Below are positions 1 through 64,000 of a stretch of 64,000 nucleotides of DNA, piece after piece. A program made the translations under genes and the position numbers. How positions within the stretch are numbered: position 1 is the first letter of the stretch; each line of letters begins with the position of its first letter. The notes beneath the pieces were generated by a model. It saw only the letters and a program-made list of their open reading frames with translations. It was not told the DNA's origin and made no database searches. Source of the DNA: Rhodocyclales bacterium GT-UBC (GTDB lineage Bacteria; Pseudomonadota; Gammaproteobacteria; Burkholderiales; Rhodocyclaceae); assembly GCA_003583745.1 (NCBI GenBank), contig QXPY01000003.1, positions 232,052 through 296,051 on the forward strand. Reading direction: 5' to 3'.

Positions 1-1869
1 TTGCAAGACGGCGTGCGCGTGCATGAAGAAACCAAGGTCCATCTGCTGACCTATGCACAGCAGACCGGCGACAAACTTGTAAAACCCTTCATGCTGGTGA
101 TTGCCCGCGACACCACGCACGCCGCCCAGCTGATGGCGACGATTGAATCCAACGACTTCTTTGCCGGACGCTACAAGGGCAAAGTCATCCAGGTGGATTC
201 GAGCCGTTCCGGTGCTGAGGAAGAGGAAATGATTCGGCGTTTGCTGGCCGTGGAAAGCTACGACGAGCCGACCGAGATCGTCATCCACGTGAACATGCTG
301 AAAGAAGGCTGGGACGTGACCAATCTCTACACCATCGTCCCGCTGCGTGCCGCCAATGCCCGCACGCTGATCGAGCAGTCCATCGGGCGCGGTCTGCGTT
401 TGCCATACGGTCGCAAGACTGGAGTCGACGTGGTGGATAGGCTGAACATCATTGCCCACGACAAGTTTCAGGAAGTCATCGACGAGGCGGGACGTGGCGA
501 TTCGCCGATTCGCATGCAGGCCTTGGTGCTAACAGCGGATACGGGCAGTAGCAGCAACCTGAAGAGCATTTCTGTGCAACCCACGGCCAATGCGATGTTG
601 GGTACCGTGACGACGGGCACGCAACAGTTACCCGGTGCCAATGCAGACGGCACGCAATATGGAACCTCCGCGCCAACAACCGTGTTCAAGACCGATGAAC
701 AGCGGCAGATTGCCCAAGTCGCGATGGACGTGATCGTGGAGATTAGTCGCGAGCGGCAGGACGGCCAGCCCCTTGTTGCCAGCACACAAGCGCTGACGCA
801 GGCCAGCATCCAGCAGCAGATTACGCAGCGCGTGCAGGAACGCATGTTGCCCAAGCAGGGTGATTTGCTGGTTACGGAAGCCTTGCCGGTTGCCGACATT
901 GTTCAGCAAACGGTGGCGGTGCTGGTCGAGCACACGATTGATATTCCGCGCATCCTGGTCAAGCCGAAAGGCCCGGTGAAGAGCGGCTACAAGCTGTTCA
1001 ACCTCGACCTGTCGAAGATGAATTTCCAGCCGCAGGACATGGCCTTGGTCGGTCAAGGCCTGAAAACCGGCAAGCAGGTTCTTTACGGGCAGTCGTCGAC
1101 GGTACTGGAATCGCAGCTGGAAAACTACATCGTCCGCGAACTCATCAACTACGACGATGTGTCCTACGACGAGCACGCCGAGTTGATCTACGAACTGGCC
1201 GGACAAGCCGTCGCGCACTTCAAGACCTACCTGAAAACCGACGACGAGCTGCACAACATCCTCGGCAACTACGGCAAGACCATTGCCGAGAACATGCATC
1301 TGCAAATGGCGCTGCACTACTTCGAGGATATTTCGGAATCCGAGGTTGTCATCAGCCAGGGCTTCACGCCGCTCAAGCACTGCGCCTTTACTGCTGAGGG
1401 CGACATTCTGCCGTTACATCAGGCCCCCGATGAGAAGGGCAAGATCGCGCAGTACGTCTATGGCGGTTTCAACAAGTGCGCCTATCCAGTGCAGAAGTTT
1501 CATTCCGACACTGAGCGCGTTCTGGCCTGCGTGCTGGAGCGTGACGCGCTGCGCTGGTTCCGACCAGTGGCTGGGCAGTTCAATATTTACTACCGGTCTG
1601 GTGCCAATCAGCCTGAGTACGTGCCGGACTTCGTTGCAGCAACTGCTGACCATAACCTGATCATCGAGACCAAAGCAGCGAAGGATATGGACGCTGGCGA
1701 CGTGAAGGCCAAAGCCGATGCTGCCGCAACATGGTGCAAGAATGCCAGCGAGTATTCCAAGGCACAGGGCGGTAAGCCGTGGAAATACCTGCTGGTGCCG
1801 CATGATGCGGTGGCCCATAACGCGACGGTGTCTGCGCTGGCGGGTCGATTTGCGGTCGCTTCGTCGTAG
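1..1869 (+). CDS. res: Type III restriction endonuclease Res subunit, C-terminal part
   Basis: The gene is cut by the window edge, so the TTG at base 1 is not taken as its start. What remains is the second helicase domain and the nuclease domain of a type III Res subunit, which translocates and cleaves DNA together with a Mod methyltransferase. Helicase motif VI is visible near residues 125-137 (EQSIGRGLRLPYG). A PD-(D/E)xK nuclease core is visible as D543, E556 and K558 (VPDF, then IIETK). The Walker A part and the mod gene should lie upstream of the window. No frame break is seen. It is part of the accessory island. Confidence 0.85.
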   Translation: MQDGVRVHEETKVHLLTYAQQTGDKLVKPFMLVIARDTTHAAQLMATIESNDFFAGRYKGKVIQVDSSRSGAEEEEMIRRLLAVESYDEPTEIVIHVNMLKEGWDVTNLYTIVPLRAANARTLIEQSIGRGLRLPYGRKTGVDVVDRLNIIAHDKFQEVIDEAGRGDSPIRMQALVLTADTGSSSNLKSISVQPTANAMLGTVTTGTQQLPGANADGTQYGTSAPTTVFKTDEQRQIAQVAMDVIVEISRERQDGQPLVASTQALTQASIQQQITQRVQERMLPKQGDLLVTEALPVADIVQQTVAVLVEHTIDIPRILVKPKGPVKSGYKLFNLDLSKMNFQPQDMALVGQGLKTGKQVLYGQSSTVLESQLENYIVRELINYDDVSYDEHAELIYELAGQAVAHFKTYLKTDDELHNILGNYGKTIAENMHLQMALHYFEDISESEVVISQGFTPLKHCAFTAEGDILPLHQAPDEKGKIAQYVYGGFNKCAYPVQKFHSDTERVLACVLERDALRWFRPVAGQFNIYYRSGANQPEYVPDFVAATADHNLIIETKAAKDMDAGDVKAKADAAATWCKNASEYSKAQGGKPWKYLLVPHDAVAHNATVSALAGRFAVASS

Positions 1870-1895
1870 CAAAGAATTAAAGGGAGTAACGACGT

Positions 1896-3167
1896 TTGAC
1901 CCAAGAACAACCGGAAGGGGAAAAGAAGAAGCTCGTCCTGACCCCGCGCAAAAAGGTAGCCGTCGATATCGACGGGCAGACACTCTACGTCCGACATTTG
2001 TCGGTCGGCGATATCCGGTTGCTTTCGCCCCTGGTTGAAGCGCCCGAATTCACAGGTGATTTGCGGAAACTCGGTGAAGCCGCGATCAAGTGTTTAGCAT
2101 CGACCTCTCAAGATGCCGAAGACCGAACTGCATTGGACGACTCGCTATTCAAGGCATTGTCGGAATCAGACCTTTCGACCATAGCCAGGACTATCGCAGA
2201 CGTAAGCAATCTCGGTCCGTTACCCGATGGGCTTGCGTGCGATGTTCTCGGTGCAGCAATTAAGCAAGAGTTGGAGCAGCAAAGCGAAAGACTCGCCAAG
2301 ATCGCTAGCGACTTCAAGCAGTCCGTTGATAAGAGCTTTGGCTCGATTAGCGAGAGCGTGCGTAGTGCGTTGACCGACAACATGGTTGGCATGTCTGCAA
2401 TTCAGGAAGCGTTGCGTTCTACGTCGGCACTTGAGTCGCTACGAAAGCAGTACTCAGATTTGAACAGCCCAGGTGCAAGCACCCTTAGTGCTGCGCTCGC
2501 GGCCAGTGCTTTGAAGATTCCCACGGCAAGCGAAAGCCTTCGTCAGGCAATTGAAAAATCATCGTTCTCCAATTCGGCGGCAGAAGCGTTGGCGCGAGGA
2601 CGCAATGAGCACGAGCCGATGGAGTTCATAAACGTTCGTCCGATTGAGTTGCCTGACCCTGAAAAGTCCCCGATGGGGCGAGCGGCTAGGGCAAGCGAAG
2701 AAACTGCGCGGCAAGTTCAAGAAGTTGCTGGCTTAACTGCTGCAATGGCTGCGCAGATTGGCGAGTTGTCGCAAACCATCGTGACGAGGGCAATTCCTGA
2801 GTGGCTAAACAAGATTGAAGGTGATCGACTGTCTGCGCAAGCGACACTTGAACAAGCCCGAGATAGCTTGAAATGGACGAAATGGGCAGTTACCGTTTCT
2901 GTGGTCATGACTGTTGCCATGACCGGATGGCAGGTATGGTTAGCCAGCGAATACAAGAAGGACAACGACGAGCAACAAGAGGTCGCGCTGAAGTTGATGA
3001 GCGAGCAGTTGAAGAACGCTGAAGCCCTAAATCGGCAGCTTGCGGCGGATGCGAAGTCGTACCGAGAAGAGATTGCAGCAGTTCGTGCGGCTGTCGCTGG
3101 TTTAGGCGTACTGAAAGCTATCCCGACACCTAACGACAAGAGTGCTGCTCGTCAGTTGGTACGCTGA
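1896..3167 (+). CDS. Unknown membrane-anchored coiled-coil protein beside the restriction gene
   Basis: I do not recognise this 423-aa protein. It starts at TTG 1896 behind a GGGAG element 9 bases upstream, 26 bases after the res stop, so it is probably co-transcribed with res. The N-terminal 90 residues (VDIDGQTLYVRHLSVGDIR) look like a small globular domain faintly reminiscent of phage tail-assembly chaperones. The middle is Ser/Ala-rich and helical. One hydrophobic segment near residues 327-350 (VTVSVVMTVAMTGWQVWLA) is a likely membrane span. The remaining C-terminus is a charged helix, likely coiled coil. Position beside a restriction gene suggests, but does not prove, a defence role. Confidence 0.6.
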   Translation: MTQEQPEGEKKKLVLTPRKKVAVDIDGQTLYVRHLSVGDIRLLSPLVEAPEFTGDLRKLGEAAIKCLASTSQDAEDRTALDDSLFKALSESDLSTIARTIADVSNLGPLPDGLACDVLGAAIKQELEQQSERLAKIASDFKQSVDKSFGSISESVRSALTDNMVGMSAIQEALRSTSALESLRKQYSDLNSPGASTLSAALAASALKIPTASESLRQAIEKSSFSNSAAEALARGRNEHEPMEFINVRPIELPDPEKSPMGRAARASEETARQVQEVAGLTAAMAAQIGELSQTIVTRAIPEWLNKIEGDRLSAQATLEQARDSLKWTKWAVTVSVVMTVAMTGWQVWLASEYKKDNDEQQEVALKLMSEQLKNAEALNRQLAADAKSYREEIAAVRAAVAGLGVLKAIPTPNDKSAARQLVR

Positions 3168-3254
3168 ACACAACGCTCAACGGACGAGAACCGATTTTCG
3201 CCAAAGTTTATTGTCAGTTGATGCCATTAGGATATTTCGGCTAACATGAAAACG

Positions 3255-3271
3255 CGGTGCTTTCTGCACCG
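3255..3271 (+). other. Leader hairpin upstream of the island gene at 3402
   Basis: CGGTGC (3255-3260) pairs with GCACCG (3266-3271) around a 5-base loop. Together with the stronger hairpin at 3314-3349 it makes a two-stem non-coding leader of about 230 bp between the 3167 stop and the gene at 3402. An ATG at 3246 opens a longer frame through this leader, but its translation looks like non-coding sequence. Confidence 0.4.
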
Positions 3272-3313
3272 TGCCGCGTCACTAGAACGCGCCGATTACC
3301 GCCGAAACCAGCG

Positions 3314-3349
3314 AAAGCCACGACTCCCCCGGTCGTGGCTTTTGCTTTT
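3314..3349 (+). terminator. Rho-independent terminator
   Basis: AAAGCCACGAC (3314-3324) pairs perfectly with GTCGTGGCTTT (3332-3342) around a 7-base loop and is followed by the T-rich run TGCTTTT. It would end transcription of the restriction-side genes or act as an attenuator for the gene at 3402. Confidence 0.8.
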
Positions 3350-3401
3350 CTGGACTGCGGCATGTCGCCGATGCGGCTCAACTAATCATGGAGTCCTCTC
3401 A

Positions 3402-3740
3402 ATGAGACAAGAATCTGGCATCAACCAATCCATCGGCACGTCCAGCCAGCCGCCAGCTAACGAGCACACGCATGCACTTTTCAAACTTGGCCAGATTGTC
3501 GCCACCCCCGCATTGTTGGAGCATCTTGTCGAACACTGCACGCATCCTGATCCCTTCATCCGTCGGCACGTTCGCGGTGACTGGGGAAGCGTGCCGACGG
3601 AAGATGCACGCGAAAACGACTTCTCGGTGCTGAACGGCTTTCGCGTGTTGTCAGCCTACGAGGTTGGTGGCAAGCGATTCTGGATTATCACCGAGGCCGA
3701 CCGATCAGTAACCACGCTGCTGTTCCCAAGCGAGTATTGA
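3402..3740 (+). CDS. Small 'plasmid-related' protein of integrative elements
   Basis: This 112-aa protein of unknown function contains the conserved run RHVRGDWG, then ENDFSVLNGFRVLSAY and WIITEADRSVTTLLFPSEY. That pattern is familiar from small proteins encoded on integrative and conjugative elements and plasmids. I chose ATG 3402 because a GGAG lies about 8 bases upstream and conservation starts soon after. An earlier ATG at 3246 would add 52 residues read through a hairpin and a terminator. The gene stands alone between the terminator and the resolvase. Its biochemical role is unknown; the assignment to the family is from memory of its motifs. Confidence 0.7.
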   Translation: MRQESGINQSIGTSSQPPANEHTHALFKLGQIVATPALLEHLVEHCTHPDPFIRRHVRGDWGSVPTEDARENDFSVLNGFRVLSAYEVGGKRFWIITEADRSVTTLLFPSEY

Positions 3741-3792
3741 CCACGCTTCCCAGTGCAACCGATTTGGAGCTTGCCGTACACGGAGAAATTAT

Positions 3793-3807
3793 TGCGACAG
3801 TGTCGCA
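3793..3807. repeat. Palindrome upstream of the resolvase (possible res site)
   Basis: TGCGACA (3793-3799) and TGTCGCA (3801-3807) form a 7-bp inverted repeat around one central base, about 105 bp before the resolvase start. Serine resolvases usually bind inverted sites just upstream of their own gene, so this is a candidate subsite of res or an operator. Only one clear dyad is seen in the 172-bp gap. Confidence 0.4.
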
Positions 3808-3912
3808 GCAATTGAAGTATCGAAACTGCGGCGTCAAAAAGTGACCACTTTCTAACGGTAGCTTCTGCCCTGTTGGAAACATACCGTTCAACCATTTTCA
3901 ACACACTCGAAC

Positions 3913-4527
3913 ATGCCAACACTACTTTCCGACACCGGCGCAGCGGCGTCACAGCGCATTTTTGCGTATGCCCGTGTTTCAACGGTTGAGCAGCTCACCG
4001 AAAACCAGCGTGAGCAGATTGCCCGTGCGGGCTACAACATTCCGCCCAAACGATTTATCGATGAGCAGATTTCCGGCTCCGTGCCGGCAGCACAACGTCC
4101 TGGTTTTCAGCGGCTGCTTGGGAGAATGGATGACGGCGATACCTTGGTCGTAACCAAGCTTGACCGCATTGGCAGGGACTCCATCGACGTGCAGCAGACC
4201 GTCGAGCGATTCCAAAGTGAGGGCATTCGGCTGGTTGTATTGCAGCTTGGCAACCTTGATCTGACATCATCAGCTGGGGCTCTGATGGTCAAAATGCTGG
4301 CGGCGGTGGCTGACTTTGAGCGAGATTTGATTATTGAACGAACCCAAGCCGGTCAGGCTCGTGCCCGCGCTGCTGGCAAGCACATGGGGCGACCGGCCAA
4401 AACCACTCCCGATCAGCAGCGCGTGATTCTGGAACGACTGGCCGCCGGGGCAACCGTCAGCGGCATGGCCGAAGCCTATCAAGTTAGCAGGGCCACCATT
4501 ATCGCTATTAGAAATGCGGCGCTGTGA
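3913..4527 (+). CDS. Serine recombinase (Tn3-family resolvase / DNA invertase)
   Basis: This 204-aa site-specific recombinase has the catalytic domain at the N-terminus: YARVST places the nucleophile at Ser23, and KLDRIGRDS is the arginine-bearing active-site loop. A long helix (MLAAVADFERDLIIERTQAG) precedes GRPAK and a C-terminal helix-turn-helix (GATVSGMAEAYQVSRATIIAIR). The length matches the small resolvase/invertase group. It probably resolves multimers or cointegrates of the island or of an embedded transposon. No transposase lies next to it. The 172-bp region upstream contains a palindrome that may be its binding site. Confidence 0.88.
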   Translation: MPTLLSDTGAAASQRIFAYARVSTVEQLTENQREQIARAGYNIPPKRFIDEQISGSVPAAQRPGFQRLLGRMDDGDTLVVTKLDRIGRDSIDVQQTVERFQSEGIRLVVLQLGNLDLTSSAGALMVKMLAAVADFERDLIIERTQAGQARARAAGKHMGRPAKTTPDQQRVILERLAAGATVSGMAEAYQVSRATIIAIRNAAL

Positions 4528-4574
4528 TTAGCGGGCGTAGGCAGCTTGGTAGCGAATATTCGGTCGCGTGATCC

Positions 4575-5099
4575 CTACGGCGGAAATCTCAGTGTGGAAA
4601 ACGAGCGACCCGCCTGAACGGCGCGGCGCTCGATGTCCGCTGCCGAGTTAATCAATCCCTTTTGCTCTAGAAAAATTAGAAAAGCACGAGTGCTGATCTT
4701 CCTGCAGTTGTCCGGCACCAAGAAGCTGGCGCGTGCAATCTTGTGGTCTTCAAACAGGAATACGCCGGTCTTCGGTGGCACTTTGAGCGCGAAATCGTTC
4801 ATCGTCTCCTGAATCGCCAGTTCGCCTAGGTTGCGGGTTCGAGCCGATGGGTTCTCGCTCACGGCTTGCTTGAAGTGGTCGAAGGTCTTGGTAGGCAGGA
4901 CGGGAATCTGCGCCGACGCAACCCATGCCGCCAACTTGTTGCTGGTCGGTGTCTGGTTTCGGGTGACTTCATGCACCACCATATCCACCACCATGACCGT
5001 CCAGCCCGGTTTGAACAGCACATCGAGCGCATCGGCGTAGGCGAGCGTGATGAGCGGCCCAGCGTCGGGCAGCAGCGCAATATCCTTGGCCGATGACAT
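4575..5099 (-). CDS. PIN-domain toxin of a type II toxin-antitoxin pair
   Basis: The protein begins LLPDAGPLITLAYADAL, the first acidic strand of a PIN/DUF3368-type ribonuclease fold. It continues with VVDMVVHEVTR and later FLFEDHKIARASF, supplying the further acidic residues of the metal site. Such proteins cleave RNA and are silenced by a partner antitoxin. The gene lies directly behind the RHH antitoxin gene. ATG 5099 is used here. A TTG at 5114 would overlap the antitoxin stop (TTGA) and is a reasonable alternative, since the frame is open there. The pair likely stabilises the island. Confidence 0.75.
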   Translation of the reverse strand: MSSAKDIALLPDAGPLITLAYADALDVLFKPGWTVMVVDMVVHEVTRNQTPTSNKLAAWVASAQIPVLPTKTFDHFKQAVSENPSARTRNLGELAIQETMNDFALKVPPKTGVFLFEDHKIARASFLVPDNCRKISTRAFLIFLEQKGLINSAADIERRAVQAGRSFSTLRFPP

Positions 5100-5110
5100 T
5101 GCTACTGTGC

Positions 5111-5458
5111 TCAAGCGGTCGGCAAGGTGTTCAGTTGATCGACCATTCCTTGCGTCGTGGTATCCGGTAGTCGTGGCATGGGCAAATGCGCCTGCGCCAT
5201 CAGCAGGAACAGGTCTTCCTCGCTGTCGATGCCCAGCGCCTGCATAGCTTTGTCGTCACCGATACGCCCCAGCGAAAAATCGAGCAGTACCTTGAAGTTC
5301 TGGTTGCCGGTCGATTCCGCAGCCTCGAAAGTCTCGACGAGGTGGCGCAACTCGGCGTTGAACAAGGCGTTGACCGACGTATCGGTCTTGGCCGCGATCA
5401 CCTTGGCACGCTTGAGCAGATCGCGATCAACAGACCCGGTGAAGTTTACGGTAGCCAT
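5111..5458 (-). CDS. RHH-type antitoxin
   Basis: The 115-aa protein opens with MATVNFTGSVDRDLLKRAKVIAAKTD, the strand-helix-helix of a ribbon-helix-helix DNA-binding domain, followed by a helical tail. The tail ends with an AQAHLPMPRLP segment typical of antitoxins paired with PIN/DUF3368 toxins; that tail normally wraps the toxin. ATG 5458 is preferred over an upstream GTG/ATG because GAGGGG lies 8 bases before it. The short inverted repeat ACAC-6-GTGT upstream (about 5480-5497) may be the autoregulatory operator. It is translationally coupled to the toxin downstream. Confidence 0.75.
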   Translation of the reverse strand: MATVNFTGSVDRDLLKRAKVIAAKTDTSVNALFNAELRHLVETFEAAESTGNQNFKVLLDFSLGRIGDDKAMQALGIDSEEDLFLLMAQAHLPMPRLPDTTTQGMVDQLNTLPTA

Positions 5459-5523
5459 TCTTGCCCCTCGGCGATTAACACACAAATAAGTGTAGCACGC
5501 GAATATGTGGCGGACTTCTCCCT

Positions 5524-6810
5524 TTAGTATTCAAGCAGGCCCTCAGGTAGTGTTGCGCGGTTGGGTACTCCAATTCTTCCACTTGGCCGACGACGAGCAA
5601 CCGATGCGCTCAAACAGTTGTCGCAAGTGCGGCAAGGTGACGCACGTTCGTCGAAATATTGCAGTAACGTTGCGCTCCGGCATGCGCTCTCTGTGCAGAG
5701 CGCCACCAGGGCGTTCAACCGATGGAGAGCGATACTCTTGCGATTTGGGTCGGCAATGCCGCGTTTAAGCATTGCAGACCTGGCGGCTGCATCCTTTTTG
5801 CTGAAGGCGAGCCACGCGTCGGCGGGTTTTCCGTCGCGACCAGCGCGTCCAGTTTCCTGATAATAGCTCTCGATGGATGATGGTATGTCGGCGTGGGCGA
5901 CGAAGCGAACATCGGGTTTGTTAATGCCCATACCGAAGGCGATGGTTGCAACCATCACCACACCATCCCCATTCATAAACAAGTCAAGGTTTTGCTGCCG
6001 TATGCCTGCACTCAGGTCTGCGTGATAGGGCAATGCTCTTATGCCGCGTTCGTTTAGGAACGCGGCAGTGCACTCCACACTGTTCTTTGACAGGCAGTAG
6101 ACGATCCCGGTACTACCAAGGTGTTTCGATTCGATGAAGTCCGCCAGTTGGCGGTAAACATTCCCCTTTGGGACGATCTGATATCGAATATTCGGACGCG
6201 AAAAACTCGATATGCGAACAAGCGCGTCCTCAAGCCGAAGGGTGGTAATAATTTCGGACCGTGTATTTCGATCTGCGGTTGCCGTCAGTGCGATTCTCGG
6301 CACATCGGGAAACCGGGCGACGATTTCACCGAGTCGTAGGTAATCCCGCCGAAAGTCGTGTCCCCATTGTGCAAGGCAATGCGCTTCGTCGAATGCAAAA
6401 AGTGAAATTTTGTCCTTGGCGACGCAAGAGTCCAGAAGCGACAAGAATCGTGGCGATAAGAGGCGTTCTGGCGATACGTAGAGTAAATCGTAGCGCCCAG
6501 CCATGAACGCTGCTTCAACCTCCGATTGCTCTTTACGCGAAAGCGTCGAGGTCAAGTATGCTGCGTCAATCCAGTGCCCTTTGAGGTCGGTCACCTGATC
6601 CTGCATCAAGGCAATCAAGGGTGACACGACAATAGCTGTTCCGTCGCGCATGAGTGCCGGTATCGTGTAGCACAGCGACTTCCCGGCGCCTGTTGGCATT
6701 AGGGCAAATGCATTGCCTCCATCAGCCACATGCTGAATGATCTCTTCTTGATGGTGGCGAAATGTACGGTGTCCGAAAGTGTAACGGAGTACGGATTGTG
6801 GGGTAATCAT
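5524..6810 (-). CDS. RecQ-family ATP-dependent DNA helicase, short form
   Basis: This 428-aa 3'-5' helicase has Walker A MPTGAGKS (K44), Walker B DEAH at 141-144 with the RecQ aromatic loop AQWGHDFR, and motif VI QETGRAGRDG (318-327). A RecQ zinc-binding set follows: C377, C393, C396 and C399. It stops soon after, so the winged-helix and HRDC domains of full-length RecQ are missing or vestigial. The start ATG lies 10 bases behind the stop of the rolling-circle initiator gene, and the ribosome site overlaps that stop, so the two are translationally coupled. This suggests it unwinds the element's own DNA during replication. Confidence 0.85.
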   Translation of the reverse strand: MITPQSVLRYTFGHRTFRHHQEEIIQHVADGGNAFALMPTGAGKSLCYTIPALMRDGTAIVVSPLIALMQDQVTDLKGHWIDAAYLTSTLSRKEQSEVEAAFMAGRYDLLYVSPERLLSPRFLSLLDSCVAKDKISLFAFDEAHCLAQWGHDFRRDYLRLGEIVARFPDVPRIALTATADRNTRSEIITTLRLEDALVRISSFSRPNIRYQIVPKGNVYRQLADFIESKHLGSTGIVYCLSKNSVECTAAFLNERGIRALPYHADLSAGIRQQNLDLFMNGDGVVMVATIAFGMGINKPDVRFVAHADIPSSIESYYQETGRAGRDGKPADAWLAFSKKDAAARSAMLKRGIADPNRKSIALHRLNALVALCTESACRSATLLQYFDERASPCRTCDNCLSASVARRRPSGRIGVPNRATLPEGLLEY

Positions 6811-6820
6811 GACATCACCC

Positions 6821-7978
6821 CTAAATCACGAACGGCTGGCCGTTCAGGATGATTAGTTCGTCCATTTGGCCCGGGGGGACGATGACAGTGCCGATTCCGC
6901 TGCCCTGCCGACTGATTGCGTTCGGCGGATAGTAACAACGTGTGCCATACGCCCAATCTGGAATCGGCAACAGCCGATCCATGCAAAAAATATCCTTCAG
7001 GTGAACCAACGGCTGCGGTTCCGGTTGACGATCTTGCGAGACGTCAATGCCAACCTTATCCATGATCCCTTTGGCGTATTTCGAGACTGAGCTGCGGCTT
7101 TTGAACTGAGCACGAAGTGGAACCCCATGCAGCCAGAGCTGATAGGCGCGGGCCTCAGCCGAGGTCAGCAGGGCAATCTCATCTTCAGTCAAAACAGGTT
7201 GGATTGCGTAATTGACGTTGTATCGCCCGAGAATCTCAAAGAACAGATCGGCAGTGTCGATATCACGCCATGCTGATACCCGTTGCAAGTTTCGGTTCTT
7301 CAGTTCAGAGCTGAACAGCTTGATTTCAGCCCGGATGGCGTCTTCCACCCAGTCCATGAGTTTCGACTGGTAGAAACCGCAGCGCTTCCATTCCGACCGC
7401 AACTGGGCCCATTTGGCATACAGCGACAGCACGTGATACTTGGACCGCCGCTGGCCTACGTATCCGATGCCGATTGCGGTTACTAGCGAACGCCATTTCC
7501 CTTCTGGGGTGTTCTCATCGATGGCATCGATAATGGCGATGATGTCCTTAGACGGGCACGCAAAATTTCCGGTCAGATGGACTTCGGTAAGCCAGACTGC
7601 GCCTTTCCGCCAGTCCTCGCGATCCTGCGGATCAACTTTGATTCCGTACTGCCGTGTGATGTGATCGAAGACGGCGTGGCAGTAGTCCGGCAACGATGCG
7701 TGCCCGAAGACGTTGTGGCGTTGAAGCACCTTGGGCGGGCAAACATATAACTCCAACTCGTTTGCGTACCCGTCGTCGCCGATACGTTTCGACTTGATGT
7801 ACTCGTCCTCCCGATTTCGCTTCGAAGGTGAGCAGGAACCCGCAGGTACAAAGCCGAACGTATCATCAGCAAGGTAAAGCACTTGCCCTAACGGCTTGTG
7901 GCGGCATGGGCCAGTGACACGCATCCGGTCGATATGGATGTGTTTCACTGGCTTGAGGCGATTAGATCTGGCTGGCAT
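6821..7978 (-). CDS. Gene II/X-family rolling-circle replication initiator
   Basis: The segment ELELYVCPPKVLQRHNVFG closely resembles the KVLQGHNVFG hallmark of filamentous-phage gene II proteins. Those proteins nick the origin and start rolling-circle replication through a tyrosine. The C-terminal half (SSVSKYAKGIMDKVGIDV, then PLVHLKDIF) fits the same family. I use ATG 7978 because homologous sequence begins right after it (KHIHIDRMRVTG). ATG 8074 and GTG 8134 are also in frame, but ATG 8074 abuts a strong hairpin. No coat, zot or secretion genes are nearby, so this is not a complete inovirus. It lies between a RepA-like gene and a RecQ helicase. Confidence 0.72.
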   Translation of the reverse strand: MPARSNRLKPVKHIHIDRMRVTGPCRHKPLGQVLYLADDTFGFVPAGSCSPSKRNREDEYIKSKRIGDDGYANELELYVCPPKVLQRHNVFGHASLPDYCHAVFDHITRQYGIKVDPQDREDWRKGAVWLTEVHLTGNFACPSKDIIAIIDAIDENTPEGKWRSLVTAIGIGYVGQRRSKYHVLSLYAKWAQLRSEWKRCGFYQSKLMDWVEDAIRAEIKLFSSELKNRNLQRVSAWRDIDTADLFFEILGRYNVNYAIQPVLTEDEIALLTSAEARAYQLWLHGVPLRAQFKSRSSVSKYAKGIMDKVGIDVSQDRQPEPQPLVHLKDIFCMDRLLPIPDWAYGTRCYYPPNAISRQGSGIGTVIVPPGQMDELIILNGQPFVI

Positions 7979-8074
7979 GGTTGCAAATTCCGTGTTTGAC
8001 GCACTTGTGCGCAAATTGCGAACAAATGTGATGTTGTATACGCGCTCGTGGCGATCAATGGGTCGAGCTGACAT

Positions 8075-8107
8075 GGGCTGCAATTTGCAATTCCGCAATT
8101 GCAGCCC
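8075..8107. repeat. 11-bp inverted repeat with three GCAATT repeats before the initiator gene
   Basis: GGGCTGCAATT (8075-8085) and AATTGCAGCCC (8097-8107) are perfect 11-bp arms around 11 bases. GCAATT occurs three times, at 8080, 8087 and 8095. It sits directly upstream of an in-frame ATG of the initiator gene (8074) and within the gap after the preceding stop. It could be the nicking origin, an initiator-binding operator, or a translational block. Confidence 0.55.
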
Positions 8108-8112
8108 GCCAT

Positions 8113-9138
8113 TTACTCGGGAATGTCTTCCCACCCTTGGTCGGTCGAAGTCGCCGGGGGCTTCTTCAGTTTTAGGCGCGACACGTCACGGCAGACAGTT
8201 GCGGCATCAACCTCCAAGACCTTCGCGATCTCGCGCTGCTGGATTCCTGCTTCCAGCAACTGCTTCACTTTTTCGCGGCGCTCAAACAGTTCAAGCTTTT
8301 TCGCACTCTCGGCAGACTGATTGAAGATTTCCCATCCGAAGCGCAGTTCTTGATCGACGATCAAGTGCCAGAAGTAGAAGCTGCTTGGCCCAACATCAAA
8401 AGTCGAGGTCTTCTGCCGGAAAACATTGAAACCCGTTCCGTACTCGGTGGGCGCACTTGGGGAGGCAGTGAGGTTGATGTAGTAATTGAGGCCGTCAGGG
8501 AGAATGAGGTCGAGTAGTGGCTCGGCACCGCCTCTGCCGACGCGATGAAAAATCATCGTCGCTATGCCTTGTCGATTCAGATTCTCGATGAGTATGTGAA
8601 AGCTACGTTGATCGGCAGTCTTGTCGGTTTTGGATGGTGTCAGGGCAAACTCCCCGTCCAGAAAGACAACGAGCCTGCAACTTGGAGGCATCTGTTCGAT
8701 GATTGCGCCTAAAGCGGTGGGCGAATACAGGTACCCAGGACTACGAACGTAGTCAGCTCCTCGAAGAAAGAACAAATTCTTTTCCGCTAAGTCGCGATAC
8801 TCATCGTTGGTATCTTTTGCATGTACCAGCTTCAGTTGTTGAAACATTCTCTGCAAGGTACTTGCGCGACTGACAACCAATGTCGATATTGGCGGATGCC
8901 CTGGAAATGGGCTTAAAGCACGTCCAGACGCAGTGCTATAAGCCAGCAGGGTTGTCCACATGGATGCTTCGACATTCGGACCAACGCCAATGAGCAGGTT
9001 GGAGTATTCCGGGAGTAAGTCGGGTTTTAGATACGTATGATCTGGAACTTGGCTAATTGAAACATCGCGCCAGCTCTCTACGCGTTCGCCAAGATCGTTG
9101 CCCCAATCGGCCATTCTTGGAAATGGAGAGTTACGCAT
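8113..9138 (-). CDS. RepA-like RecA-fold protein with degenerate P-loop and C-terminal HTH
   Basis: This 341-aa protein looks like the AAA_25/RepA helicase layout. A glycine-rich turn LLIGVGPNVEASMW sits where Walker A should be, but the GK(S/T) is absent. ISTLVVSRAS follows, then a Walker B-like strand LVVFLDGEFAL and GIATMIFHRVGRGG. Residues from about 285 (RREKVKQLLEAGIQQREIAKVLEVDAATVCRDV) form a helix-turn-helix. Its start overlaps the AlpA gene by 8 bases, implying coupled translation. The fold assignment is inference from motif order; if right, ATP hydrolysis is probably lost and the protein may act as a DNA-binding replication or copy-control factor. Confidence 0.5.
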   Translation of the reverse strand: MRNSPFPRMADWGNDLGERVESWRDVSISQVPDHTYLKPDLLPEYSNLLIGVGPNVEASMWTTLLAYSTASGRALSPFPGHPPISTLVVSRASTLQRMFQQLKLVHAKDTNDEYRDLAEKNLFFLRGADYVRSPGYLYSPTALGAIIEQMPPSCRLVVFLDGEFALTPSKTDKTADQRSFHILIENLNRQGIATMIFHRVGRGGAEPLLDLILPDGLNYYINLTASPSAPTEYGTGFNVFRQKTSTFDVGPSSFYFWHLIVDQELRFGWEIFNQSAESAKKLELFERREKVKQLLEAGIQQREIAKVLEVDAATVCRDVSRLKLKKPPATSTDQGWEDIPE

Positions 9139-9397
9139 CTTGGCCTCCTTTTGTAGGAAGCCGCTTTTGCTTGGCGGTGTTATCGGCGACGCGCTGTTCT
9201 TGTTTGGCGTTACGTATGGCGACGCGTTCCTCTAGCCAAGCGTCAATCTCCTCTTCGATCCAGTAGCTGCGCCGACCTATCTTGATCGGCGCGGGAAAGA
9301 GTCCCCGACTGATGTCATCGAAAAAGCTAGAGCGGCTCGACGGATAGCGTTCGCGAGCCTTAGGAGTTGGAATTAGTGTTCGTGACTTTGTAGTCAT
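9131..9397 (-). CDS. AlpA-family excisionase/transcription regulator
   Basis: This small (88-aa) DNA-binding protein has the AlpA pattern RYPSSRSSFFDDISRGLFPAPIKIGRRSYWIEEEIDAWLEERVA: a MerR-like winged helix that reads a site near the integrase gene. Family members switch on integrase or serve as excisionase. ATG 9397 follows GGGGAA with good spacing; upstream codons in the same frame are not needed. The end overlaps the next gene. Repeats GAYGCGTCA lie just upstream and may be its own operator. Confidence 0.8.
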   Translation of the reverse strand: MTTKSRTLIPTPKARERYPSSRSSFFDDISRGLFPAPIKIGRRSYWIEEEIDAWLEERVAIRNAKQEQRVADNTAKQKRLPTKGGQDA

Positions 9398-9724
9398 GGC
9401 ATTCCCCATGGTCAAGTAAATACCCGCGGGGACGCCGAATGCGTGACAAGTCAGACGCGTCAATGAGATGCGTCATAGACAAACAAGCAGACAGAATACC
9501 GCCGCGACCAAGTACTCGTTTGTTGTCCGCTCAAGAGTACGTATAGCGCAGCGGTTTTAGAGGAATGTAGTGTAGTGCTGGCCCAAGACTTAATGCTCAG
9601 CCACACCGCCTTCAAACATTTGAGTTATCGCCGATGTGTAGGAGCAGGCTAGCAAGCGAAAATCAGCATGTCAAGAAACTGACAAGCCTTTAATCAGCTG
9701 CGGACCTCAGCGGACTTTCTCGGA
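9398..9724. other. Intergenic region between AlpA and integrase genes, with short repeats
   Basis: No convincing gene is seen in these 327 bases. Near the AlpA start are two copies of GAYGCGTCA (9454-9462, 9467-9475) and a related AATGCGTGA (9438-9446), candidates for AlpA or RepA-like binding. At the other end lie three phased CGGAC boxes, listed separately. Confidence 0.5.
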
Positions 9725-9725
9725 C
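9701..9725. repeat. Three CGGAC boxes at exact 10-bp spacing
   Basis: CGGAC is present at 9701, 9711 and 9721, one helical turn apart, reaching into the integrase stop codon. The sequence AGCGGACTTT around the second box (9709-9718) recurs at 11117-11126 beside the island junction. Helically phased repeats next to an integrase gene suggest accessory (arm-type) sites for integrase or excisionase. Confidence 0.45.
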
Positions 9726-10930
9726 TAGATGACTGGTGTCTTTTCCAATTCCGCCAGGTAAGAGGCCCAGTGCTCAAGGCCTTCGCGTCTTTGCGCCATG
9801 TAGTCGTTCTTGTCGTAAACCTCAACCAATCCGCCCAAGCTGTGATTGAGGCATCGCTCGACCTCCAGAATGCCCATGCCTAGTTTTTTCAGATAGCTTG
9901 CGGCAGTGGAACGAAGGTCGTGAGGCGAGAATTTCCTTCCTCCGAGCAAGTGTTGATTGCGTCTGATCGCTTCGTTCAATGTGCTCTTGTTTGCGGTTTC
10001 GGCTCGGCTTCCGTAGCCCCGTTTTCTGGCCGGTAGTACATGTTCGCTTCCGTCGGCAAGCACCTTCAACTTGGAAAGCCAAACGAGCACCTGAGGCGCA
10101 AGCGGTATGTCATAGGGTCTGGCAGTTTTGACGTTATCGCCCGGTAGGTGCCAAATACCGCTCTGAAAATCGATGTCTGACCAGCGGGCTTTCAGTAGCT
10201 CAGACTTCCTGGTGCAAGTCGCCAATAGGACCTTGAGCATCAGGAGATTATCTTCTCCGAGCTCTTCGCCATGGATGAAGATCAACTTCAGCTCTTCTTC
10301 TGTGAGCATTACCCGAGCACGGCGTGCCTTTGGTTTTCCCAGAATCGCTGACACTTTCAGATTGGAGCACGGGTTTCTCGAAACGGCATGTCGCGCAACG
10401 CCAAAGGCAAGAATTACTGACGTGATTTCGAATACGCGCCGCGCTACGCTTGCGCTTCGCGAGGCAACTTTGCTTACCAGGTCGACGATCTCACGCTCCG
10501 TGACGTCTGGTGCCGGCAGTCCTCCTATTCGAGGAAGTATGTCCTTATCGAGATAGCGCCGTACTTCCGAATGGGTTGATTCTCGAAGATCGTGAACTGC
10601 GAAGTGCAAGTAAGCATCACTGAGTTGCTTGAACGATTGGGTCTGCCGACTACGAAGCGCTGTATTTTGCTTTTCAGCAGCTACGTCGGTTCCGGCATCA
10701 ACTTCAGCACGGAGTTTTGTAGCGATTTTCCTGGCAGACGCCAAGGAAATATCCGGGTAGCCCCCGATGGTGTACTCACGCCCTTTTCCGTGGAATCGGT
10801 ATCTGAATACCCACGATGCCGTGCCTTTGCTGGTCAGAGTGAAGGTAAGGCCTCCGCCGTCACTCTTTCCGGAAAGGGGGAGGCCCGACCTCACCCATGC
10901 CTGTAACTGAACGTCAGTTAGGTTACCCAA
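9725..10930 (-). CDS. int: P4-type tyrosine integrase
   Basis: This 401-aa site-specific recombinase integrates the island. The N-terminal arm-binding domain has the usual GKGREYTIGGYPDISLASAR. The catalytic residues are R241 (TCTRKSELLKARW), H337 and R340 (SPHDLRSTAAS), H363 (LNHSLGG) and the nucleophile Y372 (VEVYDKNDY). The start is TTG 10930 after GAGGG; no better start is in frame. The gene points away from the nearby chromosome junction at about 11,130, the usual arrangement for this family. The target here appears to be a ROK kinase gene rather than a tRNA. Confidence 0.92.
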   Translation of the reverse strand: MGNLTDVQLQAWVRSGLPLSGKSDGGGLTFTLTSKGTASWVFRYRFHGKGREYTIGGYPDISLASARKIATKLRAEVDAGTDVAAEKQNTALRSRQTQSFKQLSDAYLHFAVHDLRESTHSEVRRYLDKDILPRIGGLPAPDVTEREIVDLVSKVASRSASVARRVFEITSVILAFGVARHAVSRNPCSNLKVSAILGKPKARRARVMLTEEELKLIFIHGEELGEDNLLMLKVLLATCTRKSELLKARWSDIDFQSGIWHLPGDNVKTARPYDIPLAPQVLVWLSKLKVLADGSEHVLPARKRGYGSRAETANKSTLNEAIRRNQHLLGGRKFSPHDLRSTAASYLKKLGMGILEVERCLNHSLGGLVEVYDKNDYMAQRREGLEHWASYLAELEKTPVI

Positions 10931-10944
10931 GATGCCCTCGCGAG

Positions 10945-10996
10945 TGTGTAGCTCAAAACGCGACCATTTTAAGCCAGCTACGCGCTGAGCTACACA
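10945..10996. repeat. Inverted repeat upstream of the integrase
   Basis: TGTGTAGCTCA (10945-10955) and TGAGCTACACA (10986-10996) are perfect 11-bp arms 30 bases apart, immediately before the integrase start. They are a likely operator or integrase arm-site pair controlling integrase expression. Confidence 0.5.
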
Positions 10997-11124
10997 AAAA
11001 CACTTGGCTTCAGTCCGACATGTGAGGACAAATCTGGAGAAACGAGGACTGAACGAGCGGAAAGTGCATTGTATTTATTAGTGTTTTATGGACTCGCCGG
11101 CAGTTGCTAGGACACAAGCGGACT

Positions 11125-11166
11125 TTAATCGATTTTTGTGCCGCCGAGGTCGATACCCAGCCGCAT
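11125..11166 (-). pseudogene. 5' remnant of a ROK-family kinase gene cut by island insertion
   Basis: ATG 11166 overlaps the stop of the methyltransferase gene (TGATG) and encodes MRLGIDLGGTKID followed by TAA. MRLGIDLGGTKI is the N-terminal phosphate-binding signature of ROK kinases (glucokinase/NagK/fructokinase group). Nothing downstream continues the protein. The reading frame is lost within a few bases of the expected att point, so the integrase most likely recombined at the codons for GGTKI. The rest of the gene should lie at the far end of the island, outside the window. Confidence 0.75.
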
Positions 11167-11816
11167 CAGACGCGGACCGCGATGCCCTTGACGTTGCCGT
11201 AGGTGGTGGTCAGCGTGCGCAGGACGCTGGCCCCGGCTTCGAGCAGGAGCATGAAGAGATTGCGCTCGGAATACAGGCAGACCGGGCCGTTGATGCCGTA
11301 CTTCTTGATCATCGGCGGGGCCAGTTCGGTAAAACGTTCTTCGACCTCTATATCCCGCCCGGCATAGCCTTCGCTTAGTTCCGAATGCAGGCCGAGAATG
11401 GAAATATAGAGCTTGCCGCCGATCTTCAGATGTAGGAGCAGGCTGCGCACGACGCGGCGGGCTTCGTCATAGGGCAGGCTGCACAGGCCGCGGCGCAGGA
11501 CGATGATGTCGAACAGCTCATCGGGCGGCGAGGCGGGCAGTTCCGGCACCGCGCTGGACAGGAAGCGCATTTCATCGCGCAGGCCGGCGGCCAGAATGCG
11601 ACCTTCGGCATCCTGCTTGCGTTCGTGGCGGTCGGCAACGGTAACCTGCGCGCCCATGCGGGCAAACTGCGTGGCCAACTCGCAGCGCCCGGCCGGCATC
11701 ACCAGTACCGAGACCTTGTGATCGACCCGTTGCCGCTTGATGCATTCTTCCAGTGCATAGCGTTCCAGCTCGTCCGTCCCTGTCTCCAAGGGATTGGCGG
11801 TAAGATGGGCATTCAT
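11166..11816 (-). CDS. Class I SAM-dependent methyltransferase family protein
   Basis: This 216-aa protein has a Rossmann-type methyltransferase layout: VLVMPAGRCELATQFARMGAQVTVADRHER replaces the usual glycine-rich motif I and acidic loop, then LFDIIVLRRGLCSLPY and a KIGGKLYISILG strand. The motif I glycines are partly replaced, so activity is uncertain and the substrate unknown. ATG 11816 follows GGGAGAGA. It formed an operon with the ROK kinase now interrupted. It is the first core gene to the right of the island. Confidence 0.6.
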   Translation of the reverse strand: MNAHLTANPLETGTDELERYALEECIKRQRVDHKVSVLVMPAGRCELATQFARMGAQVTVADRHERKQDAEGRILAAGLRDEMRFLSSAVPELPASPPDELFDIIVLRRGLCSLPYDEARRVVRSLLLHLKIGGKLYISILGLHSELSEGYAGRDIEVEERFTELAPPMIKKYGINGPVCLYSERNLFMLLLEAGASVLRTLTTTYGNVKGIAVRV

Positions 11817-11891
11817 GTGATCTCTCCCTTTTCGGCCCATTTTGCATGAAGGCCGAGCGCTATGACAACCTGAAACACCAAAGGAAAGAAG

Positions 11892-12227
11892 ATGCTGGTC
11901 CGATTCGAATCGAGTGAAACGGCCGAAGTGCTGATGTTTGCCGAGACGGCAAAAACGCTTTTGCAGGCGATGGGCAAGGAAACGACGGCGCGTGGCACCT
12001 TTACCCAGCCGGAAATGCTAGCCGCTGCGGAAGCGCTGCGTCAGGCCGTGGCCCAGTCCGAAGCGGCGCAGCCGCCGGTCGACGAAGACGAGGAACTCGA
12101 CAAGAAACGTAAGGAACCGGTGGTCGTCCTGCGCCAACGTGCCTGGCCGCTGATCGACATGCTGGAAAGAACGGCGCGGGCTGGCAGCAAGGCCCACATC
12201 GTCTGGGAAGCCAGCGCCGATTTCTGA
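11892..12227 (+). CDS. DUF1840 domain-containing protein
   Basis: This 111-aa cytosolic protein begins MLVRFESSETAEVLMFAETAKTLLQAMGKE, the signature of DUF1840, a small family common in betaproteobacteria. An acidic linker (PVDEDEELDKKRKE) separates it from a C-terminal helix VVVLRQRAWPLIDMLERTARAGSKAHIVWEA. The function is not known. It is divergent from the methyltransferase gene and convergent with the gene at 12245-12814. Confidence 0.85.
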   Translation: MLVRFESSETAEVLMFAETAKTLLQAMGKETTARGTFTQPEMLAAAEALRQAVAQSEAAQPPVDEDEELDKKRKEPVVVLRQRAWPLIDMLERTARAGSKAHIVWEASADF

Positions 12228-12244
12228 ACGGCGTTCGACCCGGC

Positions 12245-12814
12245 TCAGAAGAGCTCGATGTCGTCGCCCTGTTCCTTCATTTCCGCCATGTAGTGCTCGA
12301 TGGCTGCCTTGACCGGCATGCCGTGCATGACGGCTTCGAACATGGCGATCTCCTCGCGGGTCGAGTATTTCGCCTTGATCCTGTCCTGCAGGCCGACCCA
12401 TTCGGTCGGGTTGAACAGGCGCCGGTTGTCGCCAACCAGATTGCTCAGGTCTTCCAGGCTCAGCCCGACATGGGCCAGGCGTTGCACCAGTTTGTCGTAG
12501 AACTGGAAGGCGATGATGGCCTGGTGCACCATGCTCGATACGTGCTCGGAGACACCGCTCAGGCTTTGCTTGGCCTGGCCGACGATCCCGTCGTCGGGCA
12601 GTGTCTGGACGGTATCCGAAATGCGCTGCATGTAGCCGGCCATCGTCGTGAAGGAGTCGGTCAGTACTTCCACCGACGAATTGCTGTCCTTCATCGCGGC
12701 TTCGATCTGCATCGCCGCCAGTTCGAGCATCAGCACGGTTTCGCGAACCTGGCTCCAGTTCAGGTCAGGTGCGTGGGCCGAGGTGCCCCGTGGCGGATAG
12801 ATCTGGTCTTGCAT
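12245..12814 (-). CDS. Helical protein with a CheZ-like phosphatase motif
   Basis: The 189-aa protein is almost all helix. Near residues 99-116 it has AIIAFQFYDKLVQRLAHV, which places Asp107 and Gln111 at the same spacing as the catalytic Asp and Gln of CheZ (FQDLTGQ). CheZ dephosphorylates CheY. The rest does not look like a full CheZ, and no chemotaxis genes are close, so this may be a distant phosphatase or merely helical. ATG 12814 follows AAGGAA. It lies 28 bases behind the cupin gene, probably in one transcript. Confidence 0.5.
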   Translation of the reverse strand: MQDQIYPPRGTSAHAPDLNWSQVRETVLMLELAAMQIEAAMKDSNSSVEVLTDSFTTMAGYMQRISDTVQTLPDDGIVGQAKQSLSGVSEHVSSMVHQAIIAFQFYDKLVQRLAHVGLSLEDLSNLVGDNRRLFNPTEWVGLQDRIKAKYSTREEIAMFEAVMHGMPVKAAIEHYMAEMKEQGDDIELF

Positions 12815-12842
12815 CGCTTTTCCTTTGATTCGGGCCGGCCGA

Positions 12843-13217
12843 CTATAGCGCAACAGTGTTTGGCCGCTCCAGCACGACGTAGTGTTTGCGGACGGCTTGC
12901 AGTACTTCGAAACAGCCGGTGAAGCCGGCCGGGATGACGCCGGCCTCCCCCGGGCCGAATTCACTACTATTGCCATGCATATCGCTGATTCGGATGCGGC
13001 CTTCTATGACACAGAAAAACTCATCCTTGCCGGGGGCAAAGGCGATATTCCAGGCACCGGGCTCGCAAGCCCAGATCCCGGCCGAGAGATCGCCGGCAGG
13101 GGCAAGAAAATACTCCTGGGTCGTGCGCAGCGGATTGCCACTGACCAGACGATCCGGACGGGGGCGATCAAACGTGGCGGGCGGGGCGTGTTGCGAAAAG
13201 GCGATCAGTTCGGGCAT
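12843..13217 (-). CDS. Cupin-domain protein (DUF861/Cupin_3 type)
   Basis: This 124-aa single-domain beta-barrel protein has the Cupin_3 pattern AGIWACEPGAWNIAFAPGKDEFFCVIEGRIRISD, then FGPGEAGVIPAGFTGCFEVLQAVRKHYVVLE. Members include ureidoglycine aminohydrolase-like enzymes, but many are uncharacterised. The metal-binding histidines of classic cupins are largely missing here (EFFCVIEG has Glu but no neighbouring His), so a binding role is possible. It precedes the CheZ-like gene in the same direction. Confidence 0.75.
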   Translation of the reverse strand: MPELIAFSQHAPPATFDRPRPDRLVSGNPLRTTQEYFLAPAGDLSAGIWACEPGAWNIAFAPGKDEFFCVIEGRIRISDMHGNSSEFGPGEAGVIPAGFTGCFEVLQAVRKHYVVLERPNTVAL

Positions 13218-13296
13218 CAGGTTTGCGGGCGGAAATTTGCCGGGACATCAGGGTCAAAGGGCGATACTTATCTTAATTTGGCTGGATAATTTACGC

Positions 13297-14013
13297 ATGC
13301 GTTTCTTCAGCAAGTTGCTCACTGTATTGGTGGCGAGCCTCCCTGTCGCAATGGCCGCGCCCCTCGTTGCGGTCGATGTCGGCCATAGCTTGAGCGATGG
13401 TGGGGCGACCAGCGCGCGTGGGCGTAGCGAATTCGAATTCAACCGGATGTTGGCTGGCGTGCTGGCCGATGCTTTACGTGAAAAGCAGATGGCGGTGCGC
13501 GAGATCAATTTTGCGGGCGATATCGGTAGCTTGATCGAGCGCCCGCAGCAGGCCGCCGGGAGTGACTTTTTCATCGCCATCCACCATGACTCGATCAGTG
13601 AAAACTGGCTGAAGTTCTGGGATTGGGATGGCAGCGAACAGAGCTATACGGAGGTCAAACGCGGTTTTGGCCTTTTTGTTTCGGCTCAGAATCCGGATCC
13701 GAAAACCAGCCTGCGGTGTGCTTCAAGCATGGGGGCGATGCTGCGTCGAGCCGGTTTCGTACCCTCTGCATGGCACGGCCGCCGGCACGTCGCGGCCGAT
13801 CTCGCCAACGGTGTCTGGTATTACGACAATCTGGTGGTGTTGTACCGAACGACCTTGCCGGCGGTATTGTTCGAAGCCGGCGTCATCAAGCATCGCGAAG
13901 AGGAACTGGAGCTCCTCGACAGCGAGCGCCAGGCGCGGATGGCCGATGCGCTCGCGAGCGGCATTGCGGCCTGCCTGTCGGTCAGAGAAAAATCGGCTCC
14001 GGTGTCAGAGTGA
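13297..14013 (+). CDS. N-acetylmuramoyl-L-alanine amidase, secreted
   Basis: This 238-aa amidase_3 enzyme splits the amide bond between MurNAc and the peptide stem in the periplasm. The start [21 protein letters not shown] is a signal peptide. The zinc site is visible: H in [14 protein letters not shown] in [10 protein letters not shown] in FFIAIHHDS, and the catalytic Glu in [17 protein letters not shown] 13297 is preferred; a longer open frame upstream runs antisense to the cupin gene. Its last 32 bases overlap the convergent murB gene. It lacks an AMIN domain, so it differs from AmiC. Confidence 0.85.
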
Positions 14014-14995
14014 CGCCGAAGCGCGTCTGCACATCGGCCTGAACGGCAGCCATGGTCCGTTTGACATCGCTGCCGGTGGCTCCGCCGCGATTGACCAGCA
14101 CCAGCGCCTGTTTTTCATACATGCCGACCGGCCCCAGATCCTTGCCTTTCCAGCCTGCTTGTTCGATCAGCCAGCCGGCAGCCAGCTTGACCCGGCCATC
14201 CGCTTGCGGGTAACGCGGCAGTGTTGGATGCTTGTGAGCCAAGGCATCGGCGACGACGGCATCGACCACGGGGTTGTGGAAAAAGCTGCCGCTGTTGGGC
14301 AATTGTGTCGGATCCGGCAACTTGCGCTGGCGTACGGCGATGACGGCCCTGGCAACATCCCGGGGGGCAGGGTGGGCGATGTGTTGTGATGCCAGTTCCT
14401 GCGTCAGATCGGCGTAGCGGATATTGGCTTGCCAGACCTTGGGCAGGCGGAAGACGACCGTACAGATCGCCATCCGGCCGGTCAGGTGCCAGCCTTCCTG
14501 TTTGAACAGACTGTCCCGGTAGCCGAAGCGGCAATCGCCGGCCGTGAATTCGCGAATGCGGCGGGCCTCGAAATCCCAGGCTTTAAGCCCATGCAAGCGT
14601 TCCCCCACCTCAAGTCCGTAGGCGCCGATGTTCTGGATGGGGGCCGCCCCGACCCGGCCCGGAATCAAACTGAGATTCTCCAGGCCCGGCCAGCCTCGAT
14701 CCAATGTCCACAAGACAAAGTCATGCCAGTTTTCGCCGGCCCCGGCTTCGACATACCAGGCTTCGCTATCCTCGCCGAGCAGACGTTTGCCGGGAATGGC
14801 CATGTGCAGGACCAAGCCATCGAAATCGCCATCCAGAACGAGGTTGCTGCCGCCGCCCAGGATGAATCGCGGTTGTTCGGTCAGGCTCTTGGCGGCCAGT
14901 TCGGCGGTGCTGCCAATGGTCCGATAGCGCGCTGCCCGACCGGGCAGGGCGAGGGTGTTGAAGGCTTGCAGGTCTACGTTGTGCTGAATTGGCAT
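13982..14995 (-). CDS. murB: UDP-N-acetylenolpyruvoylglucosamine reductase
   Basis: MurB is the FAD enzyme that makes UDP-MurNAc for peptidoglycan. The 337-aa protein shows [35 protein letters not shown], the FGYRDSLFK active-site Arg region, the catalytic serine in NSGSFFHNP and the C-terminal TPEPIF with the proton-relay Glu. The presence of the GYRDSLFK insertion and length match type I (E. coli-like) MurB. ATG 14995 begins the conserved [15 protein letters not shown]. It lies directly downstream of the BLUF gene on the same strand. Confidence 0.95.
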
Positions 14996-15005
14996 CGGAG
15001 GAAGG

Positions 15006-15425
15006 TCAGATTTTGCTGAATTGCTTGAGCATCTCGGCAGCCAGGCCTGGACGGGCGCTGATTTCGGGGGCGCTGAAACCGTTGATGAAGTAAGGTGCGT
15101 AGGCAGGGTGGGCTTCTGCGTCCTGTTGGGTGAGGCGGTGATAGGCCATGCTCCAGGTCGAGAATTCGCGTTTGGCAATGGGTTCGCGCGATAACAGGAA
15201 AATGTTGTGGTGCCTGGGATCCTGACAAATTCGGTGATAGGTTTCGTTGATAGCGGCCTCTTCGCCCTCGATGACCTGCATGAAGTTGCCGCGGGCATAG
15301 AGCAGCATGCCGGTGACGCTTTGCGGTTGATTGTGTCTGACCGAAGACTCCAGGATACGGTCAAGTTGTTCGTCATTCAGCTCTTCAATGGCTGAACTGA
15401 CGTAGATAAGCTGGATCAGCGCCAC
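15006..15425 (-). CDS. Stand-alone BLUF blue-light sensor
   Basis: This 139-aa protein consists of one BLUF domain, which binds FAD and senses blue light through a hydrogen-bond switch. All key residues are present at canonical spacing (compare AppA Y21/N45/Q63/W104/M106): Tyr8 (QLIYVS), Asn32, Gln50 ([11 protein letters not shown]), Trp91 and Met93 (FSTWSMAY). A short helical tail follows ([16 protein letters not shown]) with no output domain, so it must signal through a partner. It sits between metH and murB with 10 bases to murB. Confidence 0.93.
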
Positions 15426-15545
15426 GATCTTCTCCCTGATTATCGACGTACGCGAATGGAATGGTGTGTCTAGCCTAAACCTTTCAACTTGGCAATGCGA
15501 CGGGCCATCCCTTGTCGTGGCAAACCGGGATGGCCGGGTGTCGTA

Positions 15546-19208
<3,663 letters not shown>

Positions 19209-19281
19209 CTGGATCACCTCGGCAAAGCGGAATTGCACCGGGGGCGCCGCAAAACAAACGGCGCCACAAACCGGATTCGGG

Positions 19282-19349
19282 TTTGCGAGCGCCGTTGATC
19301 ATTGCCGAGCCTGGCCCCGTTTCAGGGTCGCAGCGCTCCTCGGCAGAGG
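19282..19349 (-). promoter_or_regulatory. SAH (S-adenosylhomocysteine) riboswitch upstream of metH
   Basis: On the minus strand the sequence contains the conserved SAH-riboswitch blocks in order: GCCGAGGAGCGCTGCGACC, then GGCCAGGCTCGGC, then CAACGGCGCTCGC. P1 forms between CCGAGG-type and CTCGG segments, and the GAGCGC/GCGCTC pairing gives the pseudoknot region. High SAH turns on metH in this class. Downstream, GGCGCCG (19259-19265 as read on minus) pairs with CGGCGCC (19243-19249), a hairpin that may be the expression platform. The riboswitch begins almost at the predicted transcription start. Confidence 0.88.
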
Positions 19350-19353
19350 CGCT

Positions 19354-19382
19354 AGTTTACTGGTCGCCGCGCGGACTGCCAA
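19354..19382 (-). promoter_or_regulatory. Sigma-70 promoter for metH
   Basis: TTGGCA (19377-19382, minus strand) and TAAACT (19354-19359) are separated by exactly 17 bases. The expected start at about 19347 falls at the first base of the riboswitch. Confidence 0.75.
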
Positions 19383-19396
19383 GTGCCTTGATTTAT

Positions 19397-19882
19397 TTAG
19401 CCTTTCATCGCCACCCGGCGGGAGGTCTTGCTGACCGCACGGCGGGTCAGGTCGAAATGCACCATGAAATAACTTTCTTCGCCGGGCTGGTGGCTCTCGA
19501 TGTGCCATTCCCAGATTTCTTCGCCGAGGTTGTCGAAGACGACCTTGCTGCCCGGCATCCCGAGCAGACGGCGGATTTCGTCACCGTTCATGCCGGGGCG
19601 AACCCGGGCGTAATTGGCTTCGTTCAGCACCTGTTCCAGCTTCTGCACCATCTGGTCGCGGCCAAAAGTGATCATGTAGCAATGCACGCCGCTGGGTTGC
19701 CGGCTGTATTCCCACGTGAACTTGTCATCCGCTTCGCTGAATACTTCTCCGGGTTGGCCGAGGTGTTGGCGAACTTGGTCGGTCGTAGTCCGGCCGGGTT
19801 CGATGCGAGGCAGGAAGACGGCGTCGGCGGCAGGGCGCAAAGCGGCGATGAGAATGTTGGAGAGCCATTCGGGAAGCGGCAT
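19397..19882 (-). CDS. BamE/SmpA-like two-repeat protein
   Basis: The 161-aa protein carries two copies of the small BamE/SmpA-type fold. The first is RIEPGRTTTDQVRQHLGQPGEVF with WEYSRQPSGVHCYMITF. The second is VRPGMNGDEIRRLLGMPGSKVVF with WEWHIESHQPGEESYFMVHF. In BamE this fold helps outer-membrane protein assembly. The N-terminus MPLPEWLSNILIAALRPAADAVF is hydrophobic but no lipobox Cys is visible, so location is uncertain. Its promoter region lies between it and the divergent rhodanese gene. Confidence 0.7.
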   Translation of the reverse strand: MPLPEWLSNILIAALRPAADAVFLPRIEPGRTTTDQVRQHLGQPGEVFSEADDKFTWEYSRQPSGVHCYMITFGRDQMVQKLEQVLNEANYARVRPGMNGDEIRRLLGMPGSKVVFDNLGEEIWEWHIESHQPGEESYFMVHFDLTRRAVSKTSRRVAMKG

Positions 19883-19951
19883 GCGATCAGTTTAAGCCTT
19901 TCATGATCGGCTTCGCTAATATGGCGTACTCGCAAACTTTCCGGTACGCCG

Positions 19952-20344
19952 ATGCGACATCTCGATCCCCTGGCTGCCTACGCCTTCATGCAGCAACGCC
20001 CGGAAGCCGTACTGGTCGATTGCCGTACCGAAATCGAATTCCTTTACGTCGGCCATCCGGTCGGGGCCGAGCATGTCGCCTGGCAGGAGGCGCCGGACTG
20101 GGAAATCGATCCGGGCTTCGTCGATAACGTCAAATATCTGGTCCGCGGCAATCTGGAACGTCCGGTGCTGGTCATCTGCCGCAGCGGCCATCGCTCCCTG
20201 CATGCCGCTGATGCATTGGAGACGGCCGGCTTTGCCAACGTGATCAACGTTCTCGAAGGTTTCGAGGGGCATCGCGATGAAAACAATCATCGCGGCACGC
20301 TGGGCGGTTGGCGCTTCCGCGGTTTACCGTGGCAGCAGACTTGA
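19952..20344 (+). CDS. Rhodanese-like sulfurtransferase domain protein
   Basis: This 130-aa single rhodanese domain has the active-site Cys loop VICRSGHRSLHAADAL, preceded by VLVDCRTEIEFLYVGHPVGAEHVAW. These enzymes move sulfur via a cysteine persulfide. It has no signal peptide and should be cytosolic. The last 21 bases overlap the end of the convergent bcr gene. Confidence 0.88.
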   Translation: MRHLDPLAAYAFMQQRPEAVLVDCRTEIEFLYVGHPVGAEHVAWQEAPDWEIDPGFVDNVKYLVRGNLERPVLVICRSGHRSLHAADALETAGFANVINVLEGFEGHRDENNHRGTLGGWRFRGLPWQQT

Positions 20345-21523
20345 GCGGCGATGAGCAAAGGCCGCCAGGCCACCCAGGCTCATCAGTGCGATCATGCCCA
20401 GGGCCAGCGTCAGGGTAGAACCCCAGAGCAGCGGCACCAGGACGGCTGCCGCGAAGCTGTTGCAACTTGACTGGAAGAAGGTCTGGCAGGATGCGGCCAA
20501 GCCTCGTTGCGCCGGAAAGGGATCGAGTGCCAGGATGGTCAGGCTAGGCATCGCCAGTGCCATGCCTAGCGTATAGACGAAAATTGGCAGAACGCTCCAC
20601 GGTAAGGCGGGGGGCAAGGCCAGGTTGAGGCCGAGATTGATCACGGCGGCGCAGATCATCAGCCAGTAACCGAGATTGATCGTTTGTGGCAGAGAGCGCT
20701 TGCCGGCCAGGCGACCGGATAGCCATGAGCCGCCCATCAAGCCGCTCATGGCCGGTCCGAACAGCCAGAGAAAGCCGGTTTCCTCGACGCCGAGATGCTT
20801 CATCAGGAAAACCGGGGCCGACAGAACGTAGATGAAAAAGCCCAGGAAGTTGGCGGAAACCGCCAGGCAGGCAAAAAGAAAGGACGGTGAGGTCAGTACC
20901 CGCCAATAAGTGCGGCCGAGATAGCTGGGCTTGAGCGACTGGCGCCTGGTTGCCGGGAGGGTTTCGGGCAGTAGTTTCCAGCAGGCAGCGGCAAGGAGAC
21001 CGGCAAAGCCGACCAGGAAAACGAAAACCGAGCGCCAGCCGAACAGCGTCTGCAACCAGCCGCCAATCACTGGCGCAACGGCTGGGGCCAGGGCGAACAT
21101 CATGGTGATTTGCGACATCAGCTTTTGGGCGGCGGGGCCATCGAACAGATCGCGCACGATGGCCCGGCTGATGACGATCCCGGCGCCCGCCGTCACTCCC
21201 TGCATGGCCCGCCAGAACCAAAGTTGCTCGATGCGCGTAGCCAGGGCGCATCCGGCTGAGGCAGCAGCAAACAGCACCAATGCAGCCAGGATGACCCGGC
21301 GCCGGCCAAAGCGGTCGGAAATGGCGCCATGCCAAAGGGTCATGACCGCAAAGGCGAGCAGATAGGCGGAAAGTGTTTGCTGAACCTGTAGCGGCGAGGC
21401 GCCCAGCTTTTCGGCAATATCGTGGAAGGAGGGCAGGTAGGCATCGATCGAAAAGGGGCCAAGCGCCGACAACGCCGCCAGCAGGATGGCAATACCCCGC
21501 GGTGCGGGCTTGTTTTCAGTCAT
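20324..21523 (-). CDS. Bcr/CflA-type multidrug efflux transporter (MFS)
   Basis: This 399-aa inner-membrane protein with about 12 spans belongs to the drug:H+ antiporter-1 group. It shows FSIDAYLPSF in span 1 and the MFS motif A HGAISDRFGRRRVI, plus the motif C-like region AGAGIVISRAIVRDLF and ALAPAVAPVIGGWL typical of Bcr. The family exports bicyclomycin, sulfonamides and other compounds; the substrate here is unknown. The start overlaps the comM stop by 8 bases, making ubiK-comM-bcr one operon. Confidence 0.88.
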   Translation of the reverse strand: MTENKPAPRGIAILLAALSALGPFSIDAYLPSFHDIAEKLGASPLQVQQTLSAYLLAFAVMTLWHGAISDRFGRRRVILAALVLFAAASAGCALATRIEQLWFWRAMQGVTAGAGIVISRAIVRDLFDGPAAQKLMSQITMMFALAPAVAPVIGGWLQTLFGWRSVFVFLVGFAGLLAAACWKLLPETLPATRRQSLKPSYLGRTYWRVLTSPSFLFACLAVSANFLGFFIYVLSAPVFLMKHLGVEETGFLWLFGPAMSGLMGGSWLSGRLAGKRSLPQTINLGYWLMICAAVINLGLNLALPPALPWSVLPIFVYTLGMALAMPSLTILALDPFPAQRGLAASCQTFFQSSCNSFAAAVLVPLLWGSTLTLALGMIALMSLGGLAAFAHRRSSLLPR

Positions 21524-23009
21524 GGGCGAGACGGCGGTACTGAATGGCTTCGGCGATATGCGGCGCCATGATGGAATCGCTGGCGCTCAGGTCGGCGATG
21601 GTCCGGGCGACTTTCAGGATACGGTGCCAGGCACGGGCGGACAGGTCGAGACGGCTGATTGCCTGCTTGAGCAGGGTGGCACCGGCTGCGTCCGGGACGC
21701 AATGAACCTCGACTTCGCCGGCGCTCAGTCGGGCGTTAGGCTTGCCTTGCCGCGTCTGTTGTCGTGCCAGTGCGGGCTCGACGCGTTGGCGTACGTCGGC
21801 CGAGCGTTCGCCGTTTGCCTTGCCGGACAGCGCTTCGGCCGGCAGGGCGGGAACTTCGATCAGGAGGTCGATGCGATCGAGGAAGGGGCCGGACAGCTTG
21901 CCGCGATAACGGGCGATCTGGTCCGGCGTACACCGGCATTTGCCATTGCTGTGGCCATGAAAGCCACAGGGGCAGGGGTTCATTGCTGCCACCAGCTGGA
22001 ACTCGGCCGGGAACTCGGCGTGGCGGGCGGCGCGGGCAATGTGGATGCGTCCCGACTCGAGCGGTTCGCGCAGGGTTTCCAGCACCTTGCGGTCGAATTC
22101 CGGCAATTCGTCGAGAAACAGCACACCCTGGTGGGCCAGACTGATCTCGCCGGGCCGTGGCGGGTTGCCGCCGCCGACCAGGGCTACCGCCGAGGCGGTA
22201 TGGTGCGGCTGGCGAAAAGGGCGGATGCCGAAGGACTCCGGACGAAATTGTCCAACCAGCGACATGACCGCCGCCGAAGCCTGGGCCGCTTGGTTGTCCA
22301 AACCGGGCATCAGGCCGGGCAGGCGCATGGCCAGCATCGACTTGCCGGAACCCGGTGGGCCGACCATGAGGAGAGAATGGGTACCGGCGGCGGCGATTTC
22401 CAGCGCCCTTTTGGCCTGATTTTGCCCCCGGACCTCGCAAAGGTCGGGCAGGGCTGTCGTGGCGGCCGGCGCTGGCGGTTGGGCGGCAGGTAGCGGCGCT
22501 TCGCCATGCAGGTGGGCGCAGACTTCAAGCAGGGTGTTGGCGGCAAGAATGTTCAGGTTGCCGATCAGTGCCGCTTCCTGGGCGCTGGTTGCAGGCAGGA
22601 TGAAAGACTTGCCGCTGTCGGCGGCTTGCAGGGCCATCGCCAGCGCCCCCCGGATCGGACGCAGGGCGCCGGATAGGGACAATTCGCCGGCGAATTCGTA
22701 GGCATCGAGAGCCTTGGCAGGTATCAGGTTGCAGGCGGCCAGGATGCCCAGCGCAATGGGCAGGTCGAAACGCCCCGATTCCTTGGGTAGATCGGCTGGA
22801 GCAAGATTGACGGTGATGCGCCGGGCAGGGAATTCGAACCCGGAATTGATGATGGCGGCGCGGACACGGTCGCGCGCCTCCTTGACTTCGGTATCGGGCA
22901 GGCCGACCAGCGTGAAGCTGGGCAGGCCGCTGGCGAGATGTACCTCGACCAGTACCGGTGGTGCGTTAAGGCCGTCGAGCCCGCGACTGTGAGCGACGGC
23001 CAGCGCCAT
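21516..23009 (-). CDS. comM: YifB/ComM-family Mg-chelatase-like ATPase
   Basis: This 497-aa AAA+ protein has an N-terminal Lon-protease-like fold (FTLVGLPDTEVKEARDRVRAAI) and Walker A GPPGSGKSMLAMRLPG. Walker B is LFLDELPEF. A zinc-like Cys cluster NPCPCGFHGHSNGKCRC and a C-terminal Mg-chelatase helical domain follow. ComM is a hexameric branch-migration helicase that helps integrate taken-up DNA in naturally competent bacteria. The gene starts 3 bases after the ubiK stop and is complete. Confidence 0.92.
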   Translation of the reverse strand: MALAVAHSRGLDGLNAPPVLVEVHLASGLPSFTLVGLPDTEVKEARDRVRAAIINSGFEFPARRITVNLAPADLPKESGRFDLPIALGILAACNLIPAKALDAYEFAGELSLSGALRPIRGALAMALQAADSGKSFILPATSAQEAALIGNLNILAANTLLEVCAHLHGEAPLPAAQPPAPAATTALPDLCEVRGQNQAKRALEIAAAGTHSLLMVGPPGSGKSMLAMRLPGLMPGLDNQAAQASAAVMSLVGQFRPESFGIRPFRQPHHTASAVALVGGGNPPRPGEISLAHQGVLFLDELPEFDRKVLETLREPLESGRIHIARAARHAEFPAEFQLVAAMNPCPCGFHGHSNGKCRCTPDQIARYRGKLSGPFLDRIDLLIEVPALPAEALSGKANGERSADVRQRVEPALARQQTRQGKPNARLSAGEVEVHCVPDAAGATLLKQAISRLDLSARAWHRILKVARTIADLSASDSIMAPHIAEAIQYRRLAHD

Positions 23010-23012
23010 GGA

Positions 23013-23252
23013 TCAGGCCTGACGCGCCTTTTCGAGCGCCTCGACGCGAGCTTCCAGATCCTTGAGCTTGTCGCGCGTGCGGGCCAGCACCTGGGTCTGC
23101 ACGTCGAATTCCTCGCGGGTGACCAGGTCGAGCTTCGAAAGGAAGCCGCTCAGGAGGGCCTTCGCATTGTTTTCTATATCTTTGGCTGGTGAATTAGCCA
23201 ACATGGCGCTCATTTTTGCGCCAAACTGTTCAAGGGTTTTTGGGTCGAGCAT
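23013..23252 (-). CDS. ubiK: Ubiquinone biosynthesis accessory factor UbiK (BMFP)
   Basis: This 79-aa protein of the YqiC/BMFP family has an amphipathic N-terminus (LDPKTLEQFGAKMSAML) and a C-terminal coiled coil (FDVQTQVLARTRDKLKDLEARVEALEKA). UbiK binds UbiJ and supports aerobic ubiquinone assembly. It heads the ubiK-comM-bcr operon and is divergent from torF. Confidence 0.9.
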   Translation of the reverse strand: MLDPKTLEQFGAKMSAMLANSPAKDIENNAKALLSGFLSKLDLVTREEFDVQTQVLARTRDKLKDLEARVEALEKARQA

Positions 23253-23343
23253 GGTGTCCTCCGTGGTTTTTCAGTGTACCACAGCGATCCGATCACTCTT
23301 TTCGGTGCAGTCGCTCATGCATGGTGCGTAACAGTCTGTAACC

Positions 23344-23358
23344 GCACGATATTGGTGC
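23344..23358. promoter_or_regulatory. NtrC-like enhancer site
   Basis: GCAC (23344-23347) and GGTGC (23354-23358) form the GCAC-6-GGTGC dyad typical of NtrC. It is about 75 bp upstream of the sigma-54 promoter for torF. Further GGTGC half sites are seen at 23323 and 23367. Confidence 0.6.
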
Positions 23359-23422
23359 GCTGTTGTGGTGCGGCGCAGCAGATGCCAGCGTCAATCCTTT
23401 GATTTTCATCAAAAAAATGACC

Positions 23423-23438
23423 TGGCACGGCTCATGCT
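23423..23438 (+). promoter_or_regulatory. Sigma-54 promoter for torF-glnK-amtB
   Basis: TGGCACGG-CTCA-TGCT carries the invariant GG and GC at exactly 10 bases separation (-24/-12). Together with the NtrC-like site it predicts activation in nitrogen limitation. Confidence 0.72.
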
Positions 23439-23495
23439 AAACCTAGCCTGCACAAATCTTTTTATGCAACTAAACGTACTGTAGGAGAGAAAATA

Positions 23496-24278
23496 ATGAA
23501 TAAGTCCTTGATCGCTCTGGCCCTCATCGGTGCCTTCGCTGCGCCCGCCTTTGCCGAGGAAGCTGCTGCTGAAGCCGCGCCGGCCAGCCCGCTGTCTTTC
23601 AATGTCGGTGTTGTCAGCGATTACGTCTTCCGCGGTATCAGCCAGAGCCAGCATCAGCCGGCCCTGCAAGGCGGCGTCGATTACGCGCATGCCAGCGGCT
23701 TCTATGTCGGTAGCTGGGCTTCCACCATCGAATGGACCGATCGCAAGGATCTGCAAGTCCAGAAGAACAACCGCGTCGAACTCGATATCTACGGCGGCTA
23801 CAAAGGTAGCGTCGGCGACTTCGGCTACGACGTCGGCGCCATTCGTTATTTCTACAACGGTGAATTCCAGGCCGCTTCCGGTGTCACCGCCAATACGACC
23901 GAAGTCTATGTCGGCGGTAGCTGGAAATTCGTCAGCCTTAAGTACAACCATGTCGTTTCCAACAGCATCTTCAACTGGGGCGGCACTTCCGCCGATACGA
24001 AGACCCAGGGTTCCGGCTACTACGATCTGACCGTGACCTATCCGGTTGACGAAACCCTGAACCTGATCGCCCACGTTGGTCGTCAGAACATCAAGAACCT
24101 GTCGGCCGCCTCCTACACCGACTGGAAGCTCGGCGTGACCAAGGACTTCGGCATTGCCGTCGTCGGTCTGGCCTACACCGACACCAATGCCAAGGGCAAG
24201 GACGGTGAGGCCTATCGTTGGGCTGGCAAGGATGCTTCCCGTGGTGTGGTCGCCCTGTCCGTCAGCAAAACTTTCTAA
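23496..24278 (+). CDS. TorF-family outer-membrane porin
   Basis: This 260-aa protein has a signal peptide (MNKSLIALALIGAFAAPAFA, cut before EE) and a beta-barrel of the TorF/TIGR02001 family. It begins LSFNVGVVSDYVFRGISQSQHQPALQGGVDY and ends with the aromatic strand VALSVSKTF. The family forms putative outer-membrane channels. It comes first in an operon with glnK and amtB under a sigma-54 promoter, so it may let ammonium or another small nitrogen compound through the outer membrane; that is inference. Confidence 0.88.
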   Translation: MNKSLIALALIGAFAAPAFAEEAAAEAAPASPLSFNVGVVSDYVFRGISQSQHQPALQGGVDYAHASGFYVGSWASTIEWTDRKDLQVQKNNRVELDIYGGYKGSVGDFGYDVGAIRYFYNGEFQAASGVTANTTEVYVGGSWKFVSLKYNHVVSNSIFNWGGTSADTKTQGSGYYDLTVTYPVDETLNLIAHVGRQNIKNLSAASYTDWKLGVTKDFGIAVVGLAYTDTNAKGKDGEAYRWAGKDASRGVVALSVSKTF

Positions 24279-24288
24279 TTCCCTTTAA

Positions 24289-24699
<411 letters not shown>

Positions 24700-24710
24700 G
24701 GAGCCCTACC

Positions 24711-26222
24711 ATGAAACGCGTATTCGCATTGCTGGCTCTGGTCGGCGCCGTTGCTTTCGGCGCACCGGCCTGGGCTGAAGAAAAGGCGGCCGCACCGGCC
24801 GCCACCACCGAGGCCGTCGCCGCGCCGGCCGCCGCCGCGGCTGCTCCGGCAGCTGCTCCTGCCGCCGCCGCGCCGGCCGCTGAAGCTGCCGCAGCCCCCG
24901 CTGCTGCGCCGGTTCCGCCCAACAAGGGCGACAACGCCTGGGTCATGACCAGCGCCGCTCTCGTCATTCTGATGTCGATTCCGGGTCTGGCCCTGTTCTA
25001 CGGCGGTCTGGTCCGTTCGAAGAACATGCTGTCCGTCCTGATGCAGGTCTTCGTCGTCTTCTCGCTGATTTCGGTCCTCTGGGTAGTCTATGGCTATTCG
25101 GCCGCCTTCACCGAAGGCAACGCATTCTTCGGCGTTCTCGACAAACTCTTCCTGAAGGGTGTGACGGTTGATTCCGTTGCCGCGACCTTCTCCAAGGGCG
25201 TCAATATCTCCGAACTGGCCTACGTCATCTTCCAGGGCGCTTTCGCCGCCATCACCTGCGGCCTGATCGTCGGTGCCTTTGCCGAGCGCGCCAAGTTCTC
25301 CGCCATCCTGGTCTTCATGGTGATCTGGTTCACGCTGTCCTACATCCCGATGGCCCACATGGTTTGGTACTGGGCGGGTCCGGATGCCTACATCGATGCC
25401 GCCGCTGGCGAAGCTGCCGGCAAGACTGCTGGCTTCCTGTTCCAGAAGGGCGCACTTGATTTCGCCGGCGGTACCGTCGTCCATATCAACGCCGCGATCG
25501 CCGGTCTGGTCGGTGCCTACATGGTTGGCAAGCGTACCGGTCTGGGCAACGTCTCGATGGCTCCGCACTCCCTGACCTTCACGATGATCGGTGCTTCCCT
25601 TCTGTGGTTCGGCTGGTTCGGCTTCAACGCCGGCTCCGCCCTCGAAGCTTCCGGTGGTGCTGCCCTGGCCATGGTCAATACCTGGGTTGCCACGGCTTGT
25701 GCCGCGCTGTCCTGGATGTTCGCCGAATGGATCCTCAAGGGTAAGCCCTCGATGCTGGGTGCTGCTTCCGGTGCCGTTGCCGGTCTGGTTGCGATCACCC
25801 CGGCTGCCGGCTTCGTCGGTGTCATGGGCGCCATCATCATCGGCCTGCTGGCTGGCGTGGTTTGCCTGTGGGGCGTCAATGGCCTGAAGAAGCTGCTCGG
25901 TGCAGACGACTCCCTCGACGTCTTCGGCGTCCATGGCGTGGGCGGCATCCTCGGCGCCATCCTGACCGGTGTCTTCGTTGATCCGGCTCTGGGCGGCACG
26001 GGCGTCTATGACTACGTGGCCAACAAGGTCGGCGACTTCGACATGACCGCACAAGTCATCAGCCAGCTGTGGGGCGTCGGCACCGTGGTTGTCTGGTCCG
26101 GCGTGGTCTCCCTGGTGGCCTACAAACTGGTGGATATCGTCATCGGCCTGCGTGTGCCGGAAGACGAAGAGCGTGAAGGTCTCGACCTCACCTCGCACGG
26201 CGAAAGCGCCTACCACCACTAA
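24711..26222 (+). CDS. amtB: Ammonium transporter
   Basis: This 503-aa inner-membrane channel has 11 spans. The twin-histidine pore is visible (SYIPMAHMVWYW and VFGVHGVGGILG), as is the Amt signature for the fifth span. After the signal peptide (cut after GAPAWA) there is an unusual Ala/Pro-rich low-complexity stretch of about 45 residues before the first span at NAWVMTSAALVILM. The C-terminal tail (VPEDEEREGLDLTSHGE) is the GlnK contact. It is last in the torF-glnK-amtB operon and is followed by a strong terminator. Confidence 0.96.
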   Translation: MKRVFALLALVGAVAFGAPAWAEEKAAAPAATTEAVAAPAAAAAAPAAAPAAAAPAAEAAAAPAAAPVPPNKGDNAWVMTSAALVILMSIPGLALFYGGLVRSKNMLSVLMQVFVVFSLISVLWVVYGYSAAFTEGNAFFGVLDKLFLKGVTVDSVAATFSKGVNISELAYVIFQGAFAAITCGLIVGAFAERAKFSAILVFMVIWFTLSYIPMAHMVWYWAGPDAYIDAAAGEAAGKTAGFLFQKGALDFAGGTVVHINAAIAGLVGAYMVGKRTGLGNVSMAPHSLTFTMIGASLLWFGWFGFNAGSALEASGGAALAMVNTWVATACAALSWMFAEWILKGKPSMLGAASGAVAGLVAITPAAGFVGVMGAIIIGLLAGVVCLWGVNGLKKLLGADDSLDVFGVHGVGGILGAILTGVFVDPALGGTGVYDYVANKVGDFDMTAQVISQLWGVGTVVVWSGVVSLVAYKLVDIVIGLRVPEDEEREGLDLTSHGESAYHH

Positions 26223-26248
26223 GCAAAGAACTTGGTCTCTCTCCCTTC

Positions 26249-26275
26249 GGGCACCTTCGGGTGCCCGCTTTTTTT
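26249..26275 (+). terminator. Terminator of the torF-glnK-amtB operon
   Basis: GGGCACC (26249-26255) and GGTGCCC (26260-26266) close a TTCG tetraloop, followed by GC and seven T residues. Confidence 0.92.
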
Positions 26276-26331
26276 GGGGGATGGGCTTGAGATGTACGAA
26301 TGCCCGCAGTGCTTCCGTCGGTCGATCGGGC

Positions 26332-26873
26332 TTACTTGATCAAGGGAAGCAGGCTGCGGAATTCGTCGGTGGCGGCACGTTTCAGCCACTCGAAAAGCAC
26401 CATTTCAGTGGTCACGATGCAAACGCCGGCGGCACGCAGCCGGTCAATGGCGGCTGCGCGGTCTTGCGGCGCGCGCGACGAGGTGGCATCGGCCACCAGA
26501 TAGACCTCGAACCCGGTGGCGAGCAGGCCGAGGGCAGTTTGCAACACGCAGACATGAGCTTCGGTGCCGGTCAGGATGACCTGCTTGCGCTGTACGCTGC
26601 CGAGCAGCTCGAGGACGCCGGGCTCGGCGTTACAGGCGAAATGTGTTTTCTCGAAAAAGCGGGCTGTGCCAGCTGCCGCGCGTACGCTTTCGAGGCTGGG
26701 GCCAAGACCGCGTACGTATTGCTCGGAAACGAAAGCCGGCACGTCGAGTTGGCGTGCCGCTTCGAGCAGGCGGACGGAATTGCCTACAATTCGTTCGCCA
26801 TCATGGATGGCCGGCGCCAGCTTCTGCTGCAGATCGACGACGAGCAGCAGCGAGTCGGCGCGGCGGATCAGCA

Positions 26874-26874
<1 letters not shown>
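26332..26874 (-). CDS. Isochorismatase-family cysteine hydrolase
   Basis: The 180-aa protein shows the family triad: Asp in LLVVDLQQKLAPAI, Lys in FFEKTHFACN, and Cys in LTGTEAHVCVLQTALGLL. It resembles the YcaC-like subgroup of unknown substrate. ATG 26874 shares a base with the purU stop (TGATG), so the two genes are translationally coupled. A longer open frame upstream only shadows purU. Confidence 0.85.
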
Positions 26875-27737
<863 letters not shown>

Positions 27738-27823
27738 GTTGGCAAGTGCCTGAGACGGGGAAAATGGGCGGAGAGCGCAGCGCCCCGGGATGGGGGCTGC
27801 ACCGAAGGCTTGCGCCTGCGCCG

Positions 27824-28432
27824 TCAGGCGCGGGCGAAAGCCTTGTCGATTTCGCTGCGCAGATCGTCGTAATTGAGGACGACCGGGAATTGCGGGAATT
27901 CGCGGATGACGTTTTCCGGCGGGTGGAAGAGGATGCCGCCGTGGGCTTCGCCGAGCATGGCGGTGTCGTTGTAGGAATCGCCGGCGGCAACGATCTTGAA
28001 GTTCAGTTCCTTGAAGCGCTTGACCGCTTCCTGCTTCTGGTTCGGCATGCGCAGGTGGTAATTGACCAGCATGCCGCTGGCGTCGGCTTCCAGCGAATGG
28101 CAGAACAGGGTCGGCCAGCCCAGTTGGCGCATCAGCGGGTGGGCGAATTCGTAGAAGGTGTCGGACAGGATGATGACCTGGTAATCCTCGCGCAGCTTGT
28201 CGAGGAAGGCACGGGCGCCGTCCATCGGGCCCATTTCGGCGATCACCTTCTGGATATCCGGCAGGCCAAGCTTGTGCTCGCGCAGGATGTTCAGGCGGAA
28301 GCTCATCAGCTTGTCGTAGTCCGGCTCTTCGCGCGTCGTACGCATCAGCTCGGGGATACCCGTGCGCTTGGAGAATTCGATCCAGATTTCGGGGACGAGG
28401 ACCCCTTCGAGGTCAAGACAGACGATTTTCAC
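27824..28432 (-). CDS. thrH: Phosphoserine phosphatase / homoserine phosphotransferase ThrH
   Basis: This 202-aa HAD-superfamily enzyme has motif I as DLEGVLVPE (the Asp-x-Glu form typical of ThrH, not the DxD of SerB), motif II ILSDTFYEF, and motif IV AAGDSYNDTAMLGEA. ThrH makes serine from phosphoserine and can move phosphate to homoserine. It is followed 86 bp later by purU on the same strand. Confidence 0.93.
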   Translation of the reverse strand: MKIVCLDLEGVLVPEIWIEFSKRTGIPELMRTTREEPDYDKLMSFRLNILREHKLGLPDIQKVIAEMGPMDGARAFLDKLREDYQVIILSDTFYEFAHPLMRQLGWPTLFCHSLEADASGMLVNYHLRMPNQKQEAVKRFKELNFKIVAAGDSYNDTAMLGEAHGGILFHPPENVIREFPQFPVVLNYDDLRSEIDKAFARA

Positions 28433-28524
28433 GGGCTAGCTCCAGCGGACGTATTCGAAAAAACGTCGATTTTACCTGATGCACACGGCTTGCGCCCCTC
28501 CGGTGGCGGTGTCCGGATCGTCGT

Positions 28525-29559
28525 TCAGCGCCGGGCGAGGATCAGCGTGCCTTTTTCCAGTGGGTCGAGGTCGATCCGCTCGACACCGTGGAAACCGGCT
28601 TCAGCCAGCCAGCCGGCATAGTCGTCGTAATGGTAGGTGCGGGTCCCGGTCTCGTAGAGCAGCGTCAGGCGGAATGCCGCCTGGAAGGCGCTCGGCGTCT
28701 CGTCGTGCAGGTATTCGTGGATGACCAGCAGGCCGCCGGGGCGCAGGGTCTCGGCGATTTTGGCGATGACCTGGCGATTGTCCTCGGCAGTCTGGTTGTG
28801 GGCCACCGAGAGATAGAACACGACATCGTGCCGGCCGCCCCAGTCCCAATGCAGCACATCGCCCGGGCGCAGGCGGACGCGCTCGGAAAGCTGTTCCTGC
28901 TCGATGGTGGTGGCGGTATCGGCGAGGGCGGTCGGCAGGTCGACAATCAGTGCTTCGAGCTGCGGATAGCGCTGGCAGAAGCGGATCGAATGCAGGCCGT
29001 GCGAGCCGCCGAGGTCGAGCAGGCGTTGATGGCCAGCGGCGATCGGCACGTGCTTGAGCAGGTCGGGGCCGAGATCGTGCGAAAAAGCCCGCATGTAGGA
29101 CGAGAACAGCGGACCGAGCTCGGGTTGTTCGAGCATGTTGTCCCACAGCGTCTTTTCCGGCATGCCGGACTTCACGGCTTCGGCCAGGTTGCCCATCATC
29201 GACCAGGCGGCGTGCGTCCACAACACGCCCGGTGTGTAATCGACCTGGCCGGCGCTGGTGAACCAGCGCTGGGTACTGGCCGAATTGGCGACGTAGTCGT
29301 CCCGTTCTTCGAGATAGCCGATGCTGACCAGGAAGTCGACCAGGCGGGCAGTGCCTTCCAGACTGGCGTGGATCTTCGCGGCCAGCGTCACGATGGCGAG
29401 CGGGCCGCCGGCCAGGGCTTCGAACAGGCCGAGGCGGCTGGCCGAAATGATTGCGGCCGACTTCATCATCGGCATGTAGACATCGAGCATGGCCAGTTCG
29501 GCCGAACCGGTCGGCAGGCAGACGTCGGGTTTGGGCAAACTGGAGGAGGGCGTGGTCAT
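28525..29559 (-). CDS. O-methyltransferase-type SAM methyltransferase
   Basis: This 344-aa protein has an N-terminal winged-helix dimerisation domain (ISASRLGLFEALAGGPLAIVTLAAKIHA) and a C-terminal SAM domain with motif I LLDLGGSHGLHSIRF, then LIVDLPTA and LRPGGLLVIHEYL. This is the plant-type O-methyltransferase fold also used in hydroxyneurosporene and antibiotic methylation. The acceptor is unknown. It lies 23 bases downstream of the ABC-F gene. Confidence 0.8.
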   Translation of the reverse strand: MTTPSSSLPKPDVCLPTGSAELAMLDVYMPMMKSAAIISASRLGLFEALAGGPLAIVTLAAKIHASLEGTARLVDFLVSIGYLEERDDYVANSASTQRWFTSAGQVDYTPGVLWTHAAWSMMGNLAEAVKSGMPEKTLWDNMLEQPELGPLFSSYMRAFSHDLGPDLLKHVPIAAGHQRLLDLGGSHGLHSIRFCQRYPQLEALIVDLPTALADTATTIEQEQLSERVRLRPGDVLHWDWGGRHDVVFYLSVAHNQTAEDNRQVIAKIAETLRPGGLLVIHEYLHDETPSAFQAAFRLTLLYETGTRTYHYDDYAGWLAEAGFHGVERIDLDPLEKGTLILARR

Positions 29560-29582
29560 GGTGGATTTCTGCCGGTTGGCGG

Positions 29583-31490
<1,908 letters not shown>

Positions 31491-31520
31491 GAGGCGGACG
31501 ATTATAGCGGCGCCGTGCGC

Positions 31521-31537
31521 TAGAATTGCCGCAATTC
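31521..31537. promoter_or_regulatory. -10-like box overlapping a palindrome before the HD-GYP gene
   Basis: TAGAAT (31521-31526) overlaps the inverted repeat GAATTGC/GCAATTC (31523-31529, 31531-31537), 16 bp upstream of the 31554 start. No clear -35 is seen. Confidence 0.35.
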
Positions 31538-31553
31538 GCAACGTATTGCCCAC

Positions 31554-32759
31554 ATGATCAAGCAAATTCGCACCGACCAGCTCAAGCCGGGGATGTATAT
31601 CCACGATCTCAATTGTGGCTGGCTGGATCATCCGTTCATCTCCAACGCCTTTCACGTGCGTGACCAGGCGACGGTAGACAAGATCATCAATCTGGGTATC
31701 CGCGAGCTCTACATCGACACCATCCGTGGCGCCGATGTCTGGGAGGCGCGCAGCCAGCAGGAGGTCAATGCCGATCTCGAACGCCGGTTGCAGGAAATCG
31801 CCAAAAAGCAGCCGGAAAAGCCGGTCGTCACCGAACTCAAGGACGAAACGGCGCGCGCCCGGCGTCTGCATGGCGAAGCCAACAAGATCGTCCGCCACAT
31901 GATGGAAGACATCCGGCTCGGCCAGCAGGTGCAGGTCGACCGCGTCGAGCCGCTGGTCGAAGGCATGGTCGATTCGATCTTCCGCAACCAGGATGCGCTG
32001 CTGCCGCTGGCCCGCCTCAAGCGCCACGATGACTACACCTTCCAGCACTCGGTCAGCGTCTGCGCGCTGCTGGTCGCCTTCGGGCGCGGCATGAAGCTGC
32101 CGCGCGAGGCGATCAAGGAGATGGCGATGGGCGGCCTGCTGCACGATGTCGGCAAGGCGCGCATTCCCGACAAGATTCTCAACAAGCCGGCCAAGCTCAG
32201 CGACGACGAGTTTTCCCGGATGCAGTCGCACGTTGCGCAGGGCGTCGAACTGCTGGAACAGGCCGACGGCGTCAGCGAGATCGCGCTGCGGGTTGCCGCC
32301 GAGCATCACGAACGTTTCGACGGTACCGGTTATCCGGACAAGCTGGCGGGCGAAAATATCTCCGTGTACGGCCAGATGGCGGCCATTGTCGATGTGTACG
32401 ATGCCATTTCTTCGGAGCGGGTCTATCACAAGGGCATGCCGCCGACGCAGGCCTTGAAGAAACTGCTGGAATGGAGCAGCCACCATTTCGATCAGCAGTT
32501 GGTACAGGCTTTCATACGCGCCATCGGTATTTACCCGACCGGGACTCTGGTTCAGCTCGAAAGCAAGCGGCTGGGCGTCGTCGTCGAACAAAATGAAGGT
32601 AACCTGCTCGAACCGGTGGTGCGGGTGTTCTACCACGCCGGCAAGCAACACTATATTCCGCCGGAAACCCTGAACCTGGCCAAGACGCAGGACCGCATCG
32701 CGAGTTTTGAGAATTACGAAAAATGGAAAATCGACCCTTATCAGTGGCTGCCTGCCTGA
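31554..32759 (+). CDS. HD-GYP cyclic-di-GMP phosphodiesterase
   Basis: This 401-aa cytosolic enzyme begins with a DUF3391-type N-terminal domain (IRTDQLKPGMYIHDLNCGWLDHPF), followed by a complete HD-GYP domain. Metal and catalytic residues are intact: HD at 197-198 (LLHDVGKARIPD), HHERFDGTGYP, and later VDVYDAISSERVY. It should degrade c-di-GMP. It is followed by a small secreted protein (overlap of 37 bases) and a paralog with a damaged active site. Confidence 0.93.
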   Translation: MIKQIRTDQLKPGMYIHDLNCGWLDHPFISNAFHVRDQATVDKIINLGIRELYIDTIRGADVWEARSQQEVNADLERRLQEIAKKQPEKPVVTELKDETARARRLHGEANKIVRHMMEDIRLGQQVQVDRVEPLVEGMVDSIFRNQDALLPLARLKRHDDYTFQHSVSVCALLVAFGRGMKLPREAIKEMAMGGLLHDVGKARIPDKILNKPAKLSDDEFSRMQSHVAQGVELLEQADGVSEIALRVAAEHHERFDGTGYPDKLAGENISVYGQMAAIVDVYDAISSERVYHKGMPPTQALKKLLEWSSHHFDQQLVQAFIRAIGIYPTGTLVQLESKRLGVVVEQNEGNLLEPVVRVFYHAGKQHYIPPETLNLAKTQDRIASFENYEKWKIDPYQWLPA

Positions 32760-33334
32760 TCGCGTTGGCGGCCTGGTGCGGCGCGGCGACGGCAGGCGAA
32801 GACGGGCCGAGCGCCGAGCAGCAGGCTGACTGGGCGGCGCGGCTGGACAAGGCTGCCGCCTTGCAGGCCGACGGCAAGGCTCGCCAGGCCGAGGCCGAGC
32901 GGGTGTTCGCCGCCAAGGACGCCGAGTGCCAGCACAGTTTTCTGGTTAACGCCTGCCATAGTGCGGCCAATAAGGAATACATCGGGGCTTCGCGCATCGG
33001 CAAGAATCTCGAGAACGAAGGCAAGGCCATCGAACGGCAGGTCAAGAAGGAGCAATTGAGCGACCGCGATGCCCGGCGTGCGGCTGCTGCACCGCAGCGG
33101 CTCGAGGAATTACGTCAGCGCGAGGCGGAAACGAGTGCCGAGCGCGATGAAAAGGCGGCCAGGGCGGCGGCAACGCTGGCCGACAAGGAAAGAAAAGCGG
33201 CGGAAGGCGCCAAGCGCAAGGCCGCCGATGCCGAGCGCCTGCGCAAGAAGCAGGAAGAACACGACGCCAAGGTCGCCGCCAAGAAGGCGCAAGCCGAACG
33301 GCGCGCCGCCCAGGCCGCCGAGCGCCACCCCTAG
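32723..33334 (+). CDS. Secreted charged coiled-coil protein of unknown function
   Basis: The 203-aa protein starts with a signal peptide (LSVAACLIALAAWCGAATAGE). It has one CQHSFLVNACH motif with two cysteines near residues 73-82, then a long Ala/Lys/Glu/Arg-rich helix up to the stop. The family is not recognised. Its start lies inside the end of the HD-GYP gene, and the second HD-GYP gene follows after 15 bases, so all three are likely one transcript. Confidence 0.65.
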   Translation: MENRPLSVAACLIALAAWCGAATAGEDGPSAEQQADWAARLDKAAALQADGKARQAEAERVFAAKDAECQHSFLVNACHSAANKEYIGASRIGKNLENEGKAIERQVKKEQLSDRDARRAAAAPQRLEELRQREAETSAERDEKAARAAATLADKERKAAEGAKRKAADAERLRKKQEEHDAKVAAKKAQAERRAAQAAERHP

Positions 33335-33349
33335 ACGGGAAGCCTTCGC

Positions 33350-34561
33350 GTGCTGCGCAAGATTTCGGTCCATGAGCTGCTACCCGGCATGTATGTGGTC
33401 GATCTGCACAAGCGCTGGCTCGAACACAACATCTGGCAGAAGCGCTTTGCCATCCGCGACGAGGCGCATGTCCAGCGGCTGATCGCCGAAGGCATCAGCG
33501 AAGTCAGTATCGATACCGAAAAGGGGATCGATCTGCCGCCTTCTCCGGTGGCAAGGCTTAATCGGCTGGAGCAGCGTTTCCAGTCACTGGCCGAACGCGT
33601 CAAAAGCGAGCCGCGTCAGGTCTCGCTGGGCGAGGAGCGGCGGCGGGCCGGCCGGCTGCTCGGCGAAGCCAGCGGCACGGTCACCGACCTGATGTTGGCC
33701 GCCCAGGCCGGGCGCGATGTCGATGCGGCACGGCTCGAGCCGATCGTCGGCAAGATGATCGAATCGGTCATCCGCAATCCCGATGCGCTGGTGCCGCTGG
33801 CCCGGCTCAAGCAGATGGATGCCTACGCCACCGAACATGCCGTCGCCACCGCTTCGCTGATCATCGCACTCGGCCACCAGCAAGGCCTGGCGCAGCCCGA
33901 GCTGGAAAAGCTGGCGCTCGGCACCTTGGTCAAGGACGTTGGCCAGGCCGCCATCGATGCCCGGCTGATGACCAAGCCCGGCATGTTGTCGCAGGCCGAA
34001 TACTCGGTCGTGCAAAGCCATGTCGAAGAAGGCCTGGCGGTGCTGGAGGCGACGACGCGCCTTTCCGAAACATCGGTTGCCGTGGTGCTGGAACATCACG
34101 AACGTTACAACGGCTGTGGTTATCCCTACCGGATGGCCGGCGACGAAATCTCGCCGGCCGGGCGCATGGCGGCCATCGTCGATGCCTATGACGCGATGAC
34201 TTCCGACCGGCCTTATCGCCCCGCCATTTCGCCATCGCATGCCTTGCGCCAGCTTTATAACCAGGGCGGCACGCAGTTCGATCCGACGTTGGTCGCCGCC
34301 TTCGTCAAAACCATCGGCATCTACCCGGTCGGGACGCTGGTGCTGCTCGAAAGCGGCCATCTGGCGGTGGTCGACGAGGTGCATCACGACAACTTGCTGA
34401 CCCCGGTGGTGCGGGTGATCTACCACTCCGAGCGCCGCCAGTACGTGGCGCCGGTCGAGGTCGACCTGTCGCGCAAGGTGGGCAACCACTACGGCCAGAT
34501 CGTGCGGGCCGAGAACTACGAGCGCTGGGGTATCAGTCCGCTGCGCTGGCAACCTGCCTGA
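33350..34561 (+). CDS. Degenerate HD-GYP protein, paralog of the gene at 31554
   Basis: This 403-aa protein has the same architecture as the gene two places upstream, from GTG 33350 (LRKISVHELLPGMYVVDLHKRWLEH). The catalytic HD pair is changed: TLVKDVGQAAID has Lys195 instead of His and Gln instead of the following Lys. The GYP loop reads HHERYNGCGYP (Asp to Asn, Thr to Cys). The enzyme is probably inactive but may still bind c-di-GMP. Its last 29 bases overlap the convergent mutY gene. Confidence 0.88.
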   Translation: MLRKISVHELLPGMYVVDLHKRWLEHNIWQKRFAIRDEAHVQRLIAEGISEVSIDTEKGIDLPPSPVARLNRLEQRFQSLAERVKSEPRQVSLGEERRRAGRLLGEASGTVTDLMLAAQAGRDVDAARLEPIVGKMIESVIRNPDALVPLARLKQMDAYATEHAVATASLIIALGHQQGLAQPELEKLALGTLVKDVGQAAIDARLMTKPGMLSQAEYSVVQSHVEEGLAVLEATTRLSETSVAVVLEHHERYNGCGYPYRMAGDEISPAGRMAAIVDAYDAMTSDRPYRPAISPSHALRQLYNQGGTQFDPTLVAAFVKTIGIYPVGTLVLLESGHLAVVDEVHHDNLLTPVVRVIYHSERRQYVAPVEVDLSRKVGNHYGQIVRAENYERWGISPLRWQPA

Positions 34562-35600
34562 TCAGCTGCTTGATCGGGGTCGGTACGCCGGCATCCGCCG
34601 CCTTGTCCAGATCCACCCATTCCATGTTGGGTTCGCCGGCCGTTGCGGAGCTTGTAACCTCGCACAGCGTCGGCAGCAGCATCAGGCGGAAATGTGTGAA
34701 CACATGCTTGAGCGGGGCCAGTTCGCGGCTGTGCCGCAGGCGAAGGCCGAGCCGGGCGAGGATGGCCTCCGGCTCGCCTTCCGGCGGCACCAGCAGACCG
34801 CCCCACAGGCCGCTCGGCGGGCGGCGTTCGAGCAACAGGCGATGGCCGTCGCTGATCAGCACGAAGCGGCTGCTGCGTTGCGGAATCGCCGCCTTGGGGC
34901 GGGCCACCGGCAGTTCGCCCTGGCGGCCGTCGCGGCAGGCGACGCAATCTGCCGCCATCGGGCAATAACCACAGCGCGGCCGGCTGCGGGTACAGAGCGT
35001 CGCGCCGAGGTCCATCAGGCCCTGCGTGTAGGCTTCGATACCGGTATCCGGCAGCAGGTTTTCGGCCAGCGCCCACAGTTCGCGCTCGACCGCCTTGGCG
35101 CCAGGAAAGCCTTCGACCCCGAAATTTCGGCACAGCACCCGCTTGACGTTGCCGTCGAGAATTGCGGCGCGCTGGCCGAAGGCAAAGGCGGCAATCGCCG
35201 CCGCTGTCGAGCGGCCGATGCCGGGCAGCTCGGCGAGTTGTTCCGGATTGGGCGGAAAGCGTCCGGCGTACCGGCTGGCGATCTGTTGGGCGCAGCGGTG
35301 CAGGTTGCGCGCCCGGGCGTAGTAGCCGAGGCCGGCCCAGTGCTCGATCACCGCCTCGATGGGGGCGGCGGCCAGCGCCAGCACATCGGGAAAACTGCTC
35401 AGGAAACGCTGGTAGTAGGGGATCACCGTGCTGACCTGGGTCTGCTGCAGCATGATCTCGGAAAGCCAGATGCGATAGGGATCGCGGGTGTTCTGCCAGG
35501 GCAGGTCATGGCGCCCGGCAACCTTTTGCCAGGCGATCAGTCGTTGGGTAAAGGGATGCTGCAGGGCCAAATTCTGCCTCGACGAGTACGGCGGGAGCAC
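34533..35600 (-). CDS. mutY: A/G-specific adenine DNA glycosylase
   Basis: This 355-aa base-excision repair enzyme removes adenine opposite 8-oxoguanine. It has the catalytic Glu in LSEIMLQQTQV, helix-hairpin-helix LPGIGRSTAAAIAAFAFG, catalytic Asp in ILDGNVKRVL, and the four-Cys iron-sulfur loop CTRSRPRCGYCPMAADC. A C-terminal NUDIX-like 8-oxoG recognition domain follows (FVLISDGHRLLLERRPPSGLWGGL). It is complete. Confidence 0.95.
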   Translation of the reverse strand: MLPPYSSRQNLALQHPFTQRLIAWQKVAGRHDLPWQNTRDPYRIWLSEIMLQQTQVSTVIPYYQRFLSSFPDVLALAAAPIEAVIEHWAGLGYYARARNLHRCAQQIASRYAGRFPPNPEQLAELPGIGRSTAAAIAAFAFGQRAAILDGNVKRVLCRNFGVEGFPGAKAVERELWALAENLLPDTGIEAYTQGLMDLGATLCTRSRPRCGYCPMAADCVACRDGRQGELPVARPKAAIPQRSSRFVLISDGHRLLLERRPPSGLWGGLLVPPEGEPEAILARLGLRLRHSRELAPLKHVFTHFRLMLLPTLCEVTSSATAGEPNMEWVDLDKAADAGVPTPIKQLIRQVASAAD

Positions 35601-35634
35601 GGATAATACGGCCTTTTGCCGCCGGATTTCCCTG

Positions 35635-36123
35635 ATGTCTCAAGCTCAAGCCGATACTCGCGCCCTGCGCAATGCCCTCGGGCGCTTTGCCACCGGTATC
35701 GCCATCGTTACGGCCATCGACCCCGACGGTCATCCGATTGGACTGACGGTCAATTCCTTCTCGGCCGTATCGCTTGATCCGGCGCTCGTACTCTGGTGTC
35801 TCGACAATGGCTCGCACAATCTGGAAGCCTTCCGCAAGGCGAGCCATCACGCCATCAATATCCTGGCCGTCGATCAGAAAGACCTCTCCAACCGTTTCGC
35901 CACCTGGCCGACCGACCGTTTCGCCGGGCTGCCCTGGCAAGCCGGCAACGGTGGCGCCCCGGTCTTCCCCGGCTGCTGCGCCACCTTCGAAGTCGCCAAC
36001 GAAAGCCAGCTGCCGGGCGGTGATCACACCATCTTCATCGGCCGTGTCGAGCGCTTCAGCGAATCGGCCGACCTGGCGCCGCTGCTCTTCCACGCCGGGC
36101 AGTACCGCACGCTGGCCGAATAA
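35635..36123 (+). CDS. Flavin reductase family protein
   Basis: This 162-aa FMN-binding split-barrel protein of the DIM6/NTAB group begins ALRNALGRFATGIAIVTAIDPDGHPIGLTVNSFSAVSLDP and ends DHTIFIGRVERF with LLFHAGQYRTL. Such proteins supply reduced flavin to a monooxygenase; no partner is encoded next to it. ATG 35635 is used; a longer frame upstream is antisense to mutY. It is divergent from mutY. Confidence 0.88.
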   Translation: MSQAQADTRALRNALGRFATGIAIVTAIDPDGHPIGLTVNSFSAVSLDPALVLWCLDNGSHNLEAFRKASHHAINILAVDQKDLSNRFATWPTDRFAGLPWQAGNGGAPVFPGCCATFEVANESQLPGGDHTIFIGRVERFSESADLAPLLFHAGQYRTLAE

Positions 36124-36129
36124 GCCGGC

Positions 36130-37011
36130 TCAGAATACCGGCACACCCATTGCCTGCAAGGCCCGGTTGAGCTGGGCGTTGGCTTTTTCCATGCTGCCGA
36201 CCGCCTGCTTGTACTCGTTCGATCTGGCGTTGTGGCGGGCCTCCTCCTTCATGCGTGCCGCTTCGTTCAAAAAGCCCTCAACCAGCTTGCGGCGTTCGCC
36301 CTCGGCCCGACCTTCGCCGATCATCATGCCGACCAGGATCTCGTTTGACTGGTAGCGCTTGAGTTCGTAGGCAAATTCGTCGGCCGGGGTCTCGAACTTG
36401 AGCGACATCACCACTTCCTGTCCGGCCCGCAAGGCCGAAATCTCCGCCACCGCCAACTTGTACGCCTCGGCCATCTTCTTGTTGCTTTCCGCCAGCTGGC
36501 CGGCCGAATAGAGCTGGCGCGCCTCGTCGCTCAGGCGGTCGATGCGGGCGAGCAGTTTCCTGGCCGGCTCGGCATTGCGGCCTTCCTTGCTCAGGTCGAG
36601 CAGCGAAGCCCGGTAGCCGGTGATCTGCTCGGCAAAATCCTGAAACTGCTGCTTCAGCCGGCTTTCGGCCAGATTGGCATCGACCGGCTGCGGCCGACTG
36701 CTCGCCTTGAAGGCATGGCGCAAGGCCTCGTCCAGCGTCTGGACGGCGGCATCGTATTGATGTGCGGCAAGAGCCTGCCGTGCCTGGGTGACGAGTTGTC
36801 TACTCTGTTCAATCAAGGGCGTGCCCTCGTTGCCCGGATCGGCGGCCAGGGCCTTGCTGGCCGGCGAATTCAGCAACATGTCGACCAGCTTCAGTTTTTG
36901 TTCGGCCAGGCGTTTCTTCTGATCCGTCTCGCCAGCCTGGTCGGCCTGAAGTGATCCGGTCAGCAGGCACAAGCTGCCGAAGAGGATCATGCAGCGCAGT
37001 ATTTGTTTCAA
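36130..37011 (-). CDS. Secreted helical protein of unknown function
   Basis: The 293-aa protein has a signal peptide (MKQILRCMILFGSLCLLTGSLQA) followed only by helix-rich sequence with TPR-like segments (LVTQARQALAAHQYDAAVQTLDEALRHAF; SAGQLAESNKKMAEAYKLA). The family is not recognised. A Cys at the end of the hydrophobic stretch (SLCLLTGS) is not in a clear lipobox. It is convergent with the flavin reductase gene, 6 bases away. Confidence 0.65.
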   Translation of the reverse strand: MKQILRCMILFGSLCLLTGSLQADQAGETDQKKRLAEQKLKLVDMLLNSPASKALAADPGNEGTPLIEQSRQLVTQARQALAAHQYDAAVQTLDEALRHAFKASSRPQPVDANLAESRLKQQFQDFAEQITGYRASLLDLSKEGRNAEPARKLLARIDRLSDEARQLYSAGQLAESNKKMAEAYKLAVAEISALRAGQEVVMSLKFETPADEFAYELKRYQSNEILVGMMIGEGRAEGERRKLVEGFLNEAARMKEEARHNARSNEYKQAVGSMEKANAQLNRALQAMGVPVF

Positions 37012-37169
37012 GATGTCATCCTCTGGGTGGAGATTTTCTTTATTTTTGGAATGCCGGCTCCTGAAAATTCCAGAACCGGGAATCCAGGCAAAGCCGCAGC
37101 ATCAATGCCCCGGTTTTGATGGAATCGACGATGCCAAAGCAGAATTCATGCTCGCAAAGCACATACCGA

Positions 37170-37198
37170 TTGAACCGGCCGCCATCTGCGCTTAGAAT
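37170..37198 (+). promoter_or_regulatory. Promoter of tRNA-Gly
   Basis: TTGAAC (37170-37175) and TAGAAT (37193-37198) are spaced by 17 bases and sit 18 bp before the tRNA. Confidence 0.78.
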
Positions 37199-37215
37199 GG
37201 CGCCTCTTGCCCAGA

Positions 37216-37289
37216 GCGGGCGTCGTATAATGGTAATACCCTAGCTTCCCAAGCTAGAGCCGTGGGTTCGATTCCCATCGCCCGCTCCA
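37216..37289 (+). tRNA. tRNA-Gly (anticodon CCC)
   Basis: A full cloverleaf is visible: acceptor GCGGGCG/CGCCCGC, anticodon stem CTAGC/GCTAG with loop TTCCCAA (anticodon CCC), T-arm GTGGGTTCGATTCCCAT, discriminator T and encoded CCA. It reads GGG codons. No island is inserted at its 3' end. Confidence 0.95.
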
Positions 37290-37321
37290 CATCGAATCCG
37301 GTCAGAATCGATTCGAAAGTC

Positions 37322-37349
37322 AAAGCCAACCCTCGCCGGTTGGCTTTTT
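37322..37349 (+). terminator. Terminator after tRNA-Gly
   Basis: AAAGCCAACC (37322-37331) pairs with GGTTGGCTTT (37338-37347) and is followed by T residues. The flanking A/T runs make it usable from both strands, so it may also end the COG4648 transcript. Confidence 0.88.
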
Positions 37350-37359
37350 GTTTTCTGCC

Positions 37360-38055
37360 TTAGTCCTTTGCCAGCGCCATCGCCCGCCTTTTCTTCTCTT
37401 CTGCCATTTTTAGATAGGCACGGATGCTGTCGAGGGGCTTGTGTTCTTCGTCCGGCAGGCATTTACGGCGGGTGAGGTATTCGGCGACGAACATCAGGGT
37501 CAGCAGGGGCATCGATAGCAGGTTGGCGAAGATGGACCACGATTCGAGGCTGGCGGCGGCAAAGAGCAGGGCGGACAGGGCCGCCATGCCGGCAAAGAAC
37601 AGGACCCAGGCCTGAGTGACGCGGCGAGCGTATTGAGCGGCAGCGGCCGAGAGTTCGCCGCACAGGCATTCGGCCATCTGCTTGATCAGTGGTTTTTGGC
37701 CGCGGCGCAGGGTGCGTCCGAAGACGAAGGCGAGCAGCAGGTTGGTGGTGGCGTGCTGGATGAAATAGATCCAGCCGAAGTTCTGTTCGAGAAAGGGCCA
37801 GCTCAGGCGAAGCAGGCCGAGACCAACCGCCGTGAGTATGAGCAGGGTGATTGTGCCGGTACGGCTGACCAGCCAGAGGAACAGCAAAAGTGTCGGTGCC
37901 AGGGCGATACCGGCGCTGATTTCGGGTTTGCTGGCGATGAAGTATTCGGTCGAAGCGTAGTGGGCGAGCAGCGGGTAGCCGAGCATCAGCAGGGCAATGC
38001 CCGAACCGCGCAGCAGGCGGCGGATTGTCGGCCGGTTGGTGTAGGCCGTGTTCAT
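37360..38055 (-). CDS. COG4648-type integral membrane protein
   Basis: This 231-aa protein with about six hydrophobic spans has the family pattern GYPLLAHYASTEYF, FGWIYFIQHATTNLLLAFVFGRTLRRGQKPLI and a C-terminal cytosolic tail (EYLTRRKCLPDEEHK). COG4648 proteins occur in lipid and aryl-polyene-like gene clusters, but no activity is established. ATG 38055 overlaps the radical-SAM stop by four bases (ATGA), so it is translationally coupled to that gene. A longer frame upstream is a shadow of it. Confidence 0.72.
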   Translation of the reverse strand: MNTAYTNRPTIRRLLRGSGIALLMLGYPLLAHYASTEYFIASKPEISAGIALAPTLLLFLWLVSRTGTITLLILTAVGLGLLRLSWPFLEQNFGWIYFIQHATTNLLLAFVFGRTLRRGQKPLIKQMAECLCGELSAAAAQYARRVTQAWVLFFAGMAALSALLFAAASLESWSIFANLLSMPLLTLMFVAEYLTRRKCLPDEEHKPLDSIRAYLKMAEEKKRRAMALAKD

Positions 38056-39545
38056 GAGGTGACCATGCCCGGCTGCAGTTCGCCGGGCTGGATGGCGGGG
38101 TAGCGCGAGCGCAGGTAATGCAGTGGCGGGAAGGCGAGCATGCCGGGCAGGAAGCGCCAGTACGGGGGGGCGACGCGCAGGCTGTTGAGCAGGCGATAGT
38201 AGCCGCGCTGGGTGGCCGAGATGCCGCCCTCGGCAGCGTGAACAATCGATGGATTGGTCGCAATGGCCTGGTAGATGCGACTGAGTACCTGAGCTTCGTC
38301 GATTTCGGGCGAGAGGTAAAAAACGCCTTCGGAGAAGTTGGTGTCCGGTGCGATATGGCCGAGTTCGATGGCTTTCCGGGCAAGTCGGGTGCCGGGCAGG
38401 ATGCGGATGCCGGTGAAGAAGACCGAAGTGAATTTGCTGCCGGTCAGTTGCTCCTGGGCGAAGCGGATGGTTTCCTCGCAGCTGTCCATCGTTTCGCCGG
38501 GGCCGCCGAGCATGAAGAACCACATGCTGCGCAGGCCGCCGGCCTTGGCCCGGCTCAGGCAGGTGTTGACGTGCTGCATCGAGAAGCCCTTGCCGAGCGC
38601 TTCCAGCATGCTGTCGCAACCGGCTTCCGGGGTCACCATCATGGAGTTGAAGCCGCAGCGCTTCATCAGCGGGAAAAGTTCGGCCGGTACGTCGAGCGGG
38701 TTGATACCCATCGCGGTAAAGCTGGCCTTGATCCGTCGGCGCAGGATTTCCTCGCAGATGGCAATGGCGTTGCTGGCCGGCAGGTTGAAGGTGGAATCAA
38801 CGAACTCGAAGGTACGCGGCTTGGCCTGGCGCAGCACTCGTTCGATTTCATCGACCACTTCAACCGGGTCGCGCTGGCGAAAGCGCCGGCCTTCGATCAG
38901 CGGGTAGGCGCAATAGACGCAGTTCATCGGGCAGCCGCGCTTGGTCTGGATCGGCCAGGTGCCGCCTTCGCGCTCGTAGCGTCGCCAGTCGATCCAGTCT
39001 GCCATGCCGGAGTCGGCGAAGCGCGTCAGCAGGGCAGACGGGGTACGCTGCGGCTGTCCGCCTTCGCGATGGCAGATGCCGGGAATGCCGCCGGCCGGAC
39101 GACCGTTGGCAATGGCATCGAGCAATGCAGGCAGGGCCGCTTCGCCTTCGCCGACCACGGCGTAGTCGGCGCCGAAGACGCTGAGAGATTTCTCGGCAAG
39201 GATGGAGATGGCCGGGCCGCCGAGAATCAGCGGTACCGGCTGGCCATCTGTGCCGCGGGCGGTCCTGCGGATGACGGCAACCTGTTCCAGCAGGGCATTG
39301 AGCGGCGAGTTGAAGCGCTGGTGGATGACGTTATCGATATTGCGCACCGACAGCCCGACGACCTCTGGCGCGAAGGCGGTGATTGCTGTCGCCAGTTCGC
39401 CCGGAATATCGCCGGAAAAGGCCAGGTCGAGCAGCTTGACCTGATGCCCGGCAGCCCGGGTCGTGGAGGCGACATAACTGAGCCCGACTGGCGGGGCGGG
39501 GACGACTTCGCGGCTTTGGTTGGAGTAGATCAGCAGTACGCGCAT
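38052..39545 (-). CDS. B12-binding-domain radical SAM protein
   Basis: This 497-aa enzyme has a cobalamin-binding-type Rossmann domain at the N-terminus (APPVGLSYVASTTRAAGHQVKLLDLA; LILGGPAISI) and then a radical SAM barrel with CPMNCVYC holding the 4Fe-4S cluster. The class includes methylases and hopanoid or lipid-modifying enzymes. No His of a base-on B12 motif (DxHxxG) is seen. The substrate is unknown; coupling to a COG4648 membrane protein points towards lipid chemistry, as inference. Confidence 0.82.
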   Translation of the reverse strand: MRVLLIYSNQSREVVPAPPVGLSYVASTTRAAGHQVKLLDLAFSGDIPGELATAITAFAPEVVGLSVRNIDNVIHQRFNSPLNALLEQVAVIRRTARGTDGQPVPLILGGPAISILAEKSLSVFGADYAVVGEGEAALPALLDAIANGRPAGGIPGICHREGGQPQRTPSALLTRFADSGMADWIDWRRYEREGGTWPIQTKRGCPMNCVYCAYPLIEGRRFRQRDPVEVVDEIERVLRQAKPRTFEFVDSTFNLPASNAIAICEEILRRRIKASFTAMGINPLDVPAELFPLMKRCGFNSMMVTPEAGCDSMLEALGKGFSMQHVNTCLSRAKAGGLRSMWFFMLGGPGETMDSCEETIRFAQEQLTGSKFTSVFFTGIRILPGTRLARKAIELGHIAPDTNFSEGVFYLSPEIDEAQVLSRIYQAIATNPSIVHAAEGGISATQRGYYRLLNSLRVAPPYWRFLPGMLAFPPLHYLRSRYPAIQPGELQPGMVTS

Positions 39546-39798
39546 GAAGAAGTGGGGAGCGTGGATGAGCAGTCAAAGTCTGGGCTGTGCAATAGACGGG
39601 CCAGGGGCGGGGCGGCAAAAAGCGCGGTATTCTCATGAGTGTCGGGCAGCGAGTCTTCCCGCAAATGCTAAAAAATCCTTGGCTTTTCTCGAAAATCGGA
39701 AGCTTTGTTGATCTGGCGCAAACGCGGCACAAGGCAGCTTTGCAGTAAGCTTGGCGCGGCCTGCCCGATACAACTTCACCGCCATGCCCTCAGCCTAG

Positions 39799-41391
39799 AT
39801 GGACAATCCCTTTCTTCAGCACGCCGAAATGCACCTGTTGCGGGGGGCGCTTGATGCTGCACTGGGCGCGGCGCGGATGGGGCTGACCCTCAGCCCGGGG
39901 CATCCCGAGTTGCTGGCGATGGCGGCCAATTGCGCGGCGCAACTGGGGGAGGACGAGTTGGCTGTGACCTGCTGGCAGCAGTTGCTGGCGGTCGAGCCGA
40001 CAGCGGCAGATGCCGGCAACAGCCTGGGCTTGCTGCTCGAACGCCTGGGGCGGCTTGCCGAGGCGGAGGCGGTGTTCCGGCAGGCGCTGGCGGTGCTGCC
40101 GGATGATGCCAATCTGCTGTCGAATCTGGGCTTGCTGCTGGAAAACAGCGGGCGCTATGCCGAGGCGGAAAGTTTTTTGCGGCAGGCGGTGGCCTTGTCG
40201 CCGGATTCGCCCAATTCGGCCGAGATTCTTTCCAACCTCGCCGGCCTGCTGGCCCGGCTGGATCAGGTGGCCGAGGCGGAGAGCCTGTACCGCCGGGCGA
40301 TTGCCCTGCAGCCCGATTTCGCCATCGGGCATTCCAATCTCGGCGTGCTTTATACGGTGCTGCTCCGGCACGAAGAGGCGGAACAGGCATTGCGCCGTGC
40401 CTTGGTTTTGCAACCCGACCACCTGCAGGCGCAGGCAAATCTGGCGCAGTTGCTGCTGTCGCTTGGCCGCTGGCGCGAAGCCTGGCCCTTGCATGAGGGG
40501 CGGCAGCAGGTCTTTGCCGGCGGCGGTACCGGGCCGGCCGTGGTGCCGCCCGCATGTCCGCAGTGGCAAGGCGAATCGCTGCTGGGCAAGGCAATCGTCG
40601 TACTGCCCGAGCAGGGGCTGGGCGACGAGATTCAGTTCTGTCGTTATCTGGCCTGGCTGAAAGCGCAGGGGCCGCGCCAGCTGACCCTGGTCTGCCGCCC
40701 GGCGCAGAAGGCGCTGATGCAGACGCTGGCCGGCCCCGATGTGGTGCTCGGCCTGGATGAGGCAGCGCCCTGCATCGAACAGCACGATTACTGGGTTTTC
40801 CTGCTTTCCTTGCCGCTCCATGCCGGCACGACGCCGGATACGATCCCCGGCCTGGTGCCTTACCTGTTTGCCGACCGGCAACGCCAGCAGGCTCTGGCGC
40901 CCTGGCTGGGCGGTGCGGTGCGGCCGGCGATGAAGCGGGTTGGCGTGGTGTGGCGGGGCAACCCCGGCCATACCAACGATGCCGACCGTTCCTTGCCCGG
41001 CTTGCACACCCTGGCACCGCTCTGGGCGGTCGATGGCGTGTGCTTCTTCAGCCTGCAAATCGGGGCGCAGGCTTCGACACAGTTAGCGGGGCAGCCGCTG
41101 GTCGATCTGGCGCCGGCCATCATTACGCTGGCCGATAGCGCGGCCTTGCTCAGCCAGCTCGACCTGCTGATTAGTGTCGATACCTCGATGGCCCATCTGG
41201 CCGGTGCGCTGGGCGTGCCGTGCTGGATTTTGCTGCCGCGTTACAAGACCGACTGGCGTTGGCTGCAAGGGCGTAGTGATAGCCCGTGGTATCCGTCGGT
41301 CCGCTTGTTCCGGCAACAAGGTCGGGGCGACTGGCGGGAGCCGGTGAATGGATTGGCGACGGCACTGGCCGCATGGGCCGTGGCCGACTGA
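39799..41391 (+). CDS. TPR protein with C-terminal heptosyltransferase-like glycosyltransferase domain
   Basis: Residues 1 to about 235 of this 530-aa protein are tandem TPR repeats (for example ADAGNSLGLLLERLGRLAEAEAVFRQALAV). The C-terminal half has a GT-B fold like GT9 heptosyltransferases: VVLPEQGLGDEIQFCRYL, GVVWRGNPGHTNDADRSL, and LLISVDTSMAHLAGALGVPCWILLP. Such fusions are thought to glycosylate proteins or surface polymers. It is transcribed alone, divergent from the radical SAM gene across a 253-bp gap. Confidence 0.85.
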   Translation: MDNPFLQHAEMHLLRGALDAALGAARMGLTLSPGHPELLAMAANCAAQLGEDELAVTCWQQLLAVEPTAADAGNSLGLLLERLGRLAEAEAVFRQALAVLPDDANLLSNLGLLLENSGRYAEAESFLRQAVALSPDSPNSAEILSNLAGLLARLDQVAEAESLYRRAIALQPDFAIGHSNLGVLYTVLLRHEEAEQALRRALVLQPDHLQAQANLAQLLLSLGRWREAWPLHEGRQQVFAGGGTGPAVVPPACPQWQGESLLGKAIVVLPEQGLGDEIQFCRYLAWLKAQGPRQLTLVCRPAQKALMQTLAGPDVVLGLDEAAPCIEQHDYWVFLLSLPLHAGTTPDTIPGLVPYLFADRQRQQALAPWLGGAVRPAMKRVGVVWRGNPGHTNDADRSLPGLHTLAPLWAVDGVCFFSLQIGAQASTQLAGQPLVDLAPAIITLADSAALLSQLDLLISVDTSMAHLAGALGVPCWILLPRYKTDWRWLQGRSDSPWYPSVRLFRQQGRGDWREPVNGLATALAAWAVAD

Positions 41392-41401
41392 GGCTATTGC
41401 G

Positions 41402-42034
41402 TCAGCCGAGCAGCTTGCGCTGGTCGAGATAGCGTTCGAGTACTTCCAGCCTGGCGACCGGGTCTTCCAGTTCGAGCAGTTTCTGCTTGGCGAGATTCTG
41501 GATCGGCAGCACTTCGGTGATCCGGTAGCCGACCCATTCGGCTTCGTCGAAGCGATGCGGTTCCGGCATGCGTTCGCTGCCAAGGTCATTGACGACGCGG
41601 CGCAGCAGCGGCAGCAGGCGCTCGCGTTCCGGTGGCAACGGCGTGGGACCGGATTCGGCGATCAGTTCGACCGTGCCTTCAAGCAGGTTGCCGGCGCCGA
41701 CCCGCGTTTCGAGAATGCGGAAGCGGCGGCCGCCGAGCGCCGTGATCATCAGGATTCCCAGCTGTTCCATCTCCCAGCTGCCGATGCTGGCCAGCGTGCC
41801 GACCGGGTGCGGTTCGGCAGCGGCACCGACTTCGTTGCCGTTGGCGATCAGGCAGATGCCGAAGGGCGAGCCGTCCTTCATGCACTGGGCGGCCATGTCG
41901 AGATAGCGTTGCTCGAAGATCTTGAGCGGCAGCACGCTGCCCGGGAAGAGTACGGTATTGAGCGGGAAGAGCGGGATGTTCTGCGTTTCGACGCTGGTGC
42001 CGGAGGGCGAACGGGCGAAGTCGAACCAGCCCAT
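41402..42034 (-). CDS. Lon N-terminal (substrate-binding) domain protein
   Basis: This 210-aa protein has only the Lon/PUA-like domain: IPLFPLNTVLFPGSVLPLKIFEQRYLDMAAQCM, then VGTLASIGSWEM and LMITALGGRRFRI. No ATPase or protease part is present, as usual for this stand-alone family. The role is unknown. It starts 2 bases after the ubiX stop, forming the last gene of the rapZ-ubiX run. Confidence 0.88.
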   Translation of the reverse strand: MGWFDFARSPSGTSVETQNIPLFPLNTVLFPGSVLPLKIFEQRYLDMAAQCMKDGSPFGICLIANGNEVGAAAEPHPVGTLASIGSWEMEQLGILMITALGGRRFRILETRVGAGNLLEGTVELIAESGPTPLPPERERLLPLLRRVVNDLGSERMPEPHRFDEAEWVGYRITEVLPIQNLAKQKLLELEDPVARLEVLERYLDQRKLLG

Positions 42035-42035
42035 C

Positions 42036-42647
42036 TCAGTTGGCCTCGCCCCAGCGCTGCATCAGCGTGTGCGGCACGGCGATCTGGTCGAGCACGCGGG
42101 CGACGACGAAATCGACGATGTCCTGAACGCTTTGCGGATGGTGGTAGAAACCGGGGCTGGGCGGCAGGATGACCGCCCCGGCGCGCGACAGGCGCAGCAT
42201 GTTTTCCAGGTGGATGGCCGAAAACGGGGTTTCACGTGGAACCAGCACGAGCTTGCGGCCTTCCTTGAGCACCACGTCGGCGGCGCGTTCGATCAGGTTG
42301 TCGGCCAGGCCCTGGGCAATGGCGGCCAGCGTGCCCATCGAGCAGGGGCAGATCACCATGGCGTCCGGCGGGTTGGAGCCTGAGGCGACCGGGGCAAACC
42401 ATTCCTCGCGCCCGAACACCGCCAGCTGTGCCGGATCGATGGCCGGGTAGCGGGCGAGCAGCGCCGCCTTGGCATCGCTGGGCCGCGAGGGCAGTTCGAA
42501 ATCGAGTTCCTGCCGGGCCACCACCTGCGCTGCCTGGGAGTAGAGCAGTTGCACCTTGCAGCCGGCCGCGAGCAGGGTTTCCAGCAGGCGCAGCCCGTAG
42601 GGCATGCCCGAGGCGCCGGTCAGGGCGAGGCAGATGGTTCTAGACAT
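42036..42647 (-). CDS. ubiX: Flavin prenyltransferase UbiX
   Basis: This 203-aa enzyme joins dimethylallyl phosphate to FMN to make prenyl-FMN, the cofactor of UbiD decarboxylases. It has ICLALTGASGMPYGLRLLETL, the CPCSMGTLAAIAQGLADNLIERAADV catalytic region, and RKLVLVPRETPFSAIHLENMLRL. It is complete. Its start overlaps the Gx transporter gene by 8 bases; ubiD is not in the window. Confidence 0.95.
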   Translation of the reverse strand: MSRTICLALTGASGMPYGLRLLETLLAAGCKVQLLYSQAAQVVARQELDFELPSRPSDAKAALLARYPAIDPAQLAVFGREEWFAPVASGSNPPDAMVICPCSMGTLAAIAQGLADNLIERAADVVLKEGRKLVLVPRETPFSAIHLENMLRLSRAGAVILPPSPGFYHHPQSVQDIVDFVVARVLDQIAVPHTLMQRWGEAN

Positions 42648-43176
42648 GGGGAGCTTCCAGTGGCGCAGGTTCAGCCAGCAGTTTAGCCGCGATCAGGCCG
42701 TTGATGGTTCCGAACACCAGCGCTGCGCCGGCGAACACCGGGGTGAGCAGGAATACGCCATCGTGCGGGATCAGCCAGGCGCGGGCGAGCAGCAACTGGC
42801 CGCCGATATGGGCGAAGGCGGCGAGGATGGACAGGCTGACCGGCCCGAACCAGCGGCGCGGCAGGTGCATGGCCAGGCCGAGTGTGAGCAGGCTGAGCGT
42901 GGTGCCGGTCAGCGACAGGAAAAAACCGGGGGCGAGAAAGTAGCCGAGCAGCAGGCTGCCGGCCAGCACGCGCAGGCCGCTGACCCAGACGGCAGTGCCC
43001 CAGCCGTAGCGCATCAGCACGACCAGGGTGACGATGTTGGCCAGGCCGGGCTTGAGGCCGGGCAGCGGGGTGGGGATGGCGGCATCGACCAGCGACAGGC
43101 CGACGGCGGCGGTGGCCAGCCAAGCGACGCGACGGTCTTCGTCGCTGACGCGCAGTTCAATAACTGATTGAGTCAT
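42640..43176 (-). CDS. Gx transporter family membrane protein
   Basis: This 178-aa hydrophobic protein with about five spans has the pattern VGLSLVDAAIPTPLPGLKPGLANIVTLVVLMRYGW, followed by GLRVLAGSLLLGYFLAPGFFLSLTGT. The family is labelled Gx transporter or, misleadingly, heptaprenyl diphosphate synthase component I, and resembles S-components of vitamin importers. ATG 43176 overlaps the NusG-II gene by 20 bases. The pairing of both is frequent in other bacteria; the substrate is unknown. Confidence 0.8.
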   Translation of the reverse strand: MTQSVIELRVSDEDRRVAWLATAAVGLSLVDAAIPTPLPGLKPGLANIVTLVVLMRYGWGTAVWVSGLRVLAGSLLLGYFLAPGFFLSLTGTTLSLLTLGLAMHLPRRWFGPVSLSILAAFAHIGGQLLLARAWLIPHDGVFLLTPVFAGAALVFGTINGLIAAKLLAEPAPLEAPHV

Positions 43177-43534
43177 AGACCTTGGTGCGCCCGGCAATCT
43201 GGACGCTGACGCGGTTCGGGGCGCAGATGGCAATCTCGCCCGGGCGCATCAGCCAGCCCTGGCGGACGCAGTACTGACGTGGCCCGGGATCGGAAACGAC
43301 ACGGGCGCGGCCGGGTTCGACGGCGATCAGGGTGTTGCCGAGCGGCCCGGCGACCTCGAACTGCTTGCGGCTGCGCAGATCGACTTCGGCAAAGACCTTG
43401 CCCTCCTGGCGGATGATCGCCCGATCGGCCATGCCGCCCTGCCAGAAGATCGGGACGCTGGCTGCGACGACAGCGATCCCGGCCAGCACGACCAGCCAGT
43501 CGCCGGGCAGGAGCAGGGCCAGCCAGGCTTTCAA
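43157..43534 (-). CDS. NusG domain II-containing membrane-anchored protein
   Basis: The 125-aa protein has one N-terminal span (WLVVLAGIAVVAASVPIFW) and an extracytoplasmic NusG-II beta domain (GGMADRAIIRQEGKVFAEVDL through CVRQGWLMRPGEIAICAPNRVSVQI). The start chosen is TTG 43534, which overlaps the rapZ stop as TTGA; the frame runs open upstream but only inside rapZ. The two Cys bracket the loop typical of the family. It probably works with the Gx transporter that follows. Confidence 0.75.
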   Translation of the reverse strand: MKAWLALLLPGDWLVVLAGIAVVAASVPIFWQGGMADRAIIRQEGKVFAEVDLRSRKQFEVAGPLGNTLIAVEPGRARVVSDPGPRQYCVRQGWLMRPGEIAICAPNRVSVQIAGRTKVYDSISY

Positions 43535-44376
43535 GTGCCAGCCAGGGTCCGGTGGCGGACCAGCACGCGGGCGTGTTGGGCGAACTCCCGACTCAGCCAT
43601 TCGGCGATATAGACCGAGCGATGCTGGCCACCGGTACAACCGATGGCGACCGTCAGGTAGTTGCGGTTGTCGCGGATGTAGGCCGGTAACCAGTCGGTGA
43701 CGAAGCGGGCAATATCGTCACGCATGCGCAGGACGACCGCTTCGTTTTCGAGGAATTTGACGACTGCTGCATCCTTGCCGGTCAGTGGGCGCAACTCCGG
43801 ATCGTAGTGCGGGTTGGGCAGGCAGCGCACGTCGAAGACCAGATCGGCGTCGAGCGGCAGGCCGTATTTGAAGCCGAAGGATTCGAACATCAGGGTCAGC
43901 CCCTGGCCCGGTTGCGCTTCGATGAACTGACGCACCCAGTCGCGCAGCGCGTTGGCTTTCAGGCCACTGGTATCGATGCGATGGCCGAGTTCGGAAATCG
44001 GGTCGAGTAGCGCGCGTTCGCTGCGGATCGCTTCTTCCAGCGTCTGGTTGGCGGTGGCCAGCGGGTGGCGACGACGAGATTCCGAATAACGCTTGAGCAA
44101 GGTTTCGGTATGCGCGTAGAGGAACAGGAAAGTGAGTTGGACGCCGTCATCCCTCAGCGTTTTCATCCGTTCCGGCAACTGCTCGATGCCGTCACCGGAA
44201 CGGGCATCGATGGCGACCGCGATCTTGTGGATGCTCTCCTCGCTCAGCATCCGGACGAGGATGGTCAGCATCGCCACCGGCAGGTTGTCGACGCAGTAAT
44301 AGCCTGCATCTTCGAGCAGATTGAGGGCGACCGATTTACCTGAGCCGGAGAGGCCGCTAATGAGAATGACTTCCAT
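43531..44376 (-). CDS. rapZ: RNase adapter protein RapZ
   Basis: This 281-aa P-loop protein begins MEVILISGLSGSGKSVALNLLEDAGYYCVDNLPV and ends with the RNA-binding domain IGCTGGQHRSVYIAEWL with RHR near the stop. In E. coli it senses glucosamine-6-phosphate and steers RNase E to small RNAs that control glmS. ATG 44376 is used; an upstream start at 44445 is not needed. Confidence 0.95.
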   Translation of the reverse strand: MEVILISGLSGSGKSVALNLLEDAGYYCVDNLPVAMLTILVRMLSEESIHKIAVAIDARSGDGIEQLPERMKTLRDDGVQLTFLFLYAHTETLLKRYSESRRRHPLATANQTLEEAIRSERALLDPISELGHRIDTSGLKANALRDWVRQFIEAQPGQGLTLMFESFGFKYGLPLDADLVFDVRCLPNPHYDPELRPLTGKDAAVVKFLENEAVVLRMRDDIARFVTDWLPAYIRDNRNYLTVAIGCTGGQHRSVYIAEWLSREFAQHARVLVRHRTLAGT

Positions 44377-44447
44377 GAGCCACAGCATAATGAACGCGGC
44401 ACGCCCTAGCAACCTTCGGCATAATAGAAATAAACAAGGAGACAATC

Positions 44448-45623
44448 ATGGCCCCGACTCTTCCCCTGCTCGAACTTCCTTTTCTGGCCGAATTGACCGC
44501 CCTGCGGCGCGATATCCATGCGCATCCGGAGCTGGCGTTCGATGAAAAGCGGACTGCCGATCTGGTTGCCGGTGAATTGACGCGCTATGGTTTGGAAGTG
44601 CACCGCGGCCTGGCCAAAACTGGCGTGGTGGGGGTGCTGCGGGCCGGCAGCGGGGGGCGGATGATCGGTTTGCGGGCCGACATGGATGCCTTGCCGTTGG
44701 CCGAACTGAACGAATTCCCGCATCACTCGCGCCACCCCGGCAAGATGCACGCCTGCGGCCATGACGGCCATACCGCCATGTTGCTGGGGGCGGCCCGCTA
44801 TCTGGCGGGACATCCGGATTTCGACGGGATTGCCGTGTTCATCTTCCAGCCGGCCGAAGAAGCCGAAGGCGGTGCGGCGGTGATGATCGAGGACGGCTTG
44901 TTCGAACAGTTTCCGGTCGAATCGGTCTACGGCCTGCACAATTGGCCAGGGATTCCGGTCGGCCAGATGATGGCGATGCCGGGGCCGGTGATGGCCGGGA
45001 CCTGCGGCCTGGAGATCATCGTGCGCGGTCACGGTTGCCATGCCGCGATGCCGCATCAGGGGATCGATGCCATCGTCACCGGGGCGCAACTGGTTCAGGC
45101 GCTGCAGACCGTGGTCAGCCGTACGCTGCATCCCTGCGATGCGGCCGTGGTCAGCATCACCCAGTTCCATGCCGGCGAGGCCTGGAACATCATTCCGGAA
45201 GAAGTGGTGTTGCGCGGCACCATCCGCAGCTTCAAGCCGGAGGTGCAGGAAAGCGTCGAGCGCGCCATCGAGCGCTTGTGCAGCGGTATCGCGGCGGCCA
45301 ACGGGGCGCAGATCAGCGTCCGTTTCGATCATCGTTATCCGCCGACGGTGAATAGTCCGGCTGAAGCCCGTTTTTGTCAGAGCGTTGCCAGTTCGGTGTT
45401 TGGTGAAGAGCGGGTGCTCACTGATGTGTTGCCGTCAATGGGGGCCGAGGATTTCGCCTACATGCTGCGTGAGAAGCCGGGATGCTACGTCTGGCTCGGC
45501 AATGGCCCGGGGACGGGCGGCTGCACGCTGCACAACCCGCATTACGATTTCAACGACGAACTGCTGACGCTGGGCGTCAATTACTGGGTGCGTCTGGTCC
45601 AGCAGGCCCTGCCCAAGACCTGA
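44448..45623 (+). CDS. M20-family amidohydrolase (hippurate hydrolase-like)
   Basis: This 391-aa metallopeptidase-fold enzyme has the metal-binding set MHACGHDGHTAMLLGAA, FIFQPAEEAEGGAAVMIEDG, HGCHAAMPHQGIDA and PSMGAEDFAYML. The group removes acyl groups from amino acids (hippurate, N-acetyl amino acids, IAA conjugates). Substrate is not determinable. It is divergent from rapZ with a 71-bp gap and has a good AAGGAG site. Confidence 0.9.
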   Translation: MAPTLPLLELPFLAELTALRRDIHAHPELAFDEKRTADLVAGELTRYGLEVHRGLAKTGVVGVLRAGSGGRMIGLRADMDALPLAELNEFPHHSRHPGKMHACGHDGHTAMLLGAARYLAGHPDFDGIAVFIFQPAEEAEGGAAVMIEDGLFEQFPVESVYGLHNWPGIPVGQMMAMPGPVMAGTCGLEIIVRGHGCHAAMPHQGIDAIVTGAQLVQALQTVVSRTLHPCDAAVVSITQFHAGEAWNIIPEEVVLRGTIRSFKPEVQESVERAIERLCSGIAAANGAQISVRFDHRYPPTVNSPAEARFCQSVASSVFGEERVLTDVLPSMGAEDFAYMLREKPGCYVWLGNGPGTGGCTLHNPHYDFNDELLTLGVNYWVRLVQQALPKT

Positions 45624-45660
45624 GCGCCAGCCGCGCGGCAATCGGTCGGAATCGGAAATA

Positions 45661-46575
45661 TCAACCGGCGACCAGCCAGCCGTCTTCACGGCGTAGCGCA
45701 TTGACCAGCAGCAGTTCGCGTTCCACCCGTTCGACCAGCTTGTTTTCGTCGAGATTCAGGTAACGGCTGTTCACATCGACGGCAAAGGGCAGACCGAGCA
45801 TGAAGGTAGAAAAGTCGTCTTGCGGCAGGCGCTGCTTTTCCAGCATGGCGAAGGAAACGATGACCTTGATGGCATGCCAGGCCAGCTTTTCGATGTTTTG
45901 CTGAAAACTGTCGACGCGCCGGAAGGCCCTTTCAAGTGCCAGGTCGACTTCGCCAAATACCCGACCATGACCGGGTATCACGGTGTCGATGGCCAATCGT
46001 CCCAGCATTTCGAGCGTGGCGCGAGTATGGGCCAGGCCGTCGGCCTCACCCAGCAGTTCCGGGAAAATCACCCCGAAGCCGTTTTCCCACAGCGCATCGC
46101 CGGAGATCAGCAGGCGGTTTTCCGGGTTGTAGTAGGCCAGCGCTTCCATGTCGTGGCCGGGAACCGCTAGCGATTGCCAGTTCAGGCCACCCATTTCCAG
46201 TTCGCTGCCGGCGCCGAGCAGGCTGTCGTGCTGAAAACGCGCTGATTGCTGACCAAGCGGCGAGAGCAGCAAGGCGTTCTCGTCCCAGTCGGCGATCACC
46301 GCATGCAGCCCGGCCGGGACGATGATTTCGCAGCCGAAGGCCACTTGCAATGCGGCATTGCCGCCGATATGGTCGGAATGCGAGTGGGTGTTGATCAGGC
46401 GTTTCAGTTGGCGGCCATCGAGTGCGTGGCGTACCAGTTCGACGGTTTGTCCGGCATGTGAGACGTAGCCGCTGTCGATCAGCGTCGCCTGTTCGCCGTC
46501 GAAGCACAGGATGTTGTTGGCCGACAGCCAGCCGCGCTCGAGGACGCGCAGCGAGGCCGGGAGGGTCGGAGTCAT
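45661..46575 (-). CDS. MBL-fold metallo-hydrolase
   Basis: This 304-aa protein has the metallo-beta-lactamase metal motif LINTHSHSDHIGGNAALQ and further ligands VPGHDMEALAY, LISGDALWENGFG and VIPGHGRVF. The long C-terminal helical part resembles other uncharacterised hydrolases. It starts ATGA-coupled behind the 58-aa DUF1289-type gene, so it is at the distal end of the long minus-strand cluster. The substrate is unknown. Confidence 0.85.
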   Translation of the reverse strand: MTPTLPASLRVLERGWLSANNILCFDGEQATLIDSGYVSHAGQTVELVRHALDGRQLKRLINTHSHSDHIGGNAALQVAFGCEIIVPAGLHAVIADWDENALLLSPLGQQSARFQHDSLLGAGSELEMGGLNWQSLAVPGHDMEALAYYNPENRLLISGDALWENGFGVIFPELLGEADGLAHTRATLEMLGRLAIDTVIPGHGRVFGEVDLALERAFRRVDSFQQNIEKLAWHAIKVIVSFAMLEKQRLPQDDFSTFMLGLPFAVDVNSRYLNLDENKLVERVERELLLVNALRREDGWLVAG

Positions 46576-46748
46576 TCCGGGGTGTCCGGGTCGGCGCTGG
46601 GATGGCTGGGGGCGACCACCGGCGTCACCACTTCGGCAACGACCTCCGGGCTGCTTAGCGGTGGCCTGCCACAGCCTAGGCAGTAGCCGGAATCGGGGTC
46701 GGCCATGCAGACGCCGACGCAGAGATAGGGGTCTTCTTCGTAATCCAT
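46572..46748 (-). CDS. 58-aa DUF1289-like mini-protein
   Basis: This short gene encodes MDYEEDPYLCVGVCMADPDSGYCLGCGRPP followed by a Val/Pro/Ser-rich tail. The CVGVC-(9)-CLGC cysteine pattern is that of DUF1289, a likely metal-binding knuckle. Unlike its neighbour it lacks the usual helix after the cysteines. The stop overlaps the next gene's start (ATGA), and it lies 4 bases after the second DUF1289 gene. Coupling to both neighbours supports that it is real. Confidence 0.65.
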   Translation of the reverse strand: MDYEEDPYLCVGVCMADPDSGYCLGCGRPPLSSPEVVAEVVTPVVAPSHPSADPDTPE

Positions 46749-46752
46749 CGTT

Positions 46753-46956
46753 TTACCTGTTGCCGCTGCCGGGGCATTCAGCTGCCGCTGTTTGCTGGTT
46801 CTGGCGTCGCTGGGCGACTGCCGCCAGAATCCGGCCGCGTGTCGCGTCGTCGCTCTGCGCCCAGCGGGTGATTTCGTCGATGGTGCGGAAGCAGCCTTGG
46901 CACAGGCCGCTTTTCGGGTTCATCTGACAGATGTTGATGCAGGGAGACGGGAGCAT
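46753..46956 (-). CDS. DUF1289 domain-containing protein
   Basis: This 67-aa protein has the complete family pattern PSPCINICQMNPKSGLCQGCFRTIDEITRWAQ with four cysteines, then a helix. DUF1289 proteins are small, probably metal-binding and of unknown function. It is immediately downstream of the 327-aa gene (TAA then ATG) and upstream of a second, shorter family member. Confidence 0.82.
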   Translation of the reverse strand: MLPSPCINICQMNPKSGLCQGCFRTIDEITRWAQSDDATRGRILAAVAQRRQNQQTAAAECPGSGNR

Positions 46957-47940
46957 TTAGATGAGCATGAAGCGGTGTTGCTGGTCGCGGACCATTTCCA
47001 CGGCTTCGAGGGCTTCGTCGCGGCGGATTCTGGCCAGCATGGCCAGATGAAGACGCCGATCGCGGGCTGTTAGTTCCGGAAAGTTGAGGGTGTGCCGGTT
47101 GAGGTCGTCCGGCGGCTCGTCGCTGACGATGCCCAGGCGGTCCACGGTAATGCTGACCGGCGACAGGTGCAGCGCGCTTTCCGGGGCGCGCAGGAAGTCG
47201 GCGAGGGCTTCGACCAGCTGTTCCGGCATCAGCGATTCGGCCGTTTGCCGCAGCCGGGCATCGAGTTCGGCCAGGTGGCGGGTGTGCAGCGCCTGTTCGT
47301 CCAGCGTGCCATGGGCCGTGCTCAGGTTGGCGCGTTCGATCGAGGCGTCGGCGCGCAGGCCATCGCGTTCCTGGCGCAGGGCTTCGACATGGCTGTGAAA
47401 GGTATGGAGCAGGCTCTGTAGTGCCTTGCCGCGCAGGCCGAGGCGGGTGGCTTCAAGGTCGCAGGACGGCTCGATCAGCGTTTGGCCGGAGAAATACAGG
47501 ATCAGTTGCGGCACGTCGTTCTGGATGACGTCCCCGCGCTGGCTCATGCCGAGTTGCTTCTTCTCCTGCCGGCGGGCGGCGAACATGGCGTAGAAGTGGT
47601 CGCTCTCCCAACTCGATGGTTCGGCCAGGAAGTCACGGATGGCCTGGCTGCGGCCGAGCATCTGGTCGATGTCGTCGGCAGTCGCAAACAGCGCGTGGAC
47701 CAGCGGATCGTTGGCAAAGGCCTGGCGGTTGATGTCGATCGGGCCGGGCAGCGCACTGACCAGGCCCTGGCAATAGCCGAGTGCATGTTCAACGGGATGG
47801 CTGAGGTGCTTCTCGAAATCGGCTGCCGCTTTCAGCGTCGGCCCGACCAGCTCGGCGACCATCTCCAGCGCCTTGAGAACGTCGGGATCAGGCTGTGACG
47901 CTGGCTTCAGTAAATCGGCTACGGCAGAAAAAAAGCTCAC
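46957..47940 (-). CDS. Helical protein of unknown function
   Basis: The 327-aa protein is cytosolic by appearance, helical, with a coiled-coil centre ([31 protein letters not shown]) and a shorter beta-rich C-terminal piece ([18 protein letters not shown]). I do not recognise its family. It overlaps the start of the HMG-CoA lyase stop by four bases (ATGA), placing it in the leucine catabolism transcript. Confidence 0.65.
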
Positions 47941-48845
47941 TCAGCAGTTTTGGCACAGATGGCCCGGCCGGCCTTGGCACCATTCGGGCGGTTGAGGGTA
48001 CTGGAAATCCAGTCACCGATAGCTGCCAGTTTAGCCAGATCGACGCCGGTTTCAATGCCCAATCCGTGTAAAAGATAAATCACGTCTTCGGTCGCTACGT
48101 TGCCCGATGCCCCTTTGGCATAAGGGCAGCCGCCGAGACCGGCCACCGAGGCGTCGAAGATCGCCATGCCGAGCTGCAGGGAGGCGTGGATATTGGCGAT
48201 CGCCATGCCGTAGGTGTCGTGATAATGGCCGGCCAGCCGATCGATCGGAATCTGCCGGGCGCAGGCTTCGATCATCCGCTCGATGCTGGCCGGGTTGCCG
48301 ACGCCGATGGTGTCGCCGAGCGAGACTTCGTAGCAGCCCATGTCGAACAGGGTCCGGGCGACCTCGGCCGCCTTTTCCGGTGCGACGGCGCCCTCGTAGG
48401 GGCAGCCGACGACGCAGGAAACATAGCCGCGCACCGGGATTTCCAGTGCCGAAGCGGCGGAAACCACCGGTTCGAAGCGTTTCAGGCTCTCGGCAATCGA
48501 ACAATTGATGTTTTTCCGGGAAAAGGACTCGGAAGCGGCACCGAAAATCGCCACTTCGCGGGCGCCGGCTTCGATGGCGGCATCGAAACCCTGCAGGTTG
48601 GGGGTCAGCACCGGGTAATTGACCCCGGCATGGCGCCGGATGCCTTGCAATACGGCACTGTTGTCGCCCATCTGCGGAACCCATTTCGGCGAAACGAAAG
48701 AGGTCGCCTCGATTACCGGCAGGCCGGCTTCGGCCAGGCGGTCGATCAACTCGATCTTGGTGGCGGTCGGGACGACCTGCTTCTCGTTCTGCAGGCCGTC
48801 ACGCGGGCCGACTTCGATGATCTTGACGTGGTTGGGGAAGGACAT
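47937..48845 (-). CDS. liuE: Hydroxymethylglutaryl-CoA lyase
   Basis: This 302-aa TIM-barrel aldol-type lyase cleaves HMG-CoA to acetoacetate and acetyl-CoA, the last step of leucine breakdown. It begins [17 protein letters not shown] (metal and catalytic Arg/Asp) and has the signature [19 protein letters not shown] with the catalytic Cys. The length matches bacterial enzymes. It lies in the liu cluster with both methylcrotonyl-CoA carboxylase genes. Confidence 0.95.
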
Positions 48846-48868
48846 GACGAGGGCTCCCGAATAATGAA

Positions 48869-49090
48869 CTAGGTGCTGCCCGAGGCAGCGTCAAAGGCCT
48901 GGACCAGCGCCTGCAGGTCGACCGAGCGCAGCGCGCCGATTGCCACCTCCCAGCGCCCTTCGGCACACAGGCCTTGGGTCCCGGCCGCTTCCCAGGCGGC
49001 CTGCGCCGCCTGCAGGCAGGCCTCGCGGACCGCTTCGGCCAATTCTCCGGGACGGCGGGGGGCGCCAGGCTCGACCGGTAGCGTTTTCAC
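48869..49090 (-). CDS. 73-aa helical protein between carboxylase and lyase genes
   Basis: The small protein ([51 protein letters not shown]) is not recognised. Its start overlaps the stop of the carboxylase alpha gene (ATGA), and it lies just before HMG-CoA lyase. Codon use and composition match the neighbours, which supports a real gene. A regulatory or assembly role for the carboxylase is only a guess. Confidence 0.6.
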
Positions 49091-51084
49091 TCGTTGTCGA
49101 ACTCGACCAGTGCCGCGCCATCGCCAACCTGCTCGCCGGCGGCGTAGCAGAAGGCCTTGACGGTGCCGGCGGCAGGCGCGGTGATGGTGTGTTCCATTTT
49201 CATCGCTTCGAGGATCAGCAGCGGCGTGCCTTTTTCCACCTTCTGGCCGACCTGGGCGAGCAGGGCGACGACCTTGCCGGGCATCGGCGCGGTCAGGCCG
49301 CCGGCATGAGCTCCACCCGCTTCAACCAGATGCAGTGGGTCGTCGCGCAGGAGTGAGTACGTGCACCCATTGAGGAAGATGCTGCGTTTGCCCTCCACGG
49401 CAACGACACTGGCGATCAGCCGACGGTCGTCGAGTTCGACGGCGAACTGGTCGCCTTCAAGCTTGCGGCCCCGGGCCAGCGTCGTCTCGCCCTGCAAGGT
49501 GATTGCCCATTGATCGCGCTGATAGCGGACATGCGCTTCGACCAGACTGTCGCCATCGCGGAAGCCGACGGTACGGGCGGCCGACAGGTTCATCCGCCAG
49601 CCGTCGCGGGCATGCCAGGGTGAGAAGGGGTCACCGCTGGCTTTCGCGGCGGCCTTGGCTTCATGTTGTTCCCAGAGCAGCTCGCCGACCGTGGCGACCA
49701 GCAGCGCATCGCGCGGCACGGTCTGGGCGGCAGGGAAGAGGAAGTCCTTCTGGCGTTCGATCAGCCCGGTATCGAGATCGGCGCCGGCAAAGGCCGGGCA
49801 GGCGACGAGACGGGAGAGGAAATCGATATTGGTCGTCACGCCGGCCACCCGGTAGTCGGCCAGCGCTTTGCGCATGCGGGCCAGTGCCGCGTCACGGTGT
49901 TCGTCCCAGACGATCAGCTTGGCGATCATCGGGTCGTAGAAGGGCGTGATCTCGTCGCCTTCCTCGACGCCGGTATCGACCCGCACGTTGAGGCTCTCGG
50001 CCGGAGGGGCCAGGCGAACCAGCTGGCCGGTCGACGGCAGGAAACCCTTGCCGGCATCTTCGGCATAGATCCGTGCTTCCAGTGCATGGCCGCGAATCTG
50101 CAGTTGTTCCTGGGCGAGCGGTAGCGGTTGGCCGGCGGCGACACGTAATTGCCATTCGACCAGATCCTGGCCGGTGATCATCTCGGTGACCGGATGCTCG
50201 ACCTGCAGGCGGGTATTCATCTCCATGAAGTAGAAGGAGCCGTCCTGGTTGGCGATGAATTCGACGGTACCGGCACCGACATAGCCCACCGCCTTGGCGG
50301 CGGCAACTGCGGCTTCGCCCATCTGGCGACGGCGTTCGAGGGTCATGCCGGGGGCCGGCGCTTCTTCCAGCACCTTCTGGTGGCGGCGCTGTACCGAGCA
50401 GTCGCGCTCGAACAGATAAACGCAGTTGCCGAGGCTGTCGGCAAAGACCTGGATCTCGATATGGCGCGGTTTGGTGATGTATTTTTCGATCAGTACGTGA
50501 TCGTCGCCGAAGCTGGAAATTGCCTCGCGCTTGCAGGAGGCCAGCGCGTCGGGGAAGTCGGCGCTCTGCTCGACCAGGCGCATGCCCTTGCCGCCACCGC
50601 CGGCGGCCGCCTTGATCAGGACCGGATAGCCGATCTGGTCGGCTTCGCGGTGGAGCAGGGCCGGGGTCTGGTCGTCGCCGTGGTAGCCCGGGGTCAGCGG
50701 CACGGCGGCCTTGCCCATCAGCTTCTTGGCTTCGGATTTCGAACCCATGGCGCGGATCGCCGAAGCCGGCGGGCCAATGAAGGCGATGCCGTTGGCGGCC
50801 AGCGCATCGGCGAAATCGGCATTCTCGGAAAGGAAACCGTAGCCTGGATGCACGGCCTGGACCCCGGTTCGCTTGCAGGCCTCGACGATCTTGTCGGCCA
50901 CCAGATAGGACTCGCGCGCAGCGGCCGGGCCGAGCAACACGGCTTCATCGGCCAGGCGGACATGGCGGGCATTGGCATCGGCCTCGGAATAGACGGCAAC
51001 AGTACGGATGCCCATGCGGCGTGCCGTCTTGATGACGCGGCAGGCAATCTCACCACGATTTGCAATCAGGATCTTGTTAAACAT
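49087..51084 (-). CDS. liuD: Methylcrotonyl-CoA carboxylase, biotin-carrying alpha subunit
   Basis: This 665-aa subunit has an N-terminal biotin carboxylase (KILIANRGEIACRVIKTA; ATP-grasp with KAAAGGGGKGMRLV; EMNTRLQVEHPVTE) and a C-terminal biotin carrier with EAMKMEHTI as the biotinylation site. The same architecture serves propionyl-, geranyl- and methylcrotonyl-CoA carboxylases. The presence of HMG-CoA lyase, isovaleryl-CoA dehydrogenase and a matching beta subunit points to methylcrotonyl-CoA. Confidence 0.93.
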   Translation of the reverse strand: MFNKILIANRGEIACRVIKTARRMGIRTVAVYSEADANARHVRLADEAVLLGPAAARESYLVADKIVEACKRTGVQAVHPGYGFLSENADFADALAANGIAFIGPPASAIRAMGSKSEAKKLMGKAAVPLTPGYHGDDQTPALLHREADQIGYPVLIKAAAGGGGKGMRLVEQSADFPDALASCKREAISSFGDDHVLIEKYITKPRHIEIQVFADSLGNCVYLFERDCSVQRRHQKVLEEAPAPGMTLERRRQMGEAAVAAAKAVGYVGAGTVEFIANQDGSFYFMEMNTRLQVEHPVTEMITGQDLVEWQLRVAAGQPLPLAQEQLQIRGHALEARIYAEDAGKGFLPSTGQLVRLAPPAESLNVRVDTGVEEGDEITPFYDPMIAKLIVWDEHRDAALARMRKALADYRVAGVTTNIDFLSRLVACPAFAGADLDTGLIERQKDFLFPAAQTVPRDALLVATVGELLWEQHEAKAAAKASGDPFSPWHARDGWRMNLSAARTVGFRDGDSLVEAHVRYQRDQWAITLQGETTLARGRKLEGDQFAVELDDRRLIASVVAVEGKRSIFLNGCTYSLLRDDPLHLVEAGGAHAGGLTAPMPGKVVALLAQVGQKVEKGTPLLILEAMKMEHTITAPAAGTVKAFCYAAGEQVGDGAALVEFDNE

Positions 51085-51087
51085 GGC

Positions 51088-51873
51088 TTATTCCCCAATC
51101 CAGGCAGGTGAACGTTTGTCGAGGAAGGCGGCGATGCCTTCGCGGGCTTCCGGCGTGGCGCGCAGATGCGCGATGCGGTGGGCGGTTTCCTCAACCAGTG
51201 TGTCGTTGATCGGCTGATGGCTGACGGCGCGGATCAGATCCTTGGCGGCGGCCTGGGCGAGTGGGCCGCCTTGCAGCAGGCTGGCGACGATTTCCTGCAC
51301 TTTGGCGTCCAGTGCTTCGGGCTCGACGGTTTCATGGACGAGGCCGATTTCGCGGGCGCGCACAGCATCGATGCGCTCGGCCGACTGGAAATAGCGGGTC
51401 GCCTGACGGGCACCGATGGCACGCAGCACATAGGGCGAAATGGCCGAGGGGATGATGCCGAACTTGACTTCGGAGGTGGCAAACACCGCCTTGGTCGAGG
51501 CGACGGCAATGTCGCAGGCCGCGGCCAGGCCCATGCCGCCACCTAGCGCGGCACCCTGGACGCGGGCGATGGTCGGCTTCTTCATTTCGGCCAGCGTGCG
51601 CAGCATGCGTGCCAGGGCGCGGGCATCGTTGAGATTGTCGTCGAGGCCGTTGTTGGCGGCCCGCTTCATCCAGTTGAGATCGGCCCCGGCCGAGAAGCTC
51701 TTGCCGCGCCCGGCGAGCACGACAGCCCGGACATCGGGGTCGGCATCCAGTGCGATACAGGCGGCTGTGAGTTCGGCGATCAGGGTCTCGTCGAAGGCGT
51801 TGTGCAGATCCGGCCGGTTCATCCAGAGGGTGGCGACCGGGCCTTTCAGTTCGATTTCAAGGGTAATGAACAT
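51088..51873 (-). CDS. liuC: Enoyl-CoA hydratase family, probable methylglutaconyl-CoA hydratase
   Basis: This 261-aa crotonase-fold enzyme has the oxyanion-hole segments GRGKSFSAGADLNWMKRA and VQGAALGGGMGLAAACDIAVA, with SEVKFGIIPSAISPYV, which is typical of methylglutaconyl-CoA hydratases. It would hydrate 3-methylglutaconyl-CoA to HMG-CoA. ATG 51873 follows GGAGACAAG. It starts 3 bases before the carboxylase alpha gene in the expected liu order. Confidence 0.9.
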   Translation of the reverse strand: MFITLEIELKGPVATLWMNRPDLHNAFDETLIAELTAACIALDADPDVRAVVLAGRGKSFSAGADLNWMKRAANNGLDDNLNDARALARMLRTLAEMKKPTIARVQGAALGGGMGLAAACDIAVASTKAVFATSEVKFGIIPSAISPYVLRAIGARQATRYFQSAERIDAVRAREIGLVHETVEPEALDAKVQEIVASLLQGGPLAQAAAKDLIRAVSHQPINDTLVEETAHRIAHLRATPEAREGIAAFLDKRSPAWIGE

Positions 51874-51881
51874 CTTGTCTC

Positions 51882-53021
51882 CTATTTCGCCTTGGGCCAC
51901 ACTACGTCGCGGTCGACCGCGTACAAGGTGCAGCTTGTCCTGGCGTATTTTTCGCAATTGCTGACGGCGCTGACCAACGGGTCATCGCCACCGTGTGCCC
52001 AGCCGACATTGCCGGTCGGGGCGATGGCGAAGGCCCGGGGCAGCCCCAAATCGAGGAACTTTCGGTAGGCCTCGCGGCGCCTGTCATCGAGATAGGGCAC
52101 GGCGTCGACCGCGTCGATCTCGGCGAAGTCGCTTTTCGGCGGCCGCGGGATGAAGGGATAGGGATAGCGGACTTCAGTCGGCAGGCCGATCTGTTTCAGG
52201 AAACGTTCGGTAGGCTGCCACCAGATCGCCGGCCCTTGGGGGCTGTAGAACATGGCATGCGCATCGCCTTCGGCAAAATGACCGTAGGCGATCATCTCCG
52301 CCTTGCCGCCGGCCTGGGTGTAGCGCTCGAACATCTGCTTCGGCAGCTGGCTGCCCCAGTAGCTGTCGTTGTCGCCATAGAACCAGAGCGAAGGCGTCTC
52401 GGCCTGTTTGCCGAAACTGCCGAAGGCATCGACCAGCGCCTGTTCCCAGTTGCAGGTCTGGCTCTTGAGGTTGTAGCCGCCGGCAAAGTTGAGGATGCCG
52501 CGCACCCCCGGCAAATGCCGGTTGGCCGCTGCCATCACCGACAGCCCGCCATGCGACTGGCCGACCAGCAGGATGTGTTCCGGATCGACATCCGGCCGCT
52601 GCCGCAGTACGTCGAGTACGGCAGCGATCTGGTCGGCTTGCATGCTGCCATTGCTGGCCGTATTGCAGCCGGTGTCGACAAAGCTGCCGCCCGACTTGGA
52701 AAAGCCGATGCGCATCGGGACCGCCACCATGTAGCCGCGCTGGACGAACTCGCGGCTGCCGACGAAATAGCGCGCCCGGGCCTGAAAGCGCGGGTTGCCG
52801 CTGGCCTTGCCGTGGTTGATGACGACCAGCGGAAAGGGGCCGGGACCGGGCGGGCGGAAAAGCGTTGTTTCGAGCTCGACACCAAACATCCCGGTTCGGA
52901 TGGGCAGCATGATCACCTCCTCGCCCATGTCGCGCGGCAAGCCGGCCGGCGCCGCCAGCGCGGCGGGAGCGGCGAACAACGCGGCAAGTTGCAGCAGGAG
53001 GCGTTTCAGCGGGAAGCCCAT
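51882..53021 (-). CDS. Secreted alpha/beta-hydrolase
   Basis: The 379-aa protein has a signal peptide (MGFPLKRLLLQLAALFAAPAALAAP) and an alpha/beta-hydrolase fold of the dienelactone-hydrolase type. The nucleophile is Ser in LLVGQSHGGLSVMAA, an Asp lies in FYGDNDSYWG and a His in GHFAEGDAHAMFY. It is an odd periplasmic insert between the carboxylase beta and hydratase genes of the liu operon. ATG 53021 is used; upstream codons lie inside the beta subunit gene. Confidence 0.82.
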   Translation of the reverse strand: MGFPLKRLLLQLAALFAAPAALAAPAGLPRDMGEEVIMLPIRTGMFGVELETTLFRPPGPGPFPLVVINHGKASGNPRFQARARYFVGSREFVQRGYMVAVPMRIGFSKSGGSFVDTGCNTASNGSMQADQIAAVLDVLRQRPDVDPEHILLVGQSHGGLSVMAAANRHLPGVRGILNFAGGYNLKSQTCNWEQALVDAFGSFGKQAETPSLWFYGDNDSYWGSQLPKQMFERYTQAGGKAEMIAYGHFAEGDAHAMFYSPQGPAIWWQPTERFLKQIGLPTEVRYPYPFIPRPPKSDFAEIDAVDAVPYLDDRRREAYRKFLDLGLPRAFAIAPTGNVGWAHGGDDPLVSAVSNCEKYARTSCTLYAVDRDVVWPKAK

Positions 53022-53023
53022 GC

Positions 53024-54631
53024 CTACATCCGGAAAATGCCGAATTTCGTTTCTTCGGCCGGCGCATTCATTGACGCCGACAGGCCCAGGCCGAGAACAC
53101 GGCGGGTGTCGGCCGGGTCGATGATGCCGTCGTCCCACAACCGCGCCGAAGCGTAGTAGGGATGGCCCTGCGTCTCGTACTGCTCGCGGATCGGCGCCTT
53201 GAAGGCGGCTTCTTCCTCCGCGCTCCAGGTTTTGCCGGCGGCTTCGATGCCGTCGCGCTTGACGGTGGCCAGCACCCCGGCTGCCTGTTCGCCGCCCATC
53301 ACCGAGATGCGGGCGTTCGGCCACATCCACAGGAAGCGCGGGCTGTAGGCACGGCCGCACATGCCGTAGTTGCCGGCACCGAAGGAGCCGCCGATGACGA
53401 CGGTGAATTTCGGCACCTTGGCGGTGGCGACGGCGGTGACCATCTTGGCGCCGTCACGGGCGATGCCGCCGTTTTCGTACTTGCGGCCGACCATGAAGCC
53501 CGTGATGTTCTGCAGGAAGACGAGCGGGATGCCGCGCTGGGCGCAGAGTTCGATGAAATGGGCGCCTTTTAGTGCGGATTCCGAGAACAGGATGCCGTTG
53601 TTGGCGACGATGCCGACCGGATAGCCCCAGATACGGGCGAAGCCGCAAACCAGCGTGGTGCCGTAGCGTGCCTTGAATTCGTCGAAATCGGAGTCGTCCA
53701 CGATGCGGGCGATGATCTCGCGCACATCGAAAGGCTTTTTCGAGTCGGTCGGGATGACGCCGTACAACTCCTCGGCCGGATAGCGCGGTTCGAGCGGCGG
53801 GGTCAGGGTGACCGGCGGCGCCTTCTTCCAGTTCAGGTCCTTGATGATGCGGCGGGCGATGGCCAGGGCGTGGGCATCGTTCTCGGCGAGGTGGTCGACG
53901 ACGCCGGAAATGCGTGTATGCACGTCGGCCCCGCCGAGGTCTTCGGCCGAGACGACTTCGCCGGTCGCCGCCTTGACCAGCGGCGGGCCGCCGAGAAAGA
54001 TGGTGCCCTGGTTCTTGACGATGATCGACTCGTCGCACATGGCCGGCACGTAGGCGCCGCCGGCGGTACAGGACCCGAGCACGGCGGCGATCTGCGGAAT
54101 GCCTTGCGCCGACAGATTGGCCTGGTTGAAGAAGATGCGCCCGAAGTGCTCCTTGTCCGGGAAAACCTCGTCCTGCATGGGCAGGAAGGCGCCGCCGGAA
54201 TCGACCAGATAGACGCAGGGCAGGCGGTTTTCCAGGGCGATTTCCTGGGCCCGCAGGTGCTTCTTGACCGTCAGCGGGTAGTAGGTGCCGCCCTTCACGG
54301 TGGCATCGTTGGCGACGATCATGCACTCGACACCCTCGACCCGGCCGATGCCGGCGATCACCGAGGCGGCCGGGACATCGCCGCCGTACATCCCATAGGC
54401 GGCGAACTGGCCGATTTCAAGGAAGGGCGTGCCGGGGTCGAGCAGGCCATTGACCCGTTCGCGCGGCAACAGCTTGCCGCGCGCCAGGTGCTTCTGGCGT
54501 GCCGCTTCCGGGCCGCCGAGGGCGATCTTCTCGACCTTTTCATGCAGATCGGCGACGACCGACTGCATCGCAGCCGCGTTGGCCTGGAAGTCGGCCGAAC
54601 GCGGGTTCAGTTGGGTTTTAAGTTGGGTCAT
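53024..54631 (-). CDS. liuB: Methylcrotonyl-CoA carboxylase beta (carboxyltransferase) subunit
   Basis: This 535-aa carboxyltransferase with two crotonase-like halves moves carboxyl from biotin to 3-methylcrotonyl-CoA. It shows [59 protein letters not shown] and [27 protein letters not shown], which are typical of the MCC group. ATG 54631 follows GAGGAG. It is separated from the alpha subunit by the hydratase and a hydrolase. Confidence 0.94.
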
Positions 54632-54690
54632 GTCTCCTCGCTTGGTTTTATTGGCTGGGTTTTTTCGGTGACCACTCAATCCGGCTTGGG

Positions 54691-55275
54691 CTACAACTGG
54701 GTTTCCTTCTCCACCCACTTGACCACGGCCGGGGCCTGGTAGGTCGCCATGCGGTCGAGCAGGGCGGCCGGGTCGGTATCGGCGAGCAGCAGGCCGCGAT
54801 GCACTTCGCGCACGAAACCTTCATCGCGCGCGCGGTCGAACATCTGCAGCAGCGGCGTGTAATAGCCGGCCACGTCGAGCAGCGCCGCCGGTTTCACGTG
54901 GAACCCGAGTTGCGCCCAGGTCAGGATCTCGCACAATTCCTCGAAGGTGCCAAAGCCGCCGGGCAGCGCTATGAAGCCGTCGGCCAGTTCGGCCATGCGG
55001 GCCTTGCGGGTGTGCATCGAGTCGACCACTTCCAGCCGGGTCAGCCCGTGGTGGCCGACTTCCTTGTCGAGCAACGACTTCGGAATGACGCCGGTGACCG
55101 CGCCGCCGGCTGCCATGCAGGCATCGGCCACGGCGCCCATCAGGCCGACATTGCCGCCGCCATAGACCAGTTCCAGACCGCGTTCGGCGAGGAGGGTGCC
55201 GAGGCCGGTCGCGGCCTGGCGATATTCGGGACGGTTGCCGAAGCTGGAACCGCAGAAGACACAGATTCGTTTCAT
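54691..55275 (-). CDS. LOG-family protein (TIGR00730)
   Basis: The 194-aa protein carries the LOG signature [25 protein letters not shown] and [20 protein letters not shown]. Members hydrolyse nucleoside monophosphates (cytokinin-activating enzymes in plants, PpnN-like in bacteria). ATG 55275 is used; a much longer open frame upstream is a shadow. It sits within the liu cluster without an obvious metabolic link. Confidence 0.9.
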
Positions 55276-55303
55276 GGGGCGACTTGGTGAGTGATTAAGA
55301 GGA

Positions 55304-55924
55304 TCAGAAGCCGCAGCTTTCCAGCCACTTTTCGATCTGTGGCAGGCGGTCGGCGCCGAAGAAATGTTCGCCGTCGATGATGACGTGCGGCGAGCCGAAG
55401 ACTCCCGCGGCGAGTGCCTTTTCGCATTCGTCCTTGAGCCGGGCCTTGATTTCCGGGGTTTGTAGCGCGCTGGCCAGTGCCGCGCGGTCAACGCCCTGTT
55501 TGGCGGCAATGTCGAGCACGGTGTCCGGCGAGGAAATATCGAGGTCGTCCACGAAGAAAGCGCGATAGACGGCATGGGCGAATTGCCGGGCCAGCGTACA
55601 GTCCTGGCCGTGCAACCAGTAATAGGCGCGGGCGGCGTTCTGCGTCGGCAGGGGGAAGCGGCTCGGCATCTTGTAGGGGATGCCCATGAAGCGGGCCGAG
55701 CGGGCGAAATCGTGCAGCATGTACTTGCCCTTGCTGCTGATCCCGTCGGCCGGTGGCCGTGAGCCCGTCGCCTGGAAGATGATGCCGAGCAGGATCGGAT
55801 GCCATCTGACCTTGTGCCCGTGGCGTGCGGCAACGGCGTCGATCTTTTCGCTCAGCAGATAGCCGTAGGGGCTGGAAAAATCGAACCAGAAATCGAGCGG
55901 GGCTTTTTCTACGGTTGCGTTCAT
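55304..55924 (-). CDS. 2-hydroxychromene-2-carboxylate isomerase-type DsbA-fold protein
   Basis: This 206-aa thioredoxin-fold enzyme begins [19 protein letters not shown], with Ser replacing the redox CxxC, typical of the kappa-GST/HCCA isomerase group. It ends [26 protein letters not shown]. The isomerase acts in naphthalene breakdown, but similar genes are frequent in acyl-CoA catabolic clusters with unknown substrates. It is part of the liu transcript. Confidence 0.85.
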
Positions 55925-56001
55925 GTTTGTCTCCGTGGGATTGGGGCAGCGGTCGCCGGTGTGTTTGCTGTTTTATTTGCCAGTCGACCGCCGGGTGCCG
56001 C

Positions 56002-57138
56002 TTATTCGGCGGCGATGCTGCGGCCGATCACCAGGCGCTGGATGTCGTTGGCGCCTTCGTAGATCTGGCTGATCCGCACGTCGCGGTAGATGCGCTCGAC
56101 CGGGAAGTCGCTGGTGTAGCCGACGCCGCCATGGATCTGGATGGCGTCCGAAGCGATCTTCTCGGCCGCTTCCGAGGCAAACATTTTGGCCATCGAGGCT
56201 TCCTTCAGGCAGGGCTTGCCGGCATCCTTCAGCTGGGCGGCGCGCCAGACCATCAGGCGGGCGGCGTCGAGCAGCGTGTTCATGTCGGCCAGACGGAAAT
56301 TGACTGCCTGGTGCTCGATGATCGGCTGCCCGAAGGTGACGCGCTCCTTGGCGTAGCGCACGGCCGCTTCGAACGCGGCGCGGGCCATGCCGATGCTCTG
56401 GGCGGCGATGCCGATGCGGCCAGCTTCGAGGTTGGAGAGGGCGATCTTGTAGCCTTCGCCTTCCTTGCCGAGCAGGGCGGAAGCCGGCACGCGGCAGTTT
56501 TCGAAAATGATCTGTACGGTGTCGGAAGCGTGCTGGCCCATCTTGTCTTCTGTACGGCCGACGATGAAGCCCGGCGTGTTGGTCGGCACCAGGAAGCAGG
56601 AAATGCCCTTCTTGCCGGCAGCCTTGTCGGTCACCGCGAAGACGATGGCCATGTGGGCGTGCTTGCCGGTGGTGATGAACTGCTTGACGCCGTTGAGTAC
56701 GAAATGGTCACCGTCGCGGTCGGCGCGGGTGGTGATCGCGGCCGCATCCGAGCCGGTGTGCGGCTCGGTCAGGCAGAAGCAGCCCCACTTTTCACCGCGG
56801 GCCAACGGCTTCAGCCACTCTTCCTTCTGCGCATCGGTGCCGTACTTCTGGGTGATGCCACATGCCAGGGAGTTCTGCACCGAGACGATGGTCGAGGTGG
56901 CGCCATCGCCGGCGGCGATTTCTTCCAGGGTCAGGACGAGCGACATGTAGTCCATGCCGGCGCCGTCCCATTCCTCGGGAACGCACATGCCCATGGCGCC
57001 CAGTTCGCCGAGTTCCTTCAGGGCTTCGGCCGGGAAGGTGTGGTTCTTGTCCCATTCGGCTGCGAAGGGGGCGAGGCGCTCTTGCGCAAAGGCGCGCATC
57101 GAGTCGCGGATCATTTCCTGTTCTTGGGTGAGGATCAT
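56002..57138 (-). CDS. Acyl-CoA dehydrogenase
   Basis: This 378-aa flavoenzyme is typical of short/branched-chain acyl-CoA dehydrogenases: CFCLTEPHTGSDAAAI near FAD, FITTGKHAHMAIVFAV, the C-terminal catalytic Glu in ISQIYEGANDIQRLVIGR and IHGGVGYTSDFPVERIYRD. Glu at YEGAND is the position used by short-chain enzymes, while isovaleryl-CoA dehydrogenase places its base elsewhere. This is a second dehydrogenase of the cluster, with isobutyryl- or butyryl-CoA as possible substrates. Confidence 0.92.
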   Translation of the reverse strand: MILTQEQEMIRDSMRAFAQERLAPFAAEWDKNHTFPAEALKELGELGAMGMCVPEEWDGAGMDYMSLVLTLEEIAAGDGATSTIVSVQNSLACGITQKYGTDAQKEEWLKPLARGEKWGCFCLTEPHTGSDAAAITTRADRDGDHFVLNGVKQFITTGKHAHMAIVFAVTDKAAGKKGISCFLVPTNTPGFIVGRTEDKMGQHASDTVQIIFENCRVPASALLGKEGEGYKIALSNLEAGRIGIAAQSIGMARAAFEAAVRYAKERVTFGQPIIEHQAVNFRLADMNTLLDAARLMVWRAAQLKDAGKPCLKEASMAKMFASEAAEKIASDAIQIHGGVGYTSDFPVERIYRDVRISQIYEGANDIQRLVIGRSIAAE

Positions 57139-58049
57139 GGTCTTGTCTCCAGAGAAGTCTTTTTCAGGGTGGTCAGCCAGACACCGGCGATGACCAGCAG
57201 GCCACCGGCCAGCACCGGCAGGCCGAGCCGCTCGTCGAGCAGGATGGCGGCTTGCAGCACGGCGAAAACCGGGACTAGGTTGATGAATACCGAGGCATGG
57301 CCGGCGCCCAGCCGGTGCACCGCGTCGGCGAACCAGGTGTAGGCGATGGCCGTGCCGAAAATGGCGAGGAAGAGCAGGCTGGCCCAGACCCGCCACGACC
57401 AGGCGGCGAGATGGATGTCGCCTTGCACCAGCGCCGCCAGGCCGAGCAGCAAAGCGCCGCTCAGACTGGCGAAGAAGGTGGTGGCGAGCGGCGAAAAGTG
57501 GTGCGTCGCCCGCCACCCGATAAAGGTGTAGGCCGTCCAGGTGACGACGCAGCCGACGATGAGCAGTTCGCCCAGGCCAACCGAGCCGCGCAGCAGGGCG
57601 AGCGGGTCGCCGTTGCCGATCACGGTCAGGCAGCCGGCCAGCGCGATGACGCTGCCCCAGGCCTTGCGCGGGTTCATGCTTTCCTTGCCGGTCAGCCATG
57701 CGGTGATGACGATGACTGCCGGGTTGAGGGCGACGACCAGCGCACCGCGCCCGGCCGGGATGTGTTTCAGGCCGAAGAAGAAGCACAGGCCGTAGAGGAA
57801 GATGCCGAAGAAGCCCAGTCCCCAGACCAGGCCCCATTCACGGCTACCCTGCGGCAGGGCGATGCCACCCTCGCTGAACAGCGCCACGGCACCGACCAGC
57901 AGGCCGGCGATGACGAAGCGCAACGATGCGACGGCGAGCGGCGCCGGGAGCTCCTGGGCGACGATGCGCCCGGCGATCCAGGTTCCTCCCCACATGGCCA
58001 TGGCCAGGACCAGCTTGACGTAGGTCAGCGTACGGGCGGCGTTCGGCAA
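57135..58049 (-). CDS. EamA-family (DMT) membrane transporter
   Basis: This 304-aa inner-membrane protein has ten spans in two EamA repeats (LAMAMWGGTWIAGRIVAQE; LLIVGCVVTWTAYTFIGWRA; PVFAVLQAAILLDERLGLPVLAGGLLVIAGVWL). It is likely an exporter of metabolites or amino acids; the substrate is unknown. It overlaps the acyl-CoA dehydrogenase start by four bases (ATGA) and abuts the thiolase stop. Confidence 0.87.
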   Translation of the reverse strand: MPNAARTLTYVKLVLAMAMWGGTWIAGRIVAQELPAPLAVASLRFVIAGLLVGAVALFSEGGIALPQGSREWGLVWGLGFFGIFLYGLCFFFGLKHIPAGRGALVVALNPAVIVITAWLTGKESMNPRKAWGSVIALAGCLTVIGNGDPLALLRGSVGLGELLIVGCVVTWTAYTFIGWRATHHFSPLATTFFASLSGALLLGLAALVQGDIHLAAWSWRVWASLLFLAIFGTAIAYTWFADAVHRLGAGHASVFINLVPVFAVLQAAILLDERLGLPVLAGGLLVIAGVWLTTLKKTSLETRP

Positions 58050-59240
58050 TTAGAGCAGTTCCACCGCCAGGGCCGTGGCTTCGCCGCCACCGATGCAGAG
58101 CGAGGCGACGCCACGCTTCTTGCCGTACTTCTTGAGCGCGCCGAGCAGCGTGACGACGATGCGGGCGCCGGAGGCGCCGATCGGGTGGCCGAGGGCACAG
58201 GCACCGCCATGCACGTTGACCTTGGCTGGGTCGAGCTTGAGGTCGTGCAGCGCCGCCATGGTGACCACGGCGAAGGCTTCGTTGATCTCGTAGAGGTCGA
58301 CGCTGTCGGCAGTCCAGCCGGTCTTGGCGAACAGCTTCTGCATGGCGCCGACCGGGGCGCTCGGGAAGAGGGCCGGGATGCCGGCGTTGGTGGTGTGGCC
58401 GACGATGCGGGCAAGCGGGGCGAGGCCGAGCTTGGCAGCCTGCGATTCGCGCATCAGGACCAGGGCAGCGGCACCATCGGAAATTGACGAAGAATTGGCG
58501 GCGGTGACGGTGCCATCCTTCTTGAAGGCGGGCTTCAGGGTCGGGATCTTGTCCACATTGACGGCGAACGGACCTTCGTCCTTGTCGACAACGACATCGC
58601 CCTTGCGGCCGGCGACGGTAACCGGCGCGATTTCCCAGGCGAAGCTGCCGTTGTTGCTGGCTTCGATGGCGCGAGTGGTCGAACGGACGGCGAATTCATC
58701 CTGGGCTTCGCGGCTGAAACCGTAGCTGGCAGCACATTCTTCGGCGAAGGTGCCCATCAGGCGGCCGCGGGTTTCCTTGCCGTAGGCGTCTTCCAGGCCG
58801 TCGAGGAACATGTGGTCGAGCAGCTGGCCGTGGCCGAGGCGATAACCGCCGCGCGCCTTGGGTAGCAGGTAGGGGGCGTTGGTCATCGACTCCATGCCGC
58901 CGACCACGGCCACGCCGTAGGAGCCGGCCAGGATGCCGTCGTGGCCAAGCATGGTGGCCTTCATCGCCGAACCGCAGACCTTGTGGATGGTGGCGCAACC
59001 GGCAGTGATCGGCAGGCCAGCCTGCAGCGCGGCCTGGCGGGCCGGAGCCTGGCCCTGACCGGCTTGCAGGACGCAGCCCATCAGCACTTCATCGACCAGA
59101 TTGGCATCGATGCCGGCCCGCTCGACGGCGGCCTTGATGGCGACGGCGCCGAGATTGGCGGCGGTCAGTCCGGCAAAACCGCCCTGAAAGGCGCCCATGG
59201 CGGTACGGGCGGCGGAAACGATAACGATCGGATCATTCAT
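58050..59240 (-). CDS. Acetyl-CoA C-acetyltransferase (thiolase)
   Basis: This 396-aa thiolase has the acyl-accepting Cys in TIHKVCGSAMKATMLG, the ALVLMRES and NEAFA loops, and the C-terminal Cys/His in ACALGHPIGASGARIVVTLL and CIGGGEATALAVE. It can split acetoacetyl-CoA formed after HMG-CoA cleavage, completing leucine catabolism to acetyl-CoA, or run the condensation. It lies within the liu cluster. Confidence 0.95.
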   Translation of the reverse strand: MNDPIVIVSAARTAMGAFQGGFAGLTAANLGAVAIKAAVERAGIDANLVDEVLMGCVLQAGQGQAPARQAALQAGLPITAGCATIHKVCGSAMKATMLGHDGILAGSYGVAVVGGMESMTNAPYLLPKARGGYRLGHGQLLDHMFLDGLEDAYGKETRGRLMGTFAEECAASYGFSREAQDEFAVRSTTRAIEASNNGSFAWEIAPVTVAGRKGDVVVDKDEGPFAVNVDKIPTLKPAFKKDGTVTAANSSSISDGAAALVLMRESQAAKLGLAPLARIVGHTTNAGIPALFPSAPVGAMQKLFAKTGWTADSVDLYEINEAFAVVTMAALHDLKLDPAKVNVHGGACALGHPIGASGARIVVTLLGALKKYGKKRGVASLCIGGGEATALAVELL

Positions 59241-59267
59241 GCTGATTCTCCTGAGTGGTTGTTGTAA

Positions 59268-60416
59268 CTAAGCTTCCAACGCCTTCAAGGCGGCGTCGTA
59301 GCGGATGGCTAAATCTTGCGGATGGTCGACGGTGATGCCGAGGTCGTGTACCAGACCGTCCTTCAGGCCGTATACCCAGCCGTGGATGGTCAGTTTCTGG
59401 CCACGCGACCAGGCATCCTTGACGACCGGGGTATGGCAGAGGTTGACGACTTGTTCGAGTACGTTGAGCTCGCACAGCTTGTCGTGGCGTTGTTCGACGG
59501 GCAGGTTGTCGACCAGGGCCTGGTGCTTGCTATGGACTTCCTGCACGTTGTGCAGCCAGAAGTCGACGATGCCGACCCGGGTCTTGTTCAGGGCGGCACC
59601 GACGCCGCCACAGCCATAGTGGCCGACGACCATGATGTGCTTCACTTTCAGCACGTCGACGGCGTACTGGATGACCGACAGGCAGTTCATGTCGGTGTGC
59701 ATCACCAGGTTGGCGACGTTGCGATGGACGAAGACTTCGCCCGGCAGCAGGCCGACGATCTGGTTGGCCGGGACGCGCGAGTCGGAGCAGCCGATCCAGA
59801 GGAATTCCGGCGCCTGCAACTGGGCCAGCTTGTTGAAGTAATTCGGGTCGACTTCCTGCATGCGTTGGGCCCAGGCCCGGTTGAAGTCGAACAGGTGCGA
59901 CAGGTTTTCGCTGCGGATTTCCTCTTCCGACCAGTTGTCGAGATCGAGGGCGAGGAACATCGTGCCTTCGATCGGCGTCTGGTAGTAATTGGGGGCTTCG
60001 GTAAAGCCCAGTTCGCGATACAGCTTCACCGCCATGCGCATGTTGGGCAGGGTGTCGATGATCAGCTTGCGATAGCCGATTTCCTTGGCGGCCTTGATGG
60101 CGGCCAGCGCCAATGCAGCGCCAATCCCCTGGCCACGTTGTTCAGGCGTGACATATAGACGTTTCATCTCGCATACGCCATCGCTGTCGGGGAGCGGCCG
60201 CACGCCGACGCAGCCGACCGGTTGGCCATCGTTCTCGGCGATGAATAGGCGACCTTGCGGTGCGGCATAGCCACCGGGCAGCGAGGCCATCTCCTGTTCG
60301 AAGTTCTGGAAGGACAGGTCGACGCCCAGCCATGCCGCATAGTTGCGGAAGTACTGGCGAACCTGTTCCAGGGCTTCGGTATCGTGGGCAGTGAGGATGC
60401 GAAGGGTAACGGTCAT
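59268..60416 (-). CDS. Fusion of GNAT acetyltransferase and beta-carbonic anhydrase
   Basis: A single uninterrupted 382-aa frame joins two enzymes. Residues 1 to about 158 are a GNAT domain with acetyl-CoA motif RGQGIGAALALAAI and LYRELGFTEAPNYY. From about 165 a complete beta-carbonic anhydrase follows (SENLSHLFDFNRAWAQRM). Its zinc site is C210, D212, H266 and C269 (CSDSR; HYGCGG). The anhydrase half resembles E. coli Can. No linker is seen. In this cluster, bicarbonate could feed the methylcrotonyl-CoA carboxylase. Confidence 0.92.
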   Translation of the reverse strand: MTVTLRILTAHDTEALEQVRQYFRNYAAWLGVDLSFQNFEQEMASLPGGYAAPQGRLFIAENDGQPVGCVGVRPLPDSDGVCEMKRLYVTPEQRGQGIGAALALAAIKAAKEIGYRKLIIDTLPNMRMAVKLYRELGFTEAPNYYQTPIEGTMFLALDLDNWSEEEIRSENLSHLFDFNRAWAQRMQEVDPNYFNKLAQLQAPEFLWIGCSDSRVPANQIVGLLPGEVFVHRNVANLVMHTDMNCLSVIQYAVDVLKVKHIMVVGHYGCGGVGAALNKTRVGIVDFWLHNVQEVHSKHQALVDNLPVEQRHDKLCELNVLEQVVNLCHTPVVKDAWSRGQKLTIHGWVYGLKDGLVHDLGITVDHPQDLAIRYDAALKALEA

Positions 60417-60470
60417 GCTGTTGAGCTCCAGTTGCGGCGCTCCCGTTCCGGGAACGCCGGCGGGAGCTGT

Positions 60471-61643
60471 TTATGCGGTTTCGGCGAAAAGTTCGCGACC
60501 GATCAGCATTCTACGGATTTCGGAGGTGCCTGCCCCGATCTCATAGAGCTTGGCATCGCGCCACAGGCGGCCGGTCGGGTACTCGTTGGTATAACCGACG
60601 CCGCCCAGGGTCTGGATGGCCTCGCCGGCCATCCAGGTGGCCTTTTCGGCGGAATAGAGAATGGCGCCGGCGGCATCCTTGCGCAGGGTGCGCGAATGGT
60701 CGGTCGCATCGCAGGCCCGGCCGACGGCATAGACGTAGGCGCGGGTGGCCTGCCAGGTGGAATAGAGATCGGCGACCTTGCCCTGCATCAGCTGGAACTC
60801 GCCGATCGCCTGGCCGAATTGCTTGCGCTCGTGCAGGTAGGGGACGACCACGTCCATGCAGGCGGCCATGATGCCGAGCGGGCCGCCGCAGAGCACGGCG
60901 CGCTCGTAGTCGAGGCCGGACATCAGGACCTTGGTGCCGTTTCCGACGCCGCCCAGCACGTTTTCTTCCGGCACTTCGCAATCGTCGAAAAAGAGCGGGA
61001 AGGTGTTGGAACCGCGCATACCCAGCTTGTCGAGATGGGTGCCGTGACTGAATCCCTTGAAGCCCTTTTCGACAATGAAGGCGGTCATACCCTTGGCGCC
61101 GGCGTTCGGGTCGGTCTTGGCATAGACCACCAGCGTATCGGCGTCGCCACCGTTGGTGATCCACATCTTCGAGCCATTGAGGACGTAGCGGTCGCCCTTC
61201 TTCTCGGCCTTGAGCTTCATCGAGACGACGTCGGAGCCGGCGTTCGGTTCGGACATGGCCAAGGCGCCGACATGTTCGCCGGAGATCAGTTTGGGCAGGT
61301 ATTTCTGGCGCTGGGCCTCGTTGCCGTTGCGGCGGATCTGGTTCACGCACAGATTCGAGTGGGCGCCGTAGGAGAGGCCGACTGAAGCCGAGGCGCGGGA
61401 GATTTCTTCGAGGGCGACGATATGGGCCAGGTAACCCATGTTGGTGCCGCCGTATTCCTCGCCGGCCGTCATGCCGAGCAGGCCCATCTCGCCGAACTTC
61501 TTCCAGAGATCGGCCGGGAATTCGTTGACGCGGTCGATTTCGGCGGCACGCGGCGCAATTTCGGCGTCGGCGAAGCTTTTGACGGCATCGCGCAGCAGGT
61601 TGATGTCTTCGCCGAGGCCAAAGTCGAGGCTGGGAATGTTCAT
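60471..61643 (-). CDS. liuA: Isovaleryl-CoA dehydrogenase
   Basis: This 390-aa FAD enzyme oxidises isovaleryl-CoA to 3-methylcrotonyl-CoA. It begins [33 protein letters not shown]. It has [36 protein letters not shown] and [17 protein letters not shown], where Glu of the YERAVL segment is the isovaleryl-type catalytic base, and ends [19 protein letters not shown]. It is the second gene of the operon, 17 bases after the thioesterase gene. Confidence 0.95.
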
Positions 61644-61659
61644 GTGGTTTGTCTCCGTT

Positions 61660-62109
61660 CTAGGTTTGTTTTTCAGTCTTGCCGTGCATCACCATGATGG
61701 TTTGCTGCATCAGCGCACAGAGCGTTTCCCGGCCGTCTTTCAAGGCGAAGACGTCGGCCTGGGTGACGATCAATGTTCTGCCCGGACGTACCACCTGGCC
61801 GCGGGCGATCAGCTTTTCGCCGTCGGCCGGTGCAACCAGGTTCATCTTGTATTCGACCGTGAGTACGGAAGCGGTCGCCGCCACCATGCTCATCGCCGCA
61901 TAGCCGGCCGCCGAGTCGGCGATCATCCCGACCACGCCGCCATGCACGAAGCCATGCTGCTGCTCGACGCCCGACCAGTGCGGCAGATGGATTTCGGTCC
62001 GGCCATGTTCGACGACGGGCATGCTGGCCTGGATCAGGGCCATGGCGTTCTGCCGGGCAAAACTGGCCAGGACGCGTTCGGCGAAGTGAGGGTCGGATAT
62101 ACGATGCAT
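61660..62109 (-). CDS. PaaI-family hotdog thioesterase
   Basis: This 149-aa protein is a single hotdog domain with [25 protein letters not shown], the acyl-CoA thioesterase signature, and [30 protein letters not shown]. It would release CoA from stalled acyl-CoA intermediates. ATG 62109 coincides with the predicted transcription start, so the mRNA may be leaderless. It heads the liu operon. Confidence 0.88.
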
Positions 62110-62115
62110 GGCGTG

Positions 62116-62143
62116 ATTGTATTGACGTTTACGTTAACGTCAA
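62116..62143 (-). promoter_or_regulatory. liu operon promoter overlapped by a LiuR-type palindrome
   Basis: On the minus strand TTGACG (62138-62143) and TACAAT (62116-62121) form a promoter with a 16-base spacer. The palindrome TTGACGTT-6-AACGTCAA (62122-62143) covers the -35 box and the whole spacer. It resembles the known TTnACGTnnACGTnAA-like operator of LiuR, a MerR-family repressor of leucine degradation genes. The predicted start falls at about 62109. Confidence 0.75.
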
Positions 62144-62154
62144 CATGAGCACCG

Positions 62155-62179
62155 AAAAATCCCCGGCCGTGACCGGGGA
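62155..62179 (-). terminator. Terminator of the Nif11-like gene
   Basis: On the minus strand TCCCCGG (62173-62179) pairs with CCGGGGA (62160-62166) across a 6-base loop, followed by five T residues (62155-62159). It separates the Nif11-like gene from the liu promoter. Confidence 0.85.
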
Positions 62180-62188
62180 ATTGCCGAC

Positions 62189-62407
62189 TCAGACGCGAAG
62201 CAGCGCCTTGGCCAGACGTTCCGACAATTGATCTTCGGTGAATTGCGGTTCGTTCGGCGGATACAGCGAGTTTTCCTCGATCTCGAAACCGTGTTCCTGT
62301 GCCAGGGCACGCAGTTCCTTGATCTTTTGGCAGGCCTTCAGGCTTTCCTTGAGGGCGGCGTCGGCTTTGGCCTTTTCGGAAAAGGCTTTGATTGGGGCGA
62401 TGGACAT
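62189..62407 (-). CDS. Nif11-domain-like small protein
   Basis: The 72-aa protein (IKAFSEKAKADAALKESLKACQKIKELRALAQEHGFEIEE) follows the Nif11 pattern: FLxKxxxDxxLxxxL, then ALAxxxGFxxxxxxL. A C-terminal helix follows (FTEDQLSERLAKALLRV). Nif11 proteins occur with nitrogen-fixation genes and as leaders of ribosomal peptides; there is no double-Gly leader site or Cys-rich core here. It has its own promoter region and terminator. Confidence 0.65.
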   Translation of the reverse strand: MSIAPIKAFSEKAKADAALKESLKACQKIKELRALAQEHGFEIEENSLYPPNEPQFTEDQLSERLAKALLRV

Positions 62408-62530
62408 GTTGTTCTCACGAATACTGTTGTGGGGAAAATGCCCGGCAAGCCAGGCGACTTATTCTAAATCCACATTAACAGTAGGGGAATAGTTGCGTTG
62501 CAACAATATTCGGGAAAATTAAGCGGCCGA

Positions 62531-62929
62531 TCAGGCAAGCGGCTCGCCGCGCTGCAGCAAGATGTTCTGGCATTGCTGCTCGAACTGGCTGATTTCGCCG
62601 AGCATGGTCTCGATGTCTTCGCGTTGCTGTTCGAGCGCCTGGCGGCGATTGGCCATGACGCGCAGGCATTCCTGCAGTTGCGATGTCTCATCCTGCGCGC
62701 CCTCGTACATGCCGATCAGATCCTTAATTTCAGCCAGCGACAGGCCGAGCCGCTTGCCGCGCAGGGCCATCTTGAGACGGGCCCGGTCACGCCGGGTGAA
62801 AATCCGCTTGCTGCCTTCGCGCGCCGGCGCCAGGATGCCCTGATCCTCCCAGAAGCGAATGGTCCGTGGCGTAATGCCGAATTCGCGGGCAAGGTCGGAA
62901 ATGGCGAAGGTGGGGGCCGGCTGGCTCAA
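62531..62929 (-). CDS. liuR: MerR-family transcription regulator (LiuR-like)
   Basis: This 132-aa regulator has a MerR winged helix (FAISDLAREFGITPRTIRFWEDQGILAPAREGSKRIFTRRDRARLKMALRGKRLGLSLAEIKDLIGMYEG) and a coiled-coil dimer helix with no metal-binding Cys set. TTG 62929 is chosen because AGGAGA lies 5 bases upstream; an ATG-initiated frame at 62983 has no such site. The likely target is the palindrome at 62122-62143. The symbol is by context. Confidence 0.8.
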   Translation of the reverse strand: MSQPAPTFAISDLAREFGITPRTIRFWEDQGILAPAREGSKRIFTRRDRARLKMALRGKRLGLSLAEIKDLIGMYEGAQDETSQLQECLRVMANRRQALEQQREDIETMLGEISQFEQQCQNILLQRGEPLA

Positions 62930-63030
62930 GCATGTCTCCTGGTGAGTGGCTGCGAGTAAATCAGAAGAGGGGGGATTTTTCAATCCGCTACCGTATGGTA
63001 ACTTTTGCGACCCATACGAACGGAATTCCC

Positions 63031-64000
63031 ATGTCGCCGCATTATCCGCATGCCCATCCGCCCGCTGCCGGCGAGATGACCGAGGTTGCCCCGAATATCT
63101 TCTGGTTGCGCATGCCCTTGCCGTTCCAGCTCGATCACATCAACTTGTGGTTGCTGCGCGACGGGGCCGGCTGGACGATCATCGACACCGGCTTTCCCGA
63201 TGACGGGGTACGCGAAACCTGGACACAGGTCATCGCAGGGCTGGATGGTCCGGTGACCCGCCTGATCGTCACTCATTTCCATCCCGACCACCTGGGGTTG
63301 GCGACCTGGCTGATGGAGAAGACTGGTGCGCCGCTATGGATGACTAGCAGCGAGTTCCTGACCGCCCATGTCGTCTGGCACGAGGTGGCCGGACACGGGG
63401 CGCGTTTCATGGTGGAGCAGTTCCGGAAGCATGGCCTGGATGCCGAGCGCCTGGCCAAGTTCGAGAAGCGTGGTTCCGGCTATCGCAAGGCAGTCCCCAG
63501 CTTGCCCGATCACTATCATCGCCTGAAGGAAGGCGACGAAATCGCGATCAATGGCCGGAACTGGCGGCTTTTGATCGGCCACGGCCATGCTCCTGAGCAT
63601 ATGTCGCTTTACTGCGCCGAACTCGGCGTGTTAATTTCCGGAGACATGCTTTTACCGAGAATTTCCACCAATATCAGCGTCTTTGCGGCAACGCCGGACG
63701 CCGATGCGTTGGGCTGGTATCTGAACTCTCTGGATCAACTGGCGAAGGATGTTCCGGGAGAAACATTGGTGTTGCCATCACACGGCCTGCCGTTTACGGG
63801 GGTGCAGGATCGTGTGGCGGCATTGCACGCTCACCACGATGAACGCCTGCGTGCTCTGGAGAATAGCTGTGAAGAAGCGCCAAAGAGCGCAGCCGAGTTG
63901 CTGGAGACCTTGTTTCAACGAGCACTCGATACGCATCAAACCATGTTCGCGATGGGCGAGGCGATTGCCCATCTGAACCATCTTGAGCAAGCCGGTCGGC
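63031..64000 (+). CDS. MBL-fold metallo-hydrolase, 3' end outside window
   Basis: The frame is open from ATG 63031 to the window end (323 codons). It has HFHPDHLG near residue 75-85 as the metal motif, later GHGHAPEHMSLYC, ISGDMLLPRIS and VLPSHGLPFTG. This looks like a glyoxalase II/AtsA-like or lactonase-type hydrolase of the PhnP/RomA kind; substrate unknown. It is divergent from the MerR regulator across about 100 bp, so the regulator might control it too. Confidence 0.85.
   Translation, partial: MSPHYPHAHPPAAGEMTEVAPNIFWLRMPLPFQLDHINLWLLRDGAGWTIIDTGFPDDGVRETWTQVIAGLDGPVTRLIVTHFHPDHLGLATWLMEKTGAPLWMTSSEFLTAHVVWHEVAGHGARFMVEQFRKHGLDAERLAKFEKRGSGYRKAVPSLPDHYHRLKEGDEIAINGRNWRLLIGHGHAPEHMSLYCAELGVLISGDMLLPRISTNISVFAATPDADALGWYLNSLDQLAKDVPGETLVLPSHGLPFTGVQDRVAALHAHHDERLRALENSCEEAPKSAAELLETLFQRALDTHQTMFAMGEAIAHLNHLEQAGR

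What the first reader, a model, noticed from the sequence alone, without database searches (positions are those of the whole stretch)
11100..11170. ROK kinase gene cut by the island: attachment site in a protein-coding gene
The frame MRLGIDLGGTKID-stop at 11166-11125 is the start of a ROK-family kinase, still overlapping the upstream methyltransferase stop (TGATG). It ends about 200 bp from the start of a tyrosine integrase. Islands of this integrase type more often use tRNA ends. A target in the phosphate-binding codons of a sugar kinase would remove or rewire the kinase and could make the island switchable.
Basis: partly seen in the sequence, partly recalled or inferred. Interest (0 to 1): 0.75.

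Follow-up and report, generated by a model that had tools for sequence, protein, structure and literature searches.

The report
Island that swaps a kinase's start
A 23-kb bacterial genomic island sits in the first codons of a sugar-kinase gene but carries a replacement for the lost start, so the kinase gene stays whole and only its upstream region changes; this is a known kind of arrangement at a target gene for which we found no earlier report.

Summary
It marks one end (attR) of a 23,044-bp island. The kinase is not cut: at the other end, outside the window, the island supplies its own AT-rich start (ATG plus seven codons), joined at GGCGGCAC to the host's remaining codons, leaving an uninterrupted 298-aa ROK gene. 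Joining the flanks restores the pair found directly adjacent in 27 of 33 same-genus relatives that have the methyltransferase-like gene. Dechloromonas sp. SSB2 carries a different 11.4-kb island at the same core (integrase 58% identical) with a nearly identical replacement start; a genome of another family probably holds a prophage at the same codons. Doubled repeats, probably integrase arm sites, lie near both ends of both islands. Related integrases also sit beside protein-gene ends, with no tRNA gene within 1 kb upstream at 36 loci. The mechanism is the 5'-end replacement known from dusA islands; ROK as target is new to us. Changed expression and switching are inferred, not shown.

The parts
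11138..11145 (-). attR core GGCGGCAC (codons Gly-Gly and two bases of Thr of the DLGGT motif), the interval in which the crossover is placed
   Evidence: Identical at both island ends and the interval common to this island and the SSB2 island; the exact cut point is inferred
11146..11166 (-). Host-derived first seven codons of the ROK gene (MRLGIDL), overlapping the upstream gene's stop
   Evidence: same position as the ROK start in empty-site relatives
11125..11166 (-). 13-codon leftover frame MRLGIDLGGTKID-stop; the end with the stop is island DNA
1..11145 (.). The part of the 23,044-bp island that lies in the window; its other end is at G000:C2:220145-220152, about 11.9 kb left of window position 1
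9725..10930 (-). Tyrosine integrase, 401 aa
   Evidence: Pfam Phage_integrase, Arm-DNA-bind_3, Phage_int_M; 58% identical to the SSB2 island's integrase
10976..10994 (-). Doubled repeat TGTAGCTCAGCGCGTAGCT, probable integrase arm site; a matching copy lies 63 bp from the core at the other end
   Evidence: Only match in the 64-kb window, 0 expected; other end; SSB2
10945..10955 (+). Inverted copy of the TGTGTAGCTCA half of the repeat (partner 10986-10996)
9131..9463 (-). AlpA-like regulator, possible excision factor
   Evidence: Pfam Phage_AlpA, 23.7 bits over cut-off 21; role inferred
11166..11840 (-). Methyltransferase-like gene, the host flank
   Evidence: Pfam matches below curated cut-offs; orthologues in 33 of 35 same-genus relatives searched

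Best explanation
11100-11170 is the attR end of a 23-kb integrase island whose attachment site is the phosphate-binding DLGGT codons of a ROK sugar-kinase gene. Recombination within GGCGGCAC separated the host's first codons, which stay behind the methyltransferase-like gene as a 13-codon leftover ending in an island-borne stop, from the body of the kinase. At the far end the island supplies a replacement ATG, seven codons and a new upstream region, so the body continues in frame as a full-length kinase gene (shown at sequence level). Inferred: the integrase carried out this crossover; the kinase is still made and active; it is no longer coupled to the upstream gene and would return to it on excision. 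Also inferred, from orientation only: the island-end region that now precedes ROK would precede the integrase gene in the excised circle.
For: An uninterrupted 298-aa ROK gene at the other end with a different start joined at the same core, cores 23,044 bp apart. Flanks joined at the core give the ROK frame overlapping the upstream stop, the arrangement adjacent in 27 of 33 relatives. A second island at the same core in SSB2 whose replacement 21 nt agree at 19 of 21 positions with this island's, while 29 other genus heads reach at most 17 and one, G035, reaches 19. Doubled repeats near both ends of both islands, 0.01 or fewer expected per stretch searched (the pattern was drawn from these ends). 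The 60 nt before the core are 30-35% GC against 69-71% in the gene body in all three cases examined.
Against: No reads or circle junction were available, so excision and activity are not shown. No promoter on the needed strand was found before the restored ROK in either Azonexus-group island. In SSB2 the codon aligned with the presumed catalytic tyrosine reads His next to an undetermined base, so that copy may be inactive or misread. The G427 case rests on two separate contigs that share no arm motif. ROK is missing in three relatives, so keeping it may not matter much.
Confidence: 0.92

Rival explanations
1. Regulated gene integrity: the island in effect switches the kinase off while integrated, because the new start is not expressed or not translated, and excision restores it.
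For: No promoter-like site on the needed strand was found before the restored ROK gene; the gene just inside the far end points away from ROK in both Azonexus-group islands.
Against: The frame and motif are restored exactly, and the replacement codons keep the protein sequence with different bases in two islands and in the probable third, as expected if the product is used.
Confidence: 0.12
2. The far-side ROK gene is a whole second kinase brought by the island, and the host's own kinase was lost.
For: The far-side gene has a start unlike the host leftover.
Against: The difference stops at the core; the body is 68-77% identical to relatives' ROK genes and is followed by the same two genes as in SSB2 (compare ORFs); only one ROK match is found in the genome.
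Confidence: 0.03
3. Chance: the 13-codon frame only resembles a ROK start.
For: It is only 13 codons long.
Against: It stands where relatives' ROK genes start, the break falls at the same codons in SSB2 and probably in G427, and both ends carry the repeats.
Confidence: 0.01

Closest known systems
dusA-specific genomic islands and prophages (Farrugia et al. 2015, PMC4482086; abstract and sections 12, 13, 15 and 18 read)
   Same: Integrase islands that enter near the 5' end of a protein gene at a conserved stretch and replace the gene's 5' end with island sequence, shared by otherwise diverse islands and prophages.
   Different: Target is ROK rather than dusA, and the core lies in codons of the phosphate-binding motif. 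The paper's integrases are nearest to Rci; the window's has Arm-DNA-bind_3 and Phage_int_M domains, but a direct comparison was not made. Excision was shown there, not here.
SXT/R391 integrative conjugative elements at prfC (PMC2791158, passages seen)
   Same: Tyrosine integrase, site in the 5' end of a conserved protein gene, nearly identical attP and attB.
   Different: Conjugative elements of about 100 kb; here 23 and 11 kb and conjugation genes were not looked for systematically.
Islands and satellites whose attP carries a replacement for the target gene (PMC10111431 and PMC12884075, passages seen)
   Same: Post-integration gene stays complete; doubled repeats near attP are also reported for one satellite group in PMC10111431.
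   Different: Other target genes and another repeat sequence.
ICEKp1 and ICEclc promoter switching (PMC13023037, passages seen)
   Same: Integrase gene next to the attachment site and reading away from it, so that the element's other end precedes it in the circle.
   Different: Those use tRNA genes and measured promoters; here no promoter was found or tested.

Membership tests
Integrase island in a protein gene's 5' end with 5'-end replacement (dusA type, as a mode of integration) | Island between two copies of a short core inside the target gene | tested here: met
   GGCGGCACAAA at both ends, 23,044 bp apart
Integrase island in a protein gene's 5' end with 5'-end replacement (dusA type, as a mode of integration) | Target frame complete with an island-derived start | tested here: met
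   298-aa ROK gene covering Pfam positions 2-291 of 294, new start
Integrase island in a protein gene's 5' end with 5'-end replacement (dusA type, as a mode of integration) | Uninterrupted target gene in relatives without the island | tested here: met
   27 of 33 relatives with the neighbouring gene
Integrase island in a protein gene's 5' end with 5'-end replacement (dusA type, as a mode of integration) | Excision as a circle that restores the original gene | not testable with these tools
   No reads or cells
dusA-associated integrase protein family (DAI) | Integrase sequence groups with DAI/Rci proteins | not tested
   No DAI sequence was fetched; only domain content was examined
Regulated gene integrity | Target reading frame interrupted in the integrated state | tested here: not met
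   ROK frame complete; loss of expression not excluded
tRNA-targeting islands | tRNA gene at the integrase-side end | tested here: not met
   The only tRNA gene in the window is tRNA-Gly at 37216-37289

The most novel reading that the evidence does not exclude
The island end is an exchangeable start module for a catalytic motif. By entering at DLGGT codons that a working kinase must keep, the integrase secures a target across bacterial families; attP carries a protein-conserved start on one side and an in-frame stop four codons past the Gly-Gly-Thr codons on the other. Integration moves the kinase from coupling with the upstream gene to island control, and in the circle the same island region drives the integrase instead. 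Two integrase lineages may have settled on the same codons separately.
Probability: 0.25. Interest if true: 0.5.

Novelty: new member of a known kind. Interest (0 to 1): 0.36.

Why it matters
It adds a sugar-kinase gene, entered at its catalytic motif, to the protein genes used by islands, with ends placed to within about 8 bp, an inferred attP and many empty-site relatives for comparison. It corrects the idea that the kinase is destroyed: annotation should keep the far-side ROK gene and treat the 13-codon frame as a leftover. It offers a clean case for testing whether islands change the control of the genes they enter.

Tried and rejected
A genome-contig scan with the single integrase found no relative; the two-row alignment gave 13 loci.

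A first impression that both islands share a Phage_CRI replication gene was wrong: the SSB2 gene I had in mind has no Pfam match and no similarity. My first notebook entry states it and is wrong on this point.

tRNA targeting was checked only on the integrase's upstream side; a tRNA gene at the far end of a relative's island is not excluded.

Promoter scans before the restored ROK: none in this island; one in SSB2 but on the opposite strand. The scan covers only sigma-70-type consensus sites.

A shared arm motif for the two G427 contigs was looked for (shared 8-mers) and not found.

ROK as target in print: the searches (ROK family, glucokinase, fructokinase gene, with integration site, genomic island, prophage, integrase, attB) listed nothing on it; most papers that one search listed matched on the general terms only. 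A main survey of protein-gene targets (doi 10.1093/nar/gkaa156) is not held and may list it.

The early-stop idea is post hoc. In 3 of 3 ROK leftovers the stop is the fourth codon after Gly-Gly-Thr; of the four Exo_endo_phos-type leftovers read, two stop at the codon after the nine-residue start and two do not. The chance of a stop within four codons in the island sequences is 0.105 and 0.114, but some of these elements are related.

At G360 no intact Exo_endo_phos start was found by the same pattern in the 40 kb read, so the replacement is shown for that target only at G410.

Full report
What is there. The frame MRLGIDLGGTKID-stop occupies 11166-11125 on the minus strand and overlaps the stop of a methyltransferase-like gene as TGATG. 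A 401-aa tyrosine integrase with Arm-DNA-bind_3, Phage_int_M and Phage_integrase domains starts at 10930 in the same direction. The methyltransferase name is weak: all three Pfam matches are below the curated cut-offs, and the NCBIfam matches are too.

Where the kinase went. The window is G000:C2:232052-296051. The genome's only ROK match at E 0.001 is C2:219283-220167 on the same strand, E 5e-73. It is an uninterrupted 298-aa gene starting ATG TTA CGC ATT GGA ATT GAC CTT | GGCGGCAC AAAG. The leftover in the window reads ATG CGG CTG GGT ATC GAC CTC | GGCGGCAC AAAAATCGAT TAA. The cores are 23,044 bp apart. Joining the flanks at the core gives MRLGIDLGGTKIEIIALADDGREC..., a full kinase frame one codon shorter, overlapping the upstream stop.

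Empty sites. The relatives search held 35 other genomes of the genus; 33 have the methyltransferase-like gene. In 27 of these 33 a ROK gene follows directly, within about 60 bp (24 read; G006, G015 and G016 from the coordinates). Of the 24 junctions read, 13 keep the TGATG overlap. The other six of the 33: G019 is occupied by an island; G011 has another gene between; in G035 the two genes lie on different contigs beside what look like kdp genes (names recalled); G004, G013 and G021 have no ROK match at E 1e-20. G023 has ROK without a recognised methyltransferase-like gene, and G032 has neither.

A second island. In G019 the methyltransferase-like gene is followed by SVRIGIDLGGTKIN-stop, by an integrase 58% identical to the window's and, 11,400 bp on, by an intact ROK gene. 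Its replacement head CTACGCATTGGAATTGACCTC agrees with this island's TTACGCATTGGAATTGACCTT at 19 of 21 positions. Of 30 other genus heads compared, 29 reach at most 17 and G035 reaches 19. Taking the two islands together, GGCGGCAC is the interval left for the crossover (inference). Gene order on both flanks is the same in both genomes (ORFs). The islands share the integrase, a protein near it (25% over 185 aa) and a protein next to the far end (35% over 147 aa), but the two central proteins compared were unrelated.

Arm sites. TGTAGCYN5CGTAGCY with up to one mismatch occurs once in the 64-kb window (10976-10994), once in the 15-kb far-side stretch, 63 bp from the core, and twice in the 20-kb G019 stretch, at its two island ends (one of them with a mismatch). 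The expectation is 0.01 or less in each. The pattern was drawn from these ends, so the numbers test only that it is not found elsewhere.

A probable third case. In G427 (another family, 64% complete) an integrase 45% identical is preceded by VRVGVDLGGTGIA-stop. The genome's only ROK match, on another contig, begins with an AT-rich head ...AAAGTCGGTATTGACTTA|GGCGGCAC beside a prophage-like stretch with a phage lysozyme gene. In G000, G019 and G427 the 60 nt before the core are 32%, 30% and 35% GC against 69-71% in the gene body. The G427 contigs share no arm motif, so this case is probable only. In the integrase tree the window and SSB2 proteins form a clade (100/100), and the G427 protein lies outside a supported branch (98/97); the label test does not exclude one origin of ROK targeting.

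The integrase's relatives. No tRNA gene was found in the 1 kb upstream of the integrase at 36 loci, three known duplicates included. Several abut protein-gene ends: starts like that of an Exo_endo_phos gene at L061, L065, L067 and L086; 3' ends of ZapD (L073 by Pfam; L071, L072 and L079 by resemblance), YicC (L069 by Pfam; L087 by resemblance) and a PRA-CH gene (L007 by Pfam). At G410 the intact Exo_endo_phos gene lies 2.6 kb from its leftover with a TGTAGCCAGACGCGTAGCC site before it. At G360 no intact copy was found by the same pattern in 40 kb. Integrases at E 1e-90 were found in 7 of 399 genomes of the order and 4 of 369 of the class, own genome included in both.

How it most likely works. 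Shown at sequence level: the junctions, the intact kinase frame, the empty sites and the second island. Inferred: integrase-mediated crossover in GGCGGCAC, continued kinase production from an island-borne start, loss of coupling to the upstream gene, and reversal on excision. The promoter scans do not support a sigma-70 promoter before the restored gene. Because ROK and int point the same way, the region now before ROK would precede int in the circle, the arrangement reported for ICEKp1 and ICEclc (PMC13023037, passages). Against present activity of the SSB2 copy: the codon aligned with the presumed catalytic tyrosine (position 372; role recalled) reads His, next to an undetermined base.

Compared with what is known. 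This is 5'-end replacement as described for dusA islands (PMC4482086; abstract and four sections). SXT/R391 elements likewise enter the 5' end of prfC (PMC2791158, passages). PMC10111431 states that attP usually carries a replacement sequence for the target gene (passages). My searches found no report of a ROK or fructokinase target, but the main survey of such targets could not be read. NCBIfam puts the kinase nearest to fructokinase, below that model's cut-off, so its substrate is open.

Cargo. This island carries type III restriction-modification genes, a DrmD-like helicase, a PDC-S06-like protein and a RecQ-type helicase; the SSB2 island carries an AbiE pair.

Verdict. It is a well-supported new example of a known mechanism, of moderate interest.

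Noticed in passing
L058 (G035:C27) and L039 (G035:C122): In G035 kdp-like genes (names recalled) follow the methyltransferase-like gene and precede ROK on separate contigs, and the ROK head agrees with the SSB2 island's head at 19 of 21 positions: possibly a scar of a former island.
   Followed up: partly
G004, G013, G021: Three relatives have the methyltransferase-like gene but no ROK match at E 1e-20, so the kinase seems dispensable.
   Followed up: partly
L049 about 3302-3305 (SSB2 integrase): The codon aligned with the presumed catalytic tyrosine reads CAC (His), next to an undetermined base; inactive integrase or sequencing error.
   Followed up: partly
L095 (G410:C43) 9821-12410: A 2.6-kb element of a related integrase at the start of an Exo_endo_phos gene, leaving a nine-codon leftover and an intact gene at the other end.
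   Followed up: partly
window 1-1869 and L002:5935-8904, 10241-12526, 12486-14183: Island cargo resembling type III restriction and modification enzymes, a DrmD-like helicase and a PDC-S06 candidate defence protein.
   Followed up: no
window 6821-8134: A protein matching Phage_CRI (filamentous-phage G2P-type replication protein, E 5e-12) inside an integrase island.
   Followed up: no
window 3913-4527: A serine resolvase (Resolvase, E 2e-38) in an island that also has a tyrosine integrase.
   Followed up: no
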